Shown piece after piece: positions 1-64,000 of a stretch of 64,000 bases of DNA. How positions within the stretch are numbered: position 1 is the first letter of the stretch; the number at the start of each line of letters is the position of its first letter. A program made the translations under genes and the position numbers. The notes beneath the pieces are model-generated. The model did no database searches. It saw only the letters and a program-made list of their open reading frames with translations, and was not told the DNA's origin. The DNA comes from Planctomycetota bacterium (GTDB taxonomy: Bacteria; Planctomycetota; Planctomycetia; Pirellulales; Pirellulaceae), in the NCBI GenBank assembly GCA_016872775.1, contig VGZA01000032.1, positions 1 to 64,000 on the forward strand, in the 5' to 3' direction.

Positions 1-92
1 GTTCCCCGTTCCCCGTTCCCCGTTCCCCGTTCCCTGTTCCCTGTTCCCTGTTCCCCGTTACGCGTTCCATGTAACCTGTAACCCGTAACCCA
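1..92. repeat. Tandem GTTCCCC-type heptamer repeats
   Basis: The first 58 bases are eight near-perfect heptamers of GTTCCCC or GTTCCCTG type, followed by GTTACGC and then GTAACC(C) units. The array continues beyond the left edge. Shorter stretches of the same GTTCCCC/CGTAACCC vocabulary recur at about 41866-41894, 42975-43024, 60763-60785 and 62913-62930. It lies immediately upstream of a DUF1501 gene and contains no ORF or spacer-repeat structure. Confidence 0.85.
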
Positions 93-107
93 ACCGGAGG
101 ACATCGT

Positions 108-1532
108 ATGAATACGCCGGAAGACTATCGTCCGCAGATGCGAGAAGTCACACGGCGCACCGCGCTACAAGCGGGGGCCCTCGGCATCGGACTCGGCCCG
201 ATGGTCCTCCGTCAGGCGTTGGCGGCAGATGGGGCGACGCCGCGCGCCAAGTCCGTAATCTTCATCTTTTTGACGGGCGGCTTAGCGCACCACGACAGTC
301 TTGACCCGAAACCGGACGCGCCGGCGGAAGTACGCGGCGAGTTTAACCCGATCTCCACCACCGTGCCCGGCATCCAGATCTGCGAACATTTGCCGCTCTT
401 GGCGCAACGGGCCGACCGCTACGCTCTGGTACGGTCGATGCGGACCAACAGCGACGGCCACGAACAGGCCTGCCACATGCTGTTGACAGGGCGACTCGAC
501 CTGCCTCCCGGCTTCACGCTCGACAAGGTTCCTAACGCCAACGAGTGGCCGTCGATTCCGGCCACGGTCACATACGCATTACGCGAACGGCGGACCGCGT
601 TGCCGCCGGCCGTGGTGTTGCCGCAGCCGAGCGTCAACGAGGAAGGCAAGGTTCGGCCGGGGCAGTATGCCGGCCGGCTCGGAAACAACTGGGACGCCTG
701 GCATCTTCATGTCGCCGCCCCGTGCGCACTGGGCAATGGCGCCTGCCCGGACTGCTTTCGGTTCGAGGGTACGCCGTTCGAACATGGCTCACCCCGTATC
801 TTTGACACGCCACGCCTGGTCCTGCCTGAAGGCGGTGAGATTCGACTGAACGGCCGCGTCGGCCTGCTGGCGGGCATCCAGCACGAGCAGCAGGAACTCG
901 AACGGGTCACCGACCGCTTCGCGAACATGCGACGTCAGGCGTTGTCGGTATTGACCGACGCGCGCATCCGCAGCGCTTTCGACGTCGAGAACGCCGATGA
1001 ACGGACGCTCGACCGTTACGGCAAGAACAAGTTCGGGCTTGCGGTTCTCATGGCCAAGCGGCTTAGCGAGGGCGGCGTCAATCTGGTCCAGGTGAATCTT
1101 GGTAAGAACTCCACCTGGGACACCCATCGCCGCAATTTCCCCAACCTGAAAGACAACCTGCTGCCACCGCTCGATCGGTCGGTCTCCGCGCTACTGGACG
1201 ATCTGGCGGAAAGCGGTCGGCTCGACGAGACACTTGTGATCGTCACCGGTGAATTCGGCAGGACACCAAAGATCAACAAGGATGCGGGACGTGACCATTG
1301 GGGTCGCGTCAACTCGCTGTTATTGGCGGGCGGAGGCGTGGCCGGAGGTCGCGTGATCGGTGCCTCGGACAGCATCGGTGCCGATCCGGCCGTCGACATG
1401 CAGACACCCGAAAACCTGGCCGCCACGATGTTCCAGGCGCTCGGCATTCCTCGCGACGCGACCTGGCACGACCTCGACGGGCGGCCCCACAAAATCTACC
1501 ACGCCCCGCCAATCGAAGGCCTGTTGTCGTAA
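108..1532 (+). CDS. DUF1501 domain-containing secreted protein
   Basis: The 474-aa product matches the planctomycete-expanded DUF1501 (sulfatase-like fold) family. Seen: an N-terminal region with a twin-arginine-like TRRTALQAGALG stretch (about residues 15-26), the early block 'KSVIFIFLTGGLAHHDSLDP', the 'RYGKNKFG..MAKRLSEGGVNLVQV' block near residue 305-330, and the late 'VTGEFGRTPKIN...GRDHWG' block near residue 380-400. The start is supported by GGAGG seven bases upstream of the ATG at 108. Such proteins usually sit behind a DUF1549/DUF1553 cytochrome gene, which would lie left of the window. Function is unproven; the family is assumed periplasmic or exported. Confidence 0.93.
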   Translation: MNTPEDYRPQMREVTRRTALQAGALGIGLGPMVLRQALAADGATPRAKSVIFIFLTGGLAHHDSLDPKPDAPAEVRGEFNPISTTVPGIQICEHLPLLAQRADRYALVRSMRTNSDGHEQACHMLLTGRLDLPPGFTLDKVPNANEWPSIPATVTYALRERRTALPPAVVLPQPSVNEEGKVRPGQYAGRLGNNWDAWHLHVAAPCALGNGACPDCFRFEGTPFEHGSPRIFDTPRLVLPEGGEIRLNGRVGLLAGIQHEQQELERVTDRFANMRRQALSVLTDARIRSAFDVENADERTLDRYGKNKFGLAVLMAKRLSEGGVNLVQVNLGKNSTWDTHRRNFPNLKDNLLPPLDRSVSALLDDLAESGRLDETLVIVTGEFGRTPKINKDAGRDHWGRVNSLLLAGGGVAGGRVIGASDSIGADPAVDMQTPENLAATMFQALGIPRDATWHDLDGRPHKIYHAPPIEGLLS

Positions 1533-1836
1533 ACCGAACGGGCGCAGCATATCGTGAGGGTACTCCCGAGCGCGTGCCTTCCGGATTGCGTGTGCCACCA
1601 CCGGTCGTGTGTGCCACGGGTGAGGGTACTCCCGACCCCTTCAATCGTCCATCTTCGAAACAGCATGATCGCGATCCGGCCTTGGTTGCGTCACGCTGCT
1701 GGCCGGTGGCGTTGCATGAAGTGCGACCCGCCCACGGCTGCCCGGCGACTGGCGGAAGCGGCGGAACGCATTCGCAGGCGAGCGAATCGAAGAACAACTA
1801 CTAGACAAAACGGATAGTACCGGCGATAATCTGGAT
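1533..1836. other. Intergenic stretch with two hairpin-repeat copies
   Basis: No convincing gene lies here. It holds a partial copy of the dispersed repeat at 1553-1578 and a fuller copy at 1609-1638 in the same orientation. The remainder, to the XRE gene, shows no feature I can name. Confidence 0.7.
1609..1638 (+). repeat. Dispersed hairpin repeat, copy a
   Basis: Begins GTGTGCCACGGGTGAGGG and continues TACTCCCGACCCC; the right arm is incomplete. A second partial copy (GTGAGGGTACTCCCGAG core) lies just upstream at 1553-1578. Same family as the copies at 7376, 32281, 41155, 42875, 60790, 60978 and 62961. Confidence 0.85.
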
Positions 1837-2067
1837 ATGGCGAAACGAACCAAAAGCAAAAGGCTGACTGATCAGTTGCGGCAGGCAATCGACGATTCCG
1901 GCATGACGCGGTATCGCATCGCCCAGGAAACCGGCATCAGCGAAGCGACATTGAGCAAGTTCTACCTGGGCCAGCGGGGGCTTTCGATGGAAGCCTTGAA
2001 CGCCTTAGGCGAGTGTTTGCAATTGACAATTCACCTGGGCCGAAAGCCCGAACAGAAAGGCAAATAA
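1837..2067 (+). CDS. Small XRE/Cro-type helix-turn-helix protein
   Basis: The 76-aa protein is nearly all one HTH_3-like domain: 'RYRIAQETGISEATLSKF' (about residues 25-42) is a clear helix-turn-helix, followed by 'LSMEALNALGECLQL'. A basic N-terminus (MAKRTKSKRL) precedes it. No strong ribosome-binding site is visible. The next gene starts two bases past this stop, and an integrase remnant follows, so it probably belonged to the same mobile element as a regulator. HTH-plus-integrase pairs of this kind recur in planctomycete genomes (family knowledge). It appears intact although the integrase is not. Confidence 0.88.
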   Translation: MAKRTKSKRLTDQLRQAIDDSGMTRYRIAQETGISEATLSKFYLGQRGLSMEALNALGECLQLTIHLGRKPEQKGK

Positions 2068-2069
2068 GC

Positions 2070-2456
2070 ATGGCCAAATGGTATCACTTCAGTTTGACCG
2101 TGTGGCTGCGATTGAAAGTTTCCGGCGATGCGTCGCAACTGCTGGAAGAGCTGCAAGAACATTTGGCGCATGACTACAGCGTTTCTGAACTAAAACTGAT
2201 CGAAGCGGAGTTCACCGAACTCGCCGACGGCGCGCCGGGCGAACTCGAGTTTTCGTTTCAACTGGATATGAGCTTCAATGAATCGCAGGTTGAGTTTGGC
2301 GACCCAACAGAAGAAGCCATCGACGAACTCGACAACGAATTGACCAACTATGTAGCGAGCAAGTTCCCGCTGACGCACCTGGAAACTCTTGGCGACGCAC
2401 TAACAACGTTTTTTCTCGGCGAGAGTGATGACGACACGCCGGAAAGTGCACTCTGA
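2070..2456 (+). CDS. Small acidic hypothetical protein of the element
   Basis: Not recognised. A 128-aa product from the ATG at 2070, two bases after the HTH gene's stop, which argues for translational coupling; an in-frame upstream start at 2013 would overlap the HTH gene and is less likely. The protein starts 'MAKWYHFSLTVWLRLKV' and is strongly acidic (runs such as TEEAIDELDNE and GESDDDTPE), with alternating beta-like and helical segments and no signal peptide or membrane span. It sits between an XRE regulator and an integrase remnant, so cargo or accessory function of the mobile element is an inference only. Confidence 0.72.
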   Translation: MAKWYHFSLTVWLRLKVSGDASQLLEELQEHLAHDYSVSELKLIEAEFTELADGAPGELEFSFQLDMSFNESQVEFGDPTEEAIDELDNELTNYVASKFPLTHLETLGDALTTFFLGESDDDTPESAL

Positions 2457-2475
2457 ACCAAAGACAGGTAGAACT

Positions 2476-3742
2476 ATGGCCAGCATCGCCAAACATAAGA
2501 ACGGCACGCGGCGGATTCTTTTTGTTGCCCTGGACGGCAAGCGGCCCACGATCCGGCTGGGCAAGAAGTCGCTGGAATTCGCGCGGGAAGTAAAGAACAA
2601 GGTCGAAAAGTTATTGGAAGCGAAGATACTCAAGCGGGCTATGCCGACTGAGTTGGCCGAATGGGTTGCCGACTTGGAACCTTGGTTGGCCAAGAAACTG
2701 GCCCGCGTGGGATTGATTCCCGACCACGAAGCCACGTCGGAATCGACGCTGGGAGAGTTTTTGACGACCTATATCGATGGGCGCACCGACTTGAAACCGC
2801 TGACAATTCGTCACCTGAACGACGCCAAGCGGAACCTGATCGGATTCTTCGGACAGCAAATGCCGTTGTCAGAGATCACACCCGGAGGGGTCGACGAATT
2901 CCGTCGCGAATTGTCACGTCGGCTCGGCGAAAACACCGTGCGCCGATAATGTGGACGGGCCAAACAGTTATTCCGCGCTGCCGTCCGCAAGCGATTGATC
3001 CGCGAGAACCCGTTGCGGACATGAAGGGCTGCGGAGTTCAGGCGAATCGTGCGCGCGACCACTTTGTGAGTCGCGACGATACCGCGAAGCTACTGGATGC
3101 CTGCCCAGACTCACAATGGCGACTCATCGTTGTTCTTTCGCGGTTTAGCGGATTGCGATGCCCATCGGAACATTTGGCGCTGAAGTGGTGCGATGTGAAC
3201 TGGGGACGGGATCGCATCCGCATTTCGAGCCCCAAGACCGAACACCATGCAGGAGGGGACTCTCGGACGATCCCGATTTTCCCCGAACTTCGTCCGTACC
3301 TGGAAAACGCTTGGGATTCCGCCGAGCCGGGAACTGAATTCGTGATCACTCATTATCGCCATGCGAATGCCAACTTGCGTACTCAGTTTCAACGCATTAT
3401 TCGGTGCGCCGGGTTTGAACCCTGGCCGAAACACTTTCAGAATTTGCGGGCCAGCAGGGCGACGGAATTGGCGGCGGAGCACCCTGCCTATGTGTAGCTG
3501 CGGCTTGGCTGGGACATTCCACGATAGTCGCCCAGAAACACTACTGGCAGGTCACCGAAGAGGACTTTCAGAAAGCGGCGCAAAAAGCGGCGCAGTCGGG
3601 ACGCGCATCAAGCCGTGAGATGTCGCAACCGACGACCACCACCGACGAAAAAAGCCCGGTTCTGCCGGGCTTTTCGACTGCTTGCGATTTGGTGCAAGTT
3701 AGTTCAGTGCCCCCTCTTGGACTCGAACCAAGAACCCTCTGA
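2476..3742 (+). pseudogene. Decayed tyrosine recombinase (integrase)
   Basis: Read across three frames this is one phage-type integrase. The N-terminal, SAM-like part runs from the ATG at 2476. An in-frame TAA at 2947-2949 interrupts '...NTVRR|CGRAKQLFRAAVRKRLIRENP'. Near 3013 one T appears lost (NP-F-ADMKG expected). The catalytic part 'FSGLRCPSEHLALKW' (Arg) and 'SPKTEH' then continues in another frame, and near 3494 one G appears lost. The last catalytic boxes, 'AAWLGHSTIVAQKHYW' with the nucleophile Tyr, lie in a third frame and read on to about 3742. With one stop and two frameshifts it cannot make an active recombinase without recoding. Its 3' end runs into the tRNA-Lys gene, as expected for an element integrated in a tRNA. 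Confidence 0.88.
3650..3674 (-). terminator. Rho-independent terminator after tRNA-Lys
   Basis: Perfect 10-bp stem AAAAGCCCGG / CCGGGCTTTT with a five-base loop. Read on the minus strand the stem is followed by six T residues, and it lies about 34 bases past the tRNA 3' end, so it best serves tRNA-Lys. Read on the plus strand it has four T residues and could also stop the integrase transcript. Confidence 0.8.
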
Positions 3743-3781
3743 TTAAGAGTCAGATGCTCTGACCAATTGAGCTAAGGAGGC
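3708..3781 (-). tRNA. tRNA-Lys (anticodon CTT)
   Basis: On the minus strand: acceptor GCCTCCT pairs with AGGGGGC (one T-G pair), D-arm AGCTCAATTGGTCAGAGC, anticodon stem-loop TCTGA-CTCTTAA-TCAGA with anticodon CTT, and T-arm CTTGG-TTCGAGT-CCAAG, with discriminator A at 3708. CCA is not encoded. A rho-independent terminator follows. The decayed integrase ends at its 3' half, the usual layout of a tRNA attachment site; I found no second copy of the tRNA 3' end to the left in this window. Confidence 0.97.
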
Positions 3782-3843
3782 TGATTTGGCGTAGAAAATA
3801 TGGTAACGCGCTGCGAGGAATTGGCAACGGGGGATGTACCGCC

Positions 3844-5847
3844 TCATTCCGGCCGGTCTTGATCGACGGGCATGCCGAGCTGTTTCATTTTGCGGTACAG
3901 GTTGCCGCGATGCAGGCCCATCCGTTCGGCGGCCAGCGACATGTGGTTCCCGGCCGCTCGGATCTGCCGCTGGATGTACTCGACCTGGAAGTCATGGGTT
4001 GCCTCCGCCATCGGCAACTGCCACCGCGCATCCTGGTCGGGGCCACGTTCGGGAGCGACGGTGAACGACACGTCGGCGGCCTGGACCGAATCGCCGGGCG
4101 AGAGGAACGCAATCCGCTCCATCAGGTTCCGCAGTTCGCGGACGTTCCCTGGCCAGCGGTGCTCGCGCAACAAACGCCGGGCATCCGCGGCAATGCCCGG
4201 CGGGCGCCGCCGCGCTTTCCCGGAAAATTCCGCCAGAAAGTGCTCGGCCAGCAGCAGGACATCGTCGCCTCGCTCCCGCAGCGGCGGCAGTTCGATTGCC
4301 ACCACATGCAAGCGGTAATAGAGGTCCTCTCGGAATCGACGCTCGCGAACCAGCTCGTGCAGCCGCTGATTGGTCGCGGCGATTACACGGGTATCGACAT
4401 GGATTGGCTGTTGTCCGCCCAGTCGCGTAACGGTCTTGTCTTCCAGCACGCGCAGGAGTTTGGCCTGGCCGCTGGGACTGAGGTCGCCGATCTCATCGAG
4501 AAACAGTGTGCCCCCCGCCGCCTGCTCGAACTTTCCGACCCGCATCTCGCGCGCATCGGTGAACGCCCCCTTTTCGTGCCCGAATAACTCGCTTTCGAGC
4601 AGCGTCTCGGGCAACGCCGCGCAATTGATCGCCACAAACGGATGGCTGTGCCGCTCGCTGAGCGCGTGCACCAGCTGCGCCACCACCTCTTTCCCGGTCC
4701 CGTTCTCGCCCAGGACCAGAACCGCAAGATCGGTGGGGCCAACCCGTTCGATCGTCGCACGGACACGCTGCATCTCGGGACACTCGCCGATCTGCCGCAC
4801 GCCTCGATTCGCCTGGTCGGCCCAGGTATTGCGCGACTGAAGCAACTGACCATGCTGCCGTGAGTTTTCGATGGCGGTCGACGCATGCCGAGCGAGCTCT
4901 TCGAGGCACTCCACATCTTCGGCGGTGAACTCGCCGCCACGCTTGTTGATCATTTCGAAGGCACCCAGGACTTCCCCGGCGCGGGCACGCAGCGGCCCGC
5001 AGAGCAGGTTGCGGGTATGGAACCGGAGCCGCTTGTCGACGCTACGGTCAATCCCGGCGGAAGAAGCAGCGTCCACGACTCGCGTGGTGCCGGAACGCAC
5101 CACCTCCCCCACAATTCCCTGGTGGTCGGGGATCCGCAGCTCGCCGCCCTGGACGCCAAGTGCGGGGCGCGCAATCAGAGTACGCAGCGGCCGGTCCCAA
5201 AGGAAAATGCTCGCCCGTTCCGCCTGCATCAGCCGCGTCGATGCCTCCGCCATCTGCACCAGCAACTCGTTCAGATCGAGCGTCGCGCTCCAGGTCGCCG
5301 CGATCCGAAGAATCGACTCCTGCCGCGCGATCCTCTTGCGGAGCCAGTCGAGTTCGCCGCGCTGCCGATAGAACCGGCCCAGCCAACGCGCGAGCTCTTC
5401 CAATACTCCCGCGCTCAGCGATGCCCCGAACTGCGTTACCGCGGTTTGCGTTACCGAGGTCGGCGGTACCGACATCTGGGCCGCCATCACCAGCAACGTC
5501 GCCGACGTCGCATTGGGATCGGCTTCCCCTGCCACCGAGGCCCACCAGCCGTCCCGTTCGCACGGCACGCCCCGATCGAGCGCATCCGCCAGCAGTTCCC
5601 AGGGCAGCGCTCGCCCTGCCCCTACCGAAGCCAACGTCTCCCAGCTTCCCTCGCGCGCCCGCACCACCGCCACCTGCGACAGCGGTAGCGCGCCGCGAAT
5701 CGATGCCGCGGCAAATTCCAGGAAATCACCAGGGACCTCACCGGAAACCTGCAGCCACCATTCGCCCAGCAGCCTCAACACGGTTTCGCAACCGGCAGAA
5801 TTACCACCCGCAAGGCCAAACTTCGCTTGGGAAGAGCTGGAATTCAT
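3844..5847 (-). CDS. Sigma-54-dependent regulator with GAF domain
   Basis: A 667-aa activator. An unassigned N-terminal region (about 1-170) precedes a GAF sensor domain (about 175-335), an AAA+ sigma-54 interaction domain (about 360-590) and a Fis-type helix-turn-helix (about 625-662, 'AAERMGLHRGNLYRKMKQLG'). Walker A reads GENGTGKE near residue 380 and Walker B-like 'GGTLFLDEIGDL' near 455. The sigma-54 contact loop reads GAFTDA, where GAFTGA is usual. There is no receiver domain, so signalling is probably through GAF ligand binding rather than phosphorylation. It is transcribed away from fabI, and its targets are not evident from the window. Confidence 0.93.
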   Translation of the reverse strand: MNSSSSQAKFGLAGGNSAGCETVLRLLGEWWLQVSGEVPGDFLEFAAASIRGALPLSQVAVVRAREGSWETLASVGAGRALPWELLADALDRGVPCERDGWWASVAGEADPNATSATLLVMAAQMSVPPTSVTQTAVTQFGASLSAGVLEELARWLGRFYRQRGELDWLRKRIARQESILRIAATWSATLDLNELLVQMAEASTRLMQAERASIFLWDRPLRTLIARPALGVQGGELRIPDHQGIVGEVVRSGTTRVVDAASSAGIDRSVDKRLRFHTRNLLCGPLRARAGEVLGAFEMINKRGGEFTAEDVECLEELARHASTAIENSRQHGQLLQSRNTWADQANRGVRQIGECPEMQRVRATIERVGPTDLAVLVLGENGTGKEVVAQLVHALSERHSHPFVAINCAALPETLLESELFGHEKGAFTDAREMRVGKFEQAAGGTLFLDEIGDLSPSGQAKLLRVLEDKTVTRLGGQQPIHVDTRVIAATNQRLHELVRERRFREDLYYRLHVVAIELPPLRERGDDVLLLAEHFLAEFSGKARRRPPGIAADARRLLREHRWPGNVRELRNLMERIAFLSPGDSVQAADVSFTVAPERGPDQDARWQLPMAEATHDFQVEYIQRQIRAAGNHMSLAAERMGLHRGNLYRKMKQLGMPVDQDRPE

Positions 5848-5975
5848 CGGCTCAATTTAGGGGATGGGACCCCGGCTGACAAACGGGTGGGCGGGCGATG
5901 CGGAATTTGTTAAAGTCACGAAACGCTGCCACGGCCAGCCAAGGTAAGGGACTCACGAGTTACGAAAGGTCGAGC

Positions 5976-6809
5976 ATGGGGTTTTTCGAAGGGAAAAAGG
6001 GGCTGATCATCGGGGTCGCCAACGACCGTTCGATCGCTTGGGCGATCGCCAAAGTGATCATGGACCAGGGCGGCGTCGCCGGTTTCACGCACCTGCCCGA
6101 CAAACCGGACGACGAGAAGCGAAAGAACCGGCGCCGTGTGTCCCAATGCACCGATCTCTATCCCGCGCAGGCGAAGTTCCTGGAACCGCTGGATGTGAAC
6201 AACGACGAGAATATTGCCGCGATCATGCGTCGCACCGCCGACGAGTTCGGCAAGATCGATTTCCTGCTGCACTCCGTCGCCTTCGCGACGCTCGACGATC
6301 TCAAACGCGACACGATCGAGACCAGCCGCGACGGCTTCAAACTGGCGATGGAAATCAGCGCCTACAGTTTGATCGCCGTTGCCAACGCCGCGCGAACAAT
6401 ACTGAACCCCAACGCCGCAATCGCAACGATGACCTATTTTGGCGGCGAACGCTGCGTGCCTGGATACAACGTGATGGGAATCTGTAAGGCCGCGCTGGAT
6501 GCCATCGTGCGGTACCTCGCGTACGACCTCGGCCCGCAAGGGATCCGTGTCAACGCGCTCAGCGCGGGCCCGTTGAAAACTCTGGCGGGCCAGGCGGCGG
6601 GCGTGGGTGAAATGCAAGGACTGTACGAGTACATGTCCCCGCTGGGACGCAATGTCACCCATGACGAAGTCGGCCGGATCGGAGCCTGGCTGCTGTCCGA
6701 TCTTTCGGCCGGCATCACCGCCGAAATCCTGCACGTCGATGGCGGCTACAACGCCATGGGATCGCCCGGCCGCCTGCTCGATCGACTCAAGTCGGCCGGC
6801 TCGACCTGA
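5976..6809 (+). CDS. fabI: Enoyl-[acyl-carrier-protein] reductase (NADH)
   Basis: FabI catalyses the last step of each fatty-acid elongation cycle in the cytoplasm. The 277-aa product shows the FabI glycine-rich start 'GLIIGVANDRSIAWAIA', the 'LLHSVAFA' strand, and the catalytic Tyr-x6-Lys in 'YNVMGICKAAL', followed by 'RVNALSAGPLKTLA'. The ATG at 5976 was chosen because the conserved domain begins at once (MGFFEGKKGLIIG); an upstream in-frame start at 5898 adds 26 unconserved residues. A Nudix hydrolase gene follows 78 bases downstream on the same strand. Length and motifs are ordinary for the family. Confidence 0.96.
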   Translation: MGFFEGKKGLIIGVANDRSIAWAIAKVIMDQGGVAGFTHLPDKPDDEKRKNRRRVSQCTDLYPAQAKFLEPLDVNNDENIAAIMRRTADEFGKIDFLLHSVAFATLDDLKRDTIETSRDGFKLAMEISAYSLIAVANAARTILNPNAAIATMTYFGGERCVPGYNVMGICKAALDAIVRYLAYDLGPQGIRVNALSAGPLKTLAGQAAGVGEMQGLYEYMSPLGRNVTHDEVGRIGAWLLSDLSAGITAEILHVDGGYNAMGSPGRLLDRLKSAGST

Positions 6810-6887
6810 AAGGCCAGCCAACCGGTCGCGATCGACGCGCACTTTGACGGCCGCTGCGCAGCTTCCAGCGATCGATGGACTGCGATC

Positions 6888-7313
6888 ATGACAAGCGACA
6901 ATCCACTCCGAAACGAAGTGCGTGAGATCGCGATCGCCGTCGTCGAATGGGATGGAAACTACCTCGTGGGAGTGCGGCCTGCCGGAGCGCCGCTGGAAGG
7001 CTTTTCCGAGTTTCCCGGCGGCAAGATCGAACGGGGCGAACCACCCGCCGCGGCGGCGGAACGCGAATGCCAGGAAGAGACCGGCCTGATCGTCGAAGTT
7101 GTCCGCTTGCTGCTGGTCCATGAACAGCAGTACCCGCACGCGCACCTGCGGCTGCACTTTTATTCCTGCCGACCCGCAACCATCCCTCCCGCACCCGTCG
7201 CGGAACCCTGGAGATGGGTTTCGACGTCCGAATTGTTGCAACGGACATTCCCGCCCGCCAACCAGCCGCTATTGGAGAACATCCGACGTGATTGGATCGA
7301 TCACGGACGTTGA
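6888..7313 (+). CDS. Nudix (MutT-like) hydrolase
   Basis: The 141-aa protein carries a complete Nudix box, G-x5-E-x7-REUxEExGU, read as GGKIERGE...RECQEETGL at about residues 44-66, so pyrophosphohydrolase activity on a nucleoside diphosphate-type substrate is expected. Length and the WRWVSTSELL C-terminal block resemble MutT/8-oxo-dGTP diphosphatases, but the substrate cannot be fixed from sequence. It lies 78 bases behind fabI on the same strand and may be cotranscribed. The N-terminus 'REIAIAVVEWDGNYLVGVRP' is typical for the fold and supports the ATG at 6888. Confidence 0.92.
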   Translation: MTSDNPLRNEVREIAIAVVEWDGNYLVGVRPAGAPLEGFSEFPGGKIERGEPPAAAAERECQEETGLIVEVVRLLLVHEQQYPHAHLRLHFYSCRPATIPPAPVAEPWRWVSTSELLQRTFPPANQPLLENIRRDWIDHGR

Positions 7314-7635
7314 TCTCGGTATAGATAGCTGGACCATTCATCGGGTGGCACTCAACTCGGTACCGCAGCTCTTAAGCAGACGGGCTCGGGACGGCCCTCA
7401 CCCGTGGCACACACTGGTTGCGGAATTTAGGCAAAATGGGCGATGCGGTGGCCTTCCGAATTGATCTAGGTGTTTCCTGGACGGCCGGTTACAACCTTGA
7501 GTCGAGTTGGCCCGGATTCGGCTGGCCTGGGAGGGATCGGCGGAATTCAGGGCACGCGCGCGACAAGGAGGTCGCGGGTGACCGAGGCTGTGGGAGTCGG
7601 CCCGGGCAAATCAGTTGCATGGAGTGACCCAGAGC
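7314..7635. other. Intergenic stretch with one hairpin repeat
   Basis: No gene recognised. It contains dispersed-repeat copy b at 7376-7412; upstream of it, the stretch with TCAACTCGG resembles the flank of the copy at 60790. The rest, up to the gluzincin gene, shows nothing else I can name. Confidence 0.65.
7376..7412 (-). repeat. Dispersed hairpin repeat, copy b
   Basis: Reads ACGGGCTCGGGACGGCCCT then CACCCGTGGCACAC on the plus strand, the reverse complement of the copy-a orientation. Arms CCCGTG/CACGGG can pair around a four-base loop with two internal mismatches. Confidence 0.88.
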
Positions 7636-8844
7636 ATGGATGCTCGAAGAATTGGGATGGCTATTGCCATCGTTCTGGCGATGCACGGTACGGCGGTCAA
7701 CGGAGCGGGACATCGCACGCGGAATTTTCTGGTCAATGCGCCGACCGTCGAATTTGCAAAACTTGTTGCCGAAGCGGCCGAACGCTATCGGCGTGATCTG
7801 TCGCTGGAATGGCTGGGTCGCGAACTCCCGGATTGGCGCGATCCGTGTCCGATCGTCGTGCAGACCGGTCCGAACATGGGCGCCAGCGGCCAGACAACGT
7901 TTGACCTCGTGTCGGATGGCAGCCAGCCGCGGCACTGGAGCATGGTGGTGCGCGGAACTCCCGAGCGCATCCTCGACAGTGTATTGCCGCACGAAGTCAC
8001 GCATACCATATTCGCGACACATTTCGGTCGCCAGTTGCCTCGCTGGGCCGACGAAGGGGCTTGCACCACCGTCGAGCATCTCGCGGAACGCTCCAAGCAC
8101 GAACAACTGCTGGTGCAGTTCCTGACGACCGAACGCGGCATTCCTTTCAACGAGATGTTCCGGATGAAGGACTATCCGCGCGACATGTTGCCGCTTTATG
8201 CGCAAGGCTATTCGGTCGCTCGATTCCTGATCGCGCTGGGCGGCAAGCGGAAGTTCATCCAATATGTCGGCGAGGGAATGCGGTCGAACAATTGGACCGC
8301 GTCCACGGAAGAGTTCTATGGAATGCAGAGTCTTTCGGAATTGCAGTTGACCTGGGTGGAGTGGGTGCGGCGAGGCAGCAACGAACAGGAAGCGTTGCTG
8401 GTGCTTTCACCACGGCCACGCGCCGCGCTGCAGTCGCTGCTAGCCCAGAATGAACCGTCGCCGGATTCGGCGAGCGTTCCGCGAGGAACGACACGAAGCG
8501 CGGAGGCTGCACGGGAATCGTCATCGAATAGTGCCTCGCCAATGGTGCGGGTGGCCATGGCCGAAGGAAGCTGGTACGCTCGGCAACGCGATCGGGCGCG
8601 GGAGTATGAGATCGCACAAGATTCAAGAGCGTCGGCCGATCCCGACGCCCCGCCTGCAACCAAGACGGTGCGCAGTTCCATCGCCCGACCTCCGCAGCCG
8701 GAACGTCCCTCGCAGATTATTCTCGAATATGACCGGGTGAATCGAAGGGCCGCTGCCCCGTCAACCGGTTCCGATCCACCAGTTCGTCCCTCGGGCGTTC
8801 GGGTTTCTGGCTCCGCAGTCAGCGGGCCGATCGGGTACCGCTAA
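7636..8844 (+). CDS. Exported HExxH metallopeptidase (DUF1570-like)
   Basis: The 402-aa product opens with a likely signal peptide (MDARRIGMAIAIVLAMHGTAVNGA). It contains the zinc-binding gluzincin motif HEVTH near residue 119, followed by 'LPRWADEGACTTVEH', which supplies the third ligand Glu typical of the peptidase MA/DUF1570 clan. The C-terminal third (from about residue 270) is low complexity, rich in Ser, Arg and Pro, and looks disordered. The ATG at 7636 was preferred over 7615 because the signal peptide begins there. Substrate unknown; extracytoplasmic location is inferred from the signal. It is preceded by a repeat-bearing spacer and has no obvious operon partner. Confidence 0.83.
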   Translation: MDARRIGMAIAIVLAMHGTAVNGAGHRTRNFLVNAPTVEFAKLVAEAAERYRRDLSLEWLGRELPDWRDPCPIVVQTGPNMGASGQTTFDLVSDGSQPRHWSMVVRGTPERILDSVLPHEVTHTIFATHFGRQLPRWADEGACTTVEHLAERSKHEQLLVQFLTTERGIPFNEMFRMKDYPRDMLPLYAQGYSVARFLIALGGKRKFIQYVGEGMRSNNWTASTEEFYGMQSLSELQLTWVEWVRRGSNEQEALLVLSPRPRAALQSLLAQNEPSPDSASVPRGTTRSAEAARESSSNSASPMVRVAMAEGSWYARQRDRAREYEIAQDSRASADPDAPPATKTVRSSIARPPQPERPSQIILEYDRVNRRAAAPSTGSDPPVRPSGVRVSGSAVSGPIGYR

Positions 8845-8865
8845 TCTCCAACGTGTTTACGGTGA

Positions 8866-9276
8866 TCACTCAGGAACGACAGCGACCGCTTCGATTTCAA
8901 TCAGCCAGTCCGGTCCGACGAGCGCGGAAACGCCGACGAGCGTACTGACGGGCGGATGGTCGGCCGAAACATATCGACTGCGAACTTCGCGAATGATCGG
9001 AACATGTTCGGGCTGTAATCCGACAACATACAGGTTCGTCTTCACGACGTCGCGAAATGTCGCCCCCGCCGCGTCCAAAGCCAACTTGACGTTGCGAAAT
9101 GCCTGATCGACCTGAGTTTTCAGGTCCCCCTTCCCGACAACTTCGCCGCGTTCGTTGATGCTGACCTGTCCGGAGATGTAAATCGTCTTGCCACGGGTCA
9201 CACAGGCCAGATGGGTCCAGCCAAACGTCGGACAAAGCGTCGTTGGATTGTCGTATTCGATTTTCATGCGTTGCAC
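8866..9276 (-). CDS. RidA (YjgF/UK114) family protein
   Basis: The 136-aa product has the RidA fold signature: 'TIYISGQVSINERGEVVGKGD', 'QVDQAFRNVKLALDAAGATF' and 'LIEIEAVAVVPE'. In canonical RidA an arginine in the strand before 'LIEIEA' binds the imine or enamine substrate; here that segment reads 'PVSTLVGVSALVGPDW' with no arginine, so this is probably a non-deaminase Rid subgroup. The start is a GTG at 9276 placed four bases behind AGGAGG; an ATG at 9267 is the alternative. It lies convergent to the gluzincin gene and upstream of hisI, also on the minus strand. Confidence 0.88.
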   Translation of the reverse strand: MQRMKIEYDNPTTLCPTFGWTHLACVTRGKTIYISGQVSINERGEVVGKGDLKTQVDQAFRNVKLALDAAGATFRDVVKTNLYVVGLQPEHVPIIREVRSRYVSADHPPVSTLVGVSALVGPDWLIEIEAVAVVPE

Positions 9277-9346
9277 TTAGCCTCCTTGGGCCCGAAGGGA
9301 TTTTTCGCCGTGCCGCCGGGGGCTCACCTCAGCCGCCCGCGTCCGA

Positions 9347-9763
9347 TCAGGCCCGGGGCGGCGCGTTATAGATTGTCGCGGGATCGGCGAGTCGTTGTTC
9401 GGTGGTTTCGAACCGGCCGTCGCGCAACGCGCGAAAGAAACAGCTGGCATAACCTTCGTGGCAGGCGGCACCGGTCTGCCGGACCTTGAGCAGGATGGCG
9501 TCGGCGTCGCAGTCGATGCGAATTTCGACAACCTGCTGAAAATGACCGCTTTCCTCGCCTTTGACCCACAGCCGCTGCCGGCTGCGGCTGTAGTAGACCG
9601 CTTTGCCGGTGCGTACCGTTTCGGCGAACGACTCGCGATTCATATACGCCAGCATCAGAACGCGGCCGGAATCGGCGTCCTGGGCAATGGCGGGAAGCAG
9701 GCCATCGGCCGAACCAAAGGCCGGTTCATCGATGGGACCAGGTTCAATCGTCGGCGAGTTCAT
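9347..9763 (-). CDS. hisI: Phosphoribosyl-AMP cyclohydrolase
   Basis: HisI opens the adenine ring of phosphoribosyl-AMP in histidine biosynthesis. The 138-aa product shows '[27 protein letters not shown]', the metal-binding DCDADA near residue 92, and '[15 protein letters not shown]', whose cysteines bind zinc. Length fits stand-alone HisI without the HisE fusion. The ATG at 9763 was chosen because conserved sequence begins soon after it; longer in-frame starts add unconserved residues. No other his genes are nearby, so the pathway is probably scattered, as in many planctomycetes. Confidence 0.93.
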
Positions 9764-9998
9764 CTTGGTGTCCAGGGGTCGAACTGCAAAAGGTAAAGAA
9801 CGGCAGGCAAACGTTTGGCACAAGCCAAAGCATGAGCATAACCCGACTTCCAGTCGGCGGATAGCGATTCGGCGACGCGTGGCTTTTGGCGATCTGGATG
9901 TTCCCGAGCGAACTGTGAAAAACGGATTGGATATCGCAAGCTAAGCTTCCGATGTGTGAGAGAAGGTCTGGCGCTATCCAGCTTGAAAGGGCATCCCC

Positions 9999-10418
9999 GT
10001 GGAACAATCGATCAGCGTGGTACTTCCGGTACACAATGCCGAAGGGACGTTGGCTCGCAGTGTCGCGGACGTGCTTGAAGTCCTTCCCGACCTGACCAAC
10101 CGATTCGAAGTGCTGATCGTCGACGATGGTTCGACCGATCTTACGGCCGAATCGGCAGACGAACTTGCGCGGCGTTTTCCCCAGTTGAAGGTCGTGAGGC
10201 ACGCCACCCAGCAGGGAATTCCGGCGGTCGTAAAAACCGGACTCAAGCAGGCTCACGGCGACCTGGTGGTCGTCCAGGATCCGTCGAACCCGTTACGTCG
10301 CCGGGACTTGCTGCAGATACAGTCGTTCCGCTCGCCACCGCGAAAAGGCCAGGAATTGACGAAAACCGACCGGCCGAAGAACCGCCTGATGGTATTGGGA
10401 ACCGGCTTCACGCAGTAG
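9999..10418 (+). CDS. Short GT2-type glycosyltransferase, probably truncated
   Basis: The 139-aa product starts as a family 2 glycosyltransferase: 'ISVVLPVHNAEGTL' and 'FEVLIVDDGSTDLT', the nucleotide-binding DDGS block, then 'HGDLVVVQDPSNPLRRRDL'. Family members normally run to 220 residues or more with an acceptor-binding half; here the end (about 110-139) is basic and unconserved. Either a stand-alone short planctomycetal GT2 protein or a truncated gene. The start is a GTG at 9999 preceded by GAAAGGG at suitable spacing. It converges on the maoC-like gene, 13 bases away. Confidence 0.7.
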   Translation: MEQSISVVLPVHNAEGTLARSVADVLEVLPDLTNRFEVLIVDDGSTDLTAESADELARRFPQLKVVRHATQQGIPAVVKTGLKQAHGDLVVVQDPSNPLRRRDLLQIQSFRSPPRKGQELTKTDRPKNRLMVLGTGFTQ

Positions 10419-10431
10419 CCGCGGCGCCGCT

Positions 10432-11001
10432 TCAGCCGGGTTCGGCACCGTTTTTCGAGGATCCGGACCGCTCGCGTCGTCGCGCCGGGCCGGGATTACG
10501 GCTGGTTTCAGCCGCCGTTTTGGCTGCGGCGGGCGCGTTGGTCCGCGCAGCAGGCGCGGGCGATATCCGGCAGGCGACCAGCGTTTCAAAAATCCCCGAC
10601 TGCACGACTTCTTTCGCCTGGTTCACTAACTGCCGGTGCCAGGTCACCTGACCGCGGCGTTTTCCTTTGGCCGCCAGCACCTTGATCGTGTTGACCACGT
10701 GCAGGGTGTCGCCGACGTGAATCGGGCGCTGAAACTCCCAGTGGGCGACGGACAGGAACGCCAGCGTGTTAACCGCGGGATACATGCTTGCCAGGCCGGC
10801 GACCCAACTGATGCCCAACAAACCGTGGGCGATCGGCCGCTTGAACGGGGTGTTTTTGGCGAACTCGCGATCAATATGCAACGGGTCCATGTCGCCGGTG
10901 TGACAGGCGAAATTGACGATGTCGGCTTCGGTCACCGTTCTACTGCGACTCACCCACGAGTCACCGACGTGCAGGTCATCAAAATACAGCGGTTCGTACA
11001 T
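10432..11001 (-). CDS. MaoC-like (R)-enoyl-CoA hydratase-type protein
   Basis: A hot-dog fold protein of about 189 aa. The hydratase-2 motif D-x4-H is visible in 'TGDMDPLHIDREFA', followed by 'AHGLLGIS', and the strand 'FQRPIHVGDTLHVVNTI' matches MaoC dehydratases that act on acyl-CoA thioesters. The C-terminal 40 residues are rich in Ala, Arg and Pro and look disordered. The ATG at 11001 (MYEPLYFDDL) is favoured over 11049 because AGGG lies nine bases upstream and homology starts here. The exact acyl-CoA substrate cannot be told from sequence. It diverges from the pilus cluster. Confidence 0.85.
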   Translation of the reverse strand: MYEPLYFDDLHVGDSWVSRSRTVTEADIVNFACHTGDMDPLHIDREFAKNTPFKRPIAHGLLGISWVAGLASMYPAVNTLAFLSVAHWEFQRPIHVGDTLHVVNTIKVLAAKGKRRGQVTWHRQLVNQAKEVVQSGIFETLVACRISPAPAARTNAPAAAKTAAETSRNPGPARRRERSGSSKNGAEPG

Positions 11002-11224
11002 ATTTGCGGCCCTGCGGGGGGGAAGATAATTGACAAGGTCGTTCGTCATAAGTCAATATGTGATAAAGACCACTGTGCGTGAAATCCCGCGAAAATCAAG
11101 CGGGATAGCGGCACGGTCCATGGACAAAGATCGAACCCGCATTCGCGGACCATTCGCTTTCGGCCTTGGATTGGCTCGACGGTTGCGAGCCCAACCGGCA
11201 GGTTTTACAAGGAGATCGTCATCG

Positions 11225-12949
11225 ATGGCCCGTACTCGTGACTTCACGGAGATTCTCATCCGGCGTGGCATAATCAGCCCCGATCAGCTGCGCGAAGCGA
11301 AACAAGTCGCCCAGGAATCGAACGCCAAGCTGCACGAGACGATCGTGAAGTTGGGTTACGCCAGCTGGGACGAGGTGATGCGCGCGATGGCCGAGGCGTT
11401 CAGCCTGGAATATATCGACCTGCGTGAAGTCCAGATTCCGGAATCGGTGATCGAGTTGGTCCCCGAGTCGGTGGCCCGTGAAAACTCGATCCTGCCGATG
11501 TCCGAGGACGACGGCGCGCTGCGGGTCATCGTGAGCGACCCCAACGATCTGGATACGACGGAAAAGTTGCGGTTTATTCTCAACCGCAAGGTCGATATCG
11601 CGCTGGCGCCGCGCGAGTCGATCATGGAGGCAATCAACCGCTACTACGGGCAGATCGAAGGCGAATCGGCTGACTCGATGCTGCAAGAATTCACCGATAC
11701 GGCGATCGACTTTACCCAGACGTCCGAAGACCACTCGACCAGCGCCGAAGTGGTCGATGAAAACAGCGCACCGATCGTCAAGCTCGTGCAATTGATGATT
11801 ACCGAGGCGGTGGCGTTGCGGGCATCGGATATCCATGTGGAGCCGTTCGAGGACCGGGTACGGATTCGTTATCGCATCGATGGGGTGCTCGTGGAACGGG
11901 ACAGCCCTCCCCGCCGACTGCTGGGTGCCATCATATCGCGCATAAAGATCCTGGCAAAAATGGACATCGCCGAGCGTCGCCGGCCGCAGGACGGCCGGAT
12001 CAAAGTCACCGCCGGCGATAAGGAACTTGACCTGCGCGTGAGCATCATCCCGACCAATCACGGTCAGTCGTCGGTGATGCGGCTGCTGGACAAAGACAAT
12101 ATCAAAGTCGGCATCCGGCAATTAGGTCTCGGCGAACGCGACTTCACCAATTTCCAGAACCTGATCCGCCGGCCGAACGGGATCGTGCTGGTGACCGGCC
12201 CGACCGGCTCCGGCAAGACGACAACCCTGTATGCGGCATTGAACGCATTGAACCGACCGGACCGCAAGATTATTACGGCGGAGGACCCGGTCGAGTATTA
12301 CTTGCCGGGGGTCAACCAGGTCGAGGTGAAGCATGGTATCGGGCTCGATTTCGCTCGAATTATCCGTTCGATGTTGCGGCAAGCACCCAACGTCATTCTT
12401 GTCGGCGAGATGCGGGATACTGAGACCGCATCGATGGGTATTCAGGCAAGTCTGACTGGACACTTAGTATTTAGTACACTACATACAAACGATTCGCCCA
12501 GCGCTGTAACACGCATGGTAGACATGGGTGTTCCAGGATATCTGGTCGCAAGCAGCGTAATCGCGATCCTTGCCCAGCGGTTGGTGCGGGTCATTTGTAC
12601 GCGATGCAAGGTTCCGAATCCGTTGTCGGAAGCGGTCCTGAACGATGCGGGGATTCCGTTGGAGATTGCCAAGACGGCGAACTTCGTGCGCGGCAAGGGA
12701 TGCAACTATTGCAACAAGAAAGGTTTTCGCGGGCGCCTTGGCATTTTTGAACTTCTGTTGATCACCAGCAAGTTGCGCGAGTTGATTTTCAAGAACGCGT
12801 CGGCCTACGAACTGCGCATGCTGGGGATCTCGCAAGGGATGCGGACGCTCTACATCGATGGGCTCGACAAAGTCGTACGCGGGATTACGACTTTGGAAGA
12901 GGTCTACCGCAGCGCGAAGCGCATGGAGGGGGACGAGTTCAAAGCCTGA
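11225..12949 (+). CDS. gspE: GspE/PilB-type secretion/pilus assembly ATPase (1)
   Basis: The 574-aa product is a cytoplasmic hexameric motor ATPase. An N-terminal MshEN-like domain (about 1-150) precedes the AAA+ core: Walker A 'GPTGSGKTT' near 325-333, Asp box and Walker B 'LVGEMRDTETA' near 392-402, and a tetracysteine zinc site CTRC...CNYC at about 458 and 493. The ATG at 11225 follows AAGGAG; the open frame extends further upstream without conserved sequence. First gene of a same-strand cluster (ATPase, pilT, ATPase, gspF, four prepilins, giant GspK-like). A short run at 12457-12495 uses rare AT-rich codons, unlike the rest of the gene. Confidence 0.95.
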   Translation: MARTRDFTEILIRRGIISPDQLREAKQVAQESNAKLHETIVKLGYASWDEVMRAMAEAFSLEYIDLREVQIPESVIELVPESVARENSILPMSEDDGALRVIVSDPNDLDTTEKLRFILNRKVDIALAPRESIMEAINRYYGQIEGESADSMLQEFTDTAIDFTQTSEDHSTSAEVVDENSAPIVKLVQLMITEAVALRASDIHVEPFEDRVRIRYRIDGVLVERDSPPRRLLGAIISRIKILAKMDIAERRRPQDGRIKVTAGDKELDLRVSIIPTNHGQSSVMRLLDKDNIKVGIRQLGLGERDFTNFQNLIRRPNGIVLVTGPTGSGKTTTLYAALNALNRPDRKIITAEDPVEYYLPGVNQVEVKHGIGLDFARIIRSMLRQAPNVILVGEMRDTETASMGIQASLTGHLVFSTLHTNDSPSAVTRMVDMGVPGYLVASSVIAILAQRLVRVICTRCKVPNPLSEAVLNDAGIPLEIAKTANFVRGKGCNYCNKKGFRGRLGIFELLLITSKLRELIFKNASAYELRMLGISQGMRTLYIDGLDKVVRGITTLEEVYRSAKRMEGDEFKA

Positions 12950-13111
12950 TTCCGTGTTTCCATGAATCCGGTTCCGCTCGGATTCTCGCCGCTCCTTTGG
13001 CGTTTCAGCCAGCCGCTCGAATAATCGTGCGGTTGGTTATTGGCGGACCAGACCAGAGCCTGCATCGGCCGATGACGGACAACGTGCGGGCTCGCTAGCG
13101 AGGCGATTGCG

Positions 13112-14248
13112 ATGGCACAGATTCTGATCGACAAACTACTGCAAGCCTGCGTAAAGCAGGGCGCCAGCGATATTCACATCGTCGTGGGTCAGCCTCCGGT
13201 GTTCCGACTGCACGGTCGAATGCGGAAACTGGAAACCAAAGTACTGGAGGCGGACGATTCGGTGGCGCTGATGAAGAGCATCACGCCGAATCGTTGCCAG
13301 GAGGAGTTGCAGCAGAACGGCAGCACCGACTTCGGCTTTGCGTTTGGCGACCAGGCCCGTTTCCGCGTGTCGGTCTTCAAGCAGCGCAGCTTTATTTCGA
13401 TGGTGTTGCGGCAGATTCCCAACAGCATGTTGACTCCCGAGCAGTTGGGGTTGCCGGAGGTCTGCACGAAACTGGCGTTGCGCCCCCGCGGCCTGTTTCT
13501 GGTGACGGGGCCGACCGGATCGGGCAAAAGCACAACGCTGGCCAGTCTGATCAATTTCATCAACGAAAATGTGGATCACCACATTATTACGATCGAGGAT
13601 CCGATCGAGTTTTTCCACTATCACAAGAAATCGACGATCAACCAGCGGGAGATTGGCGTCGATGTGCCGAGCTTTTCCGAGGCGATTCGGCGCGCGTTGC
13701 GGCAGGATCCGGACGTGATTCTGGTCGGCGAAATGCGTGACCTGGCGACGATCGAGGCGGCGATTACGGCGGCCGAAACGGGGCATATCGTATTTGGCAC
13801 GTTGCATACCAACAGTGCCCAGGGAACCGTAAACCGAATTATCGATGCTTTTCCCGGCAACCTTCAGGACCAGATTCGCACTCAGTTGGCCAGTTCCTTG
13901 ATCAGCGTCGTCGCGCAGACACTGTTGCCGAAAATCGGCGGTGGTCGCGTGGCGGCGTATGAGATCCTGGTGGTGACGCCGGGGATCGCGAACCTGATTC
14001 GCGAGAACAAGACGTTTCGAATCACCTCGGCGATTCAGACCGGGGCCAAGTTCGGGATGAATTTAATGGACGATGCGCTGTTCAAATTATGGCGCGAGGA
14101 AAAGTGCACGGTCGAAGACTGCCTCGGCAAGGCCCATTCCCCCGACGATCTGGCGAAACGGATCGTGAATGCCAGGCGGGGCATCGCCGATGAGGTGCCC
14201 GCGGGAGAATTCGACCACAGCGGCGCGCAATCGGGCGGCGGGCATTGA
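13112..14248 (+). CDS. pilT: PilT-type retraction ATPase
   Basis: The 378-aa product matches PilT, which powers pilus disassembly. Seen: N-terminal 'ASDIHIVVGQPPVFRLHGRMRKL', Walker A 'GPTGSGKSTT' near 132-141, 'IITIEDPIEFFHYHKKS', Walker B 'ILVGEMRDLATIEAAI' near 203-218, and the 'GHIVFGTLHTNSAQGTVNRI' His box. It lacks the cysteines found in the flanking PilB-type ATPases. GAGGCG precedes the ATG at 13112. Its place between two assembly-type ATPases suggests one machine with extension and retraction, rather than a pure secretion system. Confidence 0.95.
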   Translation: MAQILIDKLLQACVKQGASDIHIVVGQPPVFRLHGRMRKLETKVLEADDSVALMKSITPNRCQEELQQNGSTDFGFAFGDQARFRVSVFKQRSFISMVLRQIPNSMLTPEQLGLPEVCTKLALRPRGLFLVTGPTGSGKSTTLASLINFINENVDHHIITIEDPIEFFHYHKKSTINQREIGVDVPSFSEAIRRALRQDPDVILVGEMRDLATIEAAITAAETGHIVFGTLHTNSAQGTVNRIIDAFPGNLQDQIRTQLASSLISVVAQTLLPKIGGGRVAAYEILVVTPGIANLIRENKTFRITSAIQTGAKFGMNLMDDALFKLWREEKCTVEDCLGKAHSPDDLAKRIVNARRGIADEVPAGEFDHSGAQSGGGH

Positions 14249-14337
14249 AACGGGACGCGTTGGAAATGGAGTTGGACGCGCGTCGCAACAAACCCAACCA
14301 AACTTGACAGTCTCCAGCATTTTCAGCGGCAGGTTTT

Positions 14338-16056
14338 ATGGCTCTTCGCAGATTCGGACAGGTACTGGTCGACCTCGGCTACATCAGCGATGACCAACTC
14401 GAATTGCTGTTGGAGGAGCAGTCGGCTCATCCCGGCGAGAAGCTCGGCAAGATCGCCGAGGAAATGGGCCTGATCACGGACGAGCAGATCGCCACGGCCC
14501 TGGCCGAACAGATGGGGATGCAGGTCATCAACCTGGGCGACACGAATATCAACCGGCTGTTGCTCAAGGAGATCACCGAAGCGATGGCGCAGATGTATCG
14601 CGTCATCCCGATCAAGCTGGAGGACGACGTGCTGACGGTCGCGACCAACGAGCCGCAGAACATCTCGATTCAGGACGAGCTCCGCACATTTCTCGGCAAG
14701 GAAATCCGCGTGGTGGTCGCGGCCGAATCCGAGGTGAAAAAAGCGCTTGACCGCTATTACGCCTCGGAGACGGAAAGCGTCGAGACGATCATCCGCGACC
14801 TGGAAAACGACGTCGAGTTGAAAAAAGCGGCGGAGGCCATTGCGACGGACGGTCCGATCGACCTGACCAGCGTCGAAGCGCTGGCCGACAGCGCTCCGGT
14901 GCGAAAACTGCTGAACATGGTGTTGCTGCTGGCGATCAAGGACCATGCCAGCGATGTTCACTTCGAGCCTTTCGAGGACGAGTTCCGCATTCGGATCAAG
15001 TCGGACGGCGTGTTGTACGAAATGGTTCCACCGCCTCGCCATCTCGCCTTCGCGATCACCACTCGTATCAAGGTGATGGCGAACCTGGACATCGCCGAAC
15101 GCCGACTGCCGCAGGATGGCCGGATCGAACTGACGGTCGGCGGCCACCCGGTCGATCTTCGCGTCTCGGTGCTGCCGACGCTGTTTGGCGAGAGCGTCGT
15201 CATGCGGGTGCTGGACCGCTCGGTGGTGTCGCTCAATCTGAACAAGGTCGGCATGGACCCGCCGACGCTCAAGGCGTTCCGCGAGGTGATCGGCCGGCCC
15301 AACGGAATTATCCTCGTCACGGGTCCGACCGGATCCGGCAAGACCACGACGCTCTATTCGGCGTTGAGCGAACTCAACTGCCTGGAAGACAAGCTGATTA
15401 CGACCGAGGATCCGGTCGAATACGACATTGACGGCATCGTTCAGATTCCGATCGATTCCGATATCGGCGTGACGTTCGCGGCCTGCCTGCGCGCCATCCT
15501 TCGCCAGGACCCCGATGTGATTCTGGTAGGCGAGATCCGCGATCTGGAGACGGCGCAGATCGCGGTGCAGGCATCATTGACCGGCCATACGGTATTCAGC
15601 ACGCTGCACACCAACGACGCGCCGAGCACGGTGACGCGGTTGAAAGACATGGGAGTGCCCACGTTTCTGATCACGGCCACACTGGAGGCGATCTTGGCGC
15701 AACGGCTGGTGCGTCGCATCTGCAGCCAGTGCCGCGAGATCTCGATGCCCTCCGAGGAGATGCTGGCGGAACTGGGCCTGTTCCCGCACGATGTAACGGA
15801 GCAGAAATTCTATCGCGGACGCGGCTGCGACGTTTGCAACAACACCGGATACAAGGGCCGCGTGGGATTATTCGAGCTGATGGTGATGAACGAGGAATTG
15901 AACGAAATGATCATGCGGAATGCCTCCATCGACGAACTGCGCCAGGCGGCGCAGCGTTATGGGATGGTCGGGTTGCGGCAGACCGGGATGGCGTTCGCCG
16001 CCGACGGCGTCACCACGCTGGAGGAAGTTGTGCGGGAAACGATCCAGGAAGCCTGA
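14338..16056 (+). CDS. gspE: GspE/PilB-type secretion/pilus assembly ATPase (2)
   Basis: A 572-aa paralogue of the product at 11225-12949. The N-terminal MshEN-like domain ('FGQVLVDLGYISDDQLELLLEEQ') precedes Walker A 'GPTGSGKTT' near 328-336, Walker B 'LVGEIRDLETA' near 398-408, and paired cysteines CSQC (about 462) and CDVC (about 497). All catalytic residues seem intact, so both copies could be active. It is followed 79 bases later by the gspF-like gene, whose product such ATPases bind. Whether this copy or the first is the partner of GspF cannot be decided from sequence. Confidence 0.95.
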   Translation: MALRRFGQVLVDLGYISDDQLELLLEEQSAHPGEKLGKIAEEMGLITDEQIATALAEQMGMQVINLGDTNINRLLLKEITEAMAQMYRVIPIKLEDDVLTVATNEPQNISIQDELRTFLGKEIRVVVAAESEVKKALDRYYASETESVETIIRDLENDVELKKAAEAIATDGPIDLTSVEALADSAPVRKLLNMVLLLAIKDHASDVHFEPFEDEFRIRIKSDGVLYEMVPPPRHLAFAITTRIKVMANLDIAERRLPQDGRIELTVGGHPVDLRVSVLPTLFGESVVMRVLDRSVVSLNLNKVGMDPPTLKAFREVIGRPNGIILVTGPTGSGKTTTLYSALSELNCLEDKLITTEDPVEYDIDGIVQIPIDSDIGVTFAACLRAILRQDPDVILVGEIRDLETAQIAVQASLTGHTVFSTLHTNDAPSTVTRLKDMGVPTFLITATLEAILAQRLVRRICSQCREISMPSEEMLAELGLFPHDVTEQKFYRGRGCDVCNNTGYKGRVGLFELMVMNEELNEMIMRNASIDELRQAAQRYGMVGLRQTGMAFAADGVTTLEEVVRETIQEA

Positions 16057-16135
16057 ACGGCGGTGCGCTGGCGAAGCAAGTATCGGAACCAAGAACAATT
16101 CAATGACGACGGCGGTAATCTGAAGGGGAACGACG

Positions 16136-17539
16136 ATGCCGATGTATCAATTCGAGGCGATGGACGCGACGGGTCAGGAAATTCGCGACCAGATCGAGGC
16201 GGCCACGGAGGAAGAGGCGCAGACCACCATACGCCAGATGGGCTTTTTCATCACGCGGATTTCGGCGGTCAAGGCCGCGTCGGCGGTCGGCAGCAAGGGC
16301 GGCAAGCGCAAGCGGCCGTTCGGAATCGGCGGCGCCAGCGGCAAAGCGATGTGCACCTTCACACGGCAGCTGTCGATCCTTCAGGACGCCGGCCTGCCGG
16401 TGCTGCGAAGCCTGAAAATCCTGGAAGGCCAGTCGAAGCCCGGGCGGTTGAAAAACGCGTTGATGGATGTCTGCGATGAAATCGAGTCGGGAGCGACGCT
16501 TTCGGAAGCGATGGCCAAGTCGCCGCGGGTCTTCAGCCGACTGTACATCAACATGATCAAGGCCGGCGAAGCGGGCGGCGCGCTGGAAGTGATTCTGCGG
16601 CGTCTGGCCGAGTTCATGGAACGATCCCAATCGCTGAAACGCAAGATCCGCGGCGCGATGATCTATCCGATCGTCGTGATCCTGGTGGCGATCGGCATCT
16701 TGACCTTCATCATGATGAAAATCGTGCCGGTGTTCGAAAAACTGTTCCGCGATTTCGAATTGAAACTGCCGCCGCCGACGCTGATTCTGATCGCCATCTC
16801 GAACTACTTGTTCCAGTACTGGTGGGCATTTTTCCTGTTCCCGATCAGCGTGATCCTGTTCATCATGCTGGTTCGTAAATTCAAACATGGGCGAATGGGC
16901 TGGGATCTCTACATTCTCAAGATCCCGGTCATCGGCAACCTGATCGAGAAGAACATTCTGGCGCGTACCACGCGTACCCTGGGGACGCTGGTTTCCAGCG
17001 GCGTGCCGATTCTGGAGGGACTGACGATCACGCGCGAAACCTCGGGCAACGCGATGTTCGAGTTGATTTTCCAGAAGGTGACCGACGCGATCCGCGAGGG
17101 TGAAACGATCGCCAAACCGATGCGCCAGTATTCGCGGCCGCCGTTCCATCCCGTGGCCGCCTTTTTCTGGTTCGCCACTCCGGCCGTACCGCTGTCCACC
17201 GTGATGTTTCTGCCCGGACCCGACATGCTGACCTGGGGCCTGTACCTGGCCGGCGCGGGCGGCGCGCTGGGTGCCCTGTTCTATCTCACTCGCTTTAACA
17301 CACGCGTCGTCGACGACCTGGTGGTGAACATGGTCGACGTGGGCGAGGAGACCGGTGAGTTGGACACGATGCTCTACAAAGTCGCCGACTACTACGACGA
17401 GGAAGTTTCGACATTGACCGACGGCTTGGTAAAGCTGCTGGAGCCGATGATGATCATTTTCCTCGGCGGTGCGGTCGGTTTTATCGTGATTTCGTTGTTC
17501 CTGCCGCTTGTGGAACTCATCCAGAAATTGTCGGGGTGA
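16136..17539 (+). CDS. gspF: GspF/PilC-type inner-membrane platform protein
   Basis: The 467-aa platform protein organises the ATPase and pseudopilus. Two GspF domains are visible: one around 70-190 ('FTRQLSILQDAGLPVLRSLKIL', 'MIKAGEAGGALEVIL'), another around 270-460 ('RTLGTLVSSGVPILEGL', 'VNMVDVGEETGELDTMLYKVADYYDEEV'). Membrane spans are predicted near 176-198, 222-246 and 440-460. An extra hydrophobic stretch of about 60 residues (near 335-390) splits the second domain where most family members read straight into the 'VGEETG' helix; usual length is about 400-410. GGGGAA precedes the ATG at 16136. Confidence 0.93.
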   Translation: MPMYQFEAMDATGQEIRDQIEAATEEEAQTTIRQMGFFITRISAVKAASAVGSKGGKRKRPFGIGGASGKAMCTFTRQLSILQDAGLPVLRSLKILEGQSKPGRLKNALMDVCDEIESGATLSEAMAKSPRVFSRLYINMIKAGEAGGALEVILRRLAEFMERSQSLKRKIRGAMIYPIVVILVAIGILTFIMMKIVPVFEKLFRDFELKLPPPTLILIAISNYLFQYWWAFFLFPISVILFIMLVRKFKHGRMGWDLYILKIPVIGNLIEKNILARTTRTLGTLVSSGVPILEGLTITRETSGNAMFELIFQKVTDAIREGETIAKPMRQYSRPPFHPVAAFFWFATPAVPLSTVMFLPGPDMLTWGLYLAGAGGALGALFYLTRFNTRVVDDLVVNMVDVGEETGELDTMLYKVADYYDEEVSTLTDGLVKLLEPMMIIFLGGAVGFIVISLFLPLVELIQKLSG

Positions 17540-17620
17540 CCGGGTTGGCCGGGGCGACCCGGTGCTGTTCGCCGGAGGCTGCGCGTGCCGCCGCCGGAAC
17601 CGCCCGACCTGCAAGCGCGG

Positions 17621-17666
17621 AGCTGAAGAGTTGCGCTGAAGGGTTGCGCTGAAAGCCGAGCTGAAA
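17621..17666. repeat. Short GTTGCGCTGAA direct repeats before gspG-like gene
   Basis: GAGTTGCGCTGAAGG and GGGTTGCGCTGAAAG follow one another, flanked by two AGCTGAA units, in the 156-base leader between the gspF-like and gspG-like genes. The role is unknown; this could be a simple tandem duplication in a leader. AAGGAG follows, just before the ATG at 17696. Confidence 0.6.
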
Positions 17667-17695
17667 TACTGAATTGTCAAAAAGGAGTTTCGCTC

Positions 17696-18625
17696 ATGAA
17701 AACCAGACTCGCGGCACGGCAAGGTTTTACCTTGGTCGAATTGCTGATTGTGATCGTGATCATTGTGATCATTGTGGCGTTCACCGTCCCGGCGGTCATG
17801 AGCGGAATCAACAAAGCGAAAGTCTCGCAGATCGTCACGGAACTGACCCAGTTGCAAAGCGCGATCGAGCAGTACAAGACCGAGAATGGCGGCGTCTACC
17901 CACCCGATTTCACCGGGTACCCGGAGACCACCGTGTTCGAAAACGAACTGCGGGCCCATGTCGGCAAGTGTTTTCCGCGCTGCTCGCAGGACCTCACCGC
18001 CTGGCGCGATCTGCACCTGGGCACCGCGAAACTATTCAAGCCCTCCACGCTCGACCCGGCCGAGGCCCTGGTCTTCTGGTTGTCGTTGGTCCGGAACAAT
18101 CCCCAGCAGCCGTTGCCCTGGTTCGACGGGACGGCGCGGGACAACTCTACGGGAACAACCAAGAGCTACTTTACATTCATCGAGACCCGCTTGAAGGATC
18201 TAGATGGGGACGGCTGGCCGGAATACTACCCGCCCAATTCGCCGTTCGCGCCCTACGTCTACTTCAGCAACCGCTCGTATCGGGTCCAGGGGTTGAGCTT
18301 GGATTACGGTTACCCCCGCAAGTCGCTCAATGCCACCTACCCGCAGCCCAATTACCTCGGTTCCTTCGGCCGGGCGCGCCCGTACGCGACCAAGGTCGAT
18401 CCGATGAACCAGGCCAACGTGCTGCAATGGGCACAACCGGAAAAGTTCCAGATTATCTCGGCGGGACTCGACCAGTACTTCGGCGACGAGACGATCAACC
18501 CCAACGTCGCGACGCTGGTCCTGCCAAAATTGTTTCCGTTCGGCGAGAACTACACGCCGGTGGTGGAAGAGGACAATATCACGAATTTCTCGAACGGCCG
18601 CACGGTCGGCGGCAATCGACCTTGA
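17696..18625 (+). CDS. gspG: Major-type pseudopilin, GspG-like, enlarged
   Basis: A prepilin with class III signal 'RQGFTLVELLIVI': cleavage after Gly10, Glu at +5 of the mature chain, and a hydrophobic helix to about residue 35. The following 'QIVTELTQLQSAIEQYKTENGGVYPPDF' is the GspG-type alpha1/loop. The mature part (309 aa total) is about twice the usual GspG length, with an aspartate-rich loop 'LDGDGWPEYYPP' that may bind calcium, and a C-terminal block rich in Tyr and Asn. AAGGAG is placed well before the ATG. It would be cleaved by the A24 peptidase encoded at 50095. First of four prepilin genes in a row. Confidence 0.9.
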   Translation: MKTRLAARQGFTLVELLIVIVIIVIIVAFTVPAVMSGINKAKVSQIVTELTQLQSAIEQYKTENGGVYPPDFTGYPETTVFENELRAHVGKCFPRCSQDLTAWRDLHLGTAKLFKPSTLDPAEALVFWLSLVRNNPQQPLPWFDGTARDNSTGTTKSYFTFIETRLKDLDGDGWPEYYPPNSPFAPYVYFSNRSYRVQGLSLDYGYPRKSLNATYPQPNYLGSFGRARPYATKVDPMNQANVLQWAQPEKFQIISAGLDQYFGDETINPNVATLVLPKLFPFGENYTPVVEEDNITNFSNGRTVGGNRP

Positions 18626-18692
18626 CAGCCATTCGACACCCCTTGGGCGCACCACGTAGTGGCGACCGAGACGGAACTTTGGAGTACGCGGA

Positions 18693-19781
18693 ATGCATGG
18701 CGCAATGAAAAAACGCGAGCGACCTGGCTTCTCGTTGCTGGAGTTGCTGGTGGTGATCGCCATGATCGCGCTGATCGCGAGCGCGATCCTATTCGCGATG
18801 TTCGGCGCGCTCGAGGAAGCCAAAGGGGCTCGAACCCGCGCCGAAATCACGCGCCTGCACGAGATCATCATGGAACGGTACGCCGCTTACGAGTCGCGTT
18901 CGCTGCAGATTCCGGCGATGGCCGCGCTGTCGCGGCTGCCCGATCCCCGCGAAGTGGCACGCGTACGCGTGCTGGCGATGCGCGACCTGATGCGGTTGGA
19001 ACTGCCCGACCGGATTACCGATGTCGCGGATGTCGGGCCGAATTCGGCGGGTCCAACCGAATTGCGCATGTACTATCCCAACATCTACGCCGCAAACGGC
19101 ACCCAGTTCGTGAACGTCAGGCTCGCCCCTCCGTCGCTGCACTTGAGTTACCGTAAGCGGGCGACGGCCGCGACGGTCAGTTGGTCGGAGGCGCATCAAG
19201 GCGCCGAATGCCTGTACTTGATTGTCTCGTCGATCCACGAAGAGGGCGGCGACCCGATCGATTTTTTTGCATCTTCGGAAATCGGGGACGTCGACCTGGA
19301 CGGCATGCCGGAATTCCTCGATGGCTGGGGAAGGCCGATCGGCTTTTTTCGCTGGGCGCCTGGTTTCGAATCGCCGATGCAGTTGGCCAACCCGGAGACC
19401 AACCCGGATCCGTTTGATCCGCTGAAAACGGATGTGCGTTGGAATCCCCCACCGCCACAGGTGCCACAGCCAGTGAAAGCGGGACTTTTGCCCGGCACCT
19501 ATCGGCTGGTTCCGCTGATTTATTCCGCGGGGAGAGACGGCCTGGTCGACATGGTCGACCAGGGGTCGGCGTTCCATTACAAGCAGACGCCGCTGTTGAC
19601 GGCGCTGCAAACTGCCACGACCCCCCCCTACTGCACACTTGGCGCGAAAGTTTATCCCAACGATCCCTATTACTTCGACACCGGTTCCGGCTACCTGATG
19701 GGCCAGGAACTGGATGTGAATGGCGATGGCATCCTGGGCTACCTGGACAACATTACGAATCATTTGATTGAGGTGAAGTAA
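18693..19781 (+). CDS. Prepilin-type minor pseudopilin (2)
   Basis: The 362-aa protein has a prepilin leader 'RPGFSLLELLVVI' (cleavage after Gly12, Glu+5) and a long hydrophobic helix. The mature domain is unusually large and includes 'GDVDLDGMPEFLDGWGRPIGFF', an Asp-rich loop like calcium sites of GspG, and ends 'ELDVNGDGILGYLDNITNHLIEVK'. Function in the tip or shaft of the fibre cannot be assigned. The stop overlaps the next start (TAATG), so translational coupling with the following prepilin gene is likely. An alternative start is the ATG at 18705 (MKKRERPG). Confidence 0.87.
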   Translation: MHGAMKKRERPGFSLLELLVVIAMIALIASAILFAMFGALEEAKGARTRAEITRLHEIIMERYAAYESRSLQIPAMAALSRLPDPREVARVRVLAMRDLMRLELPDRITDVADVGPNSAGPTELRMYYPNIYAANGTQFVNVRLAPPSLHLSYRKRATAATVSWSEAHQGAECLYLIVSSIHEEGGDPIDFFASSEIGDVDLDGMPEFLDGWGRPIGFFRWAPGFESPMQLANPETNPDPFDPLKTDVRWNPPPPQVPQPVKAGLLPGTYRLVPLIYSAGRDGLVDMVDQGSAFHYKQTPLLTALQTATTPPYCTLGAKVYPNDPYYFDTGSGYLMGQELDVNGDGILGYLDNITNHLIEVK

Positions 19782-21136
19782 TGGAGACCGGGAGTCGACA
19801 AACCGGGAGCCGACGGTCGGCGAATGGCAACCGCGCGGCGAGCGCGTTCACCGTCATTGAGATGCTGGTGGTGTTGGGTATTATCGCGCTCTTGATAGCC
19901 GCGGCGATTCCACTGATCAAGCCGGCGTTCAAGGACCGCAAACTGCGCGAAGCATCCCGGCAGTTAAATGCCTTGTTCGCGGCGGCGAAGGCGCGGGCCG
20001 CCGAGCATGGCCGGCACGTGGCGATCTGGTTCGAGCGGGATCCGAACATCCCGAATCGCTGCCTGGATATCTACATGGCCGACGTCCCGGCGCCGTACGC
20101 GGGAGACGTTTCCGGCGCGCGGGCGCTGGTGCGATTCAATCCGACGCTGGCGAACAACCTCCGCAAACCGAACGAAAATTTTCTGCTGAAGTGGCAGTTG
20201 GACTTTGCGTACAACGCGACGCAACACGCGGCCAACACCATGCTGGTCGATACCTACAGTCTGATCAAGGTTGGCGAGAGCTTTTTGATTCGGTTCGAGA
20301 ATCAGGGGGCGTTTTACGCCTGCACGCGGATCGAATCCGGAATGGCCAACAATCCCTCGGACGACGTTTTCGCAATCTCGATTCCGCCGGAACCGGGCCC
20401 CTACCCGCTCCCCTACCCGAACTATCCGGCGATGGTTCCGCTCCTGGAACCGTTCCCGAAAGGGCAGCCTCCCGAGGGCGGCTGGCACAAAGGTCAAGAC
20501 GGAGAATGGGGCGTAGCGAATGTCGACGATGACGGCGACAACGTGATCGGTAATATCCGCGAGGCGGGAATGGGCAACGGGGACGACGTAGCGATCGGCT
20601 TGAGTTACCAGATCTATCGCCGCCCGATGAAGTCGGCGCGGTCCTCGCTGCAGATGCCGAATGGGACCGCGATCGACTTGGGATTTTCGGGAATCTCCGC
20701 GACGGGAAAACAGTTTGACGCCTATCCGGCGCTGGGCAGCGCTTCGTTGACGCCGACCACGCAGCCCGTGGTCGTTACGGTGACGCCGACCGGCAGCGTC
20801 GACCGGGTCTATCTGGGAACGGACAGACCGTTCTTAAGTGTCGAGGGGACGGTGCACCTGCTGGTGGGACACAACGATCTGACGACCGGTGTCAACTTGC
20901 CGGATTCGGGCGACCCGATTCCTCCGCCGGCACTTCCTCCGCTGCTGCAATCACTGGCGACGACCAACATCGGCGATACCACCTGTTATTGGGTTTCGTT
21001 CGGTAATCGCACGGGAGGAGTGGCAACGGAGAACAACGCGGACTTCAATCTGCCGATTCCGATCGTCAACCTCGGCGACCTTTTGGCCAATTCGCGGCAA
21101 TTGGTTCGTTCGTCCCAGTCCAAGGGAGGTGGGTGA
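19781..21136 (+). CDS. Prepilin-type minor pseudopilin (3), GspH-like
   Basis: 451 aa. The prepilin site reads 'ASAFTVIEMLVVLGIIALL': Glu+5 is kept, but the residue before the cleavage point is Ala22 rather than the usual Gly. After the helix comes 'DRKLREASRQLNALFAAAKARAAEHGRHVAIWFE', resembling GspH/FimT. Near residues 245-272 lies 'NVDDDGDNVIGNIREAG..NGDD', an acidic module that also appears in the giant protein at 22466 ('GIDDNNNMIVDELAEAG..GSDD'). It overlaps the previous gene by one base and the next start is at its stop, so the three prepilins form a tightly coupled unit. Confidence 0.86.
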   Translation: METGSRQTGSRRSANGNRAASAFTVIEMLVVLGIIALLIAAAIPLIKPAFKDRKLREASRQLNALFAAAKARAAEHGRHVAIWFERDPNIPNRCLDIYMADVPAPYAGDVSGARALVRFNPTLANNLRKPNENFLLKWQLDFAYNATQHAANTMLVDTYSLIKVGESFLIRFENQGAFYACTRIESGMANNPSDDVFAISIPPEPGPYPLPYPNYPAMVPLLEPFPKGQPPEGGWHKGQDGEWGVANVDDDGDNVIGNIREAGMGNGDDVAIGLSYQIYRRPMKSARSSLQMPNGTAIDLGFSGISATGKQFDAYPALGSASLTPTTQPVVVTVTPTGSVDRVYLGTDRPFLSVEGTVHLLVGHNDLTTGVNLPDSGDPIPPPALPPLLQSLATTNIGDTTCYWVSFGNRTGGVATENNADFNLPIPIVNLGDLLANSRQLVRSSQSKGGG

Positions 21137-22392
21137 TGATCGCGGAGAATTTGGTCGGCATTCGTTCCGCGTATCGCGCGGGGCTCAGCCTGATGGAGGT
21201 ATTGATTTCGATCGCGGTCATCGCGATCGGATTGTTGGGAGTCGCGGTGCTGCTGCCGGTGGCGGGCAAGGCGGCGCGGGACGGAATCACGTACGACAAC
21301 GCGACCCGTGTCGGCCAGAACATGCTTCGCGAGTTCCAACTGCGTGGTTTCGCGCAGCCGGACGCCTGGTACTCGGCCGACAACACGGTACCGCCGATCG
21401 TGGTGCAACAGATCAACAATACCAACACGATGACCTGCGACCTGGTATTCGGGGTGAATCCGTCGTACGAGGCGTTTGTCGACGACCGTCAACCGGGTCC
21501 GATGGGCCCGACCTCGTTGAATCAGCGGATCCCGTTGGAAACGGGCGACACGTTGACCCAGCCCGACCCAGGCTACCAGGGCATTGACGTCGGCGCGTCT
21601 TCGGTGCGATTGGCCCGGCACAAAAAGGCGTTCTGCATCGATCCACTGTTTTACGCTCGCCAGATTGCAAATAACAACATCACCATCCCCACCTTGTCGT
21701 CGAACCGCTACACATTTTTCCCGGCGATTGCGGTGAGCCAGGCGGACGAACCGCGGATGAAGCGGGTTACTTTGCGCAACAGTGCAGGTGGCGGACCGAT
21801 GCTGTTATCGCAGGCCGACAAGATCTTCCGCTACTCGGACGATCTGTCGTTGGAAACCGATCGTGATCCGTTGATTCTCCCCAAGCAGATTTTCGCCAGG
21901 GAGCCGAACACCGGTCGCGATGTGGTGCGCGAATCGGAAGGTCGGCTGTCATGGTTCGCCACGATCGCGCCGCGGACCACGATGCTGGCCGACCAACAGG
22001 ACCTGTACACGCTGTCGATCGTGGTCTGCCGGGCGCGCACGTTTTTTGGCATTGAGGAACAGATGGCGTTCGTCTCCGGGGCTACCGGCGCGGGGGTCGG
22101 CGGCGGCGAGGTAGAGCTGACGAGCAGTTTGCCGATGTCGTTGCGTCAAGGCGACTGGTTGATGCTGGCGCGGTACCACGATTTCGGGTCGGGATTCGAA
22201 CCGCTGTTCAAATGGTATCGCGTTTCGGCGACGGACGGAGTAACCAATGTAGTGAAGGCCGATGTGACATTGCAGGGACCAGACTGGAATTTCGATCCGG
22301 TTCTCATTACCTACGCTTTTCTTGTCAATGATGTCGTGGCGGTATACGAGCGGACGATCCGGCTCGATACATCGTCCTTGTGGGGATATTGA
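21136..22392 (+). CDS. Prepilin-type minor pseudopilin (4), PilV/GspI-like
   Basis: 418 aa from the ATG at 21136, which overlaps the preceding TGA by one base; a GTG at 21133 is an alternative. The prepilin leader 'YRAGLSLMEVLISIAVIAIGLLGV' with Gly16 and Glu21 (+5) and the 'IAIGLLGVAVLLPVA' helix resemble PilV/GspI-type minor pilins. The mature part is much longer than the 120-180 residues of those families and has no domain I recognise. It ends 73 bases before the giant GspK-like gene, to which it may act as partner in a tip complex by analogy with GspI-J-K (inference). Confidence 0.86.
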   Translation: MIAENLVGIRSAYRAGLSLMEVLISIAVIAIGLLGVAVLLPVAGKAARDGITYDNATRVGQNMLREFQLRGFAQPDAWYSADNTVPPIVVQQINNTNTMTCDLVFGVNPSYEAFVDDRQPGPMGPTSLNQRIPLETGDTLTQPDPGYQGIDVGASSVRLARHKKAFCIDPLFYARQIANNNITIPTLSSNRYTFFPAIAVSQADEPRMKRVTLRNSAGGGPMLLSQADKIFRYSDDLSLETDRDPLILPKQIFAREPNTGRDVVRESEGRLSWFATIAPRTTMLADQQDLYTLSIVVCRARTFFGIEEQMAFVSGATGAGVGGGEVELTSSLPMSLRQGDWLMLARYHDFGSGFEPLFKWYRVSATDGVTNVVKADVTLQGPDWNFDPVLITYAFLVNDVVAVYERTIRLDTSSLWGY

Positions 22393-22465
22393 AGGTTCGC
22401 GGACTGTCGGCGGGTGCGCATTCGCGCTGCGCCGGGACATCCTCTAGCGAACGGGAGTAACGGAA

Positions 22466-25400
22466 ATGGCTCGACGACGAAAACCAAATCGCGGCGTGGT
22501 GTTGCTGGTCGTGATCAGCCTGCTGGTGCTGTTTGTACTGATCGCCGTGACGTTCGCGCTGGTGGCCGGCCAATATCGTTCAACAGCGCGGACGATGGCC
22601 AAGGTCGATGCGCATCAAGGCCCACCCGAGACGGAAGTCGAAAAAGCGCTTTACGTGCTGCTGCGAGACACCAAGTTCCGATCCTCCCTGCAAGGCCATG
22701 CGCTGCTTTCGGATCTATATGGTCCGGGAGCGCGAGGTCGCGTGGCGCAGGCGACGGGCGCGAATCCGAATCCGGTCGTGATAGCGGTCCAGGGCCAGTT
22801 CGTCCGGATTTTCTTCGACGGCTGGGATACCAGCCGCAACTCGACCGGCGCTACCGCTTACAACAATCGCTTGTTCCGACGACTGGCCGGGTCTTATAAC
22901 GGTCGCGTCCTGACGATGCTATCGGGAAGTGCGAAAGGGCTGAGCACGCGAATCGTCGCGTACAACCCGCCGCAGTTCAACAACATGGGTGTGCAGACGG
23001 CACAAGGGGAATTTCGCATCGAGGCGTTTGAATCCGATGTTGGGGGCATCGTGACGCCCGCTGCGGGCGATCTGTTCCTGGTGAATGGCGGTGCGTTCAA
23101 CGGAAGCGGCGCTGGTTTCTCCGCCGCGACAGGCAACATCGATCAAATGACATTTGATCCGGGCCCTGACGGGGGCTGGGGCAACGCCGGTATCGACGAC
23201 AACAACAACATGATCGTCGATGAGCTAGCCGAAGCCGGCTTTGCCGGATCCGATGACCTGGCGATTCCCGTGGTACTGGCGCCGAATTATTCGGCTCATC
23301 TGCAGCAGGCGATTCCGCCCCTGTTCGGAGGAGCCAACGAATCGTACGACTCGCCGGATTACAACAACATGTTCTTGGCTAGCGTACCCATTTCGAATCC
23401 TATTTTGATACCAAGTAATAGTACTCCAACATACCCAGTGAATCGAATTTACCCGTCGTTTCACCGTCCGGATCTGGTCAACTTCTGGTTCAGGCAGTTG
23501 CAGGGATCGGTGTTGAGCAGCATCGCGTCGCCGGCGGACCAGGCATTGGTATTCTGGTTTCCCTATGGGCTCAGCAACGACCGCAACGGGCCGGATGTTG
23601 ATCTCCGACCGGTCGACAGCGACGGAGATGGTTTCCCGGAAACGCCGGGGGCGGCGATGGGCGTTTCGATTGGAATTCGTGACACGATCGTTCGCATCAA
23701 ACGGATGATCATGCTGCGCCCGCTGAATGAACTGAATCCCGGTTTCGCTCAGAGCAACATCGCCTTCATGCGCGGCCGCACGTTGAACAACGGGAATCTG
23801 GAGTGGAATTTTACGCCCGACGTCGATACCGATGGTGACGGGGTGAAGGACAGTGTCTGGGTCGATCTGGGATTTCCGCCGACAACGGGCAAAGACGGCC
23901 GGCGCTTCAAGACCATGGTTGCCGTGAAGATCGAGGATCTGGACGGGCGACTGGACATCAATGCCCATTCCAGTTTCGTGCACAACTCCACGAATTGGAC
24001 CACCCAGTATCCGATCGCCACGTCGGCCGGCCAGGGTGCCGGATTCAATCCCTTGCCGCGCGGATTAGGTTACGGCCCAGCGGAAGTGAATCTCTCGCGG
24101 CTGTTTCAAACCGAATTTGATGCCCTGCTCAATTCGCGCTACGGACTCGACCTGCGCCCTGGTGCCGTCGGCAACGATCCGCTCAGCCGATTCAAGGCAT
24201 TTGAGCTGGTGGACAACTATTTCCTCTCGCTGCAATTGACCAGTTCCTATGCCAGTCCGCCGGACGTCTGGGGGCGGGGAGGAATCGCGCTGGACCATTA
24301 TGGGCAACCGCAATTCCTGGGCGGCATGGGTACTGGGGAGACGGTGGACGATCCGTACGAGTTCAATCGCGCGGACCCGAGTCTGGCCATCGCGGGTGGG
24401 GATCAGCCGTACACCGTGGCCGACCTGGAACGGATCTTGCGCTACCATGACGCTGGCGCCGTGGACTTATCGAGTCGTCTGTTGAACGTCGCGCCGTTCA
24501 CGCTGAACTACGGCGGCGGTGCCGCGCAGAACCGCCACCTGATCACTTCGGAAAGCTCGCACATTCCGGTAATCAATTCCCCCTATCCCGATCTGAAGAT
24601 CAACAACAATTCGATGCGCCAGGGCCTGTTCTCCATAAGCCCGTTTTCGGGCCACTCCGACGTGCATTTTCTGGAGCTTTATGTCCGCCGTTTGTTGGCG
24701 GGCGGAGTCACGCAGGCGAACCTGCTGGGCGAACTTGCCAAATTGGTGCCGATGGAAGTGCTGCACGGTGAGATGTTTGACATCAATCGGCCGATCGGAA
24801 ACGGCATCGACGACAACGGAAACGGGGTGATCGACGAACCACTCGAAGGCGGCCTGATCGAGGGAATCTGGAACGCGAGCTTTCCGCCCTATTCCGGGCG
24901 CGGCACCTCCAACCGGTTGAACGACGATCCGGTGATCGGCGATCCGACGATCAGCCGTCAGATCATGGCCCGGCACCTGTACTGCCTGGCGATGTTGATG
25001 AAAGAAGATGGCGTGGAAATCGACTTCAATGGCAACCCTGGCGACGACACGCCCCTGGAAACTGCATACGGCTTGGCGCAGTGGGCGGTGAACGTGGTCG
25101 ACTTCCGCGATTCGGATGCGATCATGACGCCGTTCGAATTCGACATCAATCCTTTCCAGGACGGCTGGCAAGTGAATGGATTGATTGGGCAGGCGGATGG
25201 CAACTCCGCGCAGCCCGATGACAATCAACCGTTCCGTGGACTCGTGTGGGGCTGCGAGCGGCCCGAGTTAATGCTTTCAGAGACTCTGGCATTCCACGAT
25301 CGGCGGACCGAGGACCTTTCCGGTCCGGGACACAATACGACAAACGCCGCGAACAACCCGGATCCACACTTTGATCAGCGACTGCGACCGCACGGATCGT

Positions 25401-27778
25401 TCTTCGTCGAGTTATACAATCCCTGGACCGCCGATACCAAGATGCCCGCCGAACTGTACTCCACCGTGAATGGCGAAACCGGCATCTTTTTGAATCGTCG
25501 GGTCAATGGCAACGGAACTCCAATCTGGCGATTAGTGGTCGTGAGTGGTAACAATCTCTCCGGGGATCTGGACAGTCCCGATCCGGCGATCGCGACTCCC
25601 ATCGCGCCGGCGGACATCGAACGCACCGTTTATTTCGCCGACCCAGGTCTCCAGATCGGGTCGGGCACACAGTATTTCACCAGCAACAACATCCCGATCG
25701 CTCCACTCCTGCCCGGCCGCTACGCGGTGATCGGACCGCCAGGGGAAATTGTCGGCAATCCTAATTCGTATGTCACGACGATCGGCCGTTTGCTCGCGAA
25801 CCAGAACATCGACGGTGCGGGACCGGCGAACACACGACGGATCATTCTGACGCCGAATACCAGCGCCAACGTCGATCAAGTATCGACATCGGACATGATT
25901 CCCGCGCCCGGCAACGTGCCGCCGGGTCTGAGCGTCAAACCGGAACCGATTCGACCGACGAACAATGCTCCGGGCGATCGGATGCCGGCCATCGCCGTCG
26001 TCGTCGATTCGCCCCTGGGTCTGAGCGTTTCCGAACCGACGAATGGCTATACGAATAACAACTTCAACATCAACGGCGCGAACGGGGAGGGTGCATACGA
26101 TCCAGTCTACGACGAGCCATTCGACTGGAATCGGGAGAACAACGAACTCCGCATCAATCAGACGATCGGTTCGTTTCGAATCGTGCACCTGCAGCGACTC
26201 GCCGATCCTACCCTGAACTATGACGCCGTCGCCAATCCCTACCGTACGATCGATTCGATGTACGTGAATCTCACCGTATTCAACGGGGTGAGCCTCGGCG
26301 AAACGAATGGTGAAACACGATTCCATTCTTTGCAGCGAGGCGACAGCGAAAGCCAGAACCCGTACCCGTATGCGGTCGATAACAATCCCCTGGTACCGGT
26401 GGGTGGCGAACCGTCGTTTTCGCGGCAGTTGTATCGCAACGAACCGCCATCGTTCGCTGCCCCGGGACCGGTTCCGAGTACCGACGCGGGCGTGCAGAAC
26501 CTTGTCTCCGACCACGTCTACAGGTTCGGACTGCGGAATTCGCTCGGTTACTTGAACAACAACTACTGGCCGTACATGACCCTGGCGGCGGCGCCCAACC
26601 TGAACTATCGTGGTGCTCCCGACGCGCGCCACAATTCCACGAACAATCGTCTTGCCTTCCCCTGGTTGACCTGGAACAACCGGCCATTCAATTCGCCCGC
26701 CGAGCTGATGCTGGTGCCGTGGACCCGTTCGTCGCGATTGCTGACGCGCATTCCGGATGCGACGGTTTTGGTAACAGAGGATCCGTATACGCAGCAATAT
26801 CTATTTGCCGATCCGGGCAATCCCAAACCGTCCCACCTGCTGAATTTCTTCCATTCCACGGGTACCGGTGCTAACGCACCGGCCAAGCTGTTCCGCATTT
26901 TCGATTACGTCAACGTCCGTTCGCCCTATGTGGGAACTGAGAAATGGTATTTCCCGGGACTGGACCTCAACAACGACGGCGATTACTCGGACGCGGGCGA
27001 GTATCCCGGATTTGGCGGGGCGCCTTACGATCCGCTCGCCGCGACGTTCCGACCGCCCTATAACCGGCTGTCGCGGTTCCGCGACCCAGGCCGCATCAAT
27101 TTCAATACGGCGGCGATCGACGGCGGGAACAGTCCCGTACTGGCCGCGATCCTGGGTGACTCGATCGATCCCGCGGGACTCAATCCTGGCAGCCTGACCG
27201 CTGCGATCAACAACATCCGTTTGTCGCGGCAGGGATTCGCCGACCCCGCGCCCGCCAATGAAGCATTGTACAACCCTGACTTCCCGACCATGTTCTCGAA
27301 TCCACTGCGGCCGGAAGCCAGTGCCGATATGATGCCCGCGATCGGCAATGGTCCTTCGCACATGCGGCGCGATGGGCAGGGAACGCATCAGGGCCCGATC
27401 GACGCAACCCTGTTGCGTCGCGGCATAGCGGGATCGACGCCATTGTTCGACAACACTGCCACCGACCCGTATGCCGACACCCGTCGCAATCCGTATTTCC
27501 GTTTCCAGGCCCATACCAAGGTCAACAACCTGCTCTCGGGCCATTCCAACGTCTTCGCGGTCTGGATTACCGTCGGGTATTTCGAGTTGGAGCCGACCAA
27601 CGTCAGCACGATTAATCCGGACGGATTCCGCTTGGGGCGCGAGGTCGGATCGGAAAACGGGGACGTGCGGCGTCACCGAGCGTTCTTCGTGATCGATCGG
27701 TCGATCCCGGTTGCCTTTGAACCGGGCGAGAACCACAATGTCGATCGTTGTGTGCTGCTGCGTCGCGTTGTGGAATAG
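22466..27778 (+). CDS. Giant GspK/PilX-like tip protein, 1,770 aa
   Basis: The N-terminus 'RGVVLLVVISLLVLFVLIAV' after Gly10 is the PilX_N/GspK type: a prepilin-like helix without Glu at +5, as in fibre-tip subunits. The following 1,730 residues are unlike ordinary GspK (about 330 aa). They contain acidic, EF-hand-like loops: 'GIDDNNNMIVDELAEAG' (about 242-258), 'DVDTDGDGVKDSVWVDLG' (about 452-469), 'GIDDNGNGVIDEPLEGG' (about 780-796) and 'LDLNNDGDYSDAGEYPG' (about 1500-1516). The last is followed by 'RFRDPGRINFNTA'. The arrangement recalls Verru_Chthon cassette protein A with B-D prepilins (family knowledge, not tested). AACGGGAG-like sequence precedes the ATG. Confidence 0.84.
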   Translation: MARRRKPNRGVVLLVVISLLVLFVLIAVTFALVAGQYRSTARTMAKVDAHQGPPETEVEKALYVLLRDTKFRSSLQGHALLSDLYGPGARGRVAQATGANPNPVVIAVQGQFVRIFFDGWDTSRNSTGATAYNNRLFRRLAGSYNGRVLTMLSGSAKGLSTRIVAYNPPQFNNMGVQTAQGEFRIEAFESDVGGIVTPAAGDLFLVNGGAFNGSGAGFSAATGNIDQMTFDPGPDGGWGNAGIDDNNNMIVDELAEAGFAGSDDLAIPVVLAPNYSAHLQQAIPPLFGGANESYDSPDYNNMFLASVPISNPILIPSNSTPTYPVNRIYPSFHRPDLVNFWFRQLQGSVLSSIASPADQALVFWFPYGLSNDRNGPDVDLRPVDSDGDGFPETPGAAMGVSIGIRDTIVRIKRMIMLRPLNELNPGFAQSNIAFMRGRTLNNGNLEWNFTPDVDTDGDGVKDSVWVDLGFPPTTGKDGRRFKTMVAVKIEDLDGRLDINAHSSFVHNSTNWTTQYPIATSAGQGAGFNPLPRGLGYGPAEVNLSRLFQTEFDALLNSRYGLDLRPGAVGNDPLSRFKAFELVDNYFLSLQLTSSYASPPDVWGRGGIALDHYGQPQFLGGMGTGETVDDPYEFNRADPSLAIAGGDQPYTVADLERILRYHDAGAVDLSSRLLNVAPFTLNYGGGAAQNRHLITSESSHIPVINSPYPDLKINNNSMRQGLFSISPFSGHSDVHFLELYVRRLLAGGVTQANLLGELAKLVPMEVLHGEMFDINRPIGNGIDDNGNGVIDEPLEGGLIEGIWNASFPPYSGRGTSNRLNDDPVIGDPTISRQIMARHLYCLAMLMKEDGVEIDFNGNPGDDTPLETAYGLAQWAVNVVDFRDSDAIMTPFEFDINPFQDGWQVNGLIGQADGNSAQPDDNQPFRGLVWGCERPELMLSETLAFHDRRTEDLSGPGHNTTNAANNPDPHFDQRLRPHGSFFVELYNPWTADTKMPAELYSTVNGETGIFLNRRVNGNGTPIWRLVVVSGNNLSGDLDSPDPAIATPIAPADIERTVYFADPGLQIGSGTQYFTSNNIPIAPLLPGRYAVIGPPGEIVGNPNSYVTTIGRLLANQNIDGAGPANTRRIILTPNTSANVDQVSTSDMIPAPGNVPPGLSVKPEPIRPTNNAPGDRMPAIAVVVDSPLGLSVSEPTNGYTNNNFNINGANGEGAYDPVYDEPFDWNRENNELRINQTIGSFRIVHLQRLADPTLNYDAVANPYRTIDSMYVNLTVFNGVSLGETNGETRFHSLQRGDSESQNPYPYAVDNNPLVPVGGEPSFSRQLYRNEPPSFAAPGPVPSTDAGVQNLVSDHVYRFGLRNSLGYLNNNYWPYMTLAAAPNLNYRGAPDARHNSTNNRLAFPWLTWNNRPFNSPAELMLVPWTRSSRLLTRIPDATVLVTEDPYTQQYLFADPGNPKPSHLLNFFHSTGTGANAPAKLFRIFDYVNVRSPYVGTEKWYFPGLDLNNDGDYSDAGEYPGFGGAPYDPLAATFRPPYNRLSRFRDPGRINFNTAAIDGGNSPVLAAILGDSIDPAGLNPGSLTAAINNIRLSRQGFADPAPANEALYNPDFPTMFSNPLRPEASADMMPAIGNGPSHMRRDGQGTHQGPIDATLLRRGIAGSTPLFDNTATDPYADTRRNPYFRFQAHTKVNNLLSGHSNVFAVWITVGYFELEPTNVSTINPDGFRLGREVGSENGDVRRHRAFFVIDRSIPVAFEPGENHNVDRCVLLRRVVE

Positions 27779-27817
27779 CGACACGGTTGGGCACCGATTG
27801 AACAAGGATGTTATTCC

Positions 27818-29161
27818 GTGAAAACGCGGATCAAGAATGCCACGCTGATTCTGCCTACCGGCCGTATGCGCGCGGACTTGCTGATCGATGGCGAGAAAAT
27901 CGCGTCGATTGATCCGGCCATTCAGTCCACCAGCGATCAGACCGTGGACGCGTCCGGGCTATTTCTGATTCCCGGCGTGGTGGACGACCAGGTTCATTTC
28001 CGCGAACCGGGCCTGACGCATAAGGAGGATCTGGCCTGCGCAAGCCGAGCCTGCGCCAAAGGGGGCGTCACGACTTTTCTAGAGATGCCGAATACCAAGC
28101 CCGCCACGATCACACGGGAACTGCTGGAACAAAAGTTAGCGATCGCCGCCAGCCGATCGATTGTGAATTACGGGTTCTATATGGGGGCCACGGCTTCCAG
28201 CAACGGTGCGTCGAATATCGCCGAATTGAGCGCCGCGCAACGCACGCCCGGGATCAAGATCTTCATCGGCTCGAGTACCGGCGATCTGCTCGTCGACGGC
28301 CAGGACGATCTGGAGCGGATTTTCGCGGAGACGTCGTTGCCGATTACCGCTCATTGCGAGGACGAAACGACGGTCCGGGAAAACGCTCGGCGCTACGCCG
28401 GCATCAGCGACGTCGCGGTGCATTCGAAAATCCGGGACCATGCCGCGGCGATTCGAGCCACGCGCAGGGCGCTGGACCTGGCCCATCGGCACCACCATCG
28501 CTTCCACGTGCTGCACGTTTCCACGGGCGCAGAGATTGCATTGTTCGCCGATCACCGCAACCTGATTACCGCCGAGGTCTGTCCACACCATCTGTTCTTC
28601 TCGGTGGACGATTACGCTCGACTGGGCACGCGCATCCAGATGAATCCGTCGATCAAGACCCGCGAGGACAACCAGCAACTGTGGCGCGGGTTGCTGGAGG
28701 GGAAGATCCAGGTGATCGCGACGGACCACGCGCCGCATACGCTGCTGGAAAAGGCGGCACCCTACCCGCAATCTCCGTCCGGCTTGCCGGCGGTGGAAAA
28801 TTTGCTGGCGCTGATGCTGAATCAGGTGGCGCTCGGCCATTGCACGCTGGAACAGGTCGTAAGCTGGATGTGCGACGCTCCCGCACGGGTCTGGGACATG
28901 CTGGGTAAGGGACGGATCGAAGTCGGCTACGACGCCGACCTGGTACTGGTCGATCTGGAACGGACCGCCACGATTCGCGACGCCGAACAACTGACCAAGT
29001 GCGGCTGGAGTCCCTGGGATGGCGTGACGCTGCAGGGTTGGCCGGTGCGGACCTGGGTGATGGGCCGCGAGGTTTTCCGCGACGGAGTGGTCGACGGATC
29101 ACAGCCGGGTCGCGAAGTGCAATTCGACCATGCGCTCGGCGGTTACTGGGGCACCCGCTGA
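27818..29161 (+). CDS. pyrC: Dihydroorotase
   Basis: Dihydroorotase cyclises carbamoyl-aspartate in pyrimidine synthesis. The 447-aa product has '[22 protein letters not shown]': in the metal-binding HxH motif the first His is Gln58 and the second is His60, a variant known in a Bacteroidetes/planctomycete dihydroorotase group. Further ligands are seen in '[11 protein letters not shown]', 'ITAHCEDE', 'HVLHVST' and 'ATDHAPH'. Amidohydrolase allantoinase-like proteins are the only close alternative. It lies 39 bases behind the giant pilin-like gene on the same strand, probably by chance rather than function. Confidence 0.9.
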
Positions 29162-29169
29162 GATACCAA

Positions 29170-29511
29170 TTACAGCGTAACGCCTAGGCGTTGAGCCCGC
29201 TCGCGCATGCCGCGTTCGAAGTAGGGGTAGGGATAGCGAGCGCCCCGTTTGCGCGCCCATTGGAATGTGCTTTGGACCAGGTCGGCCGGCAGTTCCTTCG
29301 ATTTCACCTTCAGCACCACCTGATGAATGAAATCGAACTCCAGTTGCCGTCGGGCACGCAGGCCGCTCTTGAGCGTCTGTTCAAGATCAGCGACCTTGCC
29401 GCCCGGTTGCGGCGTAGCCGATCCGGACGGCTCGTCTTCTGCGCGGATCATTGCCCGCCGGGACCAGGCACCCCACACGGCGACCATGCAAAGAAAATGG
29501 CGACGGCGCAT
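29170..29511 (-). CDS. Small exported hypothetical protein
   Basis: A 113-aa protein, not assigned to a named family. It starts 'MRRRHFLCMVAVWGAWSRR', a short positively charged stretch followed by hydrophobic residues, so export is plausible. The body is soluble and basic-rich, with 'QFDFIHQVVLKVKSKELP' type amphipathic segments and 'YPYPYFERGMRERAQRLGV' at the end. The ATG at 29511 was chosen because AAGGAG lies about nine bases upstream; longer in-frame starts exist. It converges with the dihydroorotase gene. Confidence 0.68.
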   Translation of the reverse strand: MRRRHFLCMVAVWGAWSRRAMIRAEDEPSGSATPQPGGKVADLEQTLKSGLRARRQLEFDFIHQVVLKVKSKELPADLVQSTFQWARKRGARYPYPYFERGMRERAQRLGVTL

Positions 29512-29599
29512 CGGCAACACTCCTTCGGCAAAGCGAAATCGCATCGGGTCCGCGAACGCAGCCCGACGACGGGCAGGGGCTTGTACCAAAAAAGGCACC

Positions 29600-29866
29600 G
29601 TCCCCGCAAGCCAGAAATCACCAACGTTGCAGGGTCATCCCTGTCCGTTGCAGGGGCATCTTGCCCCTGGCCAGGTGGGGCTAGAAGCCCCAGCCACGAG
29701 CGACACCCCAGCCACGCCACAAGTCATTGTTCAAAAAGCAGTTCAGGACCACTGTTCCGCGTCGCCGATGATGGAATCAGGCCCGATTGCAGAGGTTTGA
29801 CAAGCGAATTCCGCTTCAACTATACTTCGAACCAGATCGGATCTGACTTCAACAAGAGGTGCGGTA
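29600..29866. other. Intergenic stretch with GGGGCTTCCAG-type repeat text
   Basis: No gene seen. It contains self-complementary runs (GGGGCTAGAAGCCCC near 29674; GGGGCATCTTGCCCC near 29651) and a CCAGCCACGAGCGACACCC stretch. A similar GGGGCTTCCAGCC motif occurs at about 60924. These look like small dispersed hairpins between the minus-strand gene and the second DUF1501 gene. Confidence 0.6.
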
Positions 29867-31336
29867 ATGCTCGTGATCCCAGGCCAACCCGGTAAGGACC
29901 TTTGTGATTCCCATCTCGGCATGACGCGACGCGATCTATTGCGTGTGGGTGGCTCGGCGTTCCTGGGCGTGTCTCTCGGTCAGCTCCTGCAGTTGAAAGC
30001 GTCGGCTTCAAGCGAATCGAATGCGGGCGGTCCGGGTTGGAATCGGGCGAAGAGTGTCATTCTGGTCTATTTACAAGGAGGCCCAAGTCACTTGGACCTC
30101 TGGGATCCCAAAGACAATGTGCCCGATAACGTGCGGAGTCCGTACCAGAAGATCTCGACGGCGGTTCCTGGAGTGGAATTCACCGAGATCCTGCCGAAGC
30201 TTGCCAAGGTCATCGACAAGGCCACGTTGATACGTTCGATGAGTTACACGCCGGTCGGTTTGTTCAACCACACCGCCGCGATCTACCAGATTCATACCGG
30301 ATACACGGCCGACAAGGTGAGTCCCTCGGGGCAGCTTGAACCGCCGTCGCCGAAGGACTTTCCGAATTTCGGTTCGAACATTATTCGGCTCAAGCCACCC
30401 GAAGTTCCGATGCTGCCGTTCGTGATGTTGCCTCGGCCGCTGCAAGAGAGCAACGTGGTGAACAAGTCCGGCACCGCTGGATTTTTGGGTCGTCAATTCG
30501 ATCCGTACTATCTCTTTCCGCCCGGCGACGACATGGAGATGGACAAGATGTCCAAGATCCGCATCGACGACTTGCGGTTGCGTCCCGAAGTTCCGGAAAC
30601 GAGGCTTGAACGTCGTGCGCGCTTGCGGGAACTGATCAGCAATGGCATGCCCGAAGTTGACGCCGCGGTGAAGAAATATGAATTGGGCAAGTACTATGAG
30701 ACGGCGATTGACCTGGTGGTGTCCGGCCGCGCTCGTGATGCTTTCGATTTGACCAAGGAGTCCGAATCGATGCGGGAGCGGTACGGCCGCAACACGTTTG
30801 GCCAGAGCTGCCTGTTGGCTCGTCGGCTGATCGAGGCCGGAACACGTGTCGTTGAAGTCATCTGGCCGAAGATCGCCAACTCCGACAACCATTCCTGGGA
30901 CGTGCACGTTGGACTCACCGACCGCATGAAAAAGCAGTCGGGTCCGATGCTGGATGCGGGACTGTCGGGTTTGATTTCGGACCTGGACGAACGAGGAATG
31001 CTTGAGGACACGCTGGTAGTGGCGATCGGCGAGTTTGGACGCAGTCCACAGCGTGGCGTCAGCACTTCCGGCAATTCCAACACCGACGACGGTCGCGACC
31101 ATTGGCCCTATTGTTACACCGCGCTGGTTGCGGGCGCGGGAGCCCGACGCGGATTCGTCTATGGAAAGTCGGACCAGACCGGTTCGGCGCCGACCGAAAA
31201 TCCGGTCCATCCGATTGAACTGCTGGCCAGCATCTATCACGCAGTCGGAATCGATCCGATGACCATTGTCTACAATCACCTCAACCAGCCGCGCGAGCTG
31301 GTCAAGGCAAGCCCGGTGACGGCGATCTTCAGCTGA
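29867..31336 (+). CDS. DUF1501 domain-containing exported protein (2)
   Basis: The 489-aa product is the second DUF1501 member here. The N-terminus '[23 protein letters not shown]' is a twin-arginine signal (about residues 18-40). The family blocks are visible: '[22 protein letters not shown]', '[27 protein letters not shown]', 'DNHSWDVH' and the late 'GEFGRSPQ...[19 protein letters not shown]'. The body aligns over the full expected length. It stands alone, without a DUF1549/DUF1553 cytochrome partner next to it, and converges on the BlaI-type regulator. The molecular function of the family is unproven. Confidence 0.93.
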
Positions 31337-31394
31337 GCCCAGAGTCCGATCACCATAAACACGCGTGGACGAGTCGGCCGAGAGCAGGGAATCA

Positions 31395-31808
31395 TCACAT
31401 ATCTTCCCGCGCCTTTCGCGCCTTGCGAATCAACGATGCGAGCCGATTGAGCTCCTCGCTAGTTAACGCGGCGTCAGGATCGTGCAGATGCGCGGCGACC
31501 GCTTTTTCGATCGACCCATCAAAGAAAACGCGCAGCACGCGCTGTAGCGCCGAAGGTCCCGCCGACTCTCGGGCTCGACACGGCCGATAGACAAATCGAA
31601 TCCCGTCCTGGCGGTGCGACAGATGACCTTTTTCCTCGAGAATCCTCAGAATCGTTCGGACCGCGGTGCGACTCGGCGCATCCGGCAGCGCCGCATGTAC
31701 CTCGAGCGCCGTGGCCTCTCCCATCGCATAGATCACATCCATGATCTGGCGCTCACGGCGGCTCAGTCCAATCTCATCGCTGTTTGTCCTGCCCGTGTCT
31801 CTAACCAA
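31395..31808 (-). CDS. BlaI/MecI/CopY-type transcriptional repressor
   Basis: The 137-aa product has the winged-helix of penicillinase-repressor family proteins: 'GLSRRERQIMDVIYAMGEATALEVHAALPDAPSRTAVRTILRILEEKGHLSHRQDGIRFVYRP' covers about residues 13-76. The C-terminal half, 'LQRVLRVFFDGSIEKAVAAHL', matches the dimer helix. BlaI is usually paired with a BlaR1-type membrane peptidase; none is adjacent here, which suggests a solitary repressor. The start is a TTG at 31808 with GGAG nine bases upstream; no in-frame ATG is placed better. Its upstream region is the fragment of a TIGR00300-type gene. Confidence 0.88.
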   Translation of the reverse strand: MVRDTGRTNSDEIGLSRRERQIMDVIYAMGEATALEVHAALPDAPSRTAVRTILRILEEKGHLSHRQDGIRFVYRPCRARESAGPSALQRVLRVFFDGSIEKAVAAHLHDPDAALTSEELNRLASLIRKARKAREDM

Positions 31809-31824
31809 GTTGTCATTCTCCGGC

Positions 31825-32280
31825 GACCAAGCTCTGGATGAGGCCGACAGCGATTGTCGGCTCGTCGAAGCCGATATTGAACGGGCCTTTCCCGAAGGGT
31901 TTTACAGCACGACCACTCAGCGGACGCAGGTGCGCCACCAGGGGGTCTGGACCGACGTGGAAAACCAGGAGATGGACTGTGGCATCGCGATCGACCCCCA
32001 GCGCGGGACGGCGACCTGTATTCCGATGCTGGAGGTGCGCAAGGGGCAGCCGATCGTCGTAGGTCACGCCGGCGTACGCGTGTTTCCCGAACAGCGGGTG
32101 ACCGCTCATGACTCGTTCGAGTTCATGAACAGTCCCGTCTCCACGGAAAAGCCGAAAGGGGTCGCAATCCGTCAGATCGCCAACCAGTTGCGTCGGGCCC
32201 GTGAGGACGGCGGCAAGACGCTGCTGGTCGGCGGGCCGGCGATCGTCCACTCCGGCAGCGGGGAACATCTCTGCCGCCTG
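31825..32280 (+). pseudogene. Fragment of a TIGR00300 (LOR/SDH-like) gene
   Basis: An open stretch on the plus strand reads 'ALDEADSDCRLVEADIERAF', 'FPEGFYSTTTQRTQVR', 'VENQEMDCGIAIDPQRG', 'VRKGQPIVVGHAGVRVFPE' and 'SFEFMNSPVSTEKPKG..IRQIA', then 'LVGGPAIVHSGSGEHLCRL'. These match the middle of the TIGR00300/LOR-SDH family (about 400 aa, ornithine or arginine metabolism; known from memory). The first and last thirds are missing. Homology starts around 31825, next to the BlaI start, and stops at 32280, exactly where dispersed-repeat copy c begins. Hence a truncated, non-functional remnant rather than a gene. Confidence 0.82.
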
Positions 32281-32316
32281 AGCACGGGCTCGGGACTACC
32301 CTCACCCGTGGCACAC
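32281..32316 (-). repeat. Dispersed hairpin repeat, copy c
   Basis: Reads AGCACGGGCTCGGGACTACC then CTCACCCGTGGCACAC on the plus strand. It starts at the base where the TIGR00300 homology ends, and lies just before the convergent aldehyde dehydrogenase stop. Confidence 0.9.
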
Positions 32317-32343
32317 AACAAAACCCCAGAACCCATTCCCCCG

Positions 32344-33819
32344 TTACCCGAGCGCCACGGTTACCGTCTTGTTCTCCAGGTACGGGCGCAGGCCTTCTTC
32401 GCCCAATTCGCGGCCCATTCCCGACATTTTGAAACCGCCGAACGGCGCGGCGGCGTCGAAGACGTCGTAGCAGTTGATCCAAACGGTGCCAGCGCGGAGT
32501 CGTTTGGCGAGGTAATGGGCTTTGGAAACATCGCGGGTCCAGACGGCAGCGGCGAGCCCGAAGATTGTATTGTTCGCGCGCGCGACAAGTTCATCGAGGT
32601 CTTTGAATTTGAGCACCGACATGACCGGTCCGAAGATCTCGTCCTGAGCGATCGGCATTTCGTCGGAGACATTATCGAACAGGGTGGGCGCCACGAAGTA
32701 GCCCCGTTCGCCGACGCGGGTTCCGCCGGTAACACAGGTCGCGCCGGCCTGTTTACCGAGTTCGATATATTTCATGATCTTGTCGAATTGGGCTCGATCG
32801 ACCTGTGGTCCCTGTTCGGTCTCCGGATTAAACGGGTCGCCGACGCGGCGGGTCTTGTTCATGCTTGCCAGCTTCTCGATGAATCGGGCATGCACCGATT
32901 CCTCCACGAAGACGCGACTACCCGCGCAGCAGCATTGGCCCTGGTTGAAGTAGAGTCCAAAGTGGGCGCCGGCGGCCGCGGCGTCCAGATCGGCGTCCGC
33001 AGTGATAATGTTCGGGCTCTTTCCGCCCAATTCGAAGGTCAATCGTTTCAATGTCGGTGCGGCATCCTTCATGATCGTCTGGGCAGTCAGGTATTCGCCC
33101 GTAAAGGCCACTTTGTCGACGCCGGGATGCTTGACGATCGCGGCTCCGGCGGTCGGCCCGAATCCGGGCACCACATTGATCACACCGTCGGGGATACCGG
33201 CTTTTTGGGCGAGCCGCGCGAGTCGCAGGCAGGTCAGCGGCGTCTGCTCGGCCGGTTTCATCACGACGGTGCATCCGGCCGCGAGCGCCGGCCCCCACTT
33301 CCAGGCGACCATCAGCATCGGGAAGTTCCAGGGGATGATCTGGCCGACGACCCCCACCGGTTCGCGCCGCGTGTAACAGAAGTAGTTCCCGCGAATCGGA
33401 ATCGTCTGACCGTGGATCTTGTCCGCAAATCCAGCGTAATATCGCAGGCAATCGATCGTCAACGGAACGTCGGCATTGCGCGCGTCACGAATCGGTTTTC
33501 CATTGTCCAGAGTTTCGAGGGCCGCCAGTTCGTCCGCTTCGTGCTCGATCAGGTCGGCCAGCTTCATCATCAGGCGGCCCCGATCGCGCGCGTCCATGCG
33601 GCTCCACGGCCCGGATTCCAATGCTTTTCGCGCCGCGCGAACCGCCAACTCGACGTCCGCCTGATCGCCTTCAGCAACCTGAGCAATCGTTTCCTCGGTG
33701 GCCGGATGGATCGTTTCGAAGGTCTTGCCGCTTTGCGACGAAGTCCATTGCCCATCGATAAAACACTCGGTCTGTCGAATCGTGGGGCGGCGAACCGGTT
33801 GCATGACTGTCGTGGACAT
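32344..33819 (-). CDS. Aldehyde dehydrogenase (NAD(P)-dependent, ALDH superfamily)
   Basis: The 491-aa protein oxidises an aldehyde to the acid. It has '[32 protein letters not shown]' for cofactor binding, the Glu in '[11 protein letters not shown]' and the nucleophilic Cys in '[10 protein letters not shown]' (about residue 300), and a '[16 protein letters not shown]' block. Overall it resembles the eukaryote-like ALDH1/2 and betaine-aldehyde group. One oddity: the usual 'FTGSTE' reads 'FTGEYLT'. The substrate cannot be fixed from sequence. The ORF spans the full family length, and the start lies upstream of the dockerin protein's end by 14 bases; both genes read leftward. Confidence 0.9.
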
Positions 33820-33833
33820 ACCGTGCCTCGCTT

Positions 33834-36800
33834 TCAGAATATTTCCCGTGAATCGATAGCATACCTACCAGGCGGACGCCTGCGGAGCCGGTCGATATCC
33901 CTTGCCAATTCCGTGATCAGGTCTTCGAACGTTCGTGAAGTTCGCGGCCCGACATTACTTCCGAATTCAAGCGGTGCCGGCAACGGCGAGACAACCACGG
34001 ACAGGGTCTGGGGCAAACCGGGCGTCTGCTGCCGCGAAGCGGGCGAGGGGGAACGCAGTGAAAAATCGTCGTGCGCGGCGGACACTTTCGGCGGTTTGCC
34101 GGCGATCGACCGGGGCTCGTGAGCCGCCACCCAAGTCAACGGCGTTCGTGAATCGTCGGCCGGTTCCCCTTCCCCGCCCGGTCGCACCAGATGATTCAAG
34201 GCGTTGATTATCACCAGCGCGTCCAGTGGCGCAATGTCGTCGCCACCCGCGGCATCGTAGTAGGGTGCACGCAGCGCAAGACTCTCCGGAATCCGACCAC
34301 TGCCAAAACGATTGATGTAGTTGATCACCAGCAGGGCATCGAGCGGCGCGAGCAAACCGTTGCCGTCCACATCCAGCGGGTCAACGGGGTTGGTCCAGCG
34401 CAGCCGCTGGTTACCGAAATCGTGGCCGGCACTCGTCCCGTTTTCGGGTACATCGATACGATGCCGCTGCGCGGGCGCTACGCGATTGCGAACGAGCCCC
34501 AGCGAGTCATCCAGCAGGCTCATGATCAGGTCGTCATGACCATCACCGTCCAGATCGCCAATCGCCATCGACCCGCTACTGTTCGCGTTGACGGTATGCT
34601 CCGGTTCGAAGGTGCCGTCTCCGCGCCCACGCAGGATACTCACGATCTGGTCCACCGCGCTGGAAAGCAACAGGTCGGCAATCTGGTCTTCGTCGAGATC
34701 TCGGACCAGAATTTCCGCAACGGGGTGTTCGAGCGTCAGCGAAGCACCGGGCGAAAATGTCCCTGTTCCAGAATTGAGATAGACATCGATCGCATCGTTG
34801 CCGAACAGTTTCACCAGCAGGTCGGGTAGTCCGTCACGGTTGAGATCGGCCACCGTCACGCTCTCGGGATGGCCGTTCAGATCCATCCGCCGCTCCTGCT
34901 GGAAAATCCCTTGCCCATCGTTGCGCCACAGCGAAAGCGTGTCGGAATATTCGCTGTATGCGAGCAGGTCGTCACCCTGTCCCGGTAAAAAATCGGCCGA
35001 CTCGACTCCCACCGGCAATTCGGGCGGTACCAGCACCGGCGTCGCGAAGGACCGGTCCCCTGCGCCATACAGCGCGGAGAGCAGCGAGCTACCATCGTTT
35101 CCGGTGTGGGACACGAGTAGATCGAGCCAGTTATCGCTGTTCAGATAGCCAGTCGCGAGCTGTTCGAAGCGCGGCGGTAGCGCAATCCGGTCGCCGAGCG
35201 TCAGCGATCCGGCTCCGTCATTCGCAAGAATCGCGATCGTCCCCTGCCCTCGCAGCGCCGCCGCGAGGTCGATATCGCCGTCGCGATCCCAATCTCCCAT
35301 GACCAGATCGCTGGGCTGGGCCGGCAGGGTCACCTGGCCACCCAGCACAAAGTTCCCGGTGCCGTTGTTGAACAGCGTCACGATCGAATTTCCCAACGCA
35401 CTGACAACCGCAATATCGAGATCGTGATCCGCATCCAAGTCGATCAGCGCCGAGGCGCGCGGCATCCGCACCGGACCTCGCCGTTGTTCCGTATCGAACT
35501 GTCCGCCGCCCGAATTAAGCAGGATCGACAGATCGTTGCTGAACTCGTTGGAAACCATCAGGTCGAGATCACCATCGTCATCCAGATCGCCCGCCGAAAT
35601 GTAGCCCGGTCGAAATCCGACGCCGTAGCTGACACCATTGGAAAACAATCCGCCTCCAAGATTGAATTGCACGAGGAGTTCGTTTTGCAGCGCGTTCAGC
35701 GACACCAGGTCGGGATATTGGTCGCTGTTCAAGTCCGACACAATCAGACTTCCCCGGTCGGCATTGCGTAAGATCGCCAGATCCTGCCGCTCAAAACTGC
35801 CATCGGGTTGACCGACGAGCAGCAACGGTACCAGCTCCAGTGCGAGCGTGCTGGAACGCTGCATCAACAGCAGATCGGTGCCGGAGTCGCCATGGGCGTC
35901 GAGCAGCGTGGCCTGATCGACGGCGCCGTCGAGTTGCAACTGGGCGAGCGACTGGAAATGCCCGGCGCCCAGATTCCGCCAGGTATCAATCAGGGTCACG
36001 GGCACCCGGCGATCGGTGTCAACCCGATTCGCGATCGTGATCATGTCCACGTCGTGATCGGAATCAATATCCGCAGGCAGCAGAAAATCGACCTTGCCGC
36101 CAAGATCGATCCGGGTTGCCGACGATAATCGCCCCACTCCGGAGTTAGCGGCAATCGATAGACTCCCGCTGTCGGCGTCGAATCGCGCAACCGACTGGCG
36201 AAAATGCCCCCACCAGTCGCCCACGAACAAACAGCCTTCTCCACCTGGCATCAGCACCGGAATCGACTCCAATGCCCCGGGCTGGAAACCGATCTGCGTT
36301 CCAGGCCAATTCTGCCGCCAGAACGGTGGAATCCGCTCCGCGACGATATGCTCCCCCGGCGCGACACCCACAAACGAGTAGAACCCATCTGCGTCGGTTT
36401 CGGTTGCCAGTTCGCGCTCGTCCCACACGCCGTTCAAATTGTCGTCGAGGAACAACGTGATTCCCGCTTGGCCGATTTCGCCAAGATCGAATTGTCCATT
36501 GCCGTTCGCGTCCGTCCACTTCCGACCCTGTACCGATCCGGACGCGTCGAGCACGACACCAAAGTCGTTACCCAGTGACTGCTGCCCTTCGACCAGCGCC
36601 ACCCGATGCGAGCCCGTCACCGGATAGGTAGCGTTCCAGCCCGGAGGCGTGACTTGCCGCACGACGTAAGTCACTGGCGGCAGCGAGGCGAATCGGTAGG
36701 AACCGTCCGACAGAGTAAATGTCCAGTTTTCACCGATGTCGATACGACCGTTATCGTTTTGATCCAAGAATACCTGCCAGCCTTGCACGCGCGTTTCGTC

Positions 36801-37367
36801 GAGGTCGAATGCGGTGTCCCGATCCGTGTCGTTCCAGACGACGCCGCCGACCGTTGACAGCAGAGCCGGATCGTCAATCACTTGTCCAAAATCGAGATCC
36901 TCACGAATCTGTCCGACGGTCACACCTACGCGGTAGCTGGCTTGGGGCGGCGTTGTCGTCCGCCAACCCGCGCGGGGCTCAATACGAACGACGAACACGC
37001 CGCTGAAATCGCCTCGGATCTCGTAATTACCGGTGGCATCCGACAGTACGGCCGGCTCCTGCGATGAACGGGATCCGTTCTGGTCGATGTCCAGGTAAAC
37101 CAGCCAGCCCGGCAAGCCCTGCTCCGTGGCACTCCGCAGCTGATCCCGGTCGAGGTCATAAAATACCTGCCCGCGAAACACCGCGTCCGAAGCCAACAGG
37201 GTCCGCGGCTCAAGCGTCTCCAGACGCAGCCGTCGCCGACCCGATCGGTTTTCTGGCATTCGGCGACCGGTCGCGCGTCGCCCATGGAAGCGGGAGCTGG
37301 GACCCATATTCTCTGTTCTCTTGGCAAGACTGCTGGTCAAACTCCCTGACTCACAGCCTGCTGCCAT
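33834..37367 (-). CDS. Exported SdrD-like/FG-GAP repeat protein with dockerin
   Basis: A 1,177-aa planctomycetal surface or secreted protein. The N-terminus carries '[16 protein letters not shown]', the LEPR motif typical of large exported planctomycete proteins. Residues about 60-340 hold three SdrD_B-like domains ('[20 protein letters not shown]', '[17 protein letters not shown]'). About 360-1000 hold many FG-GAP/VCBS-type repeats with calcium-binding 'DxDxDGDxD' loops. About 1010-1090 hold a dockerin-like pair ('[27 protein letters not shown]' and '[16 protein letters not shown]'). Starts at 37307 (MGPSSRF) or 37259 (MPENRSG) are alternatives; a clear RBS is lacking. Confidence 0.9.
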
Positions 37368-37437
37368 GCTCCAGAGGTTCCGACTCTGGCGCCACCATTA
37401 GAACCGATCCTACCGCCGTTGCAAAGCGTTTTGTCCG

Positions 37438-37492
37438 GTAGAGCGAAACTTGTTTCGTTCGCTTGGGTAGAGGAAACAAGATTCGCTCTACC
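37438..37492. repeat. Inverted-repeat element with GAAACTTGTTTC core (1)
   Basis: Arms GGTAGAGCGAAACTTGTTTC (37438-37457) and GAAACAAGATTCGCTCTACC (37473-37492) pair over 20 bases with one mismatch around a 15-base loop. The second arm overlaps the TAG stop of the acyl-CoA synthetase remnant. A related copy lies at 37945-38019, on the other side of the remnant. Confidence 0.85.
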
Positions 37493-37931
37493 TCCCAGTC
37501 ACGTCCACGCGGACGCGGGCTTCCAAAACCACGCACCCTGAACTGCCTGGAGCAACGACAACCGGATTCAAATCCAACTCGCGAATTTCCGGCAGTTCCG
37601 CGACAAGCCGCGACACGCGCAGCAGCAATTGTTCGAGTACCTCAAGATCGATCGGCGGCTGTTGTCGAAAACCGGCGAGCAGCCGGCGGCCCGCCGTCCC
37701 GCGCTATCACGACCCGCTTTGATCGCAATGATCGGCTTTTCGCAGGCGACGCGAAACGCGGTTTCGCGGAATCGTGCCGCCGAGCGGATGCACCGGATAT
37801 ATCGAACCCACGAAGCCAGCCTCGACAAGACTCCGCACGATGCGATGCCCTAGCTTCCGCGGCTCCGTGGAAGCACCAATCACGGCAACACTGGTTGGGC
37901 GAAACAGACGGTCCAGCAATTCTCGATTCAT
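37490..37931 (-). pseudogene. Remnant of an NDP-forming acyl-CoA synthetase
   Basis: Three pieces of one ~700-aa-class protein are compressed into 442 bases. From the ATG at 37931 comes 'LLDRLFRPTSVAVIGASTEPRKLGHRIVRSL', the start of the CoA-binding domain, which runs on to 'GSIYPVHPLGGTI'. The frame then breaks; in another frame 'ACEKPIIAIKAGRDSAG' is the middle region. The end reads 'EQLLLRVSRLVAELPEIRELDLNPVVV...VLEARVRVD', the C-terminus of the ATP-grasp part. Most of the gene between these pieces is gone. It is bracketed by two related inverted repeats (37438-37492 and 37945-38019). No intact copy is in this window. Confidence 0.82.
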
Positions 37932-37944
37932 TCTGACTCCACAA

Positions 37945-38019
37945 GTAGCTCGAAACTTGTTTCGAGAGCAAATCTTCAAACTCGTTTCCAGAAGCAACTC
38001 GAAACAAGTTTCGAGCTAC
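37945..38019. repeat. Inverted-repeat element with GAAACTTGTTTC core (2)
   Basis: Arms GTAGCTCGAAACTTGTTTCG (from 37945) and CGAAACAAGTTTCGAGCTAC (to 38019) are perfect 22-base inverted repeats with the two extra bases AG/CT inside, separated by a 31-base spacer. Each arm is itself palindromic (CTCGAAAC-TT-GTTTCGAG). Between arms and flanks there is no ORF. The same GAAACTTGTTTC core is shared with 37438-37492. Confidence 0.9.
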
Positions 38020-38035
38020 GCACACCGCTTCCCGA

Positions 38036-41000
38036 TCATTCCGACCGCGAACCGGCGGACAGAACAAATGCGACCAGATCGGCGATTTCCTTGGACGTCA
38101 GGGTATCCAACAGTCCGGTCGGCATGGGGCTCACGGGCGACGCCGCGCGGCGCACGATGGCCGATTTCGAAAAACGGACGGTTTGGTCCGGGTCGAGCAG
38201 ATTGGGAACGATGATCAGGTCCGGTTCCCGATAGTCGCCTGGCGCGACGCGACCGGTGAGCACCCGGCCATCATTTAACTCGAACGTGTCCGCCAGGTAT
38301 TTCTCATCGATTGCCCGGGACGGTTCGACGATCGACGCCAGCAAGTCCCGCGAGGAAAATCGTCGGGCCACCGATGTCAGATCGGGTCCGCTGACTCCTC
38401 CCGGCCCACCGCAGCGGTGGCAAACGACGCAGCGGGCAAGTCCAAAGACCCGCCTGCCATTGTCGATATCGGCCTTAGCCGCGGACTCCGTCCAGGCTGC
38501 CGATAATTCGTCGATGGTCCATCGTTTCACAATCTCGGTCCGGCCCGGCGGTAAATCGGTTTGCCACGGCGCGGTTCGCCGTGCAAGCAGCGCTTCCAGC
38601 CGTGGGCGATCGTCGGCTGGTCGGGACTCCAGAGCTTGTTGCCGAATCAGCTTTCGGAACGTCGGCATTCCTTCGCCGCCCAGGTAGTCGTCCATCCCTC
38701 GCAGCTGCTCGAAATAGTCGCGCTGCGACTCTTCCGACCAGCCGGCCGGCGCACCGCGCAACACGAACAGATAGTGCATCCGCTCACTTTGCGTCACCGA
38801 TCGGTCAAGCAATTTGAGCGTCTTGCGCGTGAACGTCGCGTCGGCATGTGGCGACAAGACTCGACTGAATTCAATGTTGACATCGCGATCCGCGACCGGG
38901 TAGGCGGCCAGCAGTTCCGCGACAATCGCCTCGTGCAGTTCTTTGGCGGAGGACTCGCCCGCGATCGCCCGTTCGGCGAGGTAGAGCATCTCCAATTGCT
39001 GTCGCGGGTGGGCCTTGTCGAGCGAAAACGGTCCCCAGATCGCCTCGCCTTCGCAGCGTGCCAGTGCGATTCGGGCCGCGAGCGCCCGATCGACATCGGT
39101 TTCCCGCAAAGCTCGCTCGCGCCATCGTTCGACAGGTACTTTTTCCAGGGCGACGCGCGCCGCGTGCCTCAACCACGGATCGTCCTCACCCAAGAACGGC
39201 CAGATCCTGTCGACGTCGTCCTTGTCGGCGCCGGTGTCGGCGCCGGCCACCGAGCCGGACAGCCTCGATTCCAAGGCGCGACGTTGCTCACGAGCGCGCC
39301 GGGAATGGTCGTCGACGGCTCGGTCCTGCGGCGACGCGTCCGCAGCGACTGCGACAATCGGCGTGTCCGCAGCCGCGTTGGCGGCTCGCGGGCCGGAGTA
39401 CCGCACGCGATACAATCCCGACTGCGTTCCGCGCCCGCCTGTCACAAAGTACATTGCTCCATCCAAGCCGAATTCCAGATCGGTGACATTCAGCGGCGCG
39501 CCGCGCAAGAATGTCTCCGCCGCGGCCTGATAGCTGGAACCGCGCGGCGTCATATGGACCGCTACGATCCGGCCGTACGCCCAATCGAGCACATACAATG
39601 CCTGGCGATACCGCGGCGGAAAATGGTCTCCCGCTCCAAACTCGACGGCGGTCGGCGAGCCTTTGCCAATATCCAGAGTTGGCTGCGGTGTGTCGGCGCG
39701 ATCGGGAAAATAGGGCGGCCATTCCGTCGTCACCAGCCTCCAGCCGTAATCGGCGCCTGGCAGCAAGTGATTGACGCGGGTCGGTCGGTACCAGGCCGAT
39801 CCCATATCGTATTCCGCGTCGGCGTCATAGGTGAACAGTTCACCGTGCGCATTGAACGCCAGGCCATACGGATTTCGCAACCCTCGTGTCACGACTTCCG
39901 CGGCGGTGCCGTCGGCGAGGAAACGCACAACGAAGCCACTGCGGGTTGCTTCCGCGCGCGAAGGGCGACGCAGAGCGGGCGGCAACTTGGCAGCGGACGC
40001 AGGTTCAAACACCGAATCACCGCAGATGCCCCACACGTTGCCGTCGGGGCCCAGAGTCAATTGATTCCGGCCATGCCCGGCGTCGCCAGCAAACTCAAAT
40101 AGCTTTTCCACCGTTTCAAACTGGTCGTCGCCGTCCGTATCGCGCAGGCGAAACAGGCTGTTGTCGACGTTGGACATCGCGTACAGGTCGCCCTTCGCAA
40201 AGACGATTCCTCGGCATTCGCGGAGTTTGTCATTGATCCGTTCGACTTTGACCGCCGTTTGTCCCTCCTCGGGCAACGTCAATCGCAGCAGGCCCTGTTT
40301 CTCCTGGCCGACGATCCAGCGACCGCGCGGATCGCGGGCCAGGCTGATCCAGGAGTCGTCGCCCTTGGCCGCAGAGTAAACAAGATCGACGGTAAATCCC
40401 GGAACGACCTGGAATGTGTGCGGATCGGTCGCCGCCGCGCCCGCCAAGGCCCGTTTCCACTGGGTATAGTCGTCGCCCGACTCGATCGCCACGTTGTCCG
40501 GTTCGAATCCCCAGCGATAGCCGTCCACGGCGCCCAGGCAAGCCGCTTCGTGCCAGCGCCCTGGATCGATGCGCGCTAGACGCGGCTCGACGCCCGGCTG
40601 CAACGCCCCGACCGGCAACGGTGCGGCCCGCCAGCGGCTGTTGCTGGGGATCGACTGGCGCGAACCGTCCGCGTAGATCAGGTCGATACGTGCGGCAAGC
40701 GCGGCCGGGCCCTTCGCTTGCGCATCGATCGTCAGTTCGTTCTCTCCCACCTTTAAATGGTCCGTTATGTCGATCGAGAGCGGACGATCAAACGGCTGCC
40801 GTTCGGCGAGTCGTCGTCCGTTCAAATGCAACGCCCAATGCGCGTAATCGACAACGACAATCGCCGTCGCTCTCCGCAGGCCATCGCGCACATCGACGGC
40901 GGTGCGCAGACAAGCGGTCGGCTGCGCCGCGCGATCGGGCGATGTCCAGATCCATTCCAGCGGCTCGTCGGAATACCCACGCACCGCGCCGAGCCAGACC

Positions 41001-41047
41001 GCAACGCAGACAATTGATGTCACCACAAACCAAGTCAGTTTTTTCAT
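38036..41047 (-). CDS. PVC-type heme-binding CxxCH protein (membrane-bound dehydrogenase-like)
   Basis: The 1,003-aa exported protein has a signal peptide (MKKLTWFVVTSIVCVAVWLGAV). It then has a domain of about 100-250 residues of unclear type, a beta-propeller-like middle ('KVERINDKLRECRGIVFAKGDLYAMSNVDNSLFRL', about 260-560), a helical HEAT-like stretch, and a C-terminal cytochrome c domain with the heme motif CVVCH near residue 870 followed by 'GGVSGPDLTSVARRFS'. This is the TIGR02603/02604-type layout found in planctomycetes. Electron transfer at the periplasmic face is inferred from the heme site and signal; the substrate is unknown. The RBS is weak. Confidence 0.9.
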   Translation of the reverse strand: MKKLTWFVVTSIVCVAVWLGAVRGYSDEPLEWIWTSPDRAAQPTACLRTAVDVRDGLRRATAIVVVDYAHWALHLNGRRLAERQPFDRPLSIDITDHLKVGENELTIDAQAKGPAALAARIDLIYADGSRQSIPSNSRWRAAPLPVGALQPGVEPRLARIDPGRWHEAACLGAVDGYRWGFEPDNVAIESGDDYTQWKRALAGAAATDPHTFQVVPGFTVDLVYSAAKGDDSWISLARDPRGRWIVGQEKQGLLRLTLPEEGQTAVKVERINDKLRECRGIVFAKGDLYAMSNVDNSLFRLRDTDGDDQFETVEKLFEFAGDAGHGRNQLTLGPDGNVWGICGDSVFEPASAAKLPPALRRPSRAEATRSGFVVRFLADGTAAEVVTRGLRNPYGLAFNAHGELFTYDADAEYDMGSAWYRPTRVNHLLPGADYGWRLVTTEWPPYFPDRADTPQPTLDIGKGSPTAVEFGAGDHFPPRYRQALYVLDWAYGRIVAVHMTPRGSSYQAAAETFLRGAPLNVTDLEFGLDGAMYFVTGGRGTQSGLYRVRYSGPRAANAAADTPIVAVAADASPQDRAVDDHSRRAREQRRALESRLSGSVAGADTGADKDDVDRIWPFLGEDDPWLRHAARVALEKVPVERWRERALRETDVDRALAARIALARCEGEAIWGPFSLDKAHPRQQLEMLYLAERAIAGESSAKELHEAIVAELLAAYPVADRDVNIEFSRVLSPHADATFTRKTLKLLDRSVTQSERMHYLFVLRGAPAGWSEESQRDYFEQLRGMDDYLGGEGMPTFRKLIRQQALESRPADDRPRLEALLARRTAPWQTDLPPGRTEIVKRWTIDELSAAWTESAAKADIDNGRRVFGLARCVVCHRCGGPGGVSGPDLTSVARRFSSRDLLASIVEPSRAIDEKYLADTFELNDGRVLTGRVAPGDYREPDLIIVPNLLDPDQTVRFSKSAIVRRAASPVSPMPTGLLDTLTSKEIADLVAFVLSAGSRSE

Positions 41048-41354
41048 AGCGGCATGATAAAGTGAGAAGAGTAAAGGGTGAAGGGTCGGGTCAGGAAAGC
41101 TAAGGCAGGCTCACCCGTGGCAAACTCAAGCCGGCTTCACCGTCCCGTGCCGTCGGCACGGGCTCGGGACGGCCCTCACCCGTGGCACACGGCCCCTCAC
41201 CGGTCTTCGCCATTTTCTCCCTTCTCCCTTCACCCTCCACCCTTCACGCTTCACCCTTCCCTTGCGGGGTGTCGTGATCGCGCGTTACAACTGGCAACAG
41301 TGTCCTTGAGTTTCCGCATTCTTCCGCACCGCAGCAGCAAGGGCAGGCTTGTCC
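41048..41354. other. Intergenic stretch with hairpin repeats
   Basis: No gene seen. It contains a partial repeat with the TCACCCGTGGCAAAC text at about 41110-41127, the fuller copy d at 41155-41190, and poly-pyrimidine TCACCCTT/CCCTTC runs (41216-41265). It lies between the CxxCH gene and the kinase fragment. Confidence 0.65.
41155..41190 (-). repeat. Dispersed hairpin repeat, copy d
   Basis: Reads GGCACGGGCTCGGGACGGCC then CTCACCCGTGGCACAC. Immediately upstream, CCCGTGCC-GTC-GGCACGGG makes an extra 8-bp hairpin using the first arm. A partial copy precedes it at about 41110. Confidence 0.9.
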
Positions 41355-41741
41355 ATGGCCGAAGCCTTTCGGAACGAGAAAGCCAGCGACAACGACGTTG
41401 CCGCTGCGGAGTCGTTGCAGGATAGTGTGCGTCTGGTGCGGCAGTGCGTGGAGGGCCTTTGTGCGATCCATGCGCGCGGGATGCTGCATCGCGACCACAA
41501 ACCGGCCAACATTCAGATCGATGAGCGACGTCAGCCGCACATCATCGATTTCGGGCTGGCCGCGCCGCTCGCCAGCCGCAGTCTGGAATCGCTGGTCGGC
41601 ACCATCGCCTACATGGCGCCGGAACAGGCGCGCGAGGACTACGACCGGATCGACTTTCGCAGCGACCTGTTCGCAACCGGAGGCATACTCTACTTCATGT
41701 GCTCGGCTGCTCGCTATTGCGGCAAGCGCCTCGAATCATGA
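41355..41741 (+). pseudogene. Truncated Ser/Thr protein kinase fragment
   Basis: 128 residues carry the middle of a Hanks-type kinase: the catalytic loop 'HRDHKPANIQID' (usual HRDLKPAN, with His for Leu), 'DFGLA' of the magnesium loop, 'GTIAYMAPEQA' of the activation segment, and 'RSDLFATGGILYFM'. The glycine loop and VAIK lysine of the N-lobe and the end of the C-lobe are missing. The ATG at 41355 is a chance start in front of unconserved residues. With no ATP-binding lobe it cannot be an active kinase. Such a remnant is consistent with the planctomycete-wide kinase expansion and with decay nearby. Confidence 0.8.
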
Positions 41742-41890
41742 CGGCCGTCTTGGCTTACTTCGATCAACAGCCGAAATCTGCATCTCCGTCGCAACCAACA
41801 CAGTGACGCGGTAAAACCGTCGCGCCATCAACGCGCTACAGCGCCGATCACTCCCCAGGGACCCGCCGTTCCCCGTAACCGGTTCCCCGT

Positions 41891-42799
41891 TTACCGCAAC
41901 GCTTGCTGCATGCGCTGAAACAGCCGGTCGACTTCCAGTCGGGTTTCCTCGTCGAGCGTCCAGGAGTTGGGGCGGCGGCGGCGATCGGTCTGGAACAGCC
42001 CGCGTTGTTTGAGCAGGTACTTTTCGATGGCCAGAAAGCCGTCCAGTCCGGCCTGCAGTTGCAGGGCAACCAGGGCACAAACCGGAAAGTAGATTCGGTA
42101 AGCTGTCTCGTCGTCGCCGCGCTGCAACGCCTTCCAAAGCGGAATGATGGCGTCCAGAAACTCCATGCCCGGCATCGTTCCGCGAATGCCGCGCCGGAAA
42201 CTGTCGATCAACAGAATGCCGCCCGAACCCTCATAGACCCGTGCGCGCCCCCCGGTCGCGTCGCGCAATCGCGTCAGATTCGGACCGATCGGCGATGCCT
42301 CCGGTTTGAACAGAATCTTCTCCTCGCCATACTGCTGCAGCAATTCGATCTGCAGCGCCAGCGGTATCGGACGGCCGACGTAAGCCGAAGCATCCTGCAC
42401 GATGACCGGCAGCGAGATCGTCTCGGCGAGCGTCTGATAGTAATAACGTAATTCGGCGTCCGGCAACGCCGTCGAAATCGGTGGAATCGCCATCACCGCA
42501 TCCGCGCCGGCCAATTCGGCTTCCCGCGCGTAAACCAACGCCTGCGGAATCGACTCCGCGCCGACACTGATCACTACGACCCCGCGCCCCGCCGACCATT
42601 GAACCAGCTTGTGCGTCAACTCTCGCCGCTCGTCCGCCGTCAATCGCAACAACTCCGAGACCATCCCGGTACAGAACCCCTGAGCCCCCTGCGCATAGGC
42701 CCAGTCAATCTGCCGTTGAAAACTCCCTTCATCGATCCGATCGTCGTCCGTGAAAGGTGTGTGGGCGATCGGCAAGACACCTTCGATCGTACGCTTCAT
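41891..42799 (-). CDS. DapA/NAL-family aldolase or dehydratase
   Basis: A 302-aa (beta/alpha)8-barrel enzyme of the DHDPS family. Seen: 'GVLPIAHTPFTDDDRIDEGSFQRQIDWAYAQGAQGF' at the start; the barrel tyrosine region 'LPVIVQDASAYVG'; and the Schiff-base Lys in 'LFKPEASPIGP' near residue 168. Several enzymes share this fold (DHDPS, neuraminate lyase, L-2-keto-3-deoxyarabonate or 5-keto-4-deoxyglucarate dehydratase). The neighbours upstream on the same strand, an ALDH of the ketoglutarate-semialdehyde type and an FAH-fold protein, favour a keto-deoxy sugar acid as substrate. Not lysine biosynthesis, as no other dap gene is near. Confidence 0.85.
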   Translation of the reverse strand: MKRTIEGVLPIAHTPFTDDDRIDEGSFQRQIDWAYAQGAQGFCTGMVSELLRLTADERRELTHKLVQWSAGRGVVVISVGAESIPQALVYAREAELAGADAVMAIPPISTALPDAELRYYYQTLAETISLPVIVQDASAYVGRPIPLALQIELLQQYGEEKILFKPEASPIGPNLTRLRDATGGRARVYEGSGGILLIDSFRRGIRGTMPGMEFLDAIIPLWKALQRGDDETAYRIYFPVCALVALQLQAGLDGFLAIEKYLLKQRGLFQTDRRRRPNSWTLDEETRLEVDRLFQRMQQALR

Positions 42800-42874
42800 G
42801 TTGGTCCTTTTTTGGGGGGGGATGGGTTACGGGCTACGGAGGACGGGGCGGAGGACGTGGGACGGAGGGATGTT

Positions 42875-42910
42875 GTGTGCCACGGGTGAGGGTACTCCCG
42901 AGCCCGTGCC
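42875..42910 (+). repeat. Dispersed hairpin repeat, copy e
   Basis: Reads GTGTGCCACGGGTGAGGG then TACTCCCGAGCCCGTGCC: the full 36-base form. It lies in the spacer between the DapA-like gene and the semialdehyde dehydrogenase gene, followed by CCCGTAACCCG-type heptamers (42975-43024). Confidence 0.92.
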
Positions 42911-43023
42911 AAGGTGACAGTTTAATGTGTGTGTAACGTAGGTAGGATGAGTCAAGTGTCGAGATCTGCCGTGGCTGGGACCCTCACCCGTAACCCGTAA
43001 GCCCCCGTAACCCGTTCCCCCTC

Positions 43024-44604
43024 TCACCCGACGTCGGCTTTTGACCAGGCGCCGTCGATGAATCGCCAGATGGTTCCGTTGGGATTCTTGTCGCGCAGGA
43101 CCGGTGGCAGGCGGTGGGAGCGGACGCCGTCGTAGCACTGCAGCATCGCAAATCGGCGCAACGACGCGGGGATACCGACCGCGGTGAAGCCGGGGTGGCC
43201 GGTCGCTGGAAACGGGCCGCCGTGGTTCATCGCCGCACTGACGGCGACACCGGTCGGCATTTTGTCGTTCAGCAATCGGCCGACTTTGGGCCGGAGGTGA
43301 AACGCAACTTTCTCGTAAATCGCATCATCGGTGCCTTGCGTGGCGCTATAGACGCAACCGGTGAGGTTACCCTCCAGATGATCGATGACGGCGGTCAATT
43401 CGTCGACATTTTCGGCGATCACGATTAGCGCGGCGTTGCCGAACGCCTCCGCCTGCAATTCAACGTTATGCCGCAGGAACTGCCGGGCCGAGGCGGAGAG
43501 CAGCGTATTGGCGAACGAGTAACCTTGCCCGCCTCCGGCCGAATTGCCGACCAGCACCTCCGCGCCGGCGTCGATCAATCCGCGCACGCCACGCGTCAGA
43601 TTCTGTTCGACCGACTTCGAGAGCAGCGTCCCGACGGGAGCCGACTCGAATTGAGCCGAGATGCGTTCCACGAATGTTGTCGTTTCCGTGCCGGCCAGCA
43701 GCAATACCAGGCCGGGATTCGTACAGAATTGTCCGGTGCCCATAAGGCAACTGGAACTAAATTGTTGCGCAAGTTCCTCGCCCCGTTCGCTTAATGCGCC
43801 GGGCAGGATCACGACGGGGTTGACGCTGGAGAGTTCCAGATAGATCGGTTTTCCCGCTCGATCGGCGGCCTCTTTCAGTCGCAGGCCGGCGTGGCGGCTC
43901 CCGGTATATCCCGTGCCACCGACGCGCGGGTCGCCTACCAGCCGCTCTCCATCCTCGTGACTGGTACGGTAGATCAGCTGCACCGTCCCCGAGGGCAATT
44001 CGCATTCTCCCGCAGCTTGGTTCGCCTCCTGCGCGAATCGGCGCGTGGTTCCGGGGTGCGACGAATTCGCCTTGGCAATGACCGGGTTGCCGGCCGCGAT
44101 CGCGGCGGCAAAATCTCCGCCGGAAATACTGCCGAACGCAAACGGAAAGTTATTCGGCCCGAAGACGCAGATCGGCCCCAGCGGCCCCAGCATGCTGCGG
44201 ATGCCGGCGGCCGTGTCGATGGTCGGCAGACTCCACGACGCGGAACGCGCCGCGGCCGCGGCCTGGCGCAACTGGCCGGTCGTCCGCGGCAATTCCACGT
44301 CGGCCAGCCGCGGCGCCTTGGGAAGCGCGGTCTCCGTATGGGCAATCTCCACCAGTTCCTGCTTGCAGCCTTCGATCCGTTCCGCGTATCGCTCCAGGAA
44401 TCGCGCCAACACTTCGGCGGGCAGACGACGCAATTCCACCGCTGCCGCGGCCGCCTGCTTCAAGACCTCGTCGCACTCCGACCAGCTGCTGATCGGAAAC
44501 TCGTCCGCCGATGGTTCCTTTGTCCGTGGGTTTTCCGCGCGGAACGTGCCCGTCGATTTCGATTCACGCCATTCCCCGCCAATCAACACCTGATGAACGG
44601 CCAT
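43024..44604 (-). CDS. Aldehyde dehydrogenase, ketoglutarate-semialdehyde type
   Basis: The 526-aa enzyme resembles 2,5-dioxovalerate (alpha-ketoglutaric semialdehyde) dehydrogenase. Distinctive blocks are 'GPICVFGPNNFPFAFGSISGGDFAAAIAAGNPVIAKANSSHPGT', the Glu in 'LELSSVNPVVILPGAL', and the Cys in 'LMGTGQFCTNPGLVL' near residue 310. It would oxidise 2,5-dioxopentanoate to 2-oxoglutarate as the last step of pentose/hexarate oxidation. It is the middle of a minus-strand group that also includes the DapA-like and FAH-like genes. Other ALDH substrates are possible; the assignment leans on both the sequence type and the neighbours. Confidence 0.88.
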   Translation of the reverse strand: MAVHQVLIGGEWRESKSTGTFRAENPRTKEPSADEFPISSWSECDEVLKQAAAAAVELRRLPAEVLARFLERYAERIEGCKQELVEIAHTETALPKAPRLADVELPRTTGQLRQAAAAARSASWSLPTIDTAAGIRSMLGPLGPICVFGPNNFPFAFGSISGGDFAAAIAAGNPVIAKANSSHPGTTRRFAQEANQAAGECELPSGTVQLIYRTSHEDGERLVGDPRVGGTGYTGSRHAGLRLKEAADRAGKPIYLELSSVNPVVILPGALSERGEELAQQFSSSCLMGTGQFCTNPGLVLLLAGTETTTFVERISAQFESAPVGTLLSKSVEQNLTRGVRGLIDAGAEVLVGNSAGGGQGYSFANTLLSASARQFLRHNVELQAEAFGNAALIVIAENVDELTAVIDHLEGNLTGCVYSATQGTDDAIYEKVAFHLRPKVGRLLNDKMPTGVAVSAAMNHGGPFPATGHPGFTAVGIPASLRRFAMLQCYDGVRSHRLPPVLRDKNPNGTIWRFIDGAWSKADVG

Positions 44605-44677
44605 CGTACTCCCCTGCCCTTCCTGCCATAAAACTGCCTGCGACCGGTGGCCCGAACCCCCTTGGATTCAACCCTGG

Positions 44678-45529
44678 CTACCCCTGCACAACCGTGTTCC
44701 GCAGTGTCCCGATTCCATCGATCGAAATGGTGACCTCGTCACCCGCACTCAAGGTAAAGTTGCTGTCCGGCACGACCCCCGTTCCGGTCAACAAAAACGC
44801 GCCGTTGGGAAACGAGTTGTCCCGTGTCAGCCATCCCAGCAGATCCTCAAAACCACGCGCCATCTGATCGACACCGGTACTGCCGCTGAAGACCCGGCTT
44901 CCCGCGCGATTGATTTCCAGCCGGATACCGATTTTCTCGCGCGGCGGCATGAACTCGGCGAGCGTAATCACCGGGCCGAGTCCGCAACACTGGTTGTAGA
45001 CCTTGGCCTGAGGCAGGTAGAGCGGATTGTCGCCCTCGATGTCGCGCGAACTCATATCATTGCCAATCGTGAATCCGACCAGCCGCAACTTCGAGTTCAT
45101 CACCAGGGTGAGTTCCGGTTCGGGGACATTCCAGGTCGCGTCGGCGCGGATCCGCACGGGCTGACCCGGTCCGGAGACGCGATGCGGAGTCGCTTTCATG
45201 AAGAGTTCGGGCCGCGGCGAAACATAGACGCGATCGTAACAGGATGCGGCCGCCTCGGATTCCTCCATCCGCGCCGTCCGGCTGCGTTTATAGGTGACAC
45301 CCGCCGCCCAGACCTCCTGGGAGTCGATCGGAGCCAGAATTTCCACCTCGTCCGCCCCCAGTGTCGACTGTTGAGCCAACCCCCAGGCGATCCCCGCCGG
45401 ATCGTCGGACTCCAGCAGCGAGGCCAGCGTCGGAAAATTGGCGTTCAAACGCAGCGGAGTCAGGCTGGACTCCCCCACCACGGCAACACCGGTTTCACCA
45501 CTGCGATAACGGATCTTCGCGAGTTTCAT
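44678..45529 (-). CDS. FAH-fold protein, AraD1 (keto-deoxy-sugar acid dehydratase)-like
   Basis: The 283-aa protein has the fumarylacetoacetate hydrolase fold: 'EVWAAGVTYKRS', 'PELFMKATPHRVSGPGQP', the metal ligands in 'VPEPELTLVMN', and 'GFTIGNDMSSRDIEGDNPLYLPQAKVY'. This variant resembles the AraD1/2-keto-3-deoxy-D-arabinonate dehydratase subgroup. Together with the KGSADH-like enzyme it can complete 2-keto-3-deoxypentonate to 2,5-dioxopentanoate to 2-oxoglutarate. Fumarylpyruvate hydrolase and other FAH hydrolases share the fold and cannot be excluded. Same strand, 73 bases upstream of the dehydrogenase gene. Confidence 0.85.
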   Translation of the reverse strand: MKLAKIRYRSGETGVAVVGESSLTPLRLNANFPTLASLLESDDPAGIAWGLAQQSTLGADEVEILAPIDSQEVWAAGVTYKRSRTARMEESEAAASCYDRVYVSPRPELFMKATPHRVSGPGQPVRIRADATWNVPEPELTLVMNSKLRLVGFTIGNDMSSRDIEGDNPLYLPQAKVYNQCCGLGPVITLAEFMPPREKIGIRLEINRAGSRVFSGSTGVDQMARGFEDLLGWLTRDNSFPNGAFLLTGTGVVPDSNFTLSAGDEVTISIDGIGTLRNTVVQG

Positions 45530-45548
45530 GAACGGGTCCTTTCCGCGC

Positions 45549-46601
45549 TCAGCGCTTCAGCATCCACCCTTGCTCGTTGACCTGGAGCGCTTTGGCCCCG
45601 CGATGCTGGTCGTAAACTTGATGCATCTCTTCCAGCGAATCAAAGTAGCCGACGATGAATGCGGCCGAAAACGACTCACCCGCCCGGATCGGTCGTTCGC
45701 CGAACTCTTCGATCAGGCAGACGTACCCGCGTTGATGGCACCAGCCTTCGCTGACGATCGACGGATCGAGTGTCATGCCGGCCAGCCAAGGCCCCTCCCT
45801 GCCGGTTTCGGGGTCGCGCAGCCGGTACGCGCGGATCATGCGTTCCGGCAACGGTTGGGACTTGGACTCCCAGCGGTCGCGCCGGTAGTTGAATTTTTCG
45901 TCGGGAGCAAAATCGGTCAGAAACTCCGAGGACGGAATTCGACCGTGGTAGCTGAGATAAATCTCGCTGAAAGTATCTCCCTGGCGATGCTTGATATGCC
46001 CCGGCATATCGATGCGGAGGAACATTGCCTCGCTGTCGTTCACCGCATCGATACGATCCATCGAAATGAAATAGCGTTTGCCCGCGGGGAAGACGATCGA
46101 TTGCGTCCAGGTGGAACCTGTCTTTTTTCCCGGCGCGGCGGTGCGGTATTGGAACGATTGTTTCACCGCCACAAAGTCGTTGCCTCGGATAACCTCGGGC
46201 GTCAGTTGTTTGGCCTGGGTACAGATCTGCGGTCCTTCGATCGACCGCTTGGGCCGTTTGCCGTGATAGGGGTTACCGAACTGGTAGACCATCTCCTGCG
46301 GGAGTTGATCGCGGTAGGCTTCGTCGCTGCCTGGCTCCATGATCCAGTCGACAATATCGAGGCCGTAGCCGGCGTCGCGGAAACCGGATTGTTTGTCGAC
46401 CAGGGAGCCTGCGGCGACGCCGGTCACATAGCCTTGTTTGGAGATCGCCGCCTGCAGCCGATCGGTCGAGATGCGGATCCGGGCAGGTTCGTCGACGACC
46501 GCGAGTTCTCCCGCTAAGACGCCGGACAGCGCGACGAGCGCCAACCCGAGGGCGGCTGGAAGCAAGCTGTAGCGAAGCGATACCGTCTGTCGTCGTTCCA
46601 T
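45549..46601 (-). CDS. Exported hypothetical protein beside sugar-acid genes
   Basis: The 350-aa product is not recognised. It begins with a signal peptide (MERRQTVSLRYSLLPAALGLALVALSGVLAGE) and consists mainly of beta-rich text ('QSFQYRTAAPGKKTGSTWTQ', 'RYFISMDRIDAVNDSEAMFL', 'FIVGYFDSLEEMHQVYDQHR'), perhaps a galactose-mutarotase-like or lectin fold, which I cannot confirm. GGAGG eight bases upstream supports the ATG at 46601. It is the first gene of the minus-strand group with FAH-like, KGSADH-like and DapA-like genes, suggesting a role in sensing or handling the external substrate. Confidence 0.82.
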   Translation of the reverse strand: MERRQTVSLRYSLLPAALGLALVALSGVLAGELAVVDEPARIRISTDRLQAAISKQGYVTGVAAGSLVDKQSGFRDAGYGLDIVDWIMEPGSDEAYRDQLPQEMVYQFGNPYHGKRPKRSIEGPQICTQAKQLTPEVIRGNDFVAVKQSFQYRTAAPGKKTGSTWTQSIVFPAGKRYFISMDRIDAVNDSEAMFLRIDMPGHIKHRQGDTFSEIYLSYHGRIPSSEFLTDFAPDEKFNYRRDRWESKSQPLPERMIRAYRLRDPETGREGPWLAGMTLDPSIVSEGWCHQRGYVCLIEEFGERPIRAGESFSAAFIVGYFDSLEEMHQVYDQHRGAKALQVNEQGWMLKR

Positions 46602-46691
46602 TGCATCGGCCTCCGCGGTCGAACTCCTGGCAGTTGAACGGCCCGTCATTATGCGCAGAATCCGCGCTCGACGGGGAGTGGCGGCATTGGG

Positions 46692-48152
46692 TCATTCCCC
46701 AAAGCGTTTCGCAACGTCGACCAGCGTCCGCACGAAGGCCCCCGTCGCGCCGGCATCGAGCCATGGCTTGGGCGATTCGAGAAAGGCGGGGCCGGCGATA
46801 TCGAGATGGGTCCAAGGTCGCCCGCCGACAAACTCCTCCAGGAATTTCGCGGCGGTGATGGCGCCACCCCATCGGCCGTCGCCGACATTCTTAATGTCGG
46901 CGACCTCGCTTTTGATCTGCTCGCCGTATTCCTTGAACATCGGCAGTTGCCAGATCGGTTCACCGCAGGCTCTGGCGGCGCCGAGGATCAACTGGCACCA
47001 CGGTTCATCGTTGGTCATCGCTCCCGCCACGTCGTTACCGAGCGCGACGACGCAGGCGCCGGTCAGAGTCGCCAGGTCGATGATCCGGGACGCGCCGCGT
47101 TCGACAGCCACGTCGAGCACATCGGCGAGGACCAGTCGCCCTTCGGCGTCGGTATTCAGCACTTCGATCGTTTTGCCATTGCGGGCCCGCAGAACGTCCC
47201 CCAATTTGTAGGCGTCCCCACTGATCATGTTCTCCACCAGACCGCAGTAACCCTGCACATTGATCGGCAGGTTCAAAAGTCCGATCGCGCGCATGGCACC
47301 CAGCACGGTCGCGGCGCCGGCCATGTCGCACTTCATGGTCTTCATGCCGTCGGTCGGCTTGATCGACAAGCCTCCCGAATCGAACGTCACGCCCTTGCCG
47401 ACAAGCGCCAATGTCGGGGCCTGTGGTCCGCCGCCGCGATGTTCAAGTATCACCAGCCGGGGCGGGCGCGCCGAGCCACGCGCCACGGCGAGCAGCGCGC
47501 CGCACCGTTCGGCGTTGAGACGTGACTCATCCCAGATTTCGCACTCGAGTTGCGCGTTTTTCGCAGTGGAGGCCGCCACCTGCGCGAACGAATCCGGGTA
47601 GATCTCGCTGGGCGGTTCGTTCACCAGCCGCCGCGTCAGGTTGGTGCTCTCGCCGAGGATCCTGCCGATGGCGAACGCGACCGGATCGGCCGTGGTGAAC
47701 AGCAACTCGCCGAACGGGAACCGGTTTTTCTGGCTGCGGTACAGGTCCTGCCCCTGGCAGCCGACGATCGCTCCCGCCAAGGCCGATTCCGTCAGTGCTC
47801 CCGTCCATTGCGGATCGGAAAAAAAAGCGACCCGTTCCCGAGCCTTCGCGGCAATCTGTTTCGCGGCGGCGGCCGCCGATCGGAAGACGGTTCCGGCGTC
47901 CAGTTTGGTCGATTCTCCCAATCCGAACAACGCGACCAGTCGCACGTTCACCCCTGGCAATTCATGCAACAGCGTCACTTCCAGCGGTTTGCCGGCCGCC
48001 TCGCCCGACGCGCGCAATCGCTGAATAACCCCCGAACTGGCGCGGTCCACCGCCGCCGCCGCTGGAGTCAGGCCACTGTCCGCGTAATGTCCGACGACCA
48101 GCACGTCGGCGGATAAGGTCTCGAGATCATGGACCGATCGGGTGACTTTCAT
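46692..48152 (-). CDS. pepA: Leucyl aminopeptidase (M17 family)
   Basis: The 486-aa cytosolic aminopeptidase uses two metal ions. The M17 signature is visible: the metal ligands in 'VGKGVTFDSGGLSIKPTDGMKTMKCDMAGAA' (about residues 250-280), with the Lys of VGKGVTFDSGG and Asp of KCDMAG, and the hallmark 'NTDAEGRLVLADVL' near 333-346. The N-terminal domain (about 1-160) has the usual loose conservation. It reads divergently from ubiD, with about 100 bases between. Ordinary in length and motifs; the start at 48152 (MKVTRSVHDLETLSADVLVVG) fits the family. Confidence 0.94.
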   Translation of the reverse strand: MKVTRSVHDLETLSADVLVVGHYADSGLTPAAAAVDRASSGVIQRLRASGEAAGKPLEVTLLHELPGVNVRLVALFGLGESTKLDAGTVFRSAAAAAKQIAAKARERVAFFSDPQWTGALTESALAGAIVGCQGQDLYRSQKNRFPFGELLFTTADPVAFAIGRILGESTNLTRRLVNEPPSEIYPDSFAQVAASTAKNAQLECEIWDESRLNAERCGALLAVARGSARPPRLVILEHRGGGPQAPTLALVGKGVTFDSGGLSIKPTDGMKTMKCDMAGAATVLGAMRAIGLLNLPINVQGYCGLVENMISGDAYKLGDVLRARNGKTIEVLNTDAEGRLVLADVLDVAVERGASRIIDLATLTGACVVALGNDVAGAMTNDEPWCQLILGAARACGEPIWQLPMFKEYGEQIKSEVADIKNVGDGRWGGAITAAKFLEEFVGGRPWTHLDIAGPAFLESPKPWLDAGATGAFVRTLVDVAKRFGE

Positions 48153-48274
48153 CGAATTTTTCCAGGAATTGCCCGCGAGTACTGTTACTCCCGCGATCGC
48201 TCGCCGGATATTCGTATCAGGGGAGAGTCGTTATTCTAGCGGCAACGATAACGATGACGGAGAGGGGATTTCGC

Positions 48275-50104
48275 GTGGGATACAAGTCGCTGCGGGAATG
48301 CGTGCACGACCTGGATCGCGCGGGAAGACTGGTGCGATTGACCGAGGAAGTCGATCCGGACCTGGAGATCGCGGAGATTCAGCGCCGCGTCGTGCGATCG
48401 GGCGGGCCGGCGGTCCTGTTCGAACGGGTGCGAGGCTGCGCGTTCCCGATGCTCGGTAACTTGTTCGGGACGTTGGAGCGCGCCGAGTATATCTTCCGCG
48501 ATACGCTGCCGACGGTTCGCCAGTTGATGCGTGCGGCCGCCGATCCGAACTCGCTGTTGAAAAATCCACTCGCCCACTGGAAGCTCCCGTTCCATGCCTG
48601 GCGAACGCTGCCCAAGCGCGTTACCCAGGGACCGATCCTGGCGCGGCAGTGTTCGGTCGGCGAACTGCCGCAGCTCCGCAGCTGGCCGGGCGACGGAGGC
48701 GCGTTTGTCACGCTGCCGCTGGTCTATACCGAGCACGCCGAACAGCCCGGTCTGATGAAGTCGAATCTGGGCATGTACCGCGTTCAGATTTCGGGCGGAC
48801 AATACGCGCCGAACCAGGAAGTCGGTTTGCACTACCAGATCCACCGTGGCATCGGAGTGCATCACACGGCAGCTTTGCGCCGCGGCGTGCCCTTTCGCGT
48901 CAACATTCTGGTCGGCGGGTCGCCGGCGATGACCGTCGCCGCGGTCATGCCGTTGCCGGAGCGCATGTCCGAACTCACATTCGCCGGGCTGCTCGCCGGC
49001 CACCGGATCCCGATGGTCGTTGCCGATCAGCCACTGCCGATTTACGCGGAGGCCGACTTCTGCATTTCAGGTGTGGTCGATCCTGATCGCAAGTTGCCCG
49101 AAGGTCCCTTCGGCGACCATCTGGGCTACTACAGCCTGGCCCACGACTTCCCCGTGCTGCGGGTGGAACGGGTCTGGCATCGCGAAGGGGCGATCTGGCC
49201 GTTTACGGTCGTGGGTCGGCCGCCCCAGGAAGACACGACATTCGGCGCTTTGATTCACGAATTGACCGGCCCCGTGATCCCGCAAGTGCTTCCGGGAGTA
49301 AGTGCCGTCCATGCCGTCGACGAAGCAGGCGTCCACCCGCTGCTGCTGGCAATCGGCAGCGAACGGTATACACCGTACCAGCAGCTTGAACGGCCCCAGG
49401 AACTTTTGACACAGGCGAATGCGATCCTGGGCCAAGGTCAAATGTCATTGGCCAAATATCTGTTGATCGTCAATCAGGCCGATGATCCGACGTTGAACGT
49501 GCACGACGTCTCCGGGTTCCTGCAGCACGTGTTGCGCAGGGTCGACTGGCAGCGCGACCTGCATTTCCAGACCTGCACGACGATCGACACGCTCGACTAC
49601 TCCGGCGAGCAGCTCAACGCCGGTTCCAAACTGGTGATCGCGGCAGTGGGGCCCGCCCGGCGCAAATTGGGCGTGGAATTCCGCGGCGAGTTACCCGAGG
49701 GCTTTCGCGAACCACGGGTCTGCCTCCCCGGGGTATTGGCGGTAAGCGGTCCCAAGGTTGCCGCGAGCGATACCGATCCCGGTCTGCATTCGTTCGTCTC
49801 ATCGTTCTCCGCCGCGGATCCGATCAACCAGTTTCCCTGGATCGTGCTGGTCGACGACAGTGAGTTCACCGCCCGCACACTGGCGAATTTTGTCTGGGTC
49901 TGTTTCACGCGCAGCGACCCGGCCAGGGACATTGACGGGATCGAGGCATTCACGAATCACAAGCACTGGGGGTGTCGAGGCTCGATCGTAATCGACGCGC
50001 GGATCAAGCCTCACCACGCGTCGGTGCTGGAGGAGGATCCGCAAATCAGCCGCCGCGTCGATGCACTTGCGGCTCGAGGAGGCCCGCTGTCGAAATGGCT
50101 TTGA
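48275..50104 (+). CDS. ubiD: UbiD-family prenylated-FMN decarboxylase
   Basis: The ~609-aa product is a UbiD/menaquinone-type decarboxylase: '[34 protein letters not shown]', '[11 protein letters not shown]', '[14 protein letters not shown]', '[26 protein letters not shown]' and '[11 protein letters not shown]'. The two blocks around '[10 protein letters not shown]' hold the catalytic Glu/Arg region. It needs prenylated FMN from a UbiX, which is not nearby. A GTG at 48275 is preferred because GGAGAGGGGA lies just upstream; the ATG at 48254 has no RBS. The last 10 bases overlap the next start, so it probably couples translation to the prepilin peptidase. Confidence 0.9.
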
Positions 50105-51078
50105 TCGCATCGATTGCTGGCGGAGGCGGGTTGTTGCTGGGACAGGTGTTCCAGCCGACCGGACCGTGGGCGCCGTGGCTGCTGGGACTTTGGGTGACCG
50201 CGATCGGCGCCTGCATCGGCAGTTTTCTTAACGTGGTGATTTATCGCGTGCCTGCCGGGCTAAGCATTGTACGGCCCGCTTCGCGTTGTCCGCGTTGTCT
50301 GCACCCGATTCGCGGCTTCGACAATGTGCCGATTCTGAGCTGGCTGGTGCTGCGCGGAAGATGCCGCGATTGCGGGGCCGCGATCTCCGCTCGCTATCCG
50401 CTGGTGGAAGCGGCCGTCGCGTCGCTGTTTGCGATTCTGTTCGCCGTGGAGATCGTTGCGGGACACGCCGACATCTGGGTCGCGCTGGCCGAGGGGCCGT
50501 CGGTGGTTCAGGCTGCGGAACGCTGGTGCCTGTTCGCACTGCATTCCTGGCTGCTGACGACACTGCTAGCGGCCGTAATCATCGAGAGCGATCGGCAGCG
50601 AATTCCGCTGCGACTTTTCGCGCCGCTGCTCCTGGTACGCGTCCTGACGCTTGCGATATTTCCACGGGTTGCCGGTGGAGACGATCCGCTGGCACTCCTC
50701 GGAGCAAGCGCCCTCGGCGGTACACTGGCCTGGCTCTCGCATCGGACGGCAGTGCGGTCGATCGGGCTGCGGGGCTGGATGGTCGTCCTGGTCGCGGTCG
50801 CTTTGGCTGTCGGCTGGCAATCGATGCTGATCGTGACGTTTGTCGTCGCGGGCGGTCTGGCGTTCGCGCGAATCGAATACCACTGGCGCAGCCGTTCGTC
50901 GCTGCCGGTCCTGGCCTGGGTATTTGCCGGTACTTTGGCCGCAATCCTTGGCCGCGTACCGGTGCGTGGGTATCTTGAATCCCCACGGCAGCCCCAAACG
51001 TCGCTGCATGTTTTCGACGCCGCTGCGCACTGTCAGCGAGCGTCGTCCGTATCTTCTCCTCTGGAGTATTCCCGATGA
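50095..51078 (+). CDS. Prepilin peptidase (A24A, GspO/PilD-like)
   Basis: The 327-aa membrane protease cuts the leaders of class III prepilins and methylates the new N-terminus. Seen: the early hydrophobic spans, '[12 protein letters not shown]', the paired CxxC sites CPRC...CRDC (about 62-65 and 84-87), and the Asp of '[16 protein letters not shown]' with '[16 protein letters not shown]' in place of the usual GxGD site. Several further spans follow. It overlaps ubiD by ten bases. The prepilins it would serve are about 30 kb away (17696-27778). The motif around the second aspartate is degenerate (GGDD), yet one Asp remains. Confidence 0.85.
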
Positions 51079-51911
51079 ACGAAAATCAGTCCGTTCAACT
51101 GCAACAGATTCTGAATTCCTCCAGTTACACGTTGGCCGAGCGCGACATCGACTTTCTCGCGCGATCGGAATTGCGTCCCGTGCGAATGCAACTCGAACTG
51201 CTCAAGCCGGAAATGGCACTCGTCGAGTACCGCATCGAATCGACGATTGTCTGCTTTGGCGGAACGCAGGTAGTCGAGCGTGAAGCAGCCCAACAGCGGG
51301 TCGCCGTCGCGGAAAAGCTGGTGAAGGAAAAGCCGGATTGTCCGGCCTCCCGGCGCAAGCTGGATCGAGCGCGGCGACTGCTCGCGAAAGCCGGCTTTTA
51401 CGATCACGCCCGTGAATTTGCACATATCGCTTCCAAGCACAGCGAGAAGACCTCCCATCGCGAATACGTCATCGTCACGGGTGGCGGGCCGGGGATCATG
51501 GAAGCGGCAAATCGCGGCGCGTTCGATGTGAACGCCAAATCGATCGGTTTGAATATTACGCTGCCCCACGAGCAGGTCCCCAACTCGTATATCACTCCCG
51601 AATTGTGCTTCCAGTTCCACTATTTCGCGCTGCGAAAAATGCACTTCCTGCTGCGGGCCAAGGCGTTGGTGGTGTTTCCCGGCGGTTTCGGAACGCTGGA
51701 CGAACTGTTCGATGCGCTCACGCTGCGCCAGACCGGCAAACTCCAGAAAATCCCGATCATCCTCTTCGGCCGCGCTTATTGGAACAAAGCGGTCGACTTT
51801 CAATTCCTAGCGGACGAAGGCGTCATCGCCGACGCCGATCTCGATCTGATATCGTATGCCGAAACCGCCCAGGAAGCCTGGGATGCGATCGTCGCGTTTC
51901 CTACTGAGTAA
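51075..51911 (+). CDS. LOG-family Rossmann-fold nucleotide protein (TIGR00730-like)
   Basis: The 278-aa protein shows '[20 protein letters not shown]' (about 134-153) and '[25 protein letters not shown]' (about 198-222), the two signature blocks of LOG/lysine-decarboxylase-like proteins. Characterised members are phosphoribohydrolases acting on nucleoside 5'-monophosphates; the old name lysine decarboxylase is not supported. A long N-terminal helical region precedes the fold (about 1-130). The start overlaps the prepilin peptidase stop by four bases (ATGA), so they are co-translated. No link in function with the peptidase is known to me. Confidence 0.9.
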
Positions 51912-51931
51912 TTCCGCGGGAGAAATGTCGT

Positions 51932-53209
51932 ATGCTCATCTCCGAACCACTGCAGCCGGTCCGATCGCGGGGCGTTACACGACGCCACGCGCTGGCATCC
52001 ACTCTACTTTCGGGCGCGGGTCTGGCGCTCGGCTGGCACCGTGCCGAGGGGCGATTTCTGGCACCCTCGGCCGCATCCGCGGATAAACTCGTCCCAGGAA
52101 AGGACCGCCGCCTGCTGGTGCACAACGCATCGCCATCAGGTTTCGAGTTCGAAACGCCGCTCGCCGTGCTGCGCGAGGATCGCGTCACACCCGCGGAGAA
52201 ACTGTTCGTGCGCAACAATCAGCAGCCCGACTGGTCAGCAACACTGGAAGCGCCGCAGCCCGGTCCCTGGAAGCTGGAGATCAGCGGCTTGTTGGAATTC
52301 CCCAAGACAATCGCGATCGACGCGTTGCGCGACCTGCCGCAAACGGAACATGAAATGGTGCTGCAATGTTCTGGGAACGGGCGTGCGCTGTTTGCGGCCG
52401 CCGCTGCCGTCAAGGGAGCGGCCTGGCAACATGGAGCCATGGGAAATGTGCGATTCAAGGGAGTCGCCTTGCGCACGATATTTGACAAATTCGATGTGCG
52501 GCCCCATGCCTTGGCCGGGTTTATCACCGCCGAAGGCGCCGACCTGCCCGGCAAAGCCGATGCGGCGGACTTCGAACATAGCCTGCCGCTTGCCGATTCC
52601 CTGGCGCGCTCCATCGTGGCCCTGGAACTCAACGGCAAGCCCCTCCCCGCTGTCCATGGCGGACCGCTGCGACTTGTGACGCCCGGCTATTACGGCACGA
52701 TGCATGTCAAATGGCTGACACGCCTGCGGCTCGAAGCACAAGAGACCGTTAATCATCACCAGGTAAAGAGGTACCGGACGCCGCGCGAGCCGCTCACGCC
52801 CGGTTCCGAATTCGATTACGGGTTTCAGAACAGCGACGCCAACTGGCGGATGCGGATCAAGAGCGTAGTTTTCGCTCCGGAACAACAGGCGGTATCCGAC
52901 AACGGCCGATTCGAAGTCCGTGGCGTTGCCTGGAACGACGGAACGTCACTGCTCGACGCCGTGGAACTCTCGTGGGACGGCGGCGGAACCTGGCGCCGTG
53001 CCGAACTGCAGCGCGCGTCGCGCTATGCATGGCAGCATTGGCAATTGGCGATCACACTGCCCCAGGGACCCCACCAACTGATCTGCCGGGCCGTCGACAC
53101 TCTGGGCAACACGCAGCCCCTGGATGGCACCGTCGGATGGAATCCGGCCGGCTACGGCTGGCATGGCGCCGACCGGATCGAAGTTGGAACAGTGAAGGGT
53201 GAAGAGTGA
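51932..53209 (+). CDS. Sulfite-oxidase-type molybdopterin enzyme, Tat-exported
   Basis: The 425-aa protein opens with a Tat-like signal ('TRRHALASTLLSGAGLALGW', about 14-33). The molybdenum-binding domain holds the ligand Cys in 'MVLQCSGNGRALF' (about residue 146), 'LRTIFDKFDVRPHA' and 'GYYGTMHVKWLTRL' (about 255-268); a C-terminal immunoglobulin-like dimerisation domain ('FAPEQQAVSDNGRFEVRGVAWND..AVELSWDGGGTWRRAEL') is present as in SoxC/sulfite oxidase. Sulfite or a related sulfur or nitrogen oxide is the likely substrate; the electron acceptor is not encoded next to it. It begins 20 bases behind the LOG-like gene. Confidence 0.88.
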   Translation: MLISEPLQPVRSRGVTRRHALASTLLSGAGLALGWHRAEGRFLAPSAASADKLVPGKDRRLLVHNASPSGFEFETPLAVLREDRVTPAEKLFVRNNQQPDWSATLEAPQPGPWKLEISGLLEFPKTIAIDALRDLPQTEHEMVLQCSGNGRALFAAAAAVKGAAWQHGAMGNVRFKGVALRTIFDKFDVRPHALAGFITAEGADLPGKADAADFEHSLPLADSLARSIVALELNGKPLPAVHGGPLRLVTPGYYGTMHVKWLTRLRLEAQETVNHHQVKRYRTPREPLTPGSEFDYGFQNSDANWRMRIKSVVFAPEQQAVSDNGRFEVRGVAWNDGTSLLDAVELSWDGGGTWRRAELQRASRYAWQHWQLAITLPQGPHQLICRAVDTLGNTQPLDGTVGWNPAGYGWHGADRIEVGTVKGEE

Positions 53210-53309
53210 AATAGGAATGAAGAGTGAAGAATGGAGGATGAACTCAGGGGAGCGGTGTGACTTTCCACTTTGGATTGGCCTGGAGCCGCTCTTTGCCTTC
53301 CGCGGTTAT

Positions 53310-53366
53310 TTGATTTTTGCGATCTTGGCGCCTTTGCGAGAGCCAATGTGTCTTTGCGAGAGCCGA
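53310..53366. repeat. CTTTGCGAGAGCC-type repeat text
   Basis: Runs such as GGCGCCTTTGCGAGAGCC and GTCTTTGCGAGAGCC follow the sulfite-oxidase-type gene. Similar text (TCTTTGCGTCTCTGCGCC, CTCTGCGAGAGCAAATTCC) recurs at about 55038-55100, on the other side of the BBP7 gene. This is a low-complexity dispersed repeat. Confidence 0.6.
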
Positions 53367-54782
53367 TCAGAAATCCCGCGATAGACCGAATCGCAGTCCT
53401 TGGGCCCAAAAGTCGGAGGTGATGCCGGGGAATTCGGGGCGCGCCGCGCCATTCAACACGCCGGGCGGAATCTGCGACGTATTGATCGAAGTGTCGGTCT
53501 GTTCGCCCGCGCGCCAGACGTTGGTCATGTACACCATCGAGTATCCAATCGATCCGGACCAACCGCAGGGAAGTTCCCGGCGCAGAGTCAACCCGAATTC
53601 AGTGACCGTGCCGAAGCGGTCCTGTGTGAACAGTCCGCTGTTGCTGGCCTGCGCCAACAATCCTCCATTCGCCGCCGCCGCGGCGCCGCCCGCCGGTGTC
53701 GTGACGGTGCGACCTTCAATCGCCGCTCGCGTTTCGACATTCCCCAGTCCCACCCGCGCAGTCCAGTCCCACGACCAGCACGGCGAAATGATCCCTTGCC
53801 CCATCACGCCCAGTTCAACTCCGCGAAACGTATTCGTGGTATGAAACTGGTCGACCAGCGAAGTGGTCGTTCCCTGATTCGGCGCCGCCAGCGCCGTGGT
53901 CGATTCCACAATCCGCAACCGGTCGCGAAGCTGGGCATCGCGATAGCCAATCAGCCAATCCCAGCGCGCCATGCAGCTTTGATACGACGTGTGCCGGAAG
54001 AGGATTTCGTAAGTTTGGAATTCGGTGCTGGCGAGGATATCGAGCGTGCCTCGGACAACGCCGGCACTGTTGATCAGCCGCGCATCGGGTGCGAGGACCG
54101 CCTGGTTCAGGTTGGTGAAGGGCCGTGCCAGTAGCGGAAAATTGAGCGCGTCGCCTTGAAACGTAGTGGAATCGTTGCCCAGGAACGCGTAGCTGAAATC
54201 GACCCCGAAACTCGGATCGAATCCAAATCGACGACCGATCGTAAATCGGCCTCCCGAACTCGAGCCATCATTCAGGTCCTCGTTCCCGAACACGATCGTC
54301 GCCGCGGGGAGAATCCCGCCATTAGGTGTGATCGTCGCCAGCGCCGGCGTCCCCATTCCCCGCTTCCACCACAACAGATACTCGGCGGAACACCACCACT
54401 GCGGCCCGCAAAAGGCGGCGCCACAATCGTCGCAGCCGTCTTCGTAAAAGAGACCGGTTTCGGAATCATCCCAGAGCTGGTCGGGCAGTTGCTCGGTGTC
54501 GTCCGCGACGATCGGTGAATCGGTTTCGTCCTGGTATCCGACCCTCGCGATACCCTCGTCAATCTCGCCGACCGTCGCATTTCGCTGAGTTCCCGTGACG
54601 TAGTCGCCGCGCCGAGCAACCTTCAGGTGTTTCGGCACGAAGCCGAACGGAAAGTTCCGCAATTCGGGATCGCCGGCCCGTGGCGGCACCGGCAGGGTCC
54701 TTTCCTGCGCCATGCTCGGCCCGCAGATCGCCAAGATCACGTACAATCCCCAAGCGGCATGCCGGCGGTTGAAACGGTGCAT
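53367..54782 (-). CDS. BBP7-type outer-membrane beta-barrel protein
   Basis: The 471-aa product has a cleavable signal (MHRFNRRHAAWGLYVILAICGPSMAQ) and a long beta-rich region with repeated aromatic strands ('FCGPQWWCSAEYLLWW', 'RWDWLIGYRDAQLRDRL', 'SIGYSMVYMTNVWRAG', 'FWAQGLRFGLSRDF'). It ends in an alternating pattern with a terminal Phe, as in porin-type barrels. It matches the BBP7 family, abundant in planctomycetes, by the 'WWCSAEYLLWWKRGMGTPALAT' block. AAAGGA lies before the start at 54782. Substrate not known; it may be a porin or adhesion protein. Confidence 0.85.
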   Translation of the reverse strand: MHRFNRRHAAWGLYVILAICGPSMAQERTLPVPPRAGDPELRNFPFGFVPKHLKVARRGDYVTGTQRNATVGEIDEGIARVGYQDETDSPIVADDTEQLPDQLWDDSETGLFYEDGCDDCGAAFCGPQWWCSAEYLLWWKRGMGTPALATITPNGGILPAATIVFGNEDLNDGSSSGGRFTIGRRFGFDPSFGVDFSYAFLGNDSTTFQGDALNFPLLARPFTNLNQAVLAPDARLINSAGVVRGTLDILASTEFQTYEILFRHTSYQSCMARWDWLIGYRDAQLRDRLRIVESTTALAAPNQGTTTSLVDQFHTTNTFRGVELGVMGQGIISPCWSWDWTARVGLGNVETRAAIEGRTVTTPAGGAAAAANGGLLAQASNSGLFTQDRFGTVTEFGLTLRRELPCGWSGSIGYSMVYMTNVWRAGEQTDTSINTSQIPPGVLNGAARPEFPGITSDFWAQGLRFGLSRDF

Positions 54783-55105
54783 CGAACGGTCCTTTCTGTT
54801 CGGTGTACCCGTATATCGGTCAAAGACCGGATAATCGTTAAACTCTGCTCAAATTATCAGTCCTCCAAACGGCGCACCGATCGGAATCGGGACTGCCTAG
54901 CCATTGCTAGCAGGCGGTCTAGTATCACACAAAGGCGCGTCCGTCAGACATGCCGTCAGGTGTCACGCAAAATCGCAAAGAAAGTGAGTAAAATCCGATT
55001 CCGATTACGGATTTTCATTCGAAACAATCGACCTTTCTTCTTTGCGTCTCTGCGCCTTTGCGATAACCAATTCCTCTGCGAGAGCAAATTCCTCTGCGAA
55101 AAAAC
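54783..55105. other. Intergenic stretch upstream of the BBP7 gene
   Basis: No gene seen. It holds the BBP7 gene's likely upstream region (GGTCTTTGACCGATATACG near 54810-54828 on the minus strand) and CTTTGCGTCTCTGCGCCTT-type repeat text at 55038-55100. Its right part runs into the end of the amidotransferase-like remnant. Confidence 0.6.
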
Positions 55106-55640
55106 TCAGCCGATGCGCCGCATCACCCATTCCAGGCTGAGACAGACCAGGATCATCAACCAGATTGGTGCGCGGTCCCAGAACGGAGTGCGGGTCACGA
55201 CAATATCGCCGCGCGTCGCGGGCAGGCTTCGCAGGAACTGCCGCAGTTCGGACGCCGAGTGCAGAACCTGGCCCCCGCGGCTTGCGCCAGAACCGCCGAA
55301 AGTAGCGGTTATCACCGCCCTCTCCCCATTGCGATTCAAAAAACCGTCCCCAGTCAACCGTTGTGTCCGGCGCGAATGCGAACGTACGACCTTTCCCGTA
55401 CGATTCGCAAGCGAAGACCGGCATGATGCCGGCCTTGGGGGATCGGGGTGGCGGAGACCGCCAGCAGCGTGGCCGCCGGTTTCAGTCGCGTCATGTAGTT
55501 TGTTCCGCCAAACGGCGGCATCGCGTCCAGGATGCGGCGATTCTGCGCCGGATCGATCACAAATTCAAACGGCTGTTCGCAGGGCACCAGCGTCAACGGC
55601 AGGGTAACCAGGGGTGGTGGCGCGGCGATCGGCGACCTTT
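55106..55640 (-). pseudogene. Remnant of a glutamine amidotransferase-like membrane protein
   Basis: Two frames carry pieces of one protein's C-terminus. First 'FEFVIDPAQNRRILDAMPPFGGTNYMTRLKPAATLLAVSATPIP', then a one-base C insertion at 55437-55441 shifts to 'GIMPVFACESYGKGRTFAFAPDTTVDWGRFFESQWGEGGDNRYFRRFWR'. After an internal deletion a third frame gives 'GQVLHSASELRQFLRSLPATRGDIVVTRTPFWDRAPIWLMILVCLSLEWVMRRIG' with a terminal membrane span. The pieces resemble the end of large planctomycete amidotransferase-like proteins (PF07090/DUF1355-like, inference). The N-terminal bulk is absent. Confidence 0.72.
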
Positions 55641-55743
55641 TTGCACTACCGATTCGCGGACGATGCCCGTTTCCTGTTTGTCGTTCGTAGTGCACAATAT
55701 GGTGCATCGCCACGCCACCGCCGTCATGCGGCGACGGAATGCA

Positions 55744-58700
55744 ATGGATCGCACTGCAACGGAACTCGAGGCCCAGATTGACGCGGCGATGCTCCGCGAT
55801 CGCCACCGATTGCGTCAGCGGCTGCGCCAATGGCAGAAGGTTCGCCGCGCAAGGCAGCCTCACGAGGAGTTGTTGGGGCAGCTGCAGCGCGACATTCAGC
55901 GTTCCGTCGAGATTCGTCGGCACCGCGAACTGCACCGGCCTCGCCTGCAGTATGACGCTTCGCTGCCGGTGACGCAGCATCACGACGAACTTGCCGATGC
56001 GATCTTCGAGAATCCGGTCGTGATCGTCTGCGGAGAGACCGGCTCCGGTAAGTCGACGCAACTTCCCAAAATCTGTCTTGAACTGGGACGTGGCGTAGAG
56101 GCATGGATCGGCCACACGCAACCCCGTCGGATTGCCGCGCGCTCGGTCGCCGCCCGTATCGCCCAGGAACTCGGTACTCCGCTCGGTTCGGCTGTCGGAT
56201 TTAAGATCCGTTTCCAGGAATCGGTTCGCCCGGAGTCGTACATCAAGCTGATGACCGACGGAATCCTGCTGGCCGAGACGCAAACCGACCGGCGGCTCGA
56301 GCAGTACGATACGCTGATCATCGACGAGGCCCACGAACGGTCCCTGAATATCGACTTCCTGCTCGGATTTCTCCGCGACCTGTTACCGTACCGCCCGGAC
56401 CTGAAGTTGATCATCACCTCCGCGACGATCGACGCGGAGAGATTCAGCCAGCACTTCCGCCGCGATGGGTACGGGGCACCGATCGTCGAGGTATCCGGGC
56501 GGACCTGGCCGGTCGAGATTCGGTACCACGAGCCGATGTCCGCCGCTGGTCGGGACGGCGAATCGGATATTCCGCGGCAGGTGGTCGACGCGCTGGAGGA
56601 GTTCCGCCACCTGCCGAAGGGCGACTTGCTTGTGTTTCTGCCCACGGAGTACCTGATTCTGGAAACGGCCCGCGCGGTGCGGGGCATCGAGTTTCCCGGC
56701 GATGGTCGGCCCGCCGAGGTGCTGCCCCTCTACGCGCGGTTGTCGGGCAAGGAGCAGCAGAGGATCTTTGAGCCGCACGAGGGGCGGCGGATAGTCCTGG
56801 CGACGAATGTCGCCGAGTCGTCGTTGACGGTGCCAGGAATCCGGTACGTCATCGATACCGGAACGGCGCGCATCAGCCGCTACTCCTCGCGCAGCCGGCT
56901 GCAACGATTACCGATTGAGCGTGTTTCGCGCGCCTCGGCCGACCAACGCGCCGGGCGCTGTGGGCGGATCGGGCCGGGCGTCTGCGTGCGTCTCTATTCC
57001 CAGGACGACTACTTTTCACGAGAACAATACACGGTCCCCGAGATTCGACGAACGAATCTGGCGTCCGTCATCCTGCGAACGACGTCTTTGCGTCTCGGTT
57101 CGGTCGAACATTTCCCTTTTCTTGACCCGCCGCATGCGGACATGGTCCGCGATGGTTACGAGACACTGTTTGAGATCGGCGCCCTGACCGCGCAACACGA
57201 ACTGACTCCACTCGGACAGCGCTTGGCGCAGCTGCCCGTCGACCCGCGTGTGGCCCGAATGATCGTGGCGGGCGCGGACGAGCGTTGCCTGCCGGAGATC
57301 CTGATCATCGCCTCCGCGCTGGAAGTCCAGGATCCACGCGAACGACCGGTCGATCGCCAGGCCCAGGCGGACGAAGCGCATCGCGGTTTTCTCGATGCGA
57401 ACTCCGACTTTCTCGGCTATCTAAAGCTGTGGCATTTTTATCGGGAGCTGCGCGAATCGCACGGGGAGCGGCAGACGCGCCGGCGCTGCCAGGAGGCCTT
57501 TCTGTCGTTCCAGCGGTTGCGGGAGTGGAGCGACATTCATCGCCAGTTGTGCGAACTGGTCGAGGAATCTTCGCAGCGGCGCGGTCGCCGGCTTGGCGCG
57601 ACGCGGCCATCCGCCTGCGTCTCGCAGCCGATCGACCTGTCCGCGGAGCAAAGCGAAAACCACAGCCATCCGCGCGATCCGGCCCGCTATGCCGCGATCC
57701 ACCGCGCCATCCTGTCGGGGCTGCTGTCGGGAGTCGCGCTGAAGTCCGACGAATTCGAATATACCGGCGCGCAGGGGATCAAGCTGGCGATCTGGCCCGG
57801 CTCCGGCGTCTTCCAACAGCGTCCGAAATGGATCGTGGCCGCCGAACTGGTCGAGACCTCGCGACGATATGCCCGGACCGTCGCGCGCATCGACCCGGCC
57901 TGGATCGAGCCGCTGGCTCGACACCTGATCGAAAAAAACCACCGCGACCCGTTCTGGAGCCGCGCCGATGGCGCGGGACTGCTGCTGGAACGCGTCACCC
58001 TGTTCGGACTGCCGATCGTCAAACGTCGCCGGGTTCGTTGCGCCCCGATCGATCCGCGGACCGCCCGGGAGCTGTTGATCTGGAATGGACTGGTCGAGGG
58101 CGATCTCGACATGCGCGCGGCGTTCCTGCGCCGCAATCAGGAGCTGATCGCCGACCTGAATCGGCGCGCCGCCAAATCCCGGACCCGGTCGGGGCTCGTC
58201 AGTCAGCAGGCCTGCGCGGACTTCTACCAGGCGAGGCTTCCGGTCCACGTTGTCGACGCCGCCGCGCTGCACTACTGGCAACGCAAAACGGAACAACACG
58301 ACCCGCGACAGCTGCTGATGACCGCCGCCGATCTGCTGGAGAATCCCCAATCGCTCCACGACGCCGACGCGGCGGAATTTCCCGACGAGTTCCCGATCGA
58401 TGACCTCACGCTGCCGCTGGAGTACCGATTCGAGCCCGGTTCGGAGGACGACGGTGTCACGATCGTCGTTCCGGTACGCGCACTGGCGAAGCTCCGCAAC
58501 GATCAACTCGATTGGCTCGTGCCAGGCATGCTTCCGGAAAAGGTCGAGGCCTTGCTGCGTCTGTTGCCGAAATCCCAACGCCGCGAATTGCCGCCGGCGC
58601 AGGAAGCGGCCCGACGGATCATGCCGCTGCTCGAGTACCGCTCCGGATCGTTCCTGCCCGCGCTGGCCGCGGCCACCTCGCGCATCGGCAATGCGCCGGT

Positions 58701-59766
58701 CGATCCGCAGGAATTCCCACTGGATCGGATTCCCTACCACCTGCGAATGAAGATTCGCGTGGTCAACGACCAGGGGATGACGCTCGCGCGCGGCACCGAC
58801 GCCGATGCCCTGCGGCAACTGCTCGGCATCACCGCACGCGTCAATCACGAAGTCGACGAGCCAGGCTGGCGACGGATCGGAATTTCGACCTGGGATTTCG
58901 GCGAGCTGCCACCAAGGCTGGAGATCCGACGCGGCGGAATCCGCATGCCAGCCTTTCCGTGCCTGGTCGACCAAGGACCAGATGTCATGCTGACGCTGCT
59001 CGATGACGCCGAACTCGCCGACTACCTGACTCGGCGAGCCATTCGCCGGCTGCTGGCGCTGAAAGAATCGGCCAGCCTCGAGCCGCTGGTGGAGTGGCTT
59101 CCGCTCTGGCCCCACTGGACCCGTCAACTGGCCACGATCGCCCCAGCCGACGGGCTGCGAAGCCACCTGATTGAACGGCTGATCGACCAGGCATACTTGA
59201 ATGAGCAGACCATGCCGCGCCGCGCCGAAGAATTCCAGAAGTGCCTGGAACAGGGACGCGACGCCAGCGATCTGACGATCCATGAAATCGCCCGTGTGCT
59301 GACTCCGCTGATGCGCGAGTACGAACAGATTTGCGAGTCACTCCAGACGCCACGCGTTCAGGCTCTGCCTCCTGTCGTCGACGATCTTTGCGAACAGCTC
59401 GATCACTTGATCTTCGACGGGTTCCTGGTCGACGTTCCGTGGCGCTGGTGGGCACATTACCCCAGGTACTTGCGCGGAATTCGCCAGCGAATGGAGCGGC
59501 TGCGCGACGGCAGCGTCGAGCGTGATCGGCGCGCGCACGAACGTTTCCAGATCTGGTGGAATCGCTATAAAGAACGCGATGCGGCCGACCAGGCCCAAGG
59601 GCGATTCGAGCCGGCACTCGAAACGTTCCGCTGGCTGCTGGAAGAATATCGGGTCTCGTTGTTCGCCCAGTCGCTGGGCACCGAGTCGCCGATCTCGGAG
59701 AAGAAACTGCAGTATCACTGGCGACTATTGACCGGCACCGAAGCACCCAACAGGAGAGGAACATGA
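55744..59766 (+). CDS. hrpA: ATP-dependent RNA helicase HrpA-like (DEAH box)
   Basis: The ~1,340-aa helicase unwinds RNA in the cytoplasm. Walker A is 'GETGSGKSTQLPK' near residue 97, the DEAH box is in 'LIIDEAHERSLNIDFLLG' near 194, motif III is SAT in 'LIITSATIDAERFS' near 222, and motif VI 'ADQRAGRCGRIGPG' near 400. The C-terminal part 'RYAAIHRAILSGLLSGVALK' and the DUF3418-like end match HrpA, whose E. coli length is about 1,300. The ATG at 55744 (MDRTATELEAQ) was chosen as homology begins there; the open frame runs further upstream. It overlaps the next gene by four bases (ATGA). Confidence 0.92.
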   Translation: MDRTATELEAQIDAAMLRDRHRLRQRLRQWQKVRRARQPHEELLGQLQRDIQRSVEIRRHRELHRPRLQYDASLPVTQHHDELADAIFENPVVIVCGETGSGKSTQLPKICLELGRGVEAWIGHTQPRRIAARSVAARIAQELGTPLGSAVGFKIRFQESVRPESYIKLMTDGILLAETQTDRRLEQYDTLIIDEAHERSLNIDFLLGFLRDLLPYRPDLKLIITSATIDAERFSQHFRRDGYGAPIVEVSGRTWPVEIRYHEPMSAAGRDGESDIPRQVVDALEEFRHLPKGDLLVFLPTEYLILETARAVRGIEFPGDGRPAEVLPLYARLSGKEQQRIFEPHEGRRIVLATNVAESSLTVPGIRYVIDTGTARISRYSSRSRLQRLPIERVSRASADQRAGRCGRIGPGVCVRLYSQDDYFSREQYTVPEIRRTNLASVILRTTSLRLGSVEHFPFLDPPHADMVRDGYETLFEIGALTAQHELTPLGQRLAQLPVDPRVARMIVAGADERCLPEILIIASALEVQDPRERPVDRQAQADEAHRGFLDANSDFLGYLKLWHFYRELRESHGERQTRRRCQEAFLSFQRLREWSDIHRQLCELVEESSQRRGRRLGATRPSACVSQPIDLSAEQSENHSHPRDPARYAAIHRAILSGLLSGVALKSDEFEYTGAQGIKLAIWPGSGVFQQRPKWIVAAELVETSRRYARTVARIDPAWIEPLARHLIEKNHRDPFWSRADGAGLLLERVTLFGLPIVKRRRVRCAPIDPRTARELLIWNGLVEGDLDMRAAFLRRNQELIADLNRRAAKSRTRSGLVSQQACADFYQARLPVHVVDAAALHYWQRKTEQHDPRQLLMTAADLLENPQSLHDADAAEFPDEFPIDDLTLPLEYRFEPGSEDDGVTIVVPVRALAKLRNDQLDWLVPGMLPEKVEALLRLLPKSQRRELPPAQEAARRIMPLLEYRSGSFLPALAAATSRIGNAPVDPQEFPLDRIPYHLRMKIRVVNDQGMTLARGTDADALRQLLGITARVNHEVDEPGWRRIGISTWDFGELPPRLEIRRGGIRMPAFPCLVDQGPDVMLTLLDDAELADYLTRRAIRRLLALKESASLEPLVEWLPLWPHWTRQLATIAPADGLRSHLIERLIDQAYLNEQTMPRRAEEFQKCLEQGRDASDLTIHEIARVLTPLMREYEQICESLQTPRVQALPPVVDDLCEQLDHLIFDGFLVDVPWRWWAHYPRYLRGIRQRMERLRDGSVERDRRAHERFQIWWNRYKERDAADQAQGRFEPALETFRWLLEEYRVSLFAQSLGTESPISEKKLQYHWRLLTGTEAPNRRGT

Positions 59767-60764
59767 CCGTGAAGTCGGAAACCTCCGAGATCGATCGCCG
59801 ACAATTCCTGTACCGTTCCCTGGCTGCGGCGTCAGTCGCCGGCGCAGCCCCATTGCGTCCGGAGACCCTCGCGGCGATCGAAGATCCACCCGCATCGATC
59901 GAGCTGCGCGGTGGTGAACTCACCGCAATCGTGGGTGACAATTCGGCGTCCGGAGAACATCGGACGGGATACAACGGAGTCTGGAGCCTGCGGCATGCTT
60001 CCAGCACCCGCAACCTTTTTGTACCCGCGGTCGCCGGTCTGAACCTGGAGCACATTGTCACTGGCGAGCATCTCGACGACTCCAAGACGTTTTTCGAGCC
60101 GCGGAATGCGCCGATGACATTGCGTCCGATCGATCGCTCCGAAGTAGAATTGCACCAGCCGCCAACGCCCACCTATCAGGTCGAAAGTTGGACACGGTTC
60201 AAGATCACGCCGCCATATTACCTCGATATGGAATTCCGCTGCCGCGCCCACCAACCGCTCTTCCCACGCGGTTACCTGACATTGTTCTGGGCCAGCTACA
60301 TCAACGCGCCCTCCGATAAGTCGATCTATTTTCAGGGAGGACTTGAAGGCCAGAAGCCTCCGCTCTGGACGCAATTCTGCACGCAATTCCATAACGACCA
60401 GAGCACCGTGCGGCACCGCGACGACGACTTCGTGATGTCGTTTCCCGAAGGCGGCCGAGAAGCCCTGTTCAAGAACCTCTCTCGCTTCCGATTCGATCGC
60501 CCATTCTTCTACGGCAACTTCGATGATCTGATCTGGCTGGTGATGTTCGACCGCGCCAGCGGGATCCGCTTCACCCACTCGCCCAGCGGCGGCGGAGTCA
60601 ATGCCGACCTGCAGACCACGAATCCAGCCTGGGACTTTCAGTTCCTCATACCGGAACCAGAAATCGGGAAGGACTATCGCTTCCGAATTCGAACAGCCTT
60701 GCGACCTGCCTGCTCACGCGAGGAAATTCTACGCGAAGTCGAAAAGTGGCCGGCAGCGGAATGA
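59763..60764 (+). CDS. Tat-exported hypothetical protein
   Basis: The 333-aa product is not recognised. A twin-arginine motif 'DRRQFLYRSLAAASVAGAA' (about 11-29) marks export in folded form. The mature part is beta-rich with many aromatic residues ('YQVESWTRFKITPPYYLDMEFRC', 'FPRGYLTLFWASYINAPSDKSIYFQG', 'DFVMSFPEGGREALFKNLSRFRFDRPFFYGNF', 'AWDFQFLIPEPEIGKDYRFRIRTAL'), perhaps a sugar-binding or hydrolase-like sandwich. Its start overlaps the helicase stop by four bases, which is coupling rather than a sign of shared function. Function unknown. Confidence 0.85.
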   Translation: MTVKSETSEIDRRQFLYRSLAAASVAGAAPLRPETLAAIEDPPASIELRGGELTAIVGDNSASGEHRTGYNGVWSLRHASSTRNLFVPAVAGLNLEHIVTGEHLDDSKTFFEPRNAPMTLRPIDRSEVELHQPPTPTYQVESWTRFKITPPYYLDMEFRCRAHQPLFPRGYLTLFWASYINAPSDKSIYFQGGLEGQKPPLWTQFCTQFHNDQSTVRHRDDDFVMSFPEGGREALFKNLSRFRFDRPFFYGNFDDLIWLVMFDRASGIRFTHSPSGGGVNADLQTTNPAWDFQFLIPEPEIGKDYRFRIRTALRPACSREEILREVEKWPAAE

Positions 60765-60789
60765 GGTTACGGGTTACGGGGGGAATCCT

Positions 60790-60825
60790 GTGTGCCACGG
60801 GTGAGGGCCGTCCCGAGCCCGTGCC
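60790..60825 (+). repeat. Dispersed hairpin repeat, copy f
   Basis: Reads GTGTGCCACGGGTGAGGG then CCGTCCCGAGCCCGTGCC: the complete 36-base form with both arms. It faces copy g (60978) in the opposite orientation across 150 bases and is preceded by TTACGGGTTACGGGG heptamers. Confidence 0.92.
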
Positions 60826-60950
60826 CAAGCGGCCGAGTTGAACGGAATGTGTGATACCGGGCCGAATCATTCATCGTGGGATAGGTCGAGCTCTTGCAAT
60901 CGTCCGTCGATCAAATCGTGGTTGGGGCTTCCAGCCACAACCTGACAACC

Positions 60951-61024
60951 TGATCTGATATACGATTCACTTGGGCAGCACGGGCTCGGGACGGCCCTCA
61001 CCCGTGGCACACAGGATTCCCCCC
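60951..61024 (-). repeat. Extended 74-bp repeat containing hairpin copy g
   Basis: The hairpin repeat lies at 60978-61012 within a 74-base unit that starts TGATCTGATATACGATTCAC and ends GATTCCCCCC. A second 74-base unit at 62934-63007 matches in the same orientation at 63 of 74 positions by hand count, placing the phosphatase gene between direct repeats. Confidence 0.88.
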
Positions 61025-61035
61025 GATCCCCACCT

Positions 61036-62841
61036 TCACCAGGCGAGCGCTTCTTGCAGCGGCTGCTCTTCGTTGGCGGAGGGCGGATCGATGCCGAGCA
61101 ATTTTGCGACGGTCGACGCGACGGCTGCGGGACTTGTGGGGCGGTCGCACTTTGCCGGCTTGATGCCGCAGCCCAGTACGATCAACGGGACGTGCGAATC
61201 CATGGTCCAGGGACTGCCGTGGCTCGCCGGATGCGTCGACTGAATCTGGTAGGGCTTGTACGCATAGATGACGTCACCGCTGCGGTCGGCATTGAACGAA
61301 CGTTGCAGCAGTTTCAGGATCTGGGAATCCCGAGCAAGAAACGGCTGGTATTCGTCGGCCAGTTGCGCCTTGGCGCGTCCCGCGATCAGTTCGTCCCGCG
61401 TGGCGACGAACGCCACGCTATCCGATTGCAGGAAAAAATCGCGGACGACGGCTCGAGCCGCGATATACGCGTCGAGGTTTTCGAAGGAGCGACGATCGAG
61501 GAATAATTGGTGCGCATCCATGAACGCGACGAAATGCTGGGGGGTGCGTGGCGGGCCGAAGCGGGTCGCCAGGCGCGCTTCAAGTCGTTCCACAAACGCC
61601 GCCAGGTCCCCCAACGGTTTGCGTTTACCCGGCAGGCCCTGCGTCACGACATATTCGGGAATCGGCGTCACCCCGTGATCGGCCGTGAGAAACATCGTCC
61701 AGCGCCCCGTTCCGATGCGATTGTCGAGGTACTGCACGAACTCGCTCAACAGCTTGTCAGTGCGATAGGTCATGTCCTCCACTTCCAGACTATACGGTCC
61801 GTAGTTATGGCCGACATAGTCGTTGGAGGATAAGCCGACGTTCAGGATGTCGGGGACGTCGTCCATTCCCAGTTCTTCCGCTTCGATCGCCAGCTGCACC
61901 ACGCGCATGGTCAACTCGTTGCCAAAAGGACTGATCAGCAATTGCTTGTAGAATTTCGCAGTCAACTCCGTCGGCAACCGATGGGGAAATGCTCGGCTGA
62001 CACCGTCGGTCTCGCCTTCGAAGGGACTTTCGTCAGGATGCTGCGGGTGGTAAGCGTCTGCATCATAAAGCGGAGTCCACACTTTGCCGGCATAACCGGT
62101 GACGAAGTCCCCGGCGTTGATCTCTTTCATGTACCGCGGCAATTCGCTGCGATAGTAGCGGCTCGTGACCCATTTGCCGGTGTTCACATCGAACCAGTAG
62201 ACACCGCTGGGACGTATCCCCGACATCAATACCGCGGCCCGGTCCTTTAAGGTGACGCCGAGTACCTTGCCTTTTCCTTCGGTTGCATCCCGCCATGCGT
62301 CGCCGACCGTCGGTACCAGCAGGTTGGCGGGGGACACGCCCACATATTCCGACTTCGTGTACGGTGCGCCGACGATCGGCATCGACGGATCCTCGACACA
62401 ATAACGCTTGCTCCGCAAACGCTGATCGAACCATTCATTGTCAATAATCCCGTTGCGGTACGGGTAGGTACCGGTCATGATGACGGAGTGACCGGGGCCG
62501 GTCACCGTATAACCGTGGCGATGATGGCACTCCGTGAACCAGGCCGCCTGCCGTTCCGCCAGATGGAAAAAGCCGCCGGCCTGGAACCGGTCGCGAAAGC
62601 GAATCAGGAATTCGTAACTCAGCTGGTCCACCGCCATCACGACGATTAGCCGCGGTCTTTCCTCCGCGGACAGGTGACCCGCCGCCCAACTTGCTCCGAC
62701 CGCGAACAGCACGCCCAGGCTTTGCAGCCAGACCCGGGCATTCGTGAGCGCCTTCCGCATCCGATATCGGGAAATTTGCGGCAGCCGAGCCAACCGTTGC
62801 GGCGGGACATTTTCATGATTCGACACGGAGCCTGAGACCAT
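61036..62841 (-). CDS. PafA-like alkaline phosphatase / type I phosphodiesterase
   Basis: The exported enzyme (about 601 aa) hydrolyses phosphoesters at the cell surface. Seen: signal region 'MRKALTNARVWLQSLGVLFAVGASWAAG', metal ligand 'VVMAVDQLSYEFL', and the nucleophile Thr in 'GYTVTGPGHSVIMTGTYPYRNGIIDNEWFD', which resembles PafA ('TGPGH'). Further ligands are in 'VGLSSNDYVGHNYGPYSLEVED' and 'TADHGVTPIPEYV', and a final His in 'HGSPWTMDSHVPLIV'. A start at 62841 follows GGAG with good spacing, but the ATG at 62760 (MRKALTN) gives the better signal peptide. It is flanked by 74-bp direct repeats (60951-61024 and 62934-63007). Confidence 0.9.
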   Translation of the reverse strand: MVSGSVSNHENVPPQRLARLPQISRYRMRKALTNARVWLQSLGVLFAVGASWAAGHLSAEERPRLIVVMAVDQLSYEFLIRFRDRFQAGGFFHLAERQAAWFTECHHRHGYTVTGPGHSVIMTGTYPYRNGIIDNEWFDQRLRSKRYCVEDPSMPIVGAPYTKSEYVGVSPANLLVPTVGDAWRDATEGKGKVLGVTLKDRAAVLMSGIRPSGVYWFDVNTGKWVTSRYYRSELPRYMKEINAGDFVTGYAGKVWTPLYDADAYHPQHPDESPFEGETDGVSRAFPHRLPTELTAKFYKQLLISPFGNELTMRVVQLAIEAEELGMDDVPDILNVGLSSNDYVGHNYGPYSLEVEDMTYRTDKLLSEFVQYLDNRIGTGRWTMFLTADHGVTPIPEYVVTQGLPGKRKPLGDLAAFVERLEARLATRFGPPRTPQHFVAFMDAHQLFLDRRSFENLDAYIAARAVVRDFFLQSDSVAFVATRDELIAGRAKAQLADEYQPFLARDSQILKLLQRSFNADRSGDVIYAYKPYQIQSTHPASHGSPWTMDSHVPLIVLGCGIKPAKCDRPTSPAAVASTVAKLLGIDPPSANEEQPLQEALAW

Positions 62842-62933
62842 CCACTGTTCTCCAGGTTGATTTGGGCGGGACACAGTCCCGTTAGCGTAACCGATTTTCA
62901 AGGTTCGGGCGCGGGTTACGGGGAACGGGGACA

Positions 62934-63007
62934 TGATCCGATATACGATTCAATTGGGCAGTACGGGCTCGAGAGTACCCTCACCCGCGCCACACAACAT
63001 TCCCCCC
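62934..63007 (-). repeat. Extended 74-bp repeat containing hairpin copy h
   Basis: Starts TGATCCGATATACGATTCAA, holds a diverged hairpin repeat at 62961-62995 (TACGGGCTCGAGAGTACCC, then TCACCCGCGCCACAC) and ends CATTCCCCCC. Direct-repeat partner of 60951-61024. Confidence 0.87.
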
Positions 63008-63017
63008 GTAACCCTTC

Positions 63018-64000
63018 CTATTTCGTCGTCATCGGGATTACGCCGTCCCAATCTGTCGGCGGGGTGCGGTTATGTTGAGCGATAAAGACAGTCAGGAAGT
63101 CTTTGACGCGATCCTCGGGAGGTACGTGGTGCAATAATTGAAATGCGCGTTGCCAATCCCGGGCCAGCAGTGCCTCGACGGCCGCTTCGTACGAGGCGAT
63201 ATGTGTGGCGTTCAGTTGAGGATAGTCGTTTTCTGGCGGCAGCAATTCGCTGACATCGACGGCTTTGTCCATACCGTAGGGGCGCACCAGAGCCACACGT
63301 CGGACGCGCGCGACATCGGCGGAGGTGGACTGCCGCAGGCAGGTCGCGGTTGGCTCGTCGAGCAGGATCGGTGCTCGCAAATGTTTGGTCATTGTTTCCA
63401 GTCGGGACGCCAGATTGACGACCGGTCCGAATACTGTGACTTTCACCTGGTCGATCGATCCGATCTTACCGGCGACGGAGCGGCCGCTGGCGATACCGAT
63501 TCCGATCCGGAAATCGGCCAAGGGATGTCCAGCGACCTCGTTGGCCGCCGCGAACTCAGCGCGGATCGCCAGTGCCGCCAGACAGGCTCGCTCCACCGCG
63601 TCCGGTTGCGCGATCGGCCAACCCCAGAACCCCATCGCCGAGTCGCCGTGGAAGTCCCCCACGACCCCGCCCCGTTCGAGGATCTGTCGTGTCATGACTC
63701 CCAGCGCGCGACTGACCCGTTGCAGCAGGCCGAGCAAGTCGTCGGCCGATCGTTGGGACGCCAGCGCGAATCCTCGCAAATCGCAAAACAGCACGGACAC
63801 GTCGGCCTCGCGAGGTGCGAGCACCAGGTCAGGGTCTTGAGCCGACAGTGCCTCCAGCACCACGGGTGAAAAGAACTGGCTGAGACTCGACTGCCGTCGC
63901 ACCAGTTGCTGGGAGCGACGCAGATTGCTCAGCGTCGTCGCCAGGATTTCCGTAAACTTGACGTCATCGCGCAGTTCGATCGCGGCGCTGCGCGGCAACT
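63018..64000 (-). CDS. Class III adenylate/guanylate cyclase, partial at right edge
   Basis: At least 326 aa of a cyclase whose start lies beyond the window: the first in-frame codon seen (TTG at 63996-63998) is internal. The catalytic domain shows 'DVSVLFCDLRGFALAS' (metal Asp), 'GGVVGDFHGDSAMGFWG' (second Asp), 'RIGIGIASGRSVAGKIGSIDQVKVTVFGPVVNLASRLE' and the transition-state Asn/Arg. Upstream, 'LATTLSNLRRSQQLVRRQSSLSQFFSPVVLEAL' is the typical helical linker, so a GAF, FHA or HAMP sensor domain probably precedes it. The product would be a cyclic nucleotide. The C-terminal tail has a short 'PTDWDGVIPMTTK' end. Confidence 0.9.
   Translation of the reverse strand, partial: LPRSAAIELRDDVKFTEILATTLSNLRRSQQLVRRQSSLSQFFSPVVLEALSAQDPDLVLAPREADVSVLFCDLRGFALASQRSADDLLGLLQRVSRALGVMTRQILERGGVVGDFHGDSAMGFWGWPIAQPDAVERACLAALAIRAEFAAANEVAGHPLADFRIGIGIASGRSVAGKIGSIDQVKVTVFGPVVNLASRLETMTKHLRAPILLDEPTATCLRQSTSADVARVRRVALVRPYGMDKAVDVSELLPPENDYPQLNATHIASYEAAVEALLARDWQRAFQLLHHVPPEDRVKDFLTVFIAQHNRTPPTDWDGVIPMTTK

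Follow-up and report, generated by a model that had tools for sequence, protein, structure and literature searches.

The gene located at 22466..27778 (+ strand) of the window (the whole 64,000-nucleotide stretch of a Pirellulaceae genome analysed here) encodes a giant protein of 1,770 aa (about 190 kDa), which its reading frame, its family and its GspK landmarks point to as a GspK-related prepilin. This protein probably is a K-type minor pilin acting as the oversized, ligand-capturing tip of a retractile type IV pilus.

The ORF starts with an ATG at 22466, downstream of a Shine-Dalgarno-like GGGAG run, and stops at 27778. As homologs occur in 54 of the 60 relatives and 40 of 41 related loci share the gene context, the ORF is not due to chance, and the frame proposed in the initial annotation is real. 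The genome carries a single copy. Full-length orthologs in our first alignment measure 1,476-2,899 aa, and open frames of the family reach 3,172 aa in Planctomycetia. A search with a C-terminal profile detected the family in 103 of 118 Planctomycetia genomes, from many families, while a phylum-wide sample of 79 genomes yielded matches in three of the four from Planctomycetia and in none of the 75 from other Planctomycetota classes. The gene is thus old and class-specific rather than a local oddity. Nearly all of the named loci belong to Pirellulales. Some MAGs carry tandem pairs (L144:2666-7645 with 8138-12856, and L104:2-2551 with 2802-7637). A full giant gene is also found in L118, labelled Candidatus Nealsonbacteria, which is probably a misbinned planctomycete contig.

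The protein begins with a class III (prepilin) leader, MARRRKPNRG (22466..22495, +), with a predicted prepilin-peptidase cut after Gly10, followed by VVLLVVISLLVLF, which places a Val at +5. Gly is found at residue 10 in 54 of the 55 aligned family members, and none of the 55 has Glu at +5. The prepilin-like N-terminus without Glu+5 described earlier is confirmed. Three prepilin peptidase genes are present in the genome. A pilin-type N-terminal helix (22508..22666, +) is seen in the AF2 model of residues 1-1100, where it covers residues 15-50 and goes on to 54-67, and this region matches GspK profile positions 1-63 (P 3e-5). The link to prepilins is thus supported, and the tip hypothesis, which the initial annotation would have given up had the predicted structure lacked such a helix, is not refuted by this model.

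The genes preceding the giant one provide its context. In order, and all on the + strand, they encode a first PilB/GspE-type ATPase with an MshEN-like domain (11030..12949; TIGR02538, 609 bits), a PilT-family retraction ATPase (13112..14248; TIGR01420, 449.6 bits, above the cut-off), a second PilB/GspE-type ATPase with an MshEN domain (14338..16056; PF00437, PF05157; TIGR02538, 639 bits), a PilC/GspF platform protein with an extra hydrophobic insertion (16136..17539; PF00482) and four pilins: one GspG-like (17696..18625; PF07963, TIGR01710, 51 bits), two GspH-like (18693..19781; PF07963, TIGR01708; and 19781..21136; TIGR01708, 33 bits) and one PilV/GspI-like (21133..22392; TIGR02523, 32.8 bits). 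The giant gene comes last (PilB-PilT-PilB-PilC-four pilins-giant) and is followed by a dihydroorotase gene. All four upstream pilins have Glu+5, and the giant protein is the only pilin of the operon without it. Of the 41 related loci for which 6.5 kb or more of upstream sequence was covered, 40 have pilins in the same order directly before the giant gene, and within the stretch covered PilC is found in 39 and PilB in 30. This supports a K position for the giant gene, that of the last gene after the pilins.

Several features of these genes were recorded alongside. In the PilC/GspF protein, a hydrophobic stretch of variable length (residues about 338-388) precedes a conserved NMVDVGEETG in all 40 relatives compared (L082-L161). 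PilT is flanked by two PilB-type ATPases, both with MshEN-like N-termini, and the listed TTG start of the first of them is probably too early. Further along the window (33834-37367, - strand), a 1,177-aa protein shows, by eye, SdrD-like B domains, FG-GAP/VCBS-like repeats and a dockerin-like end.

Such a set of genes could also belong to a second type II secretion system, in which the giant protein would be the K subunit of a secretion pseudopilus and its body would recognise cargo in the periplasm. GspK is indeed the closest identifiable relative of the giant protein, the pilins of the operon score best against GspG/GspH-type models, and several secretin genes exist in the genome. However, PilT lies within the operon, and a GspE-F-I-J-K cluster, with a GspK of normal size (597 aa), exists separately in the genome. 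A PilM-like gene is found elsewhere together with a PilQ-type secretin gene, the two being separated by small membrane proteins at the PilN/PilO/PilP positions (with a weak GspM match only). PilB, PilT, PilC, PilM-like, PilQ-type secretin and prepilin peptidase, that is, type IVa machinery, are therefore all present, although the PilB, PilC, PilM and PilQ matches all fall under the curated equivalence cut-offs. Given the PilM-like and PilQ-type genes, the separate Gsp cluster and the prepilin peptidases, we conclude that the operon is a type IV pilus operon with the giant protein in K position, and we consider a secretion pseudopilus unlikely. Very long ORFs with secretin domains (1,262 and 1,413 aa) were observed at G000:C78 (L162) and G000:C15 (L163), both with a lipoprotein-like ORF behind them.

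The relationship to GspK was assessed through profile-profile comparison of the orthologs with a profile of GspK proteins. Local matches were obtained for residues 3-65, 485-501, 1402-1425, 1540-1566 and 1681-1704 of the giant protein, which correspond to GspK profile positions 1-63, 96-112, 162-185, 206-227 and 261-284, respectively. The landmarks thus follow the GspK order: N-terminal helix, DLDGRLNxNAH, PFxSxxELxxVP, REPGRVNxNT and C-terminal strand. The second one, VAVKIEDLDGRLDINAH (23918..23968, +), has an invariant D491 and nearly invariant D493 and N499 among 55 members. The third is TWNNRPFNSPAELMLVPWTRSSRL (26669..26740, +). The fourth, DPGRINFNTA...VLAAILGDS (27083..27163, +; P 3e-4), lies in a region where R1539, P1541, G1542, N1545, N1547 and T1548 are invariant in the 21 full-length orthologs. 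Finally, residues 1681-1770 (27506..27775, +), which rank with the best-conserved segments of the family, form a helix followed by antiparallel strands in the AF2 model of residues 690-1770; their alignment to GspK 261-284 is weak, and they are a candidate for the part that closes the pilin sheet. One additional match is off the diagonal (giant 475-507 to GspK 189-221), and a VDFRDxDSI motif of the family resembles by eye the IDWIDADD-type landmark of GspK, a likeness not recovered by hhalign.

Once the N-termini were excluded, the top collinear chain reached 115.7, against maxima of 39.0 (60 runs) and 31.4 (40 runs) in column-shuffle controls. Block shuffles of the query, in which the motifs are kept and their order scrambled, came much closer (60 runs; maximum 115.4, mean 69.6). 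From these controls the GspK motifs of the giant protein are real, and their order is unlikely to have arisen by chance, even if the block-shuffle control is close. As the collinear landmarks span its whole length, the protein appears to be a K-type (tip-cap) pilin in which insertions have drawn the framework apart, the homology being read from short motifs and their order.

Curated profiles tell little about the family. Pfam and NCBIfam scans of the giant protein and 21 orthologs, as well as Pfam scans of sub-regions, returned nothing informative, and no relative turned up when PDB sequences were searched with two block profiles. Up to E 1, the giant protein is not matched by the GspK profiles (NF037980 and PF03934); across 21 family members, the lowest GspK E-value is 0.13, and no member exceeds the GspK, PilX or TIGR02600 cut-offs. 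The PF03934 matches in the same genome are other proteins, and control genomes match this profile almost everywhere. The protein had initially been described as GspK/PilX-like: the GspK half of this description is supported by the collinear profile landmarks, while the PilX half is not supported, as no Pfam PilX-family match was found.

That no curated profile recognises the protein, and that the landmark matches are short, would suit a membrane-anchored periplasmic or surface protein which has only a prepilin-like signal, is not a filament subunit and acquired GspK-like motifs by convergence. We regard this as very unlikely, since the landmarks keep their order and greatly outscore column shuffles, the operon linkage holds in 40 of 41 loci, and Glu+5 is lost in the giant pilin alone, as in K subunits.

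As a K-type pilin, the giant protein shares with GspK (NF037980, PF03934) a leader without Glu+5, the position of last pilin gene, the collinear landmarks and extra domains within the pilin framework. It differs from GspK in being three to five times longer (1,770 aa, outside the range of about 300-600 aa), in having its landmarks hundreds of residues apart, in falling under the profile cut-offs, in sharing an operon with PilT and in carrying a lamin-tail-domain-like (LTD-like) domain.

Large K-like proteins are already known in the superphylum, as shown by TIGR02600, the Verru_Chthon cassette protein A family. The members of this family and the large K-like proteins of other Planctomycetota classes share with the giant protein a prepilin-like N-terminus and a body of over 1,000 aa. 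That the giant protein simply belongs to this described family is nevertheless extremely unlikely. The TIGR02600 model is of similar size (1,296 positions), one of 21 members of the giant protein's own family matches it weakly (E 0.33), and the upstream pilins weakly match the cassette B and D models. However, the giant protein itself is unmatched at E 0.01 in its own genome and at E 1 in the scan, the membership cut-off (332.3 bits over the 1,296-position model) is not reached, and cassette proteins B, C and D are not found above cut-off next to the giant gene, where the B and D models gave no more than weak, partial matches, as did the C model in a single pilin. TIGR02600 was thus rejected as home family, and membership of it is not supported by the profile check proposed in the initial annotation. 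In Planctomycetota, moreover, nearly only the N-terminal 50-80 positions of TIGR02600 find matches, and these lie in other large proteins, with a compact, N-terminal GspK module. In the large K-like proteins of other classes that we examined, this module is intact (first 365 profile positions, P 2.9e-24) and the rest is appended, whereas in the giant protein the GspK framework is stretched over the whole length.

What lies between the landmarks was approached through two overlapping AF2 models, one of residues 1-1100 (pLDDT 69.9, pTM 0.70), in which the long N-terminal helix is visible, and one of residues 690-1770 (pLDDT 74.7, pTM 0.83). Foldseek against PDB gave no match under E 0.001 for either. 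GspK structures are absent from the fold matches; VIA-align being a second look at the Foldseek matches, this absence decides nothing. No known adhesin or lectin fold was found in the giant protein.

One insertion is an Ig-like, LTD-like region with insertions of its own at residues 930-1338 (25253..26479, +). For this region, VIA-align ranks lamin A/C Ig domains first (Z 5.7-6.3 over 115-118 residues, rmsd 4.6-5.1), the best of them with Z 6.3 over 118 residues at rmsd 5.1; as such a Z is middling, we speak of an LTD-like domain only. Three collinear lamin-tail landmarks, ITE, FxELYN and LxPGxYxV in this order, are found at residues 935-942, 980-985 and 1080-1089. Their chain scores 72.4, against a maximum of 19.7 in 100 shuffles, and is highest in the 930-1338 region. 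The landmarks, which were computed separately, agree with the predicted fold. Like the lamin-tail domain (PF00932), the region has the three collinear landmarks, and its Ig-like match covers the whole lamin A/C domain. In contrast to it, the region has insertions, is set inside a pilin framework and falls under Pfam detection (PF00932 gave no match in the giant protein, 21 orthologs or sub-regions). The lamin-tail profile had 119 and 116 matches in genomes G004 and G044, mostly in very long ORFs, and 0-22 in the other relatives searched.

A second, tentative insertion follows the N-terminal helix: a small beta-barrel at residues 85-207 (22718..23086, +), which VIA-align places next to a GTA virion protein (Z 9.1, rmsd 2.2, 80 residues) and then next to EF-Tu domain-II-like barrels (Z 6-7). 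We treat this likeness tentatively as a common arrangement. With an LTD-like Ig domain and a small beta-barrel, the predicted body would be multi-domain, as had been anticipated from the sequence.

The protein also has acidic loops, of which at least four had been counted initially. Three copies of the strict motif Dx[DN]x[DN]Gxx[DEN] are present (at 384, 454 and 782), whereas shuffled sequences have 0.04 on average and none of 2,000 reaches three. Two looser acidic runs lie near residues 243-252 and 1499-1511, so that the initial count holds loosely. Two loops are conserved across the family. DTDGDGVKD (residues 454-462; 23825..23851, +) keeps the motif in 48 of 55 members, with D454 invariant, and DDNGNGVID (residues 782-790; 24809..24835, +) keeps it in 33 of 55, with D782 in 54 and D790 in 53. 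The 384 loop is found in one of the 55. A metal site is plausible at both 454 and 782, but neither loop is a canonical EF-hand, contrary to the initial reading, because loop position 12, where an EF-hand has Glu or Asp, is Trp for the 454 loop (W465 in 52 of 55) and variable for the 782 loop (residue 793).

These features suggest the following mechanism. The leader would be cut after Gly10, and the hydrophobic N-terminal helix would let the giant protein enter the filament. As Glu+5 is missing, no pilin would sit above it, and it would therefore cap the minor-pilin complex which starts assembly and end up at the filament tip, as expected from GspK and type IV pili. In type IV filaments, the subunit without Glu5 caps the minor-pilin tip complex (PMC10191384). 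We infer this tip position from homology and operon context. The pilin/GspK framework would be split by the LTD-like Ig domain, the small beta-barrel and two probable metal-binding loops, and the tip would display an Ig-like, perhaps metal-stabilised body. GspK likewise has its extra domain set into the pilin sheet (PMC8179133). Extended by PilB and presumably retracted by PilT, the 190-kDa tip would serve as the grip of the pilus on a surface or ligand. A polysaccharide or matrix is our guess for the ligand, because fibres resembling type IV pili are described for planctomycetes, and appendages of Planctopirus limnophila are reported to bind branched carbohydrates (summarised in PMC8303584). 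By our estimate, a 190-kDa tip folded compactly would have a diameter of about 7.6 nm. The lumen of the pilus secretins known so far is about as wide or narrower, which raises the physical question of how so large a folded tip would pass through one.

Modular type IV pilins offer a parallel for such a body. In Streptococcus sanguinis PilB, CofB, TcpB and ComZ (PMC8179133), as in the giant protein, a pilin carries an added functional domain, which the filament probably displays; a tip-exposed position is probable for modular pilins (PMC8179133). These cases are scattered, however, whereas the giant family is kept across a whole class. The extreme modular pilin named in that survey has 860 residues (PMC8179133), so nearly the whole Planctomycetia class would keep a tip subunit two to three times this size, in a family invisible to Pfam and NCBIfam and yet with a GspK framework readable throughout.

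The giant protein offers a concrete candidate, present in single copy, to account for what the surface fibres of planctomycetes attach to, and mutants lacking pilQ-like genes have already been constructed in this group (PMC11958385). Planctomycetia cells are reported to bear carbohydrate-binding fibres that appear to protrude from crater-like surface pits. It is a long shot that these fibres are type IV pili which capture large polysaccharides by the giant tip and pull them in through retraction by PilT. If true, macromolecule uptake would have its receptor in a single protein shared by the class.
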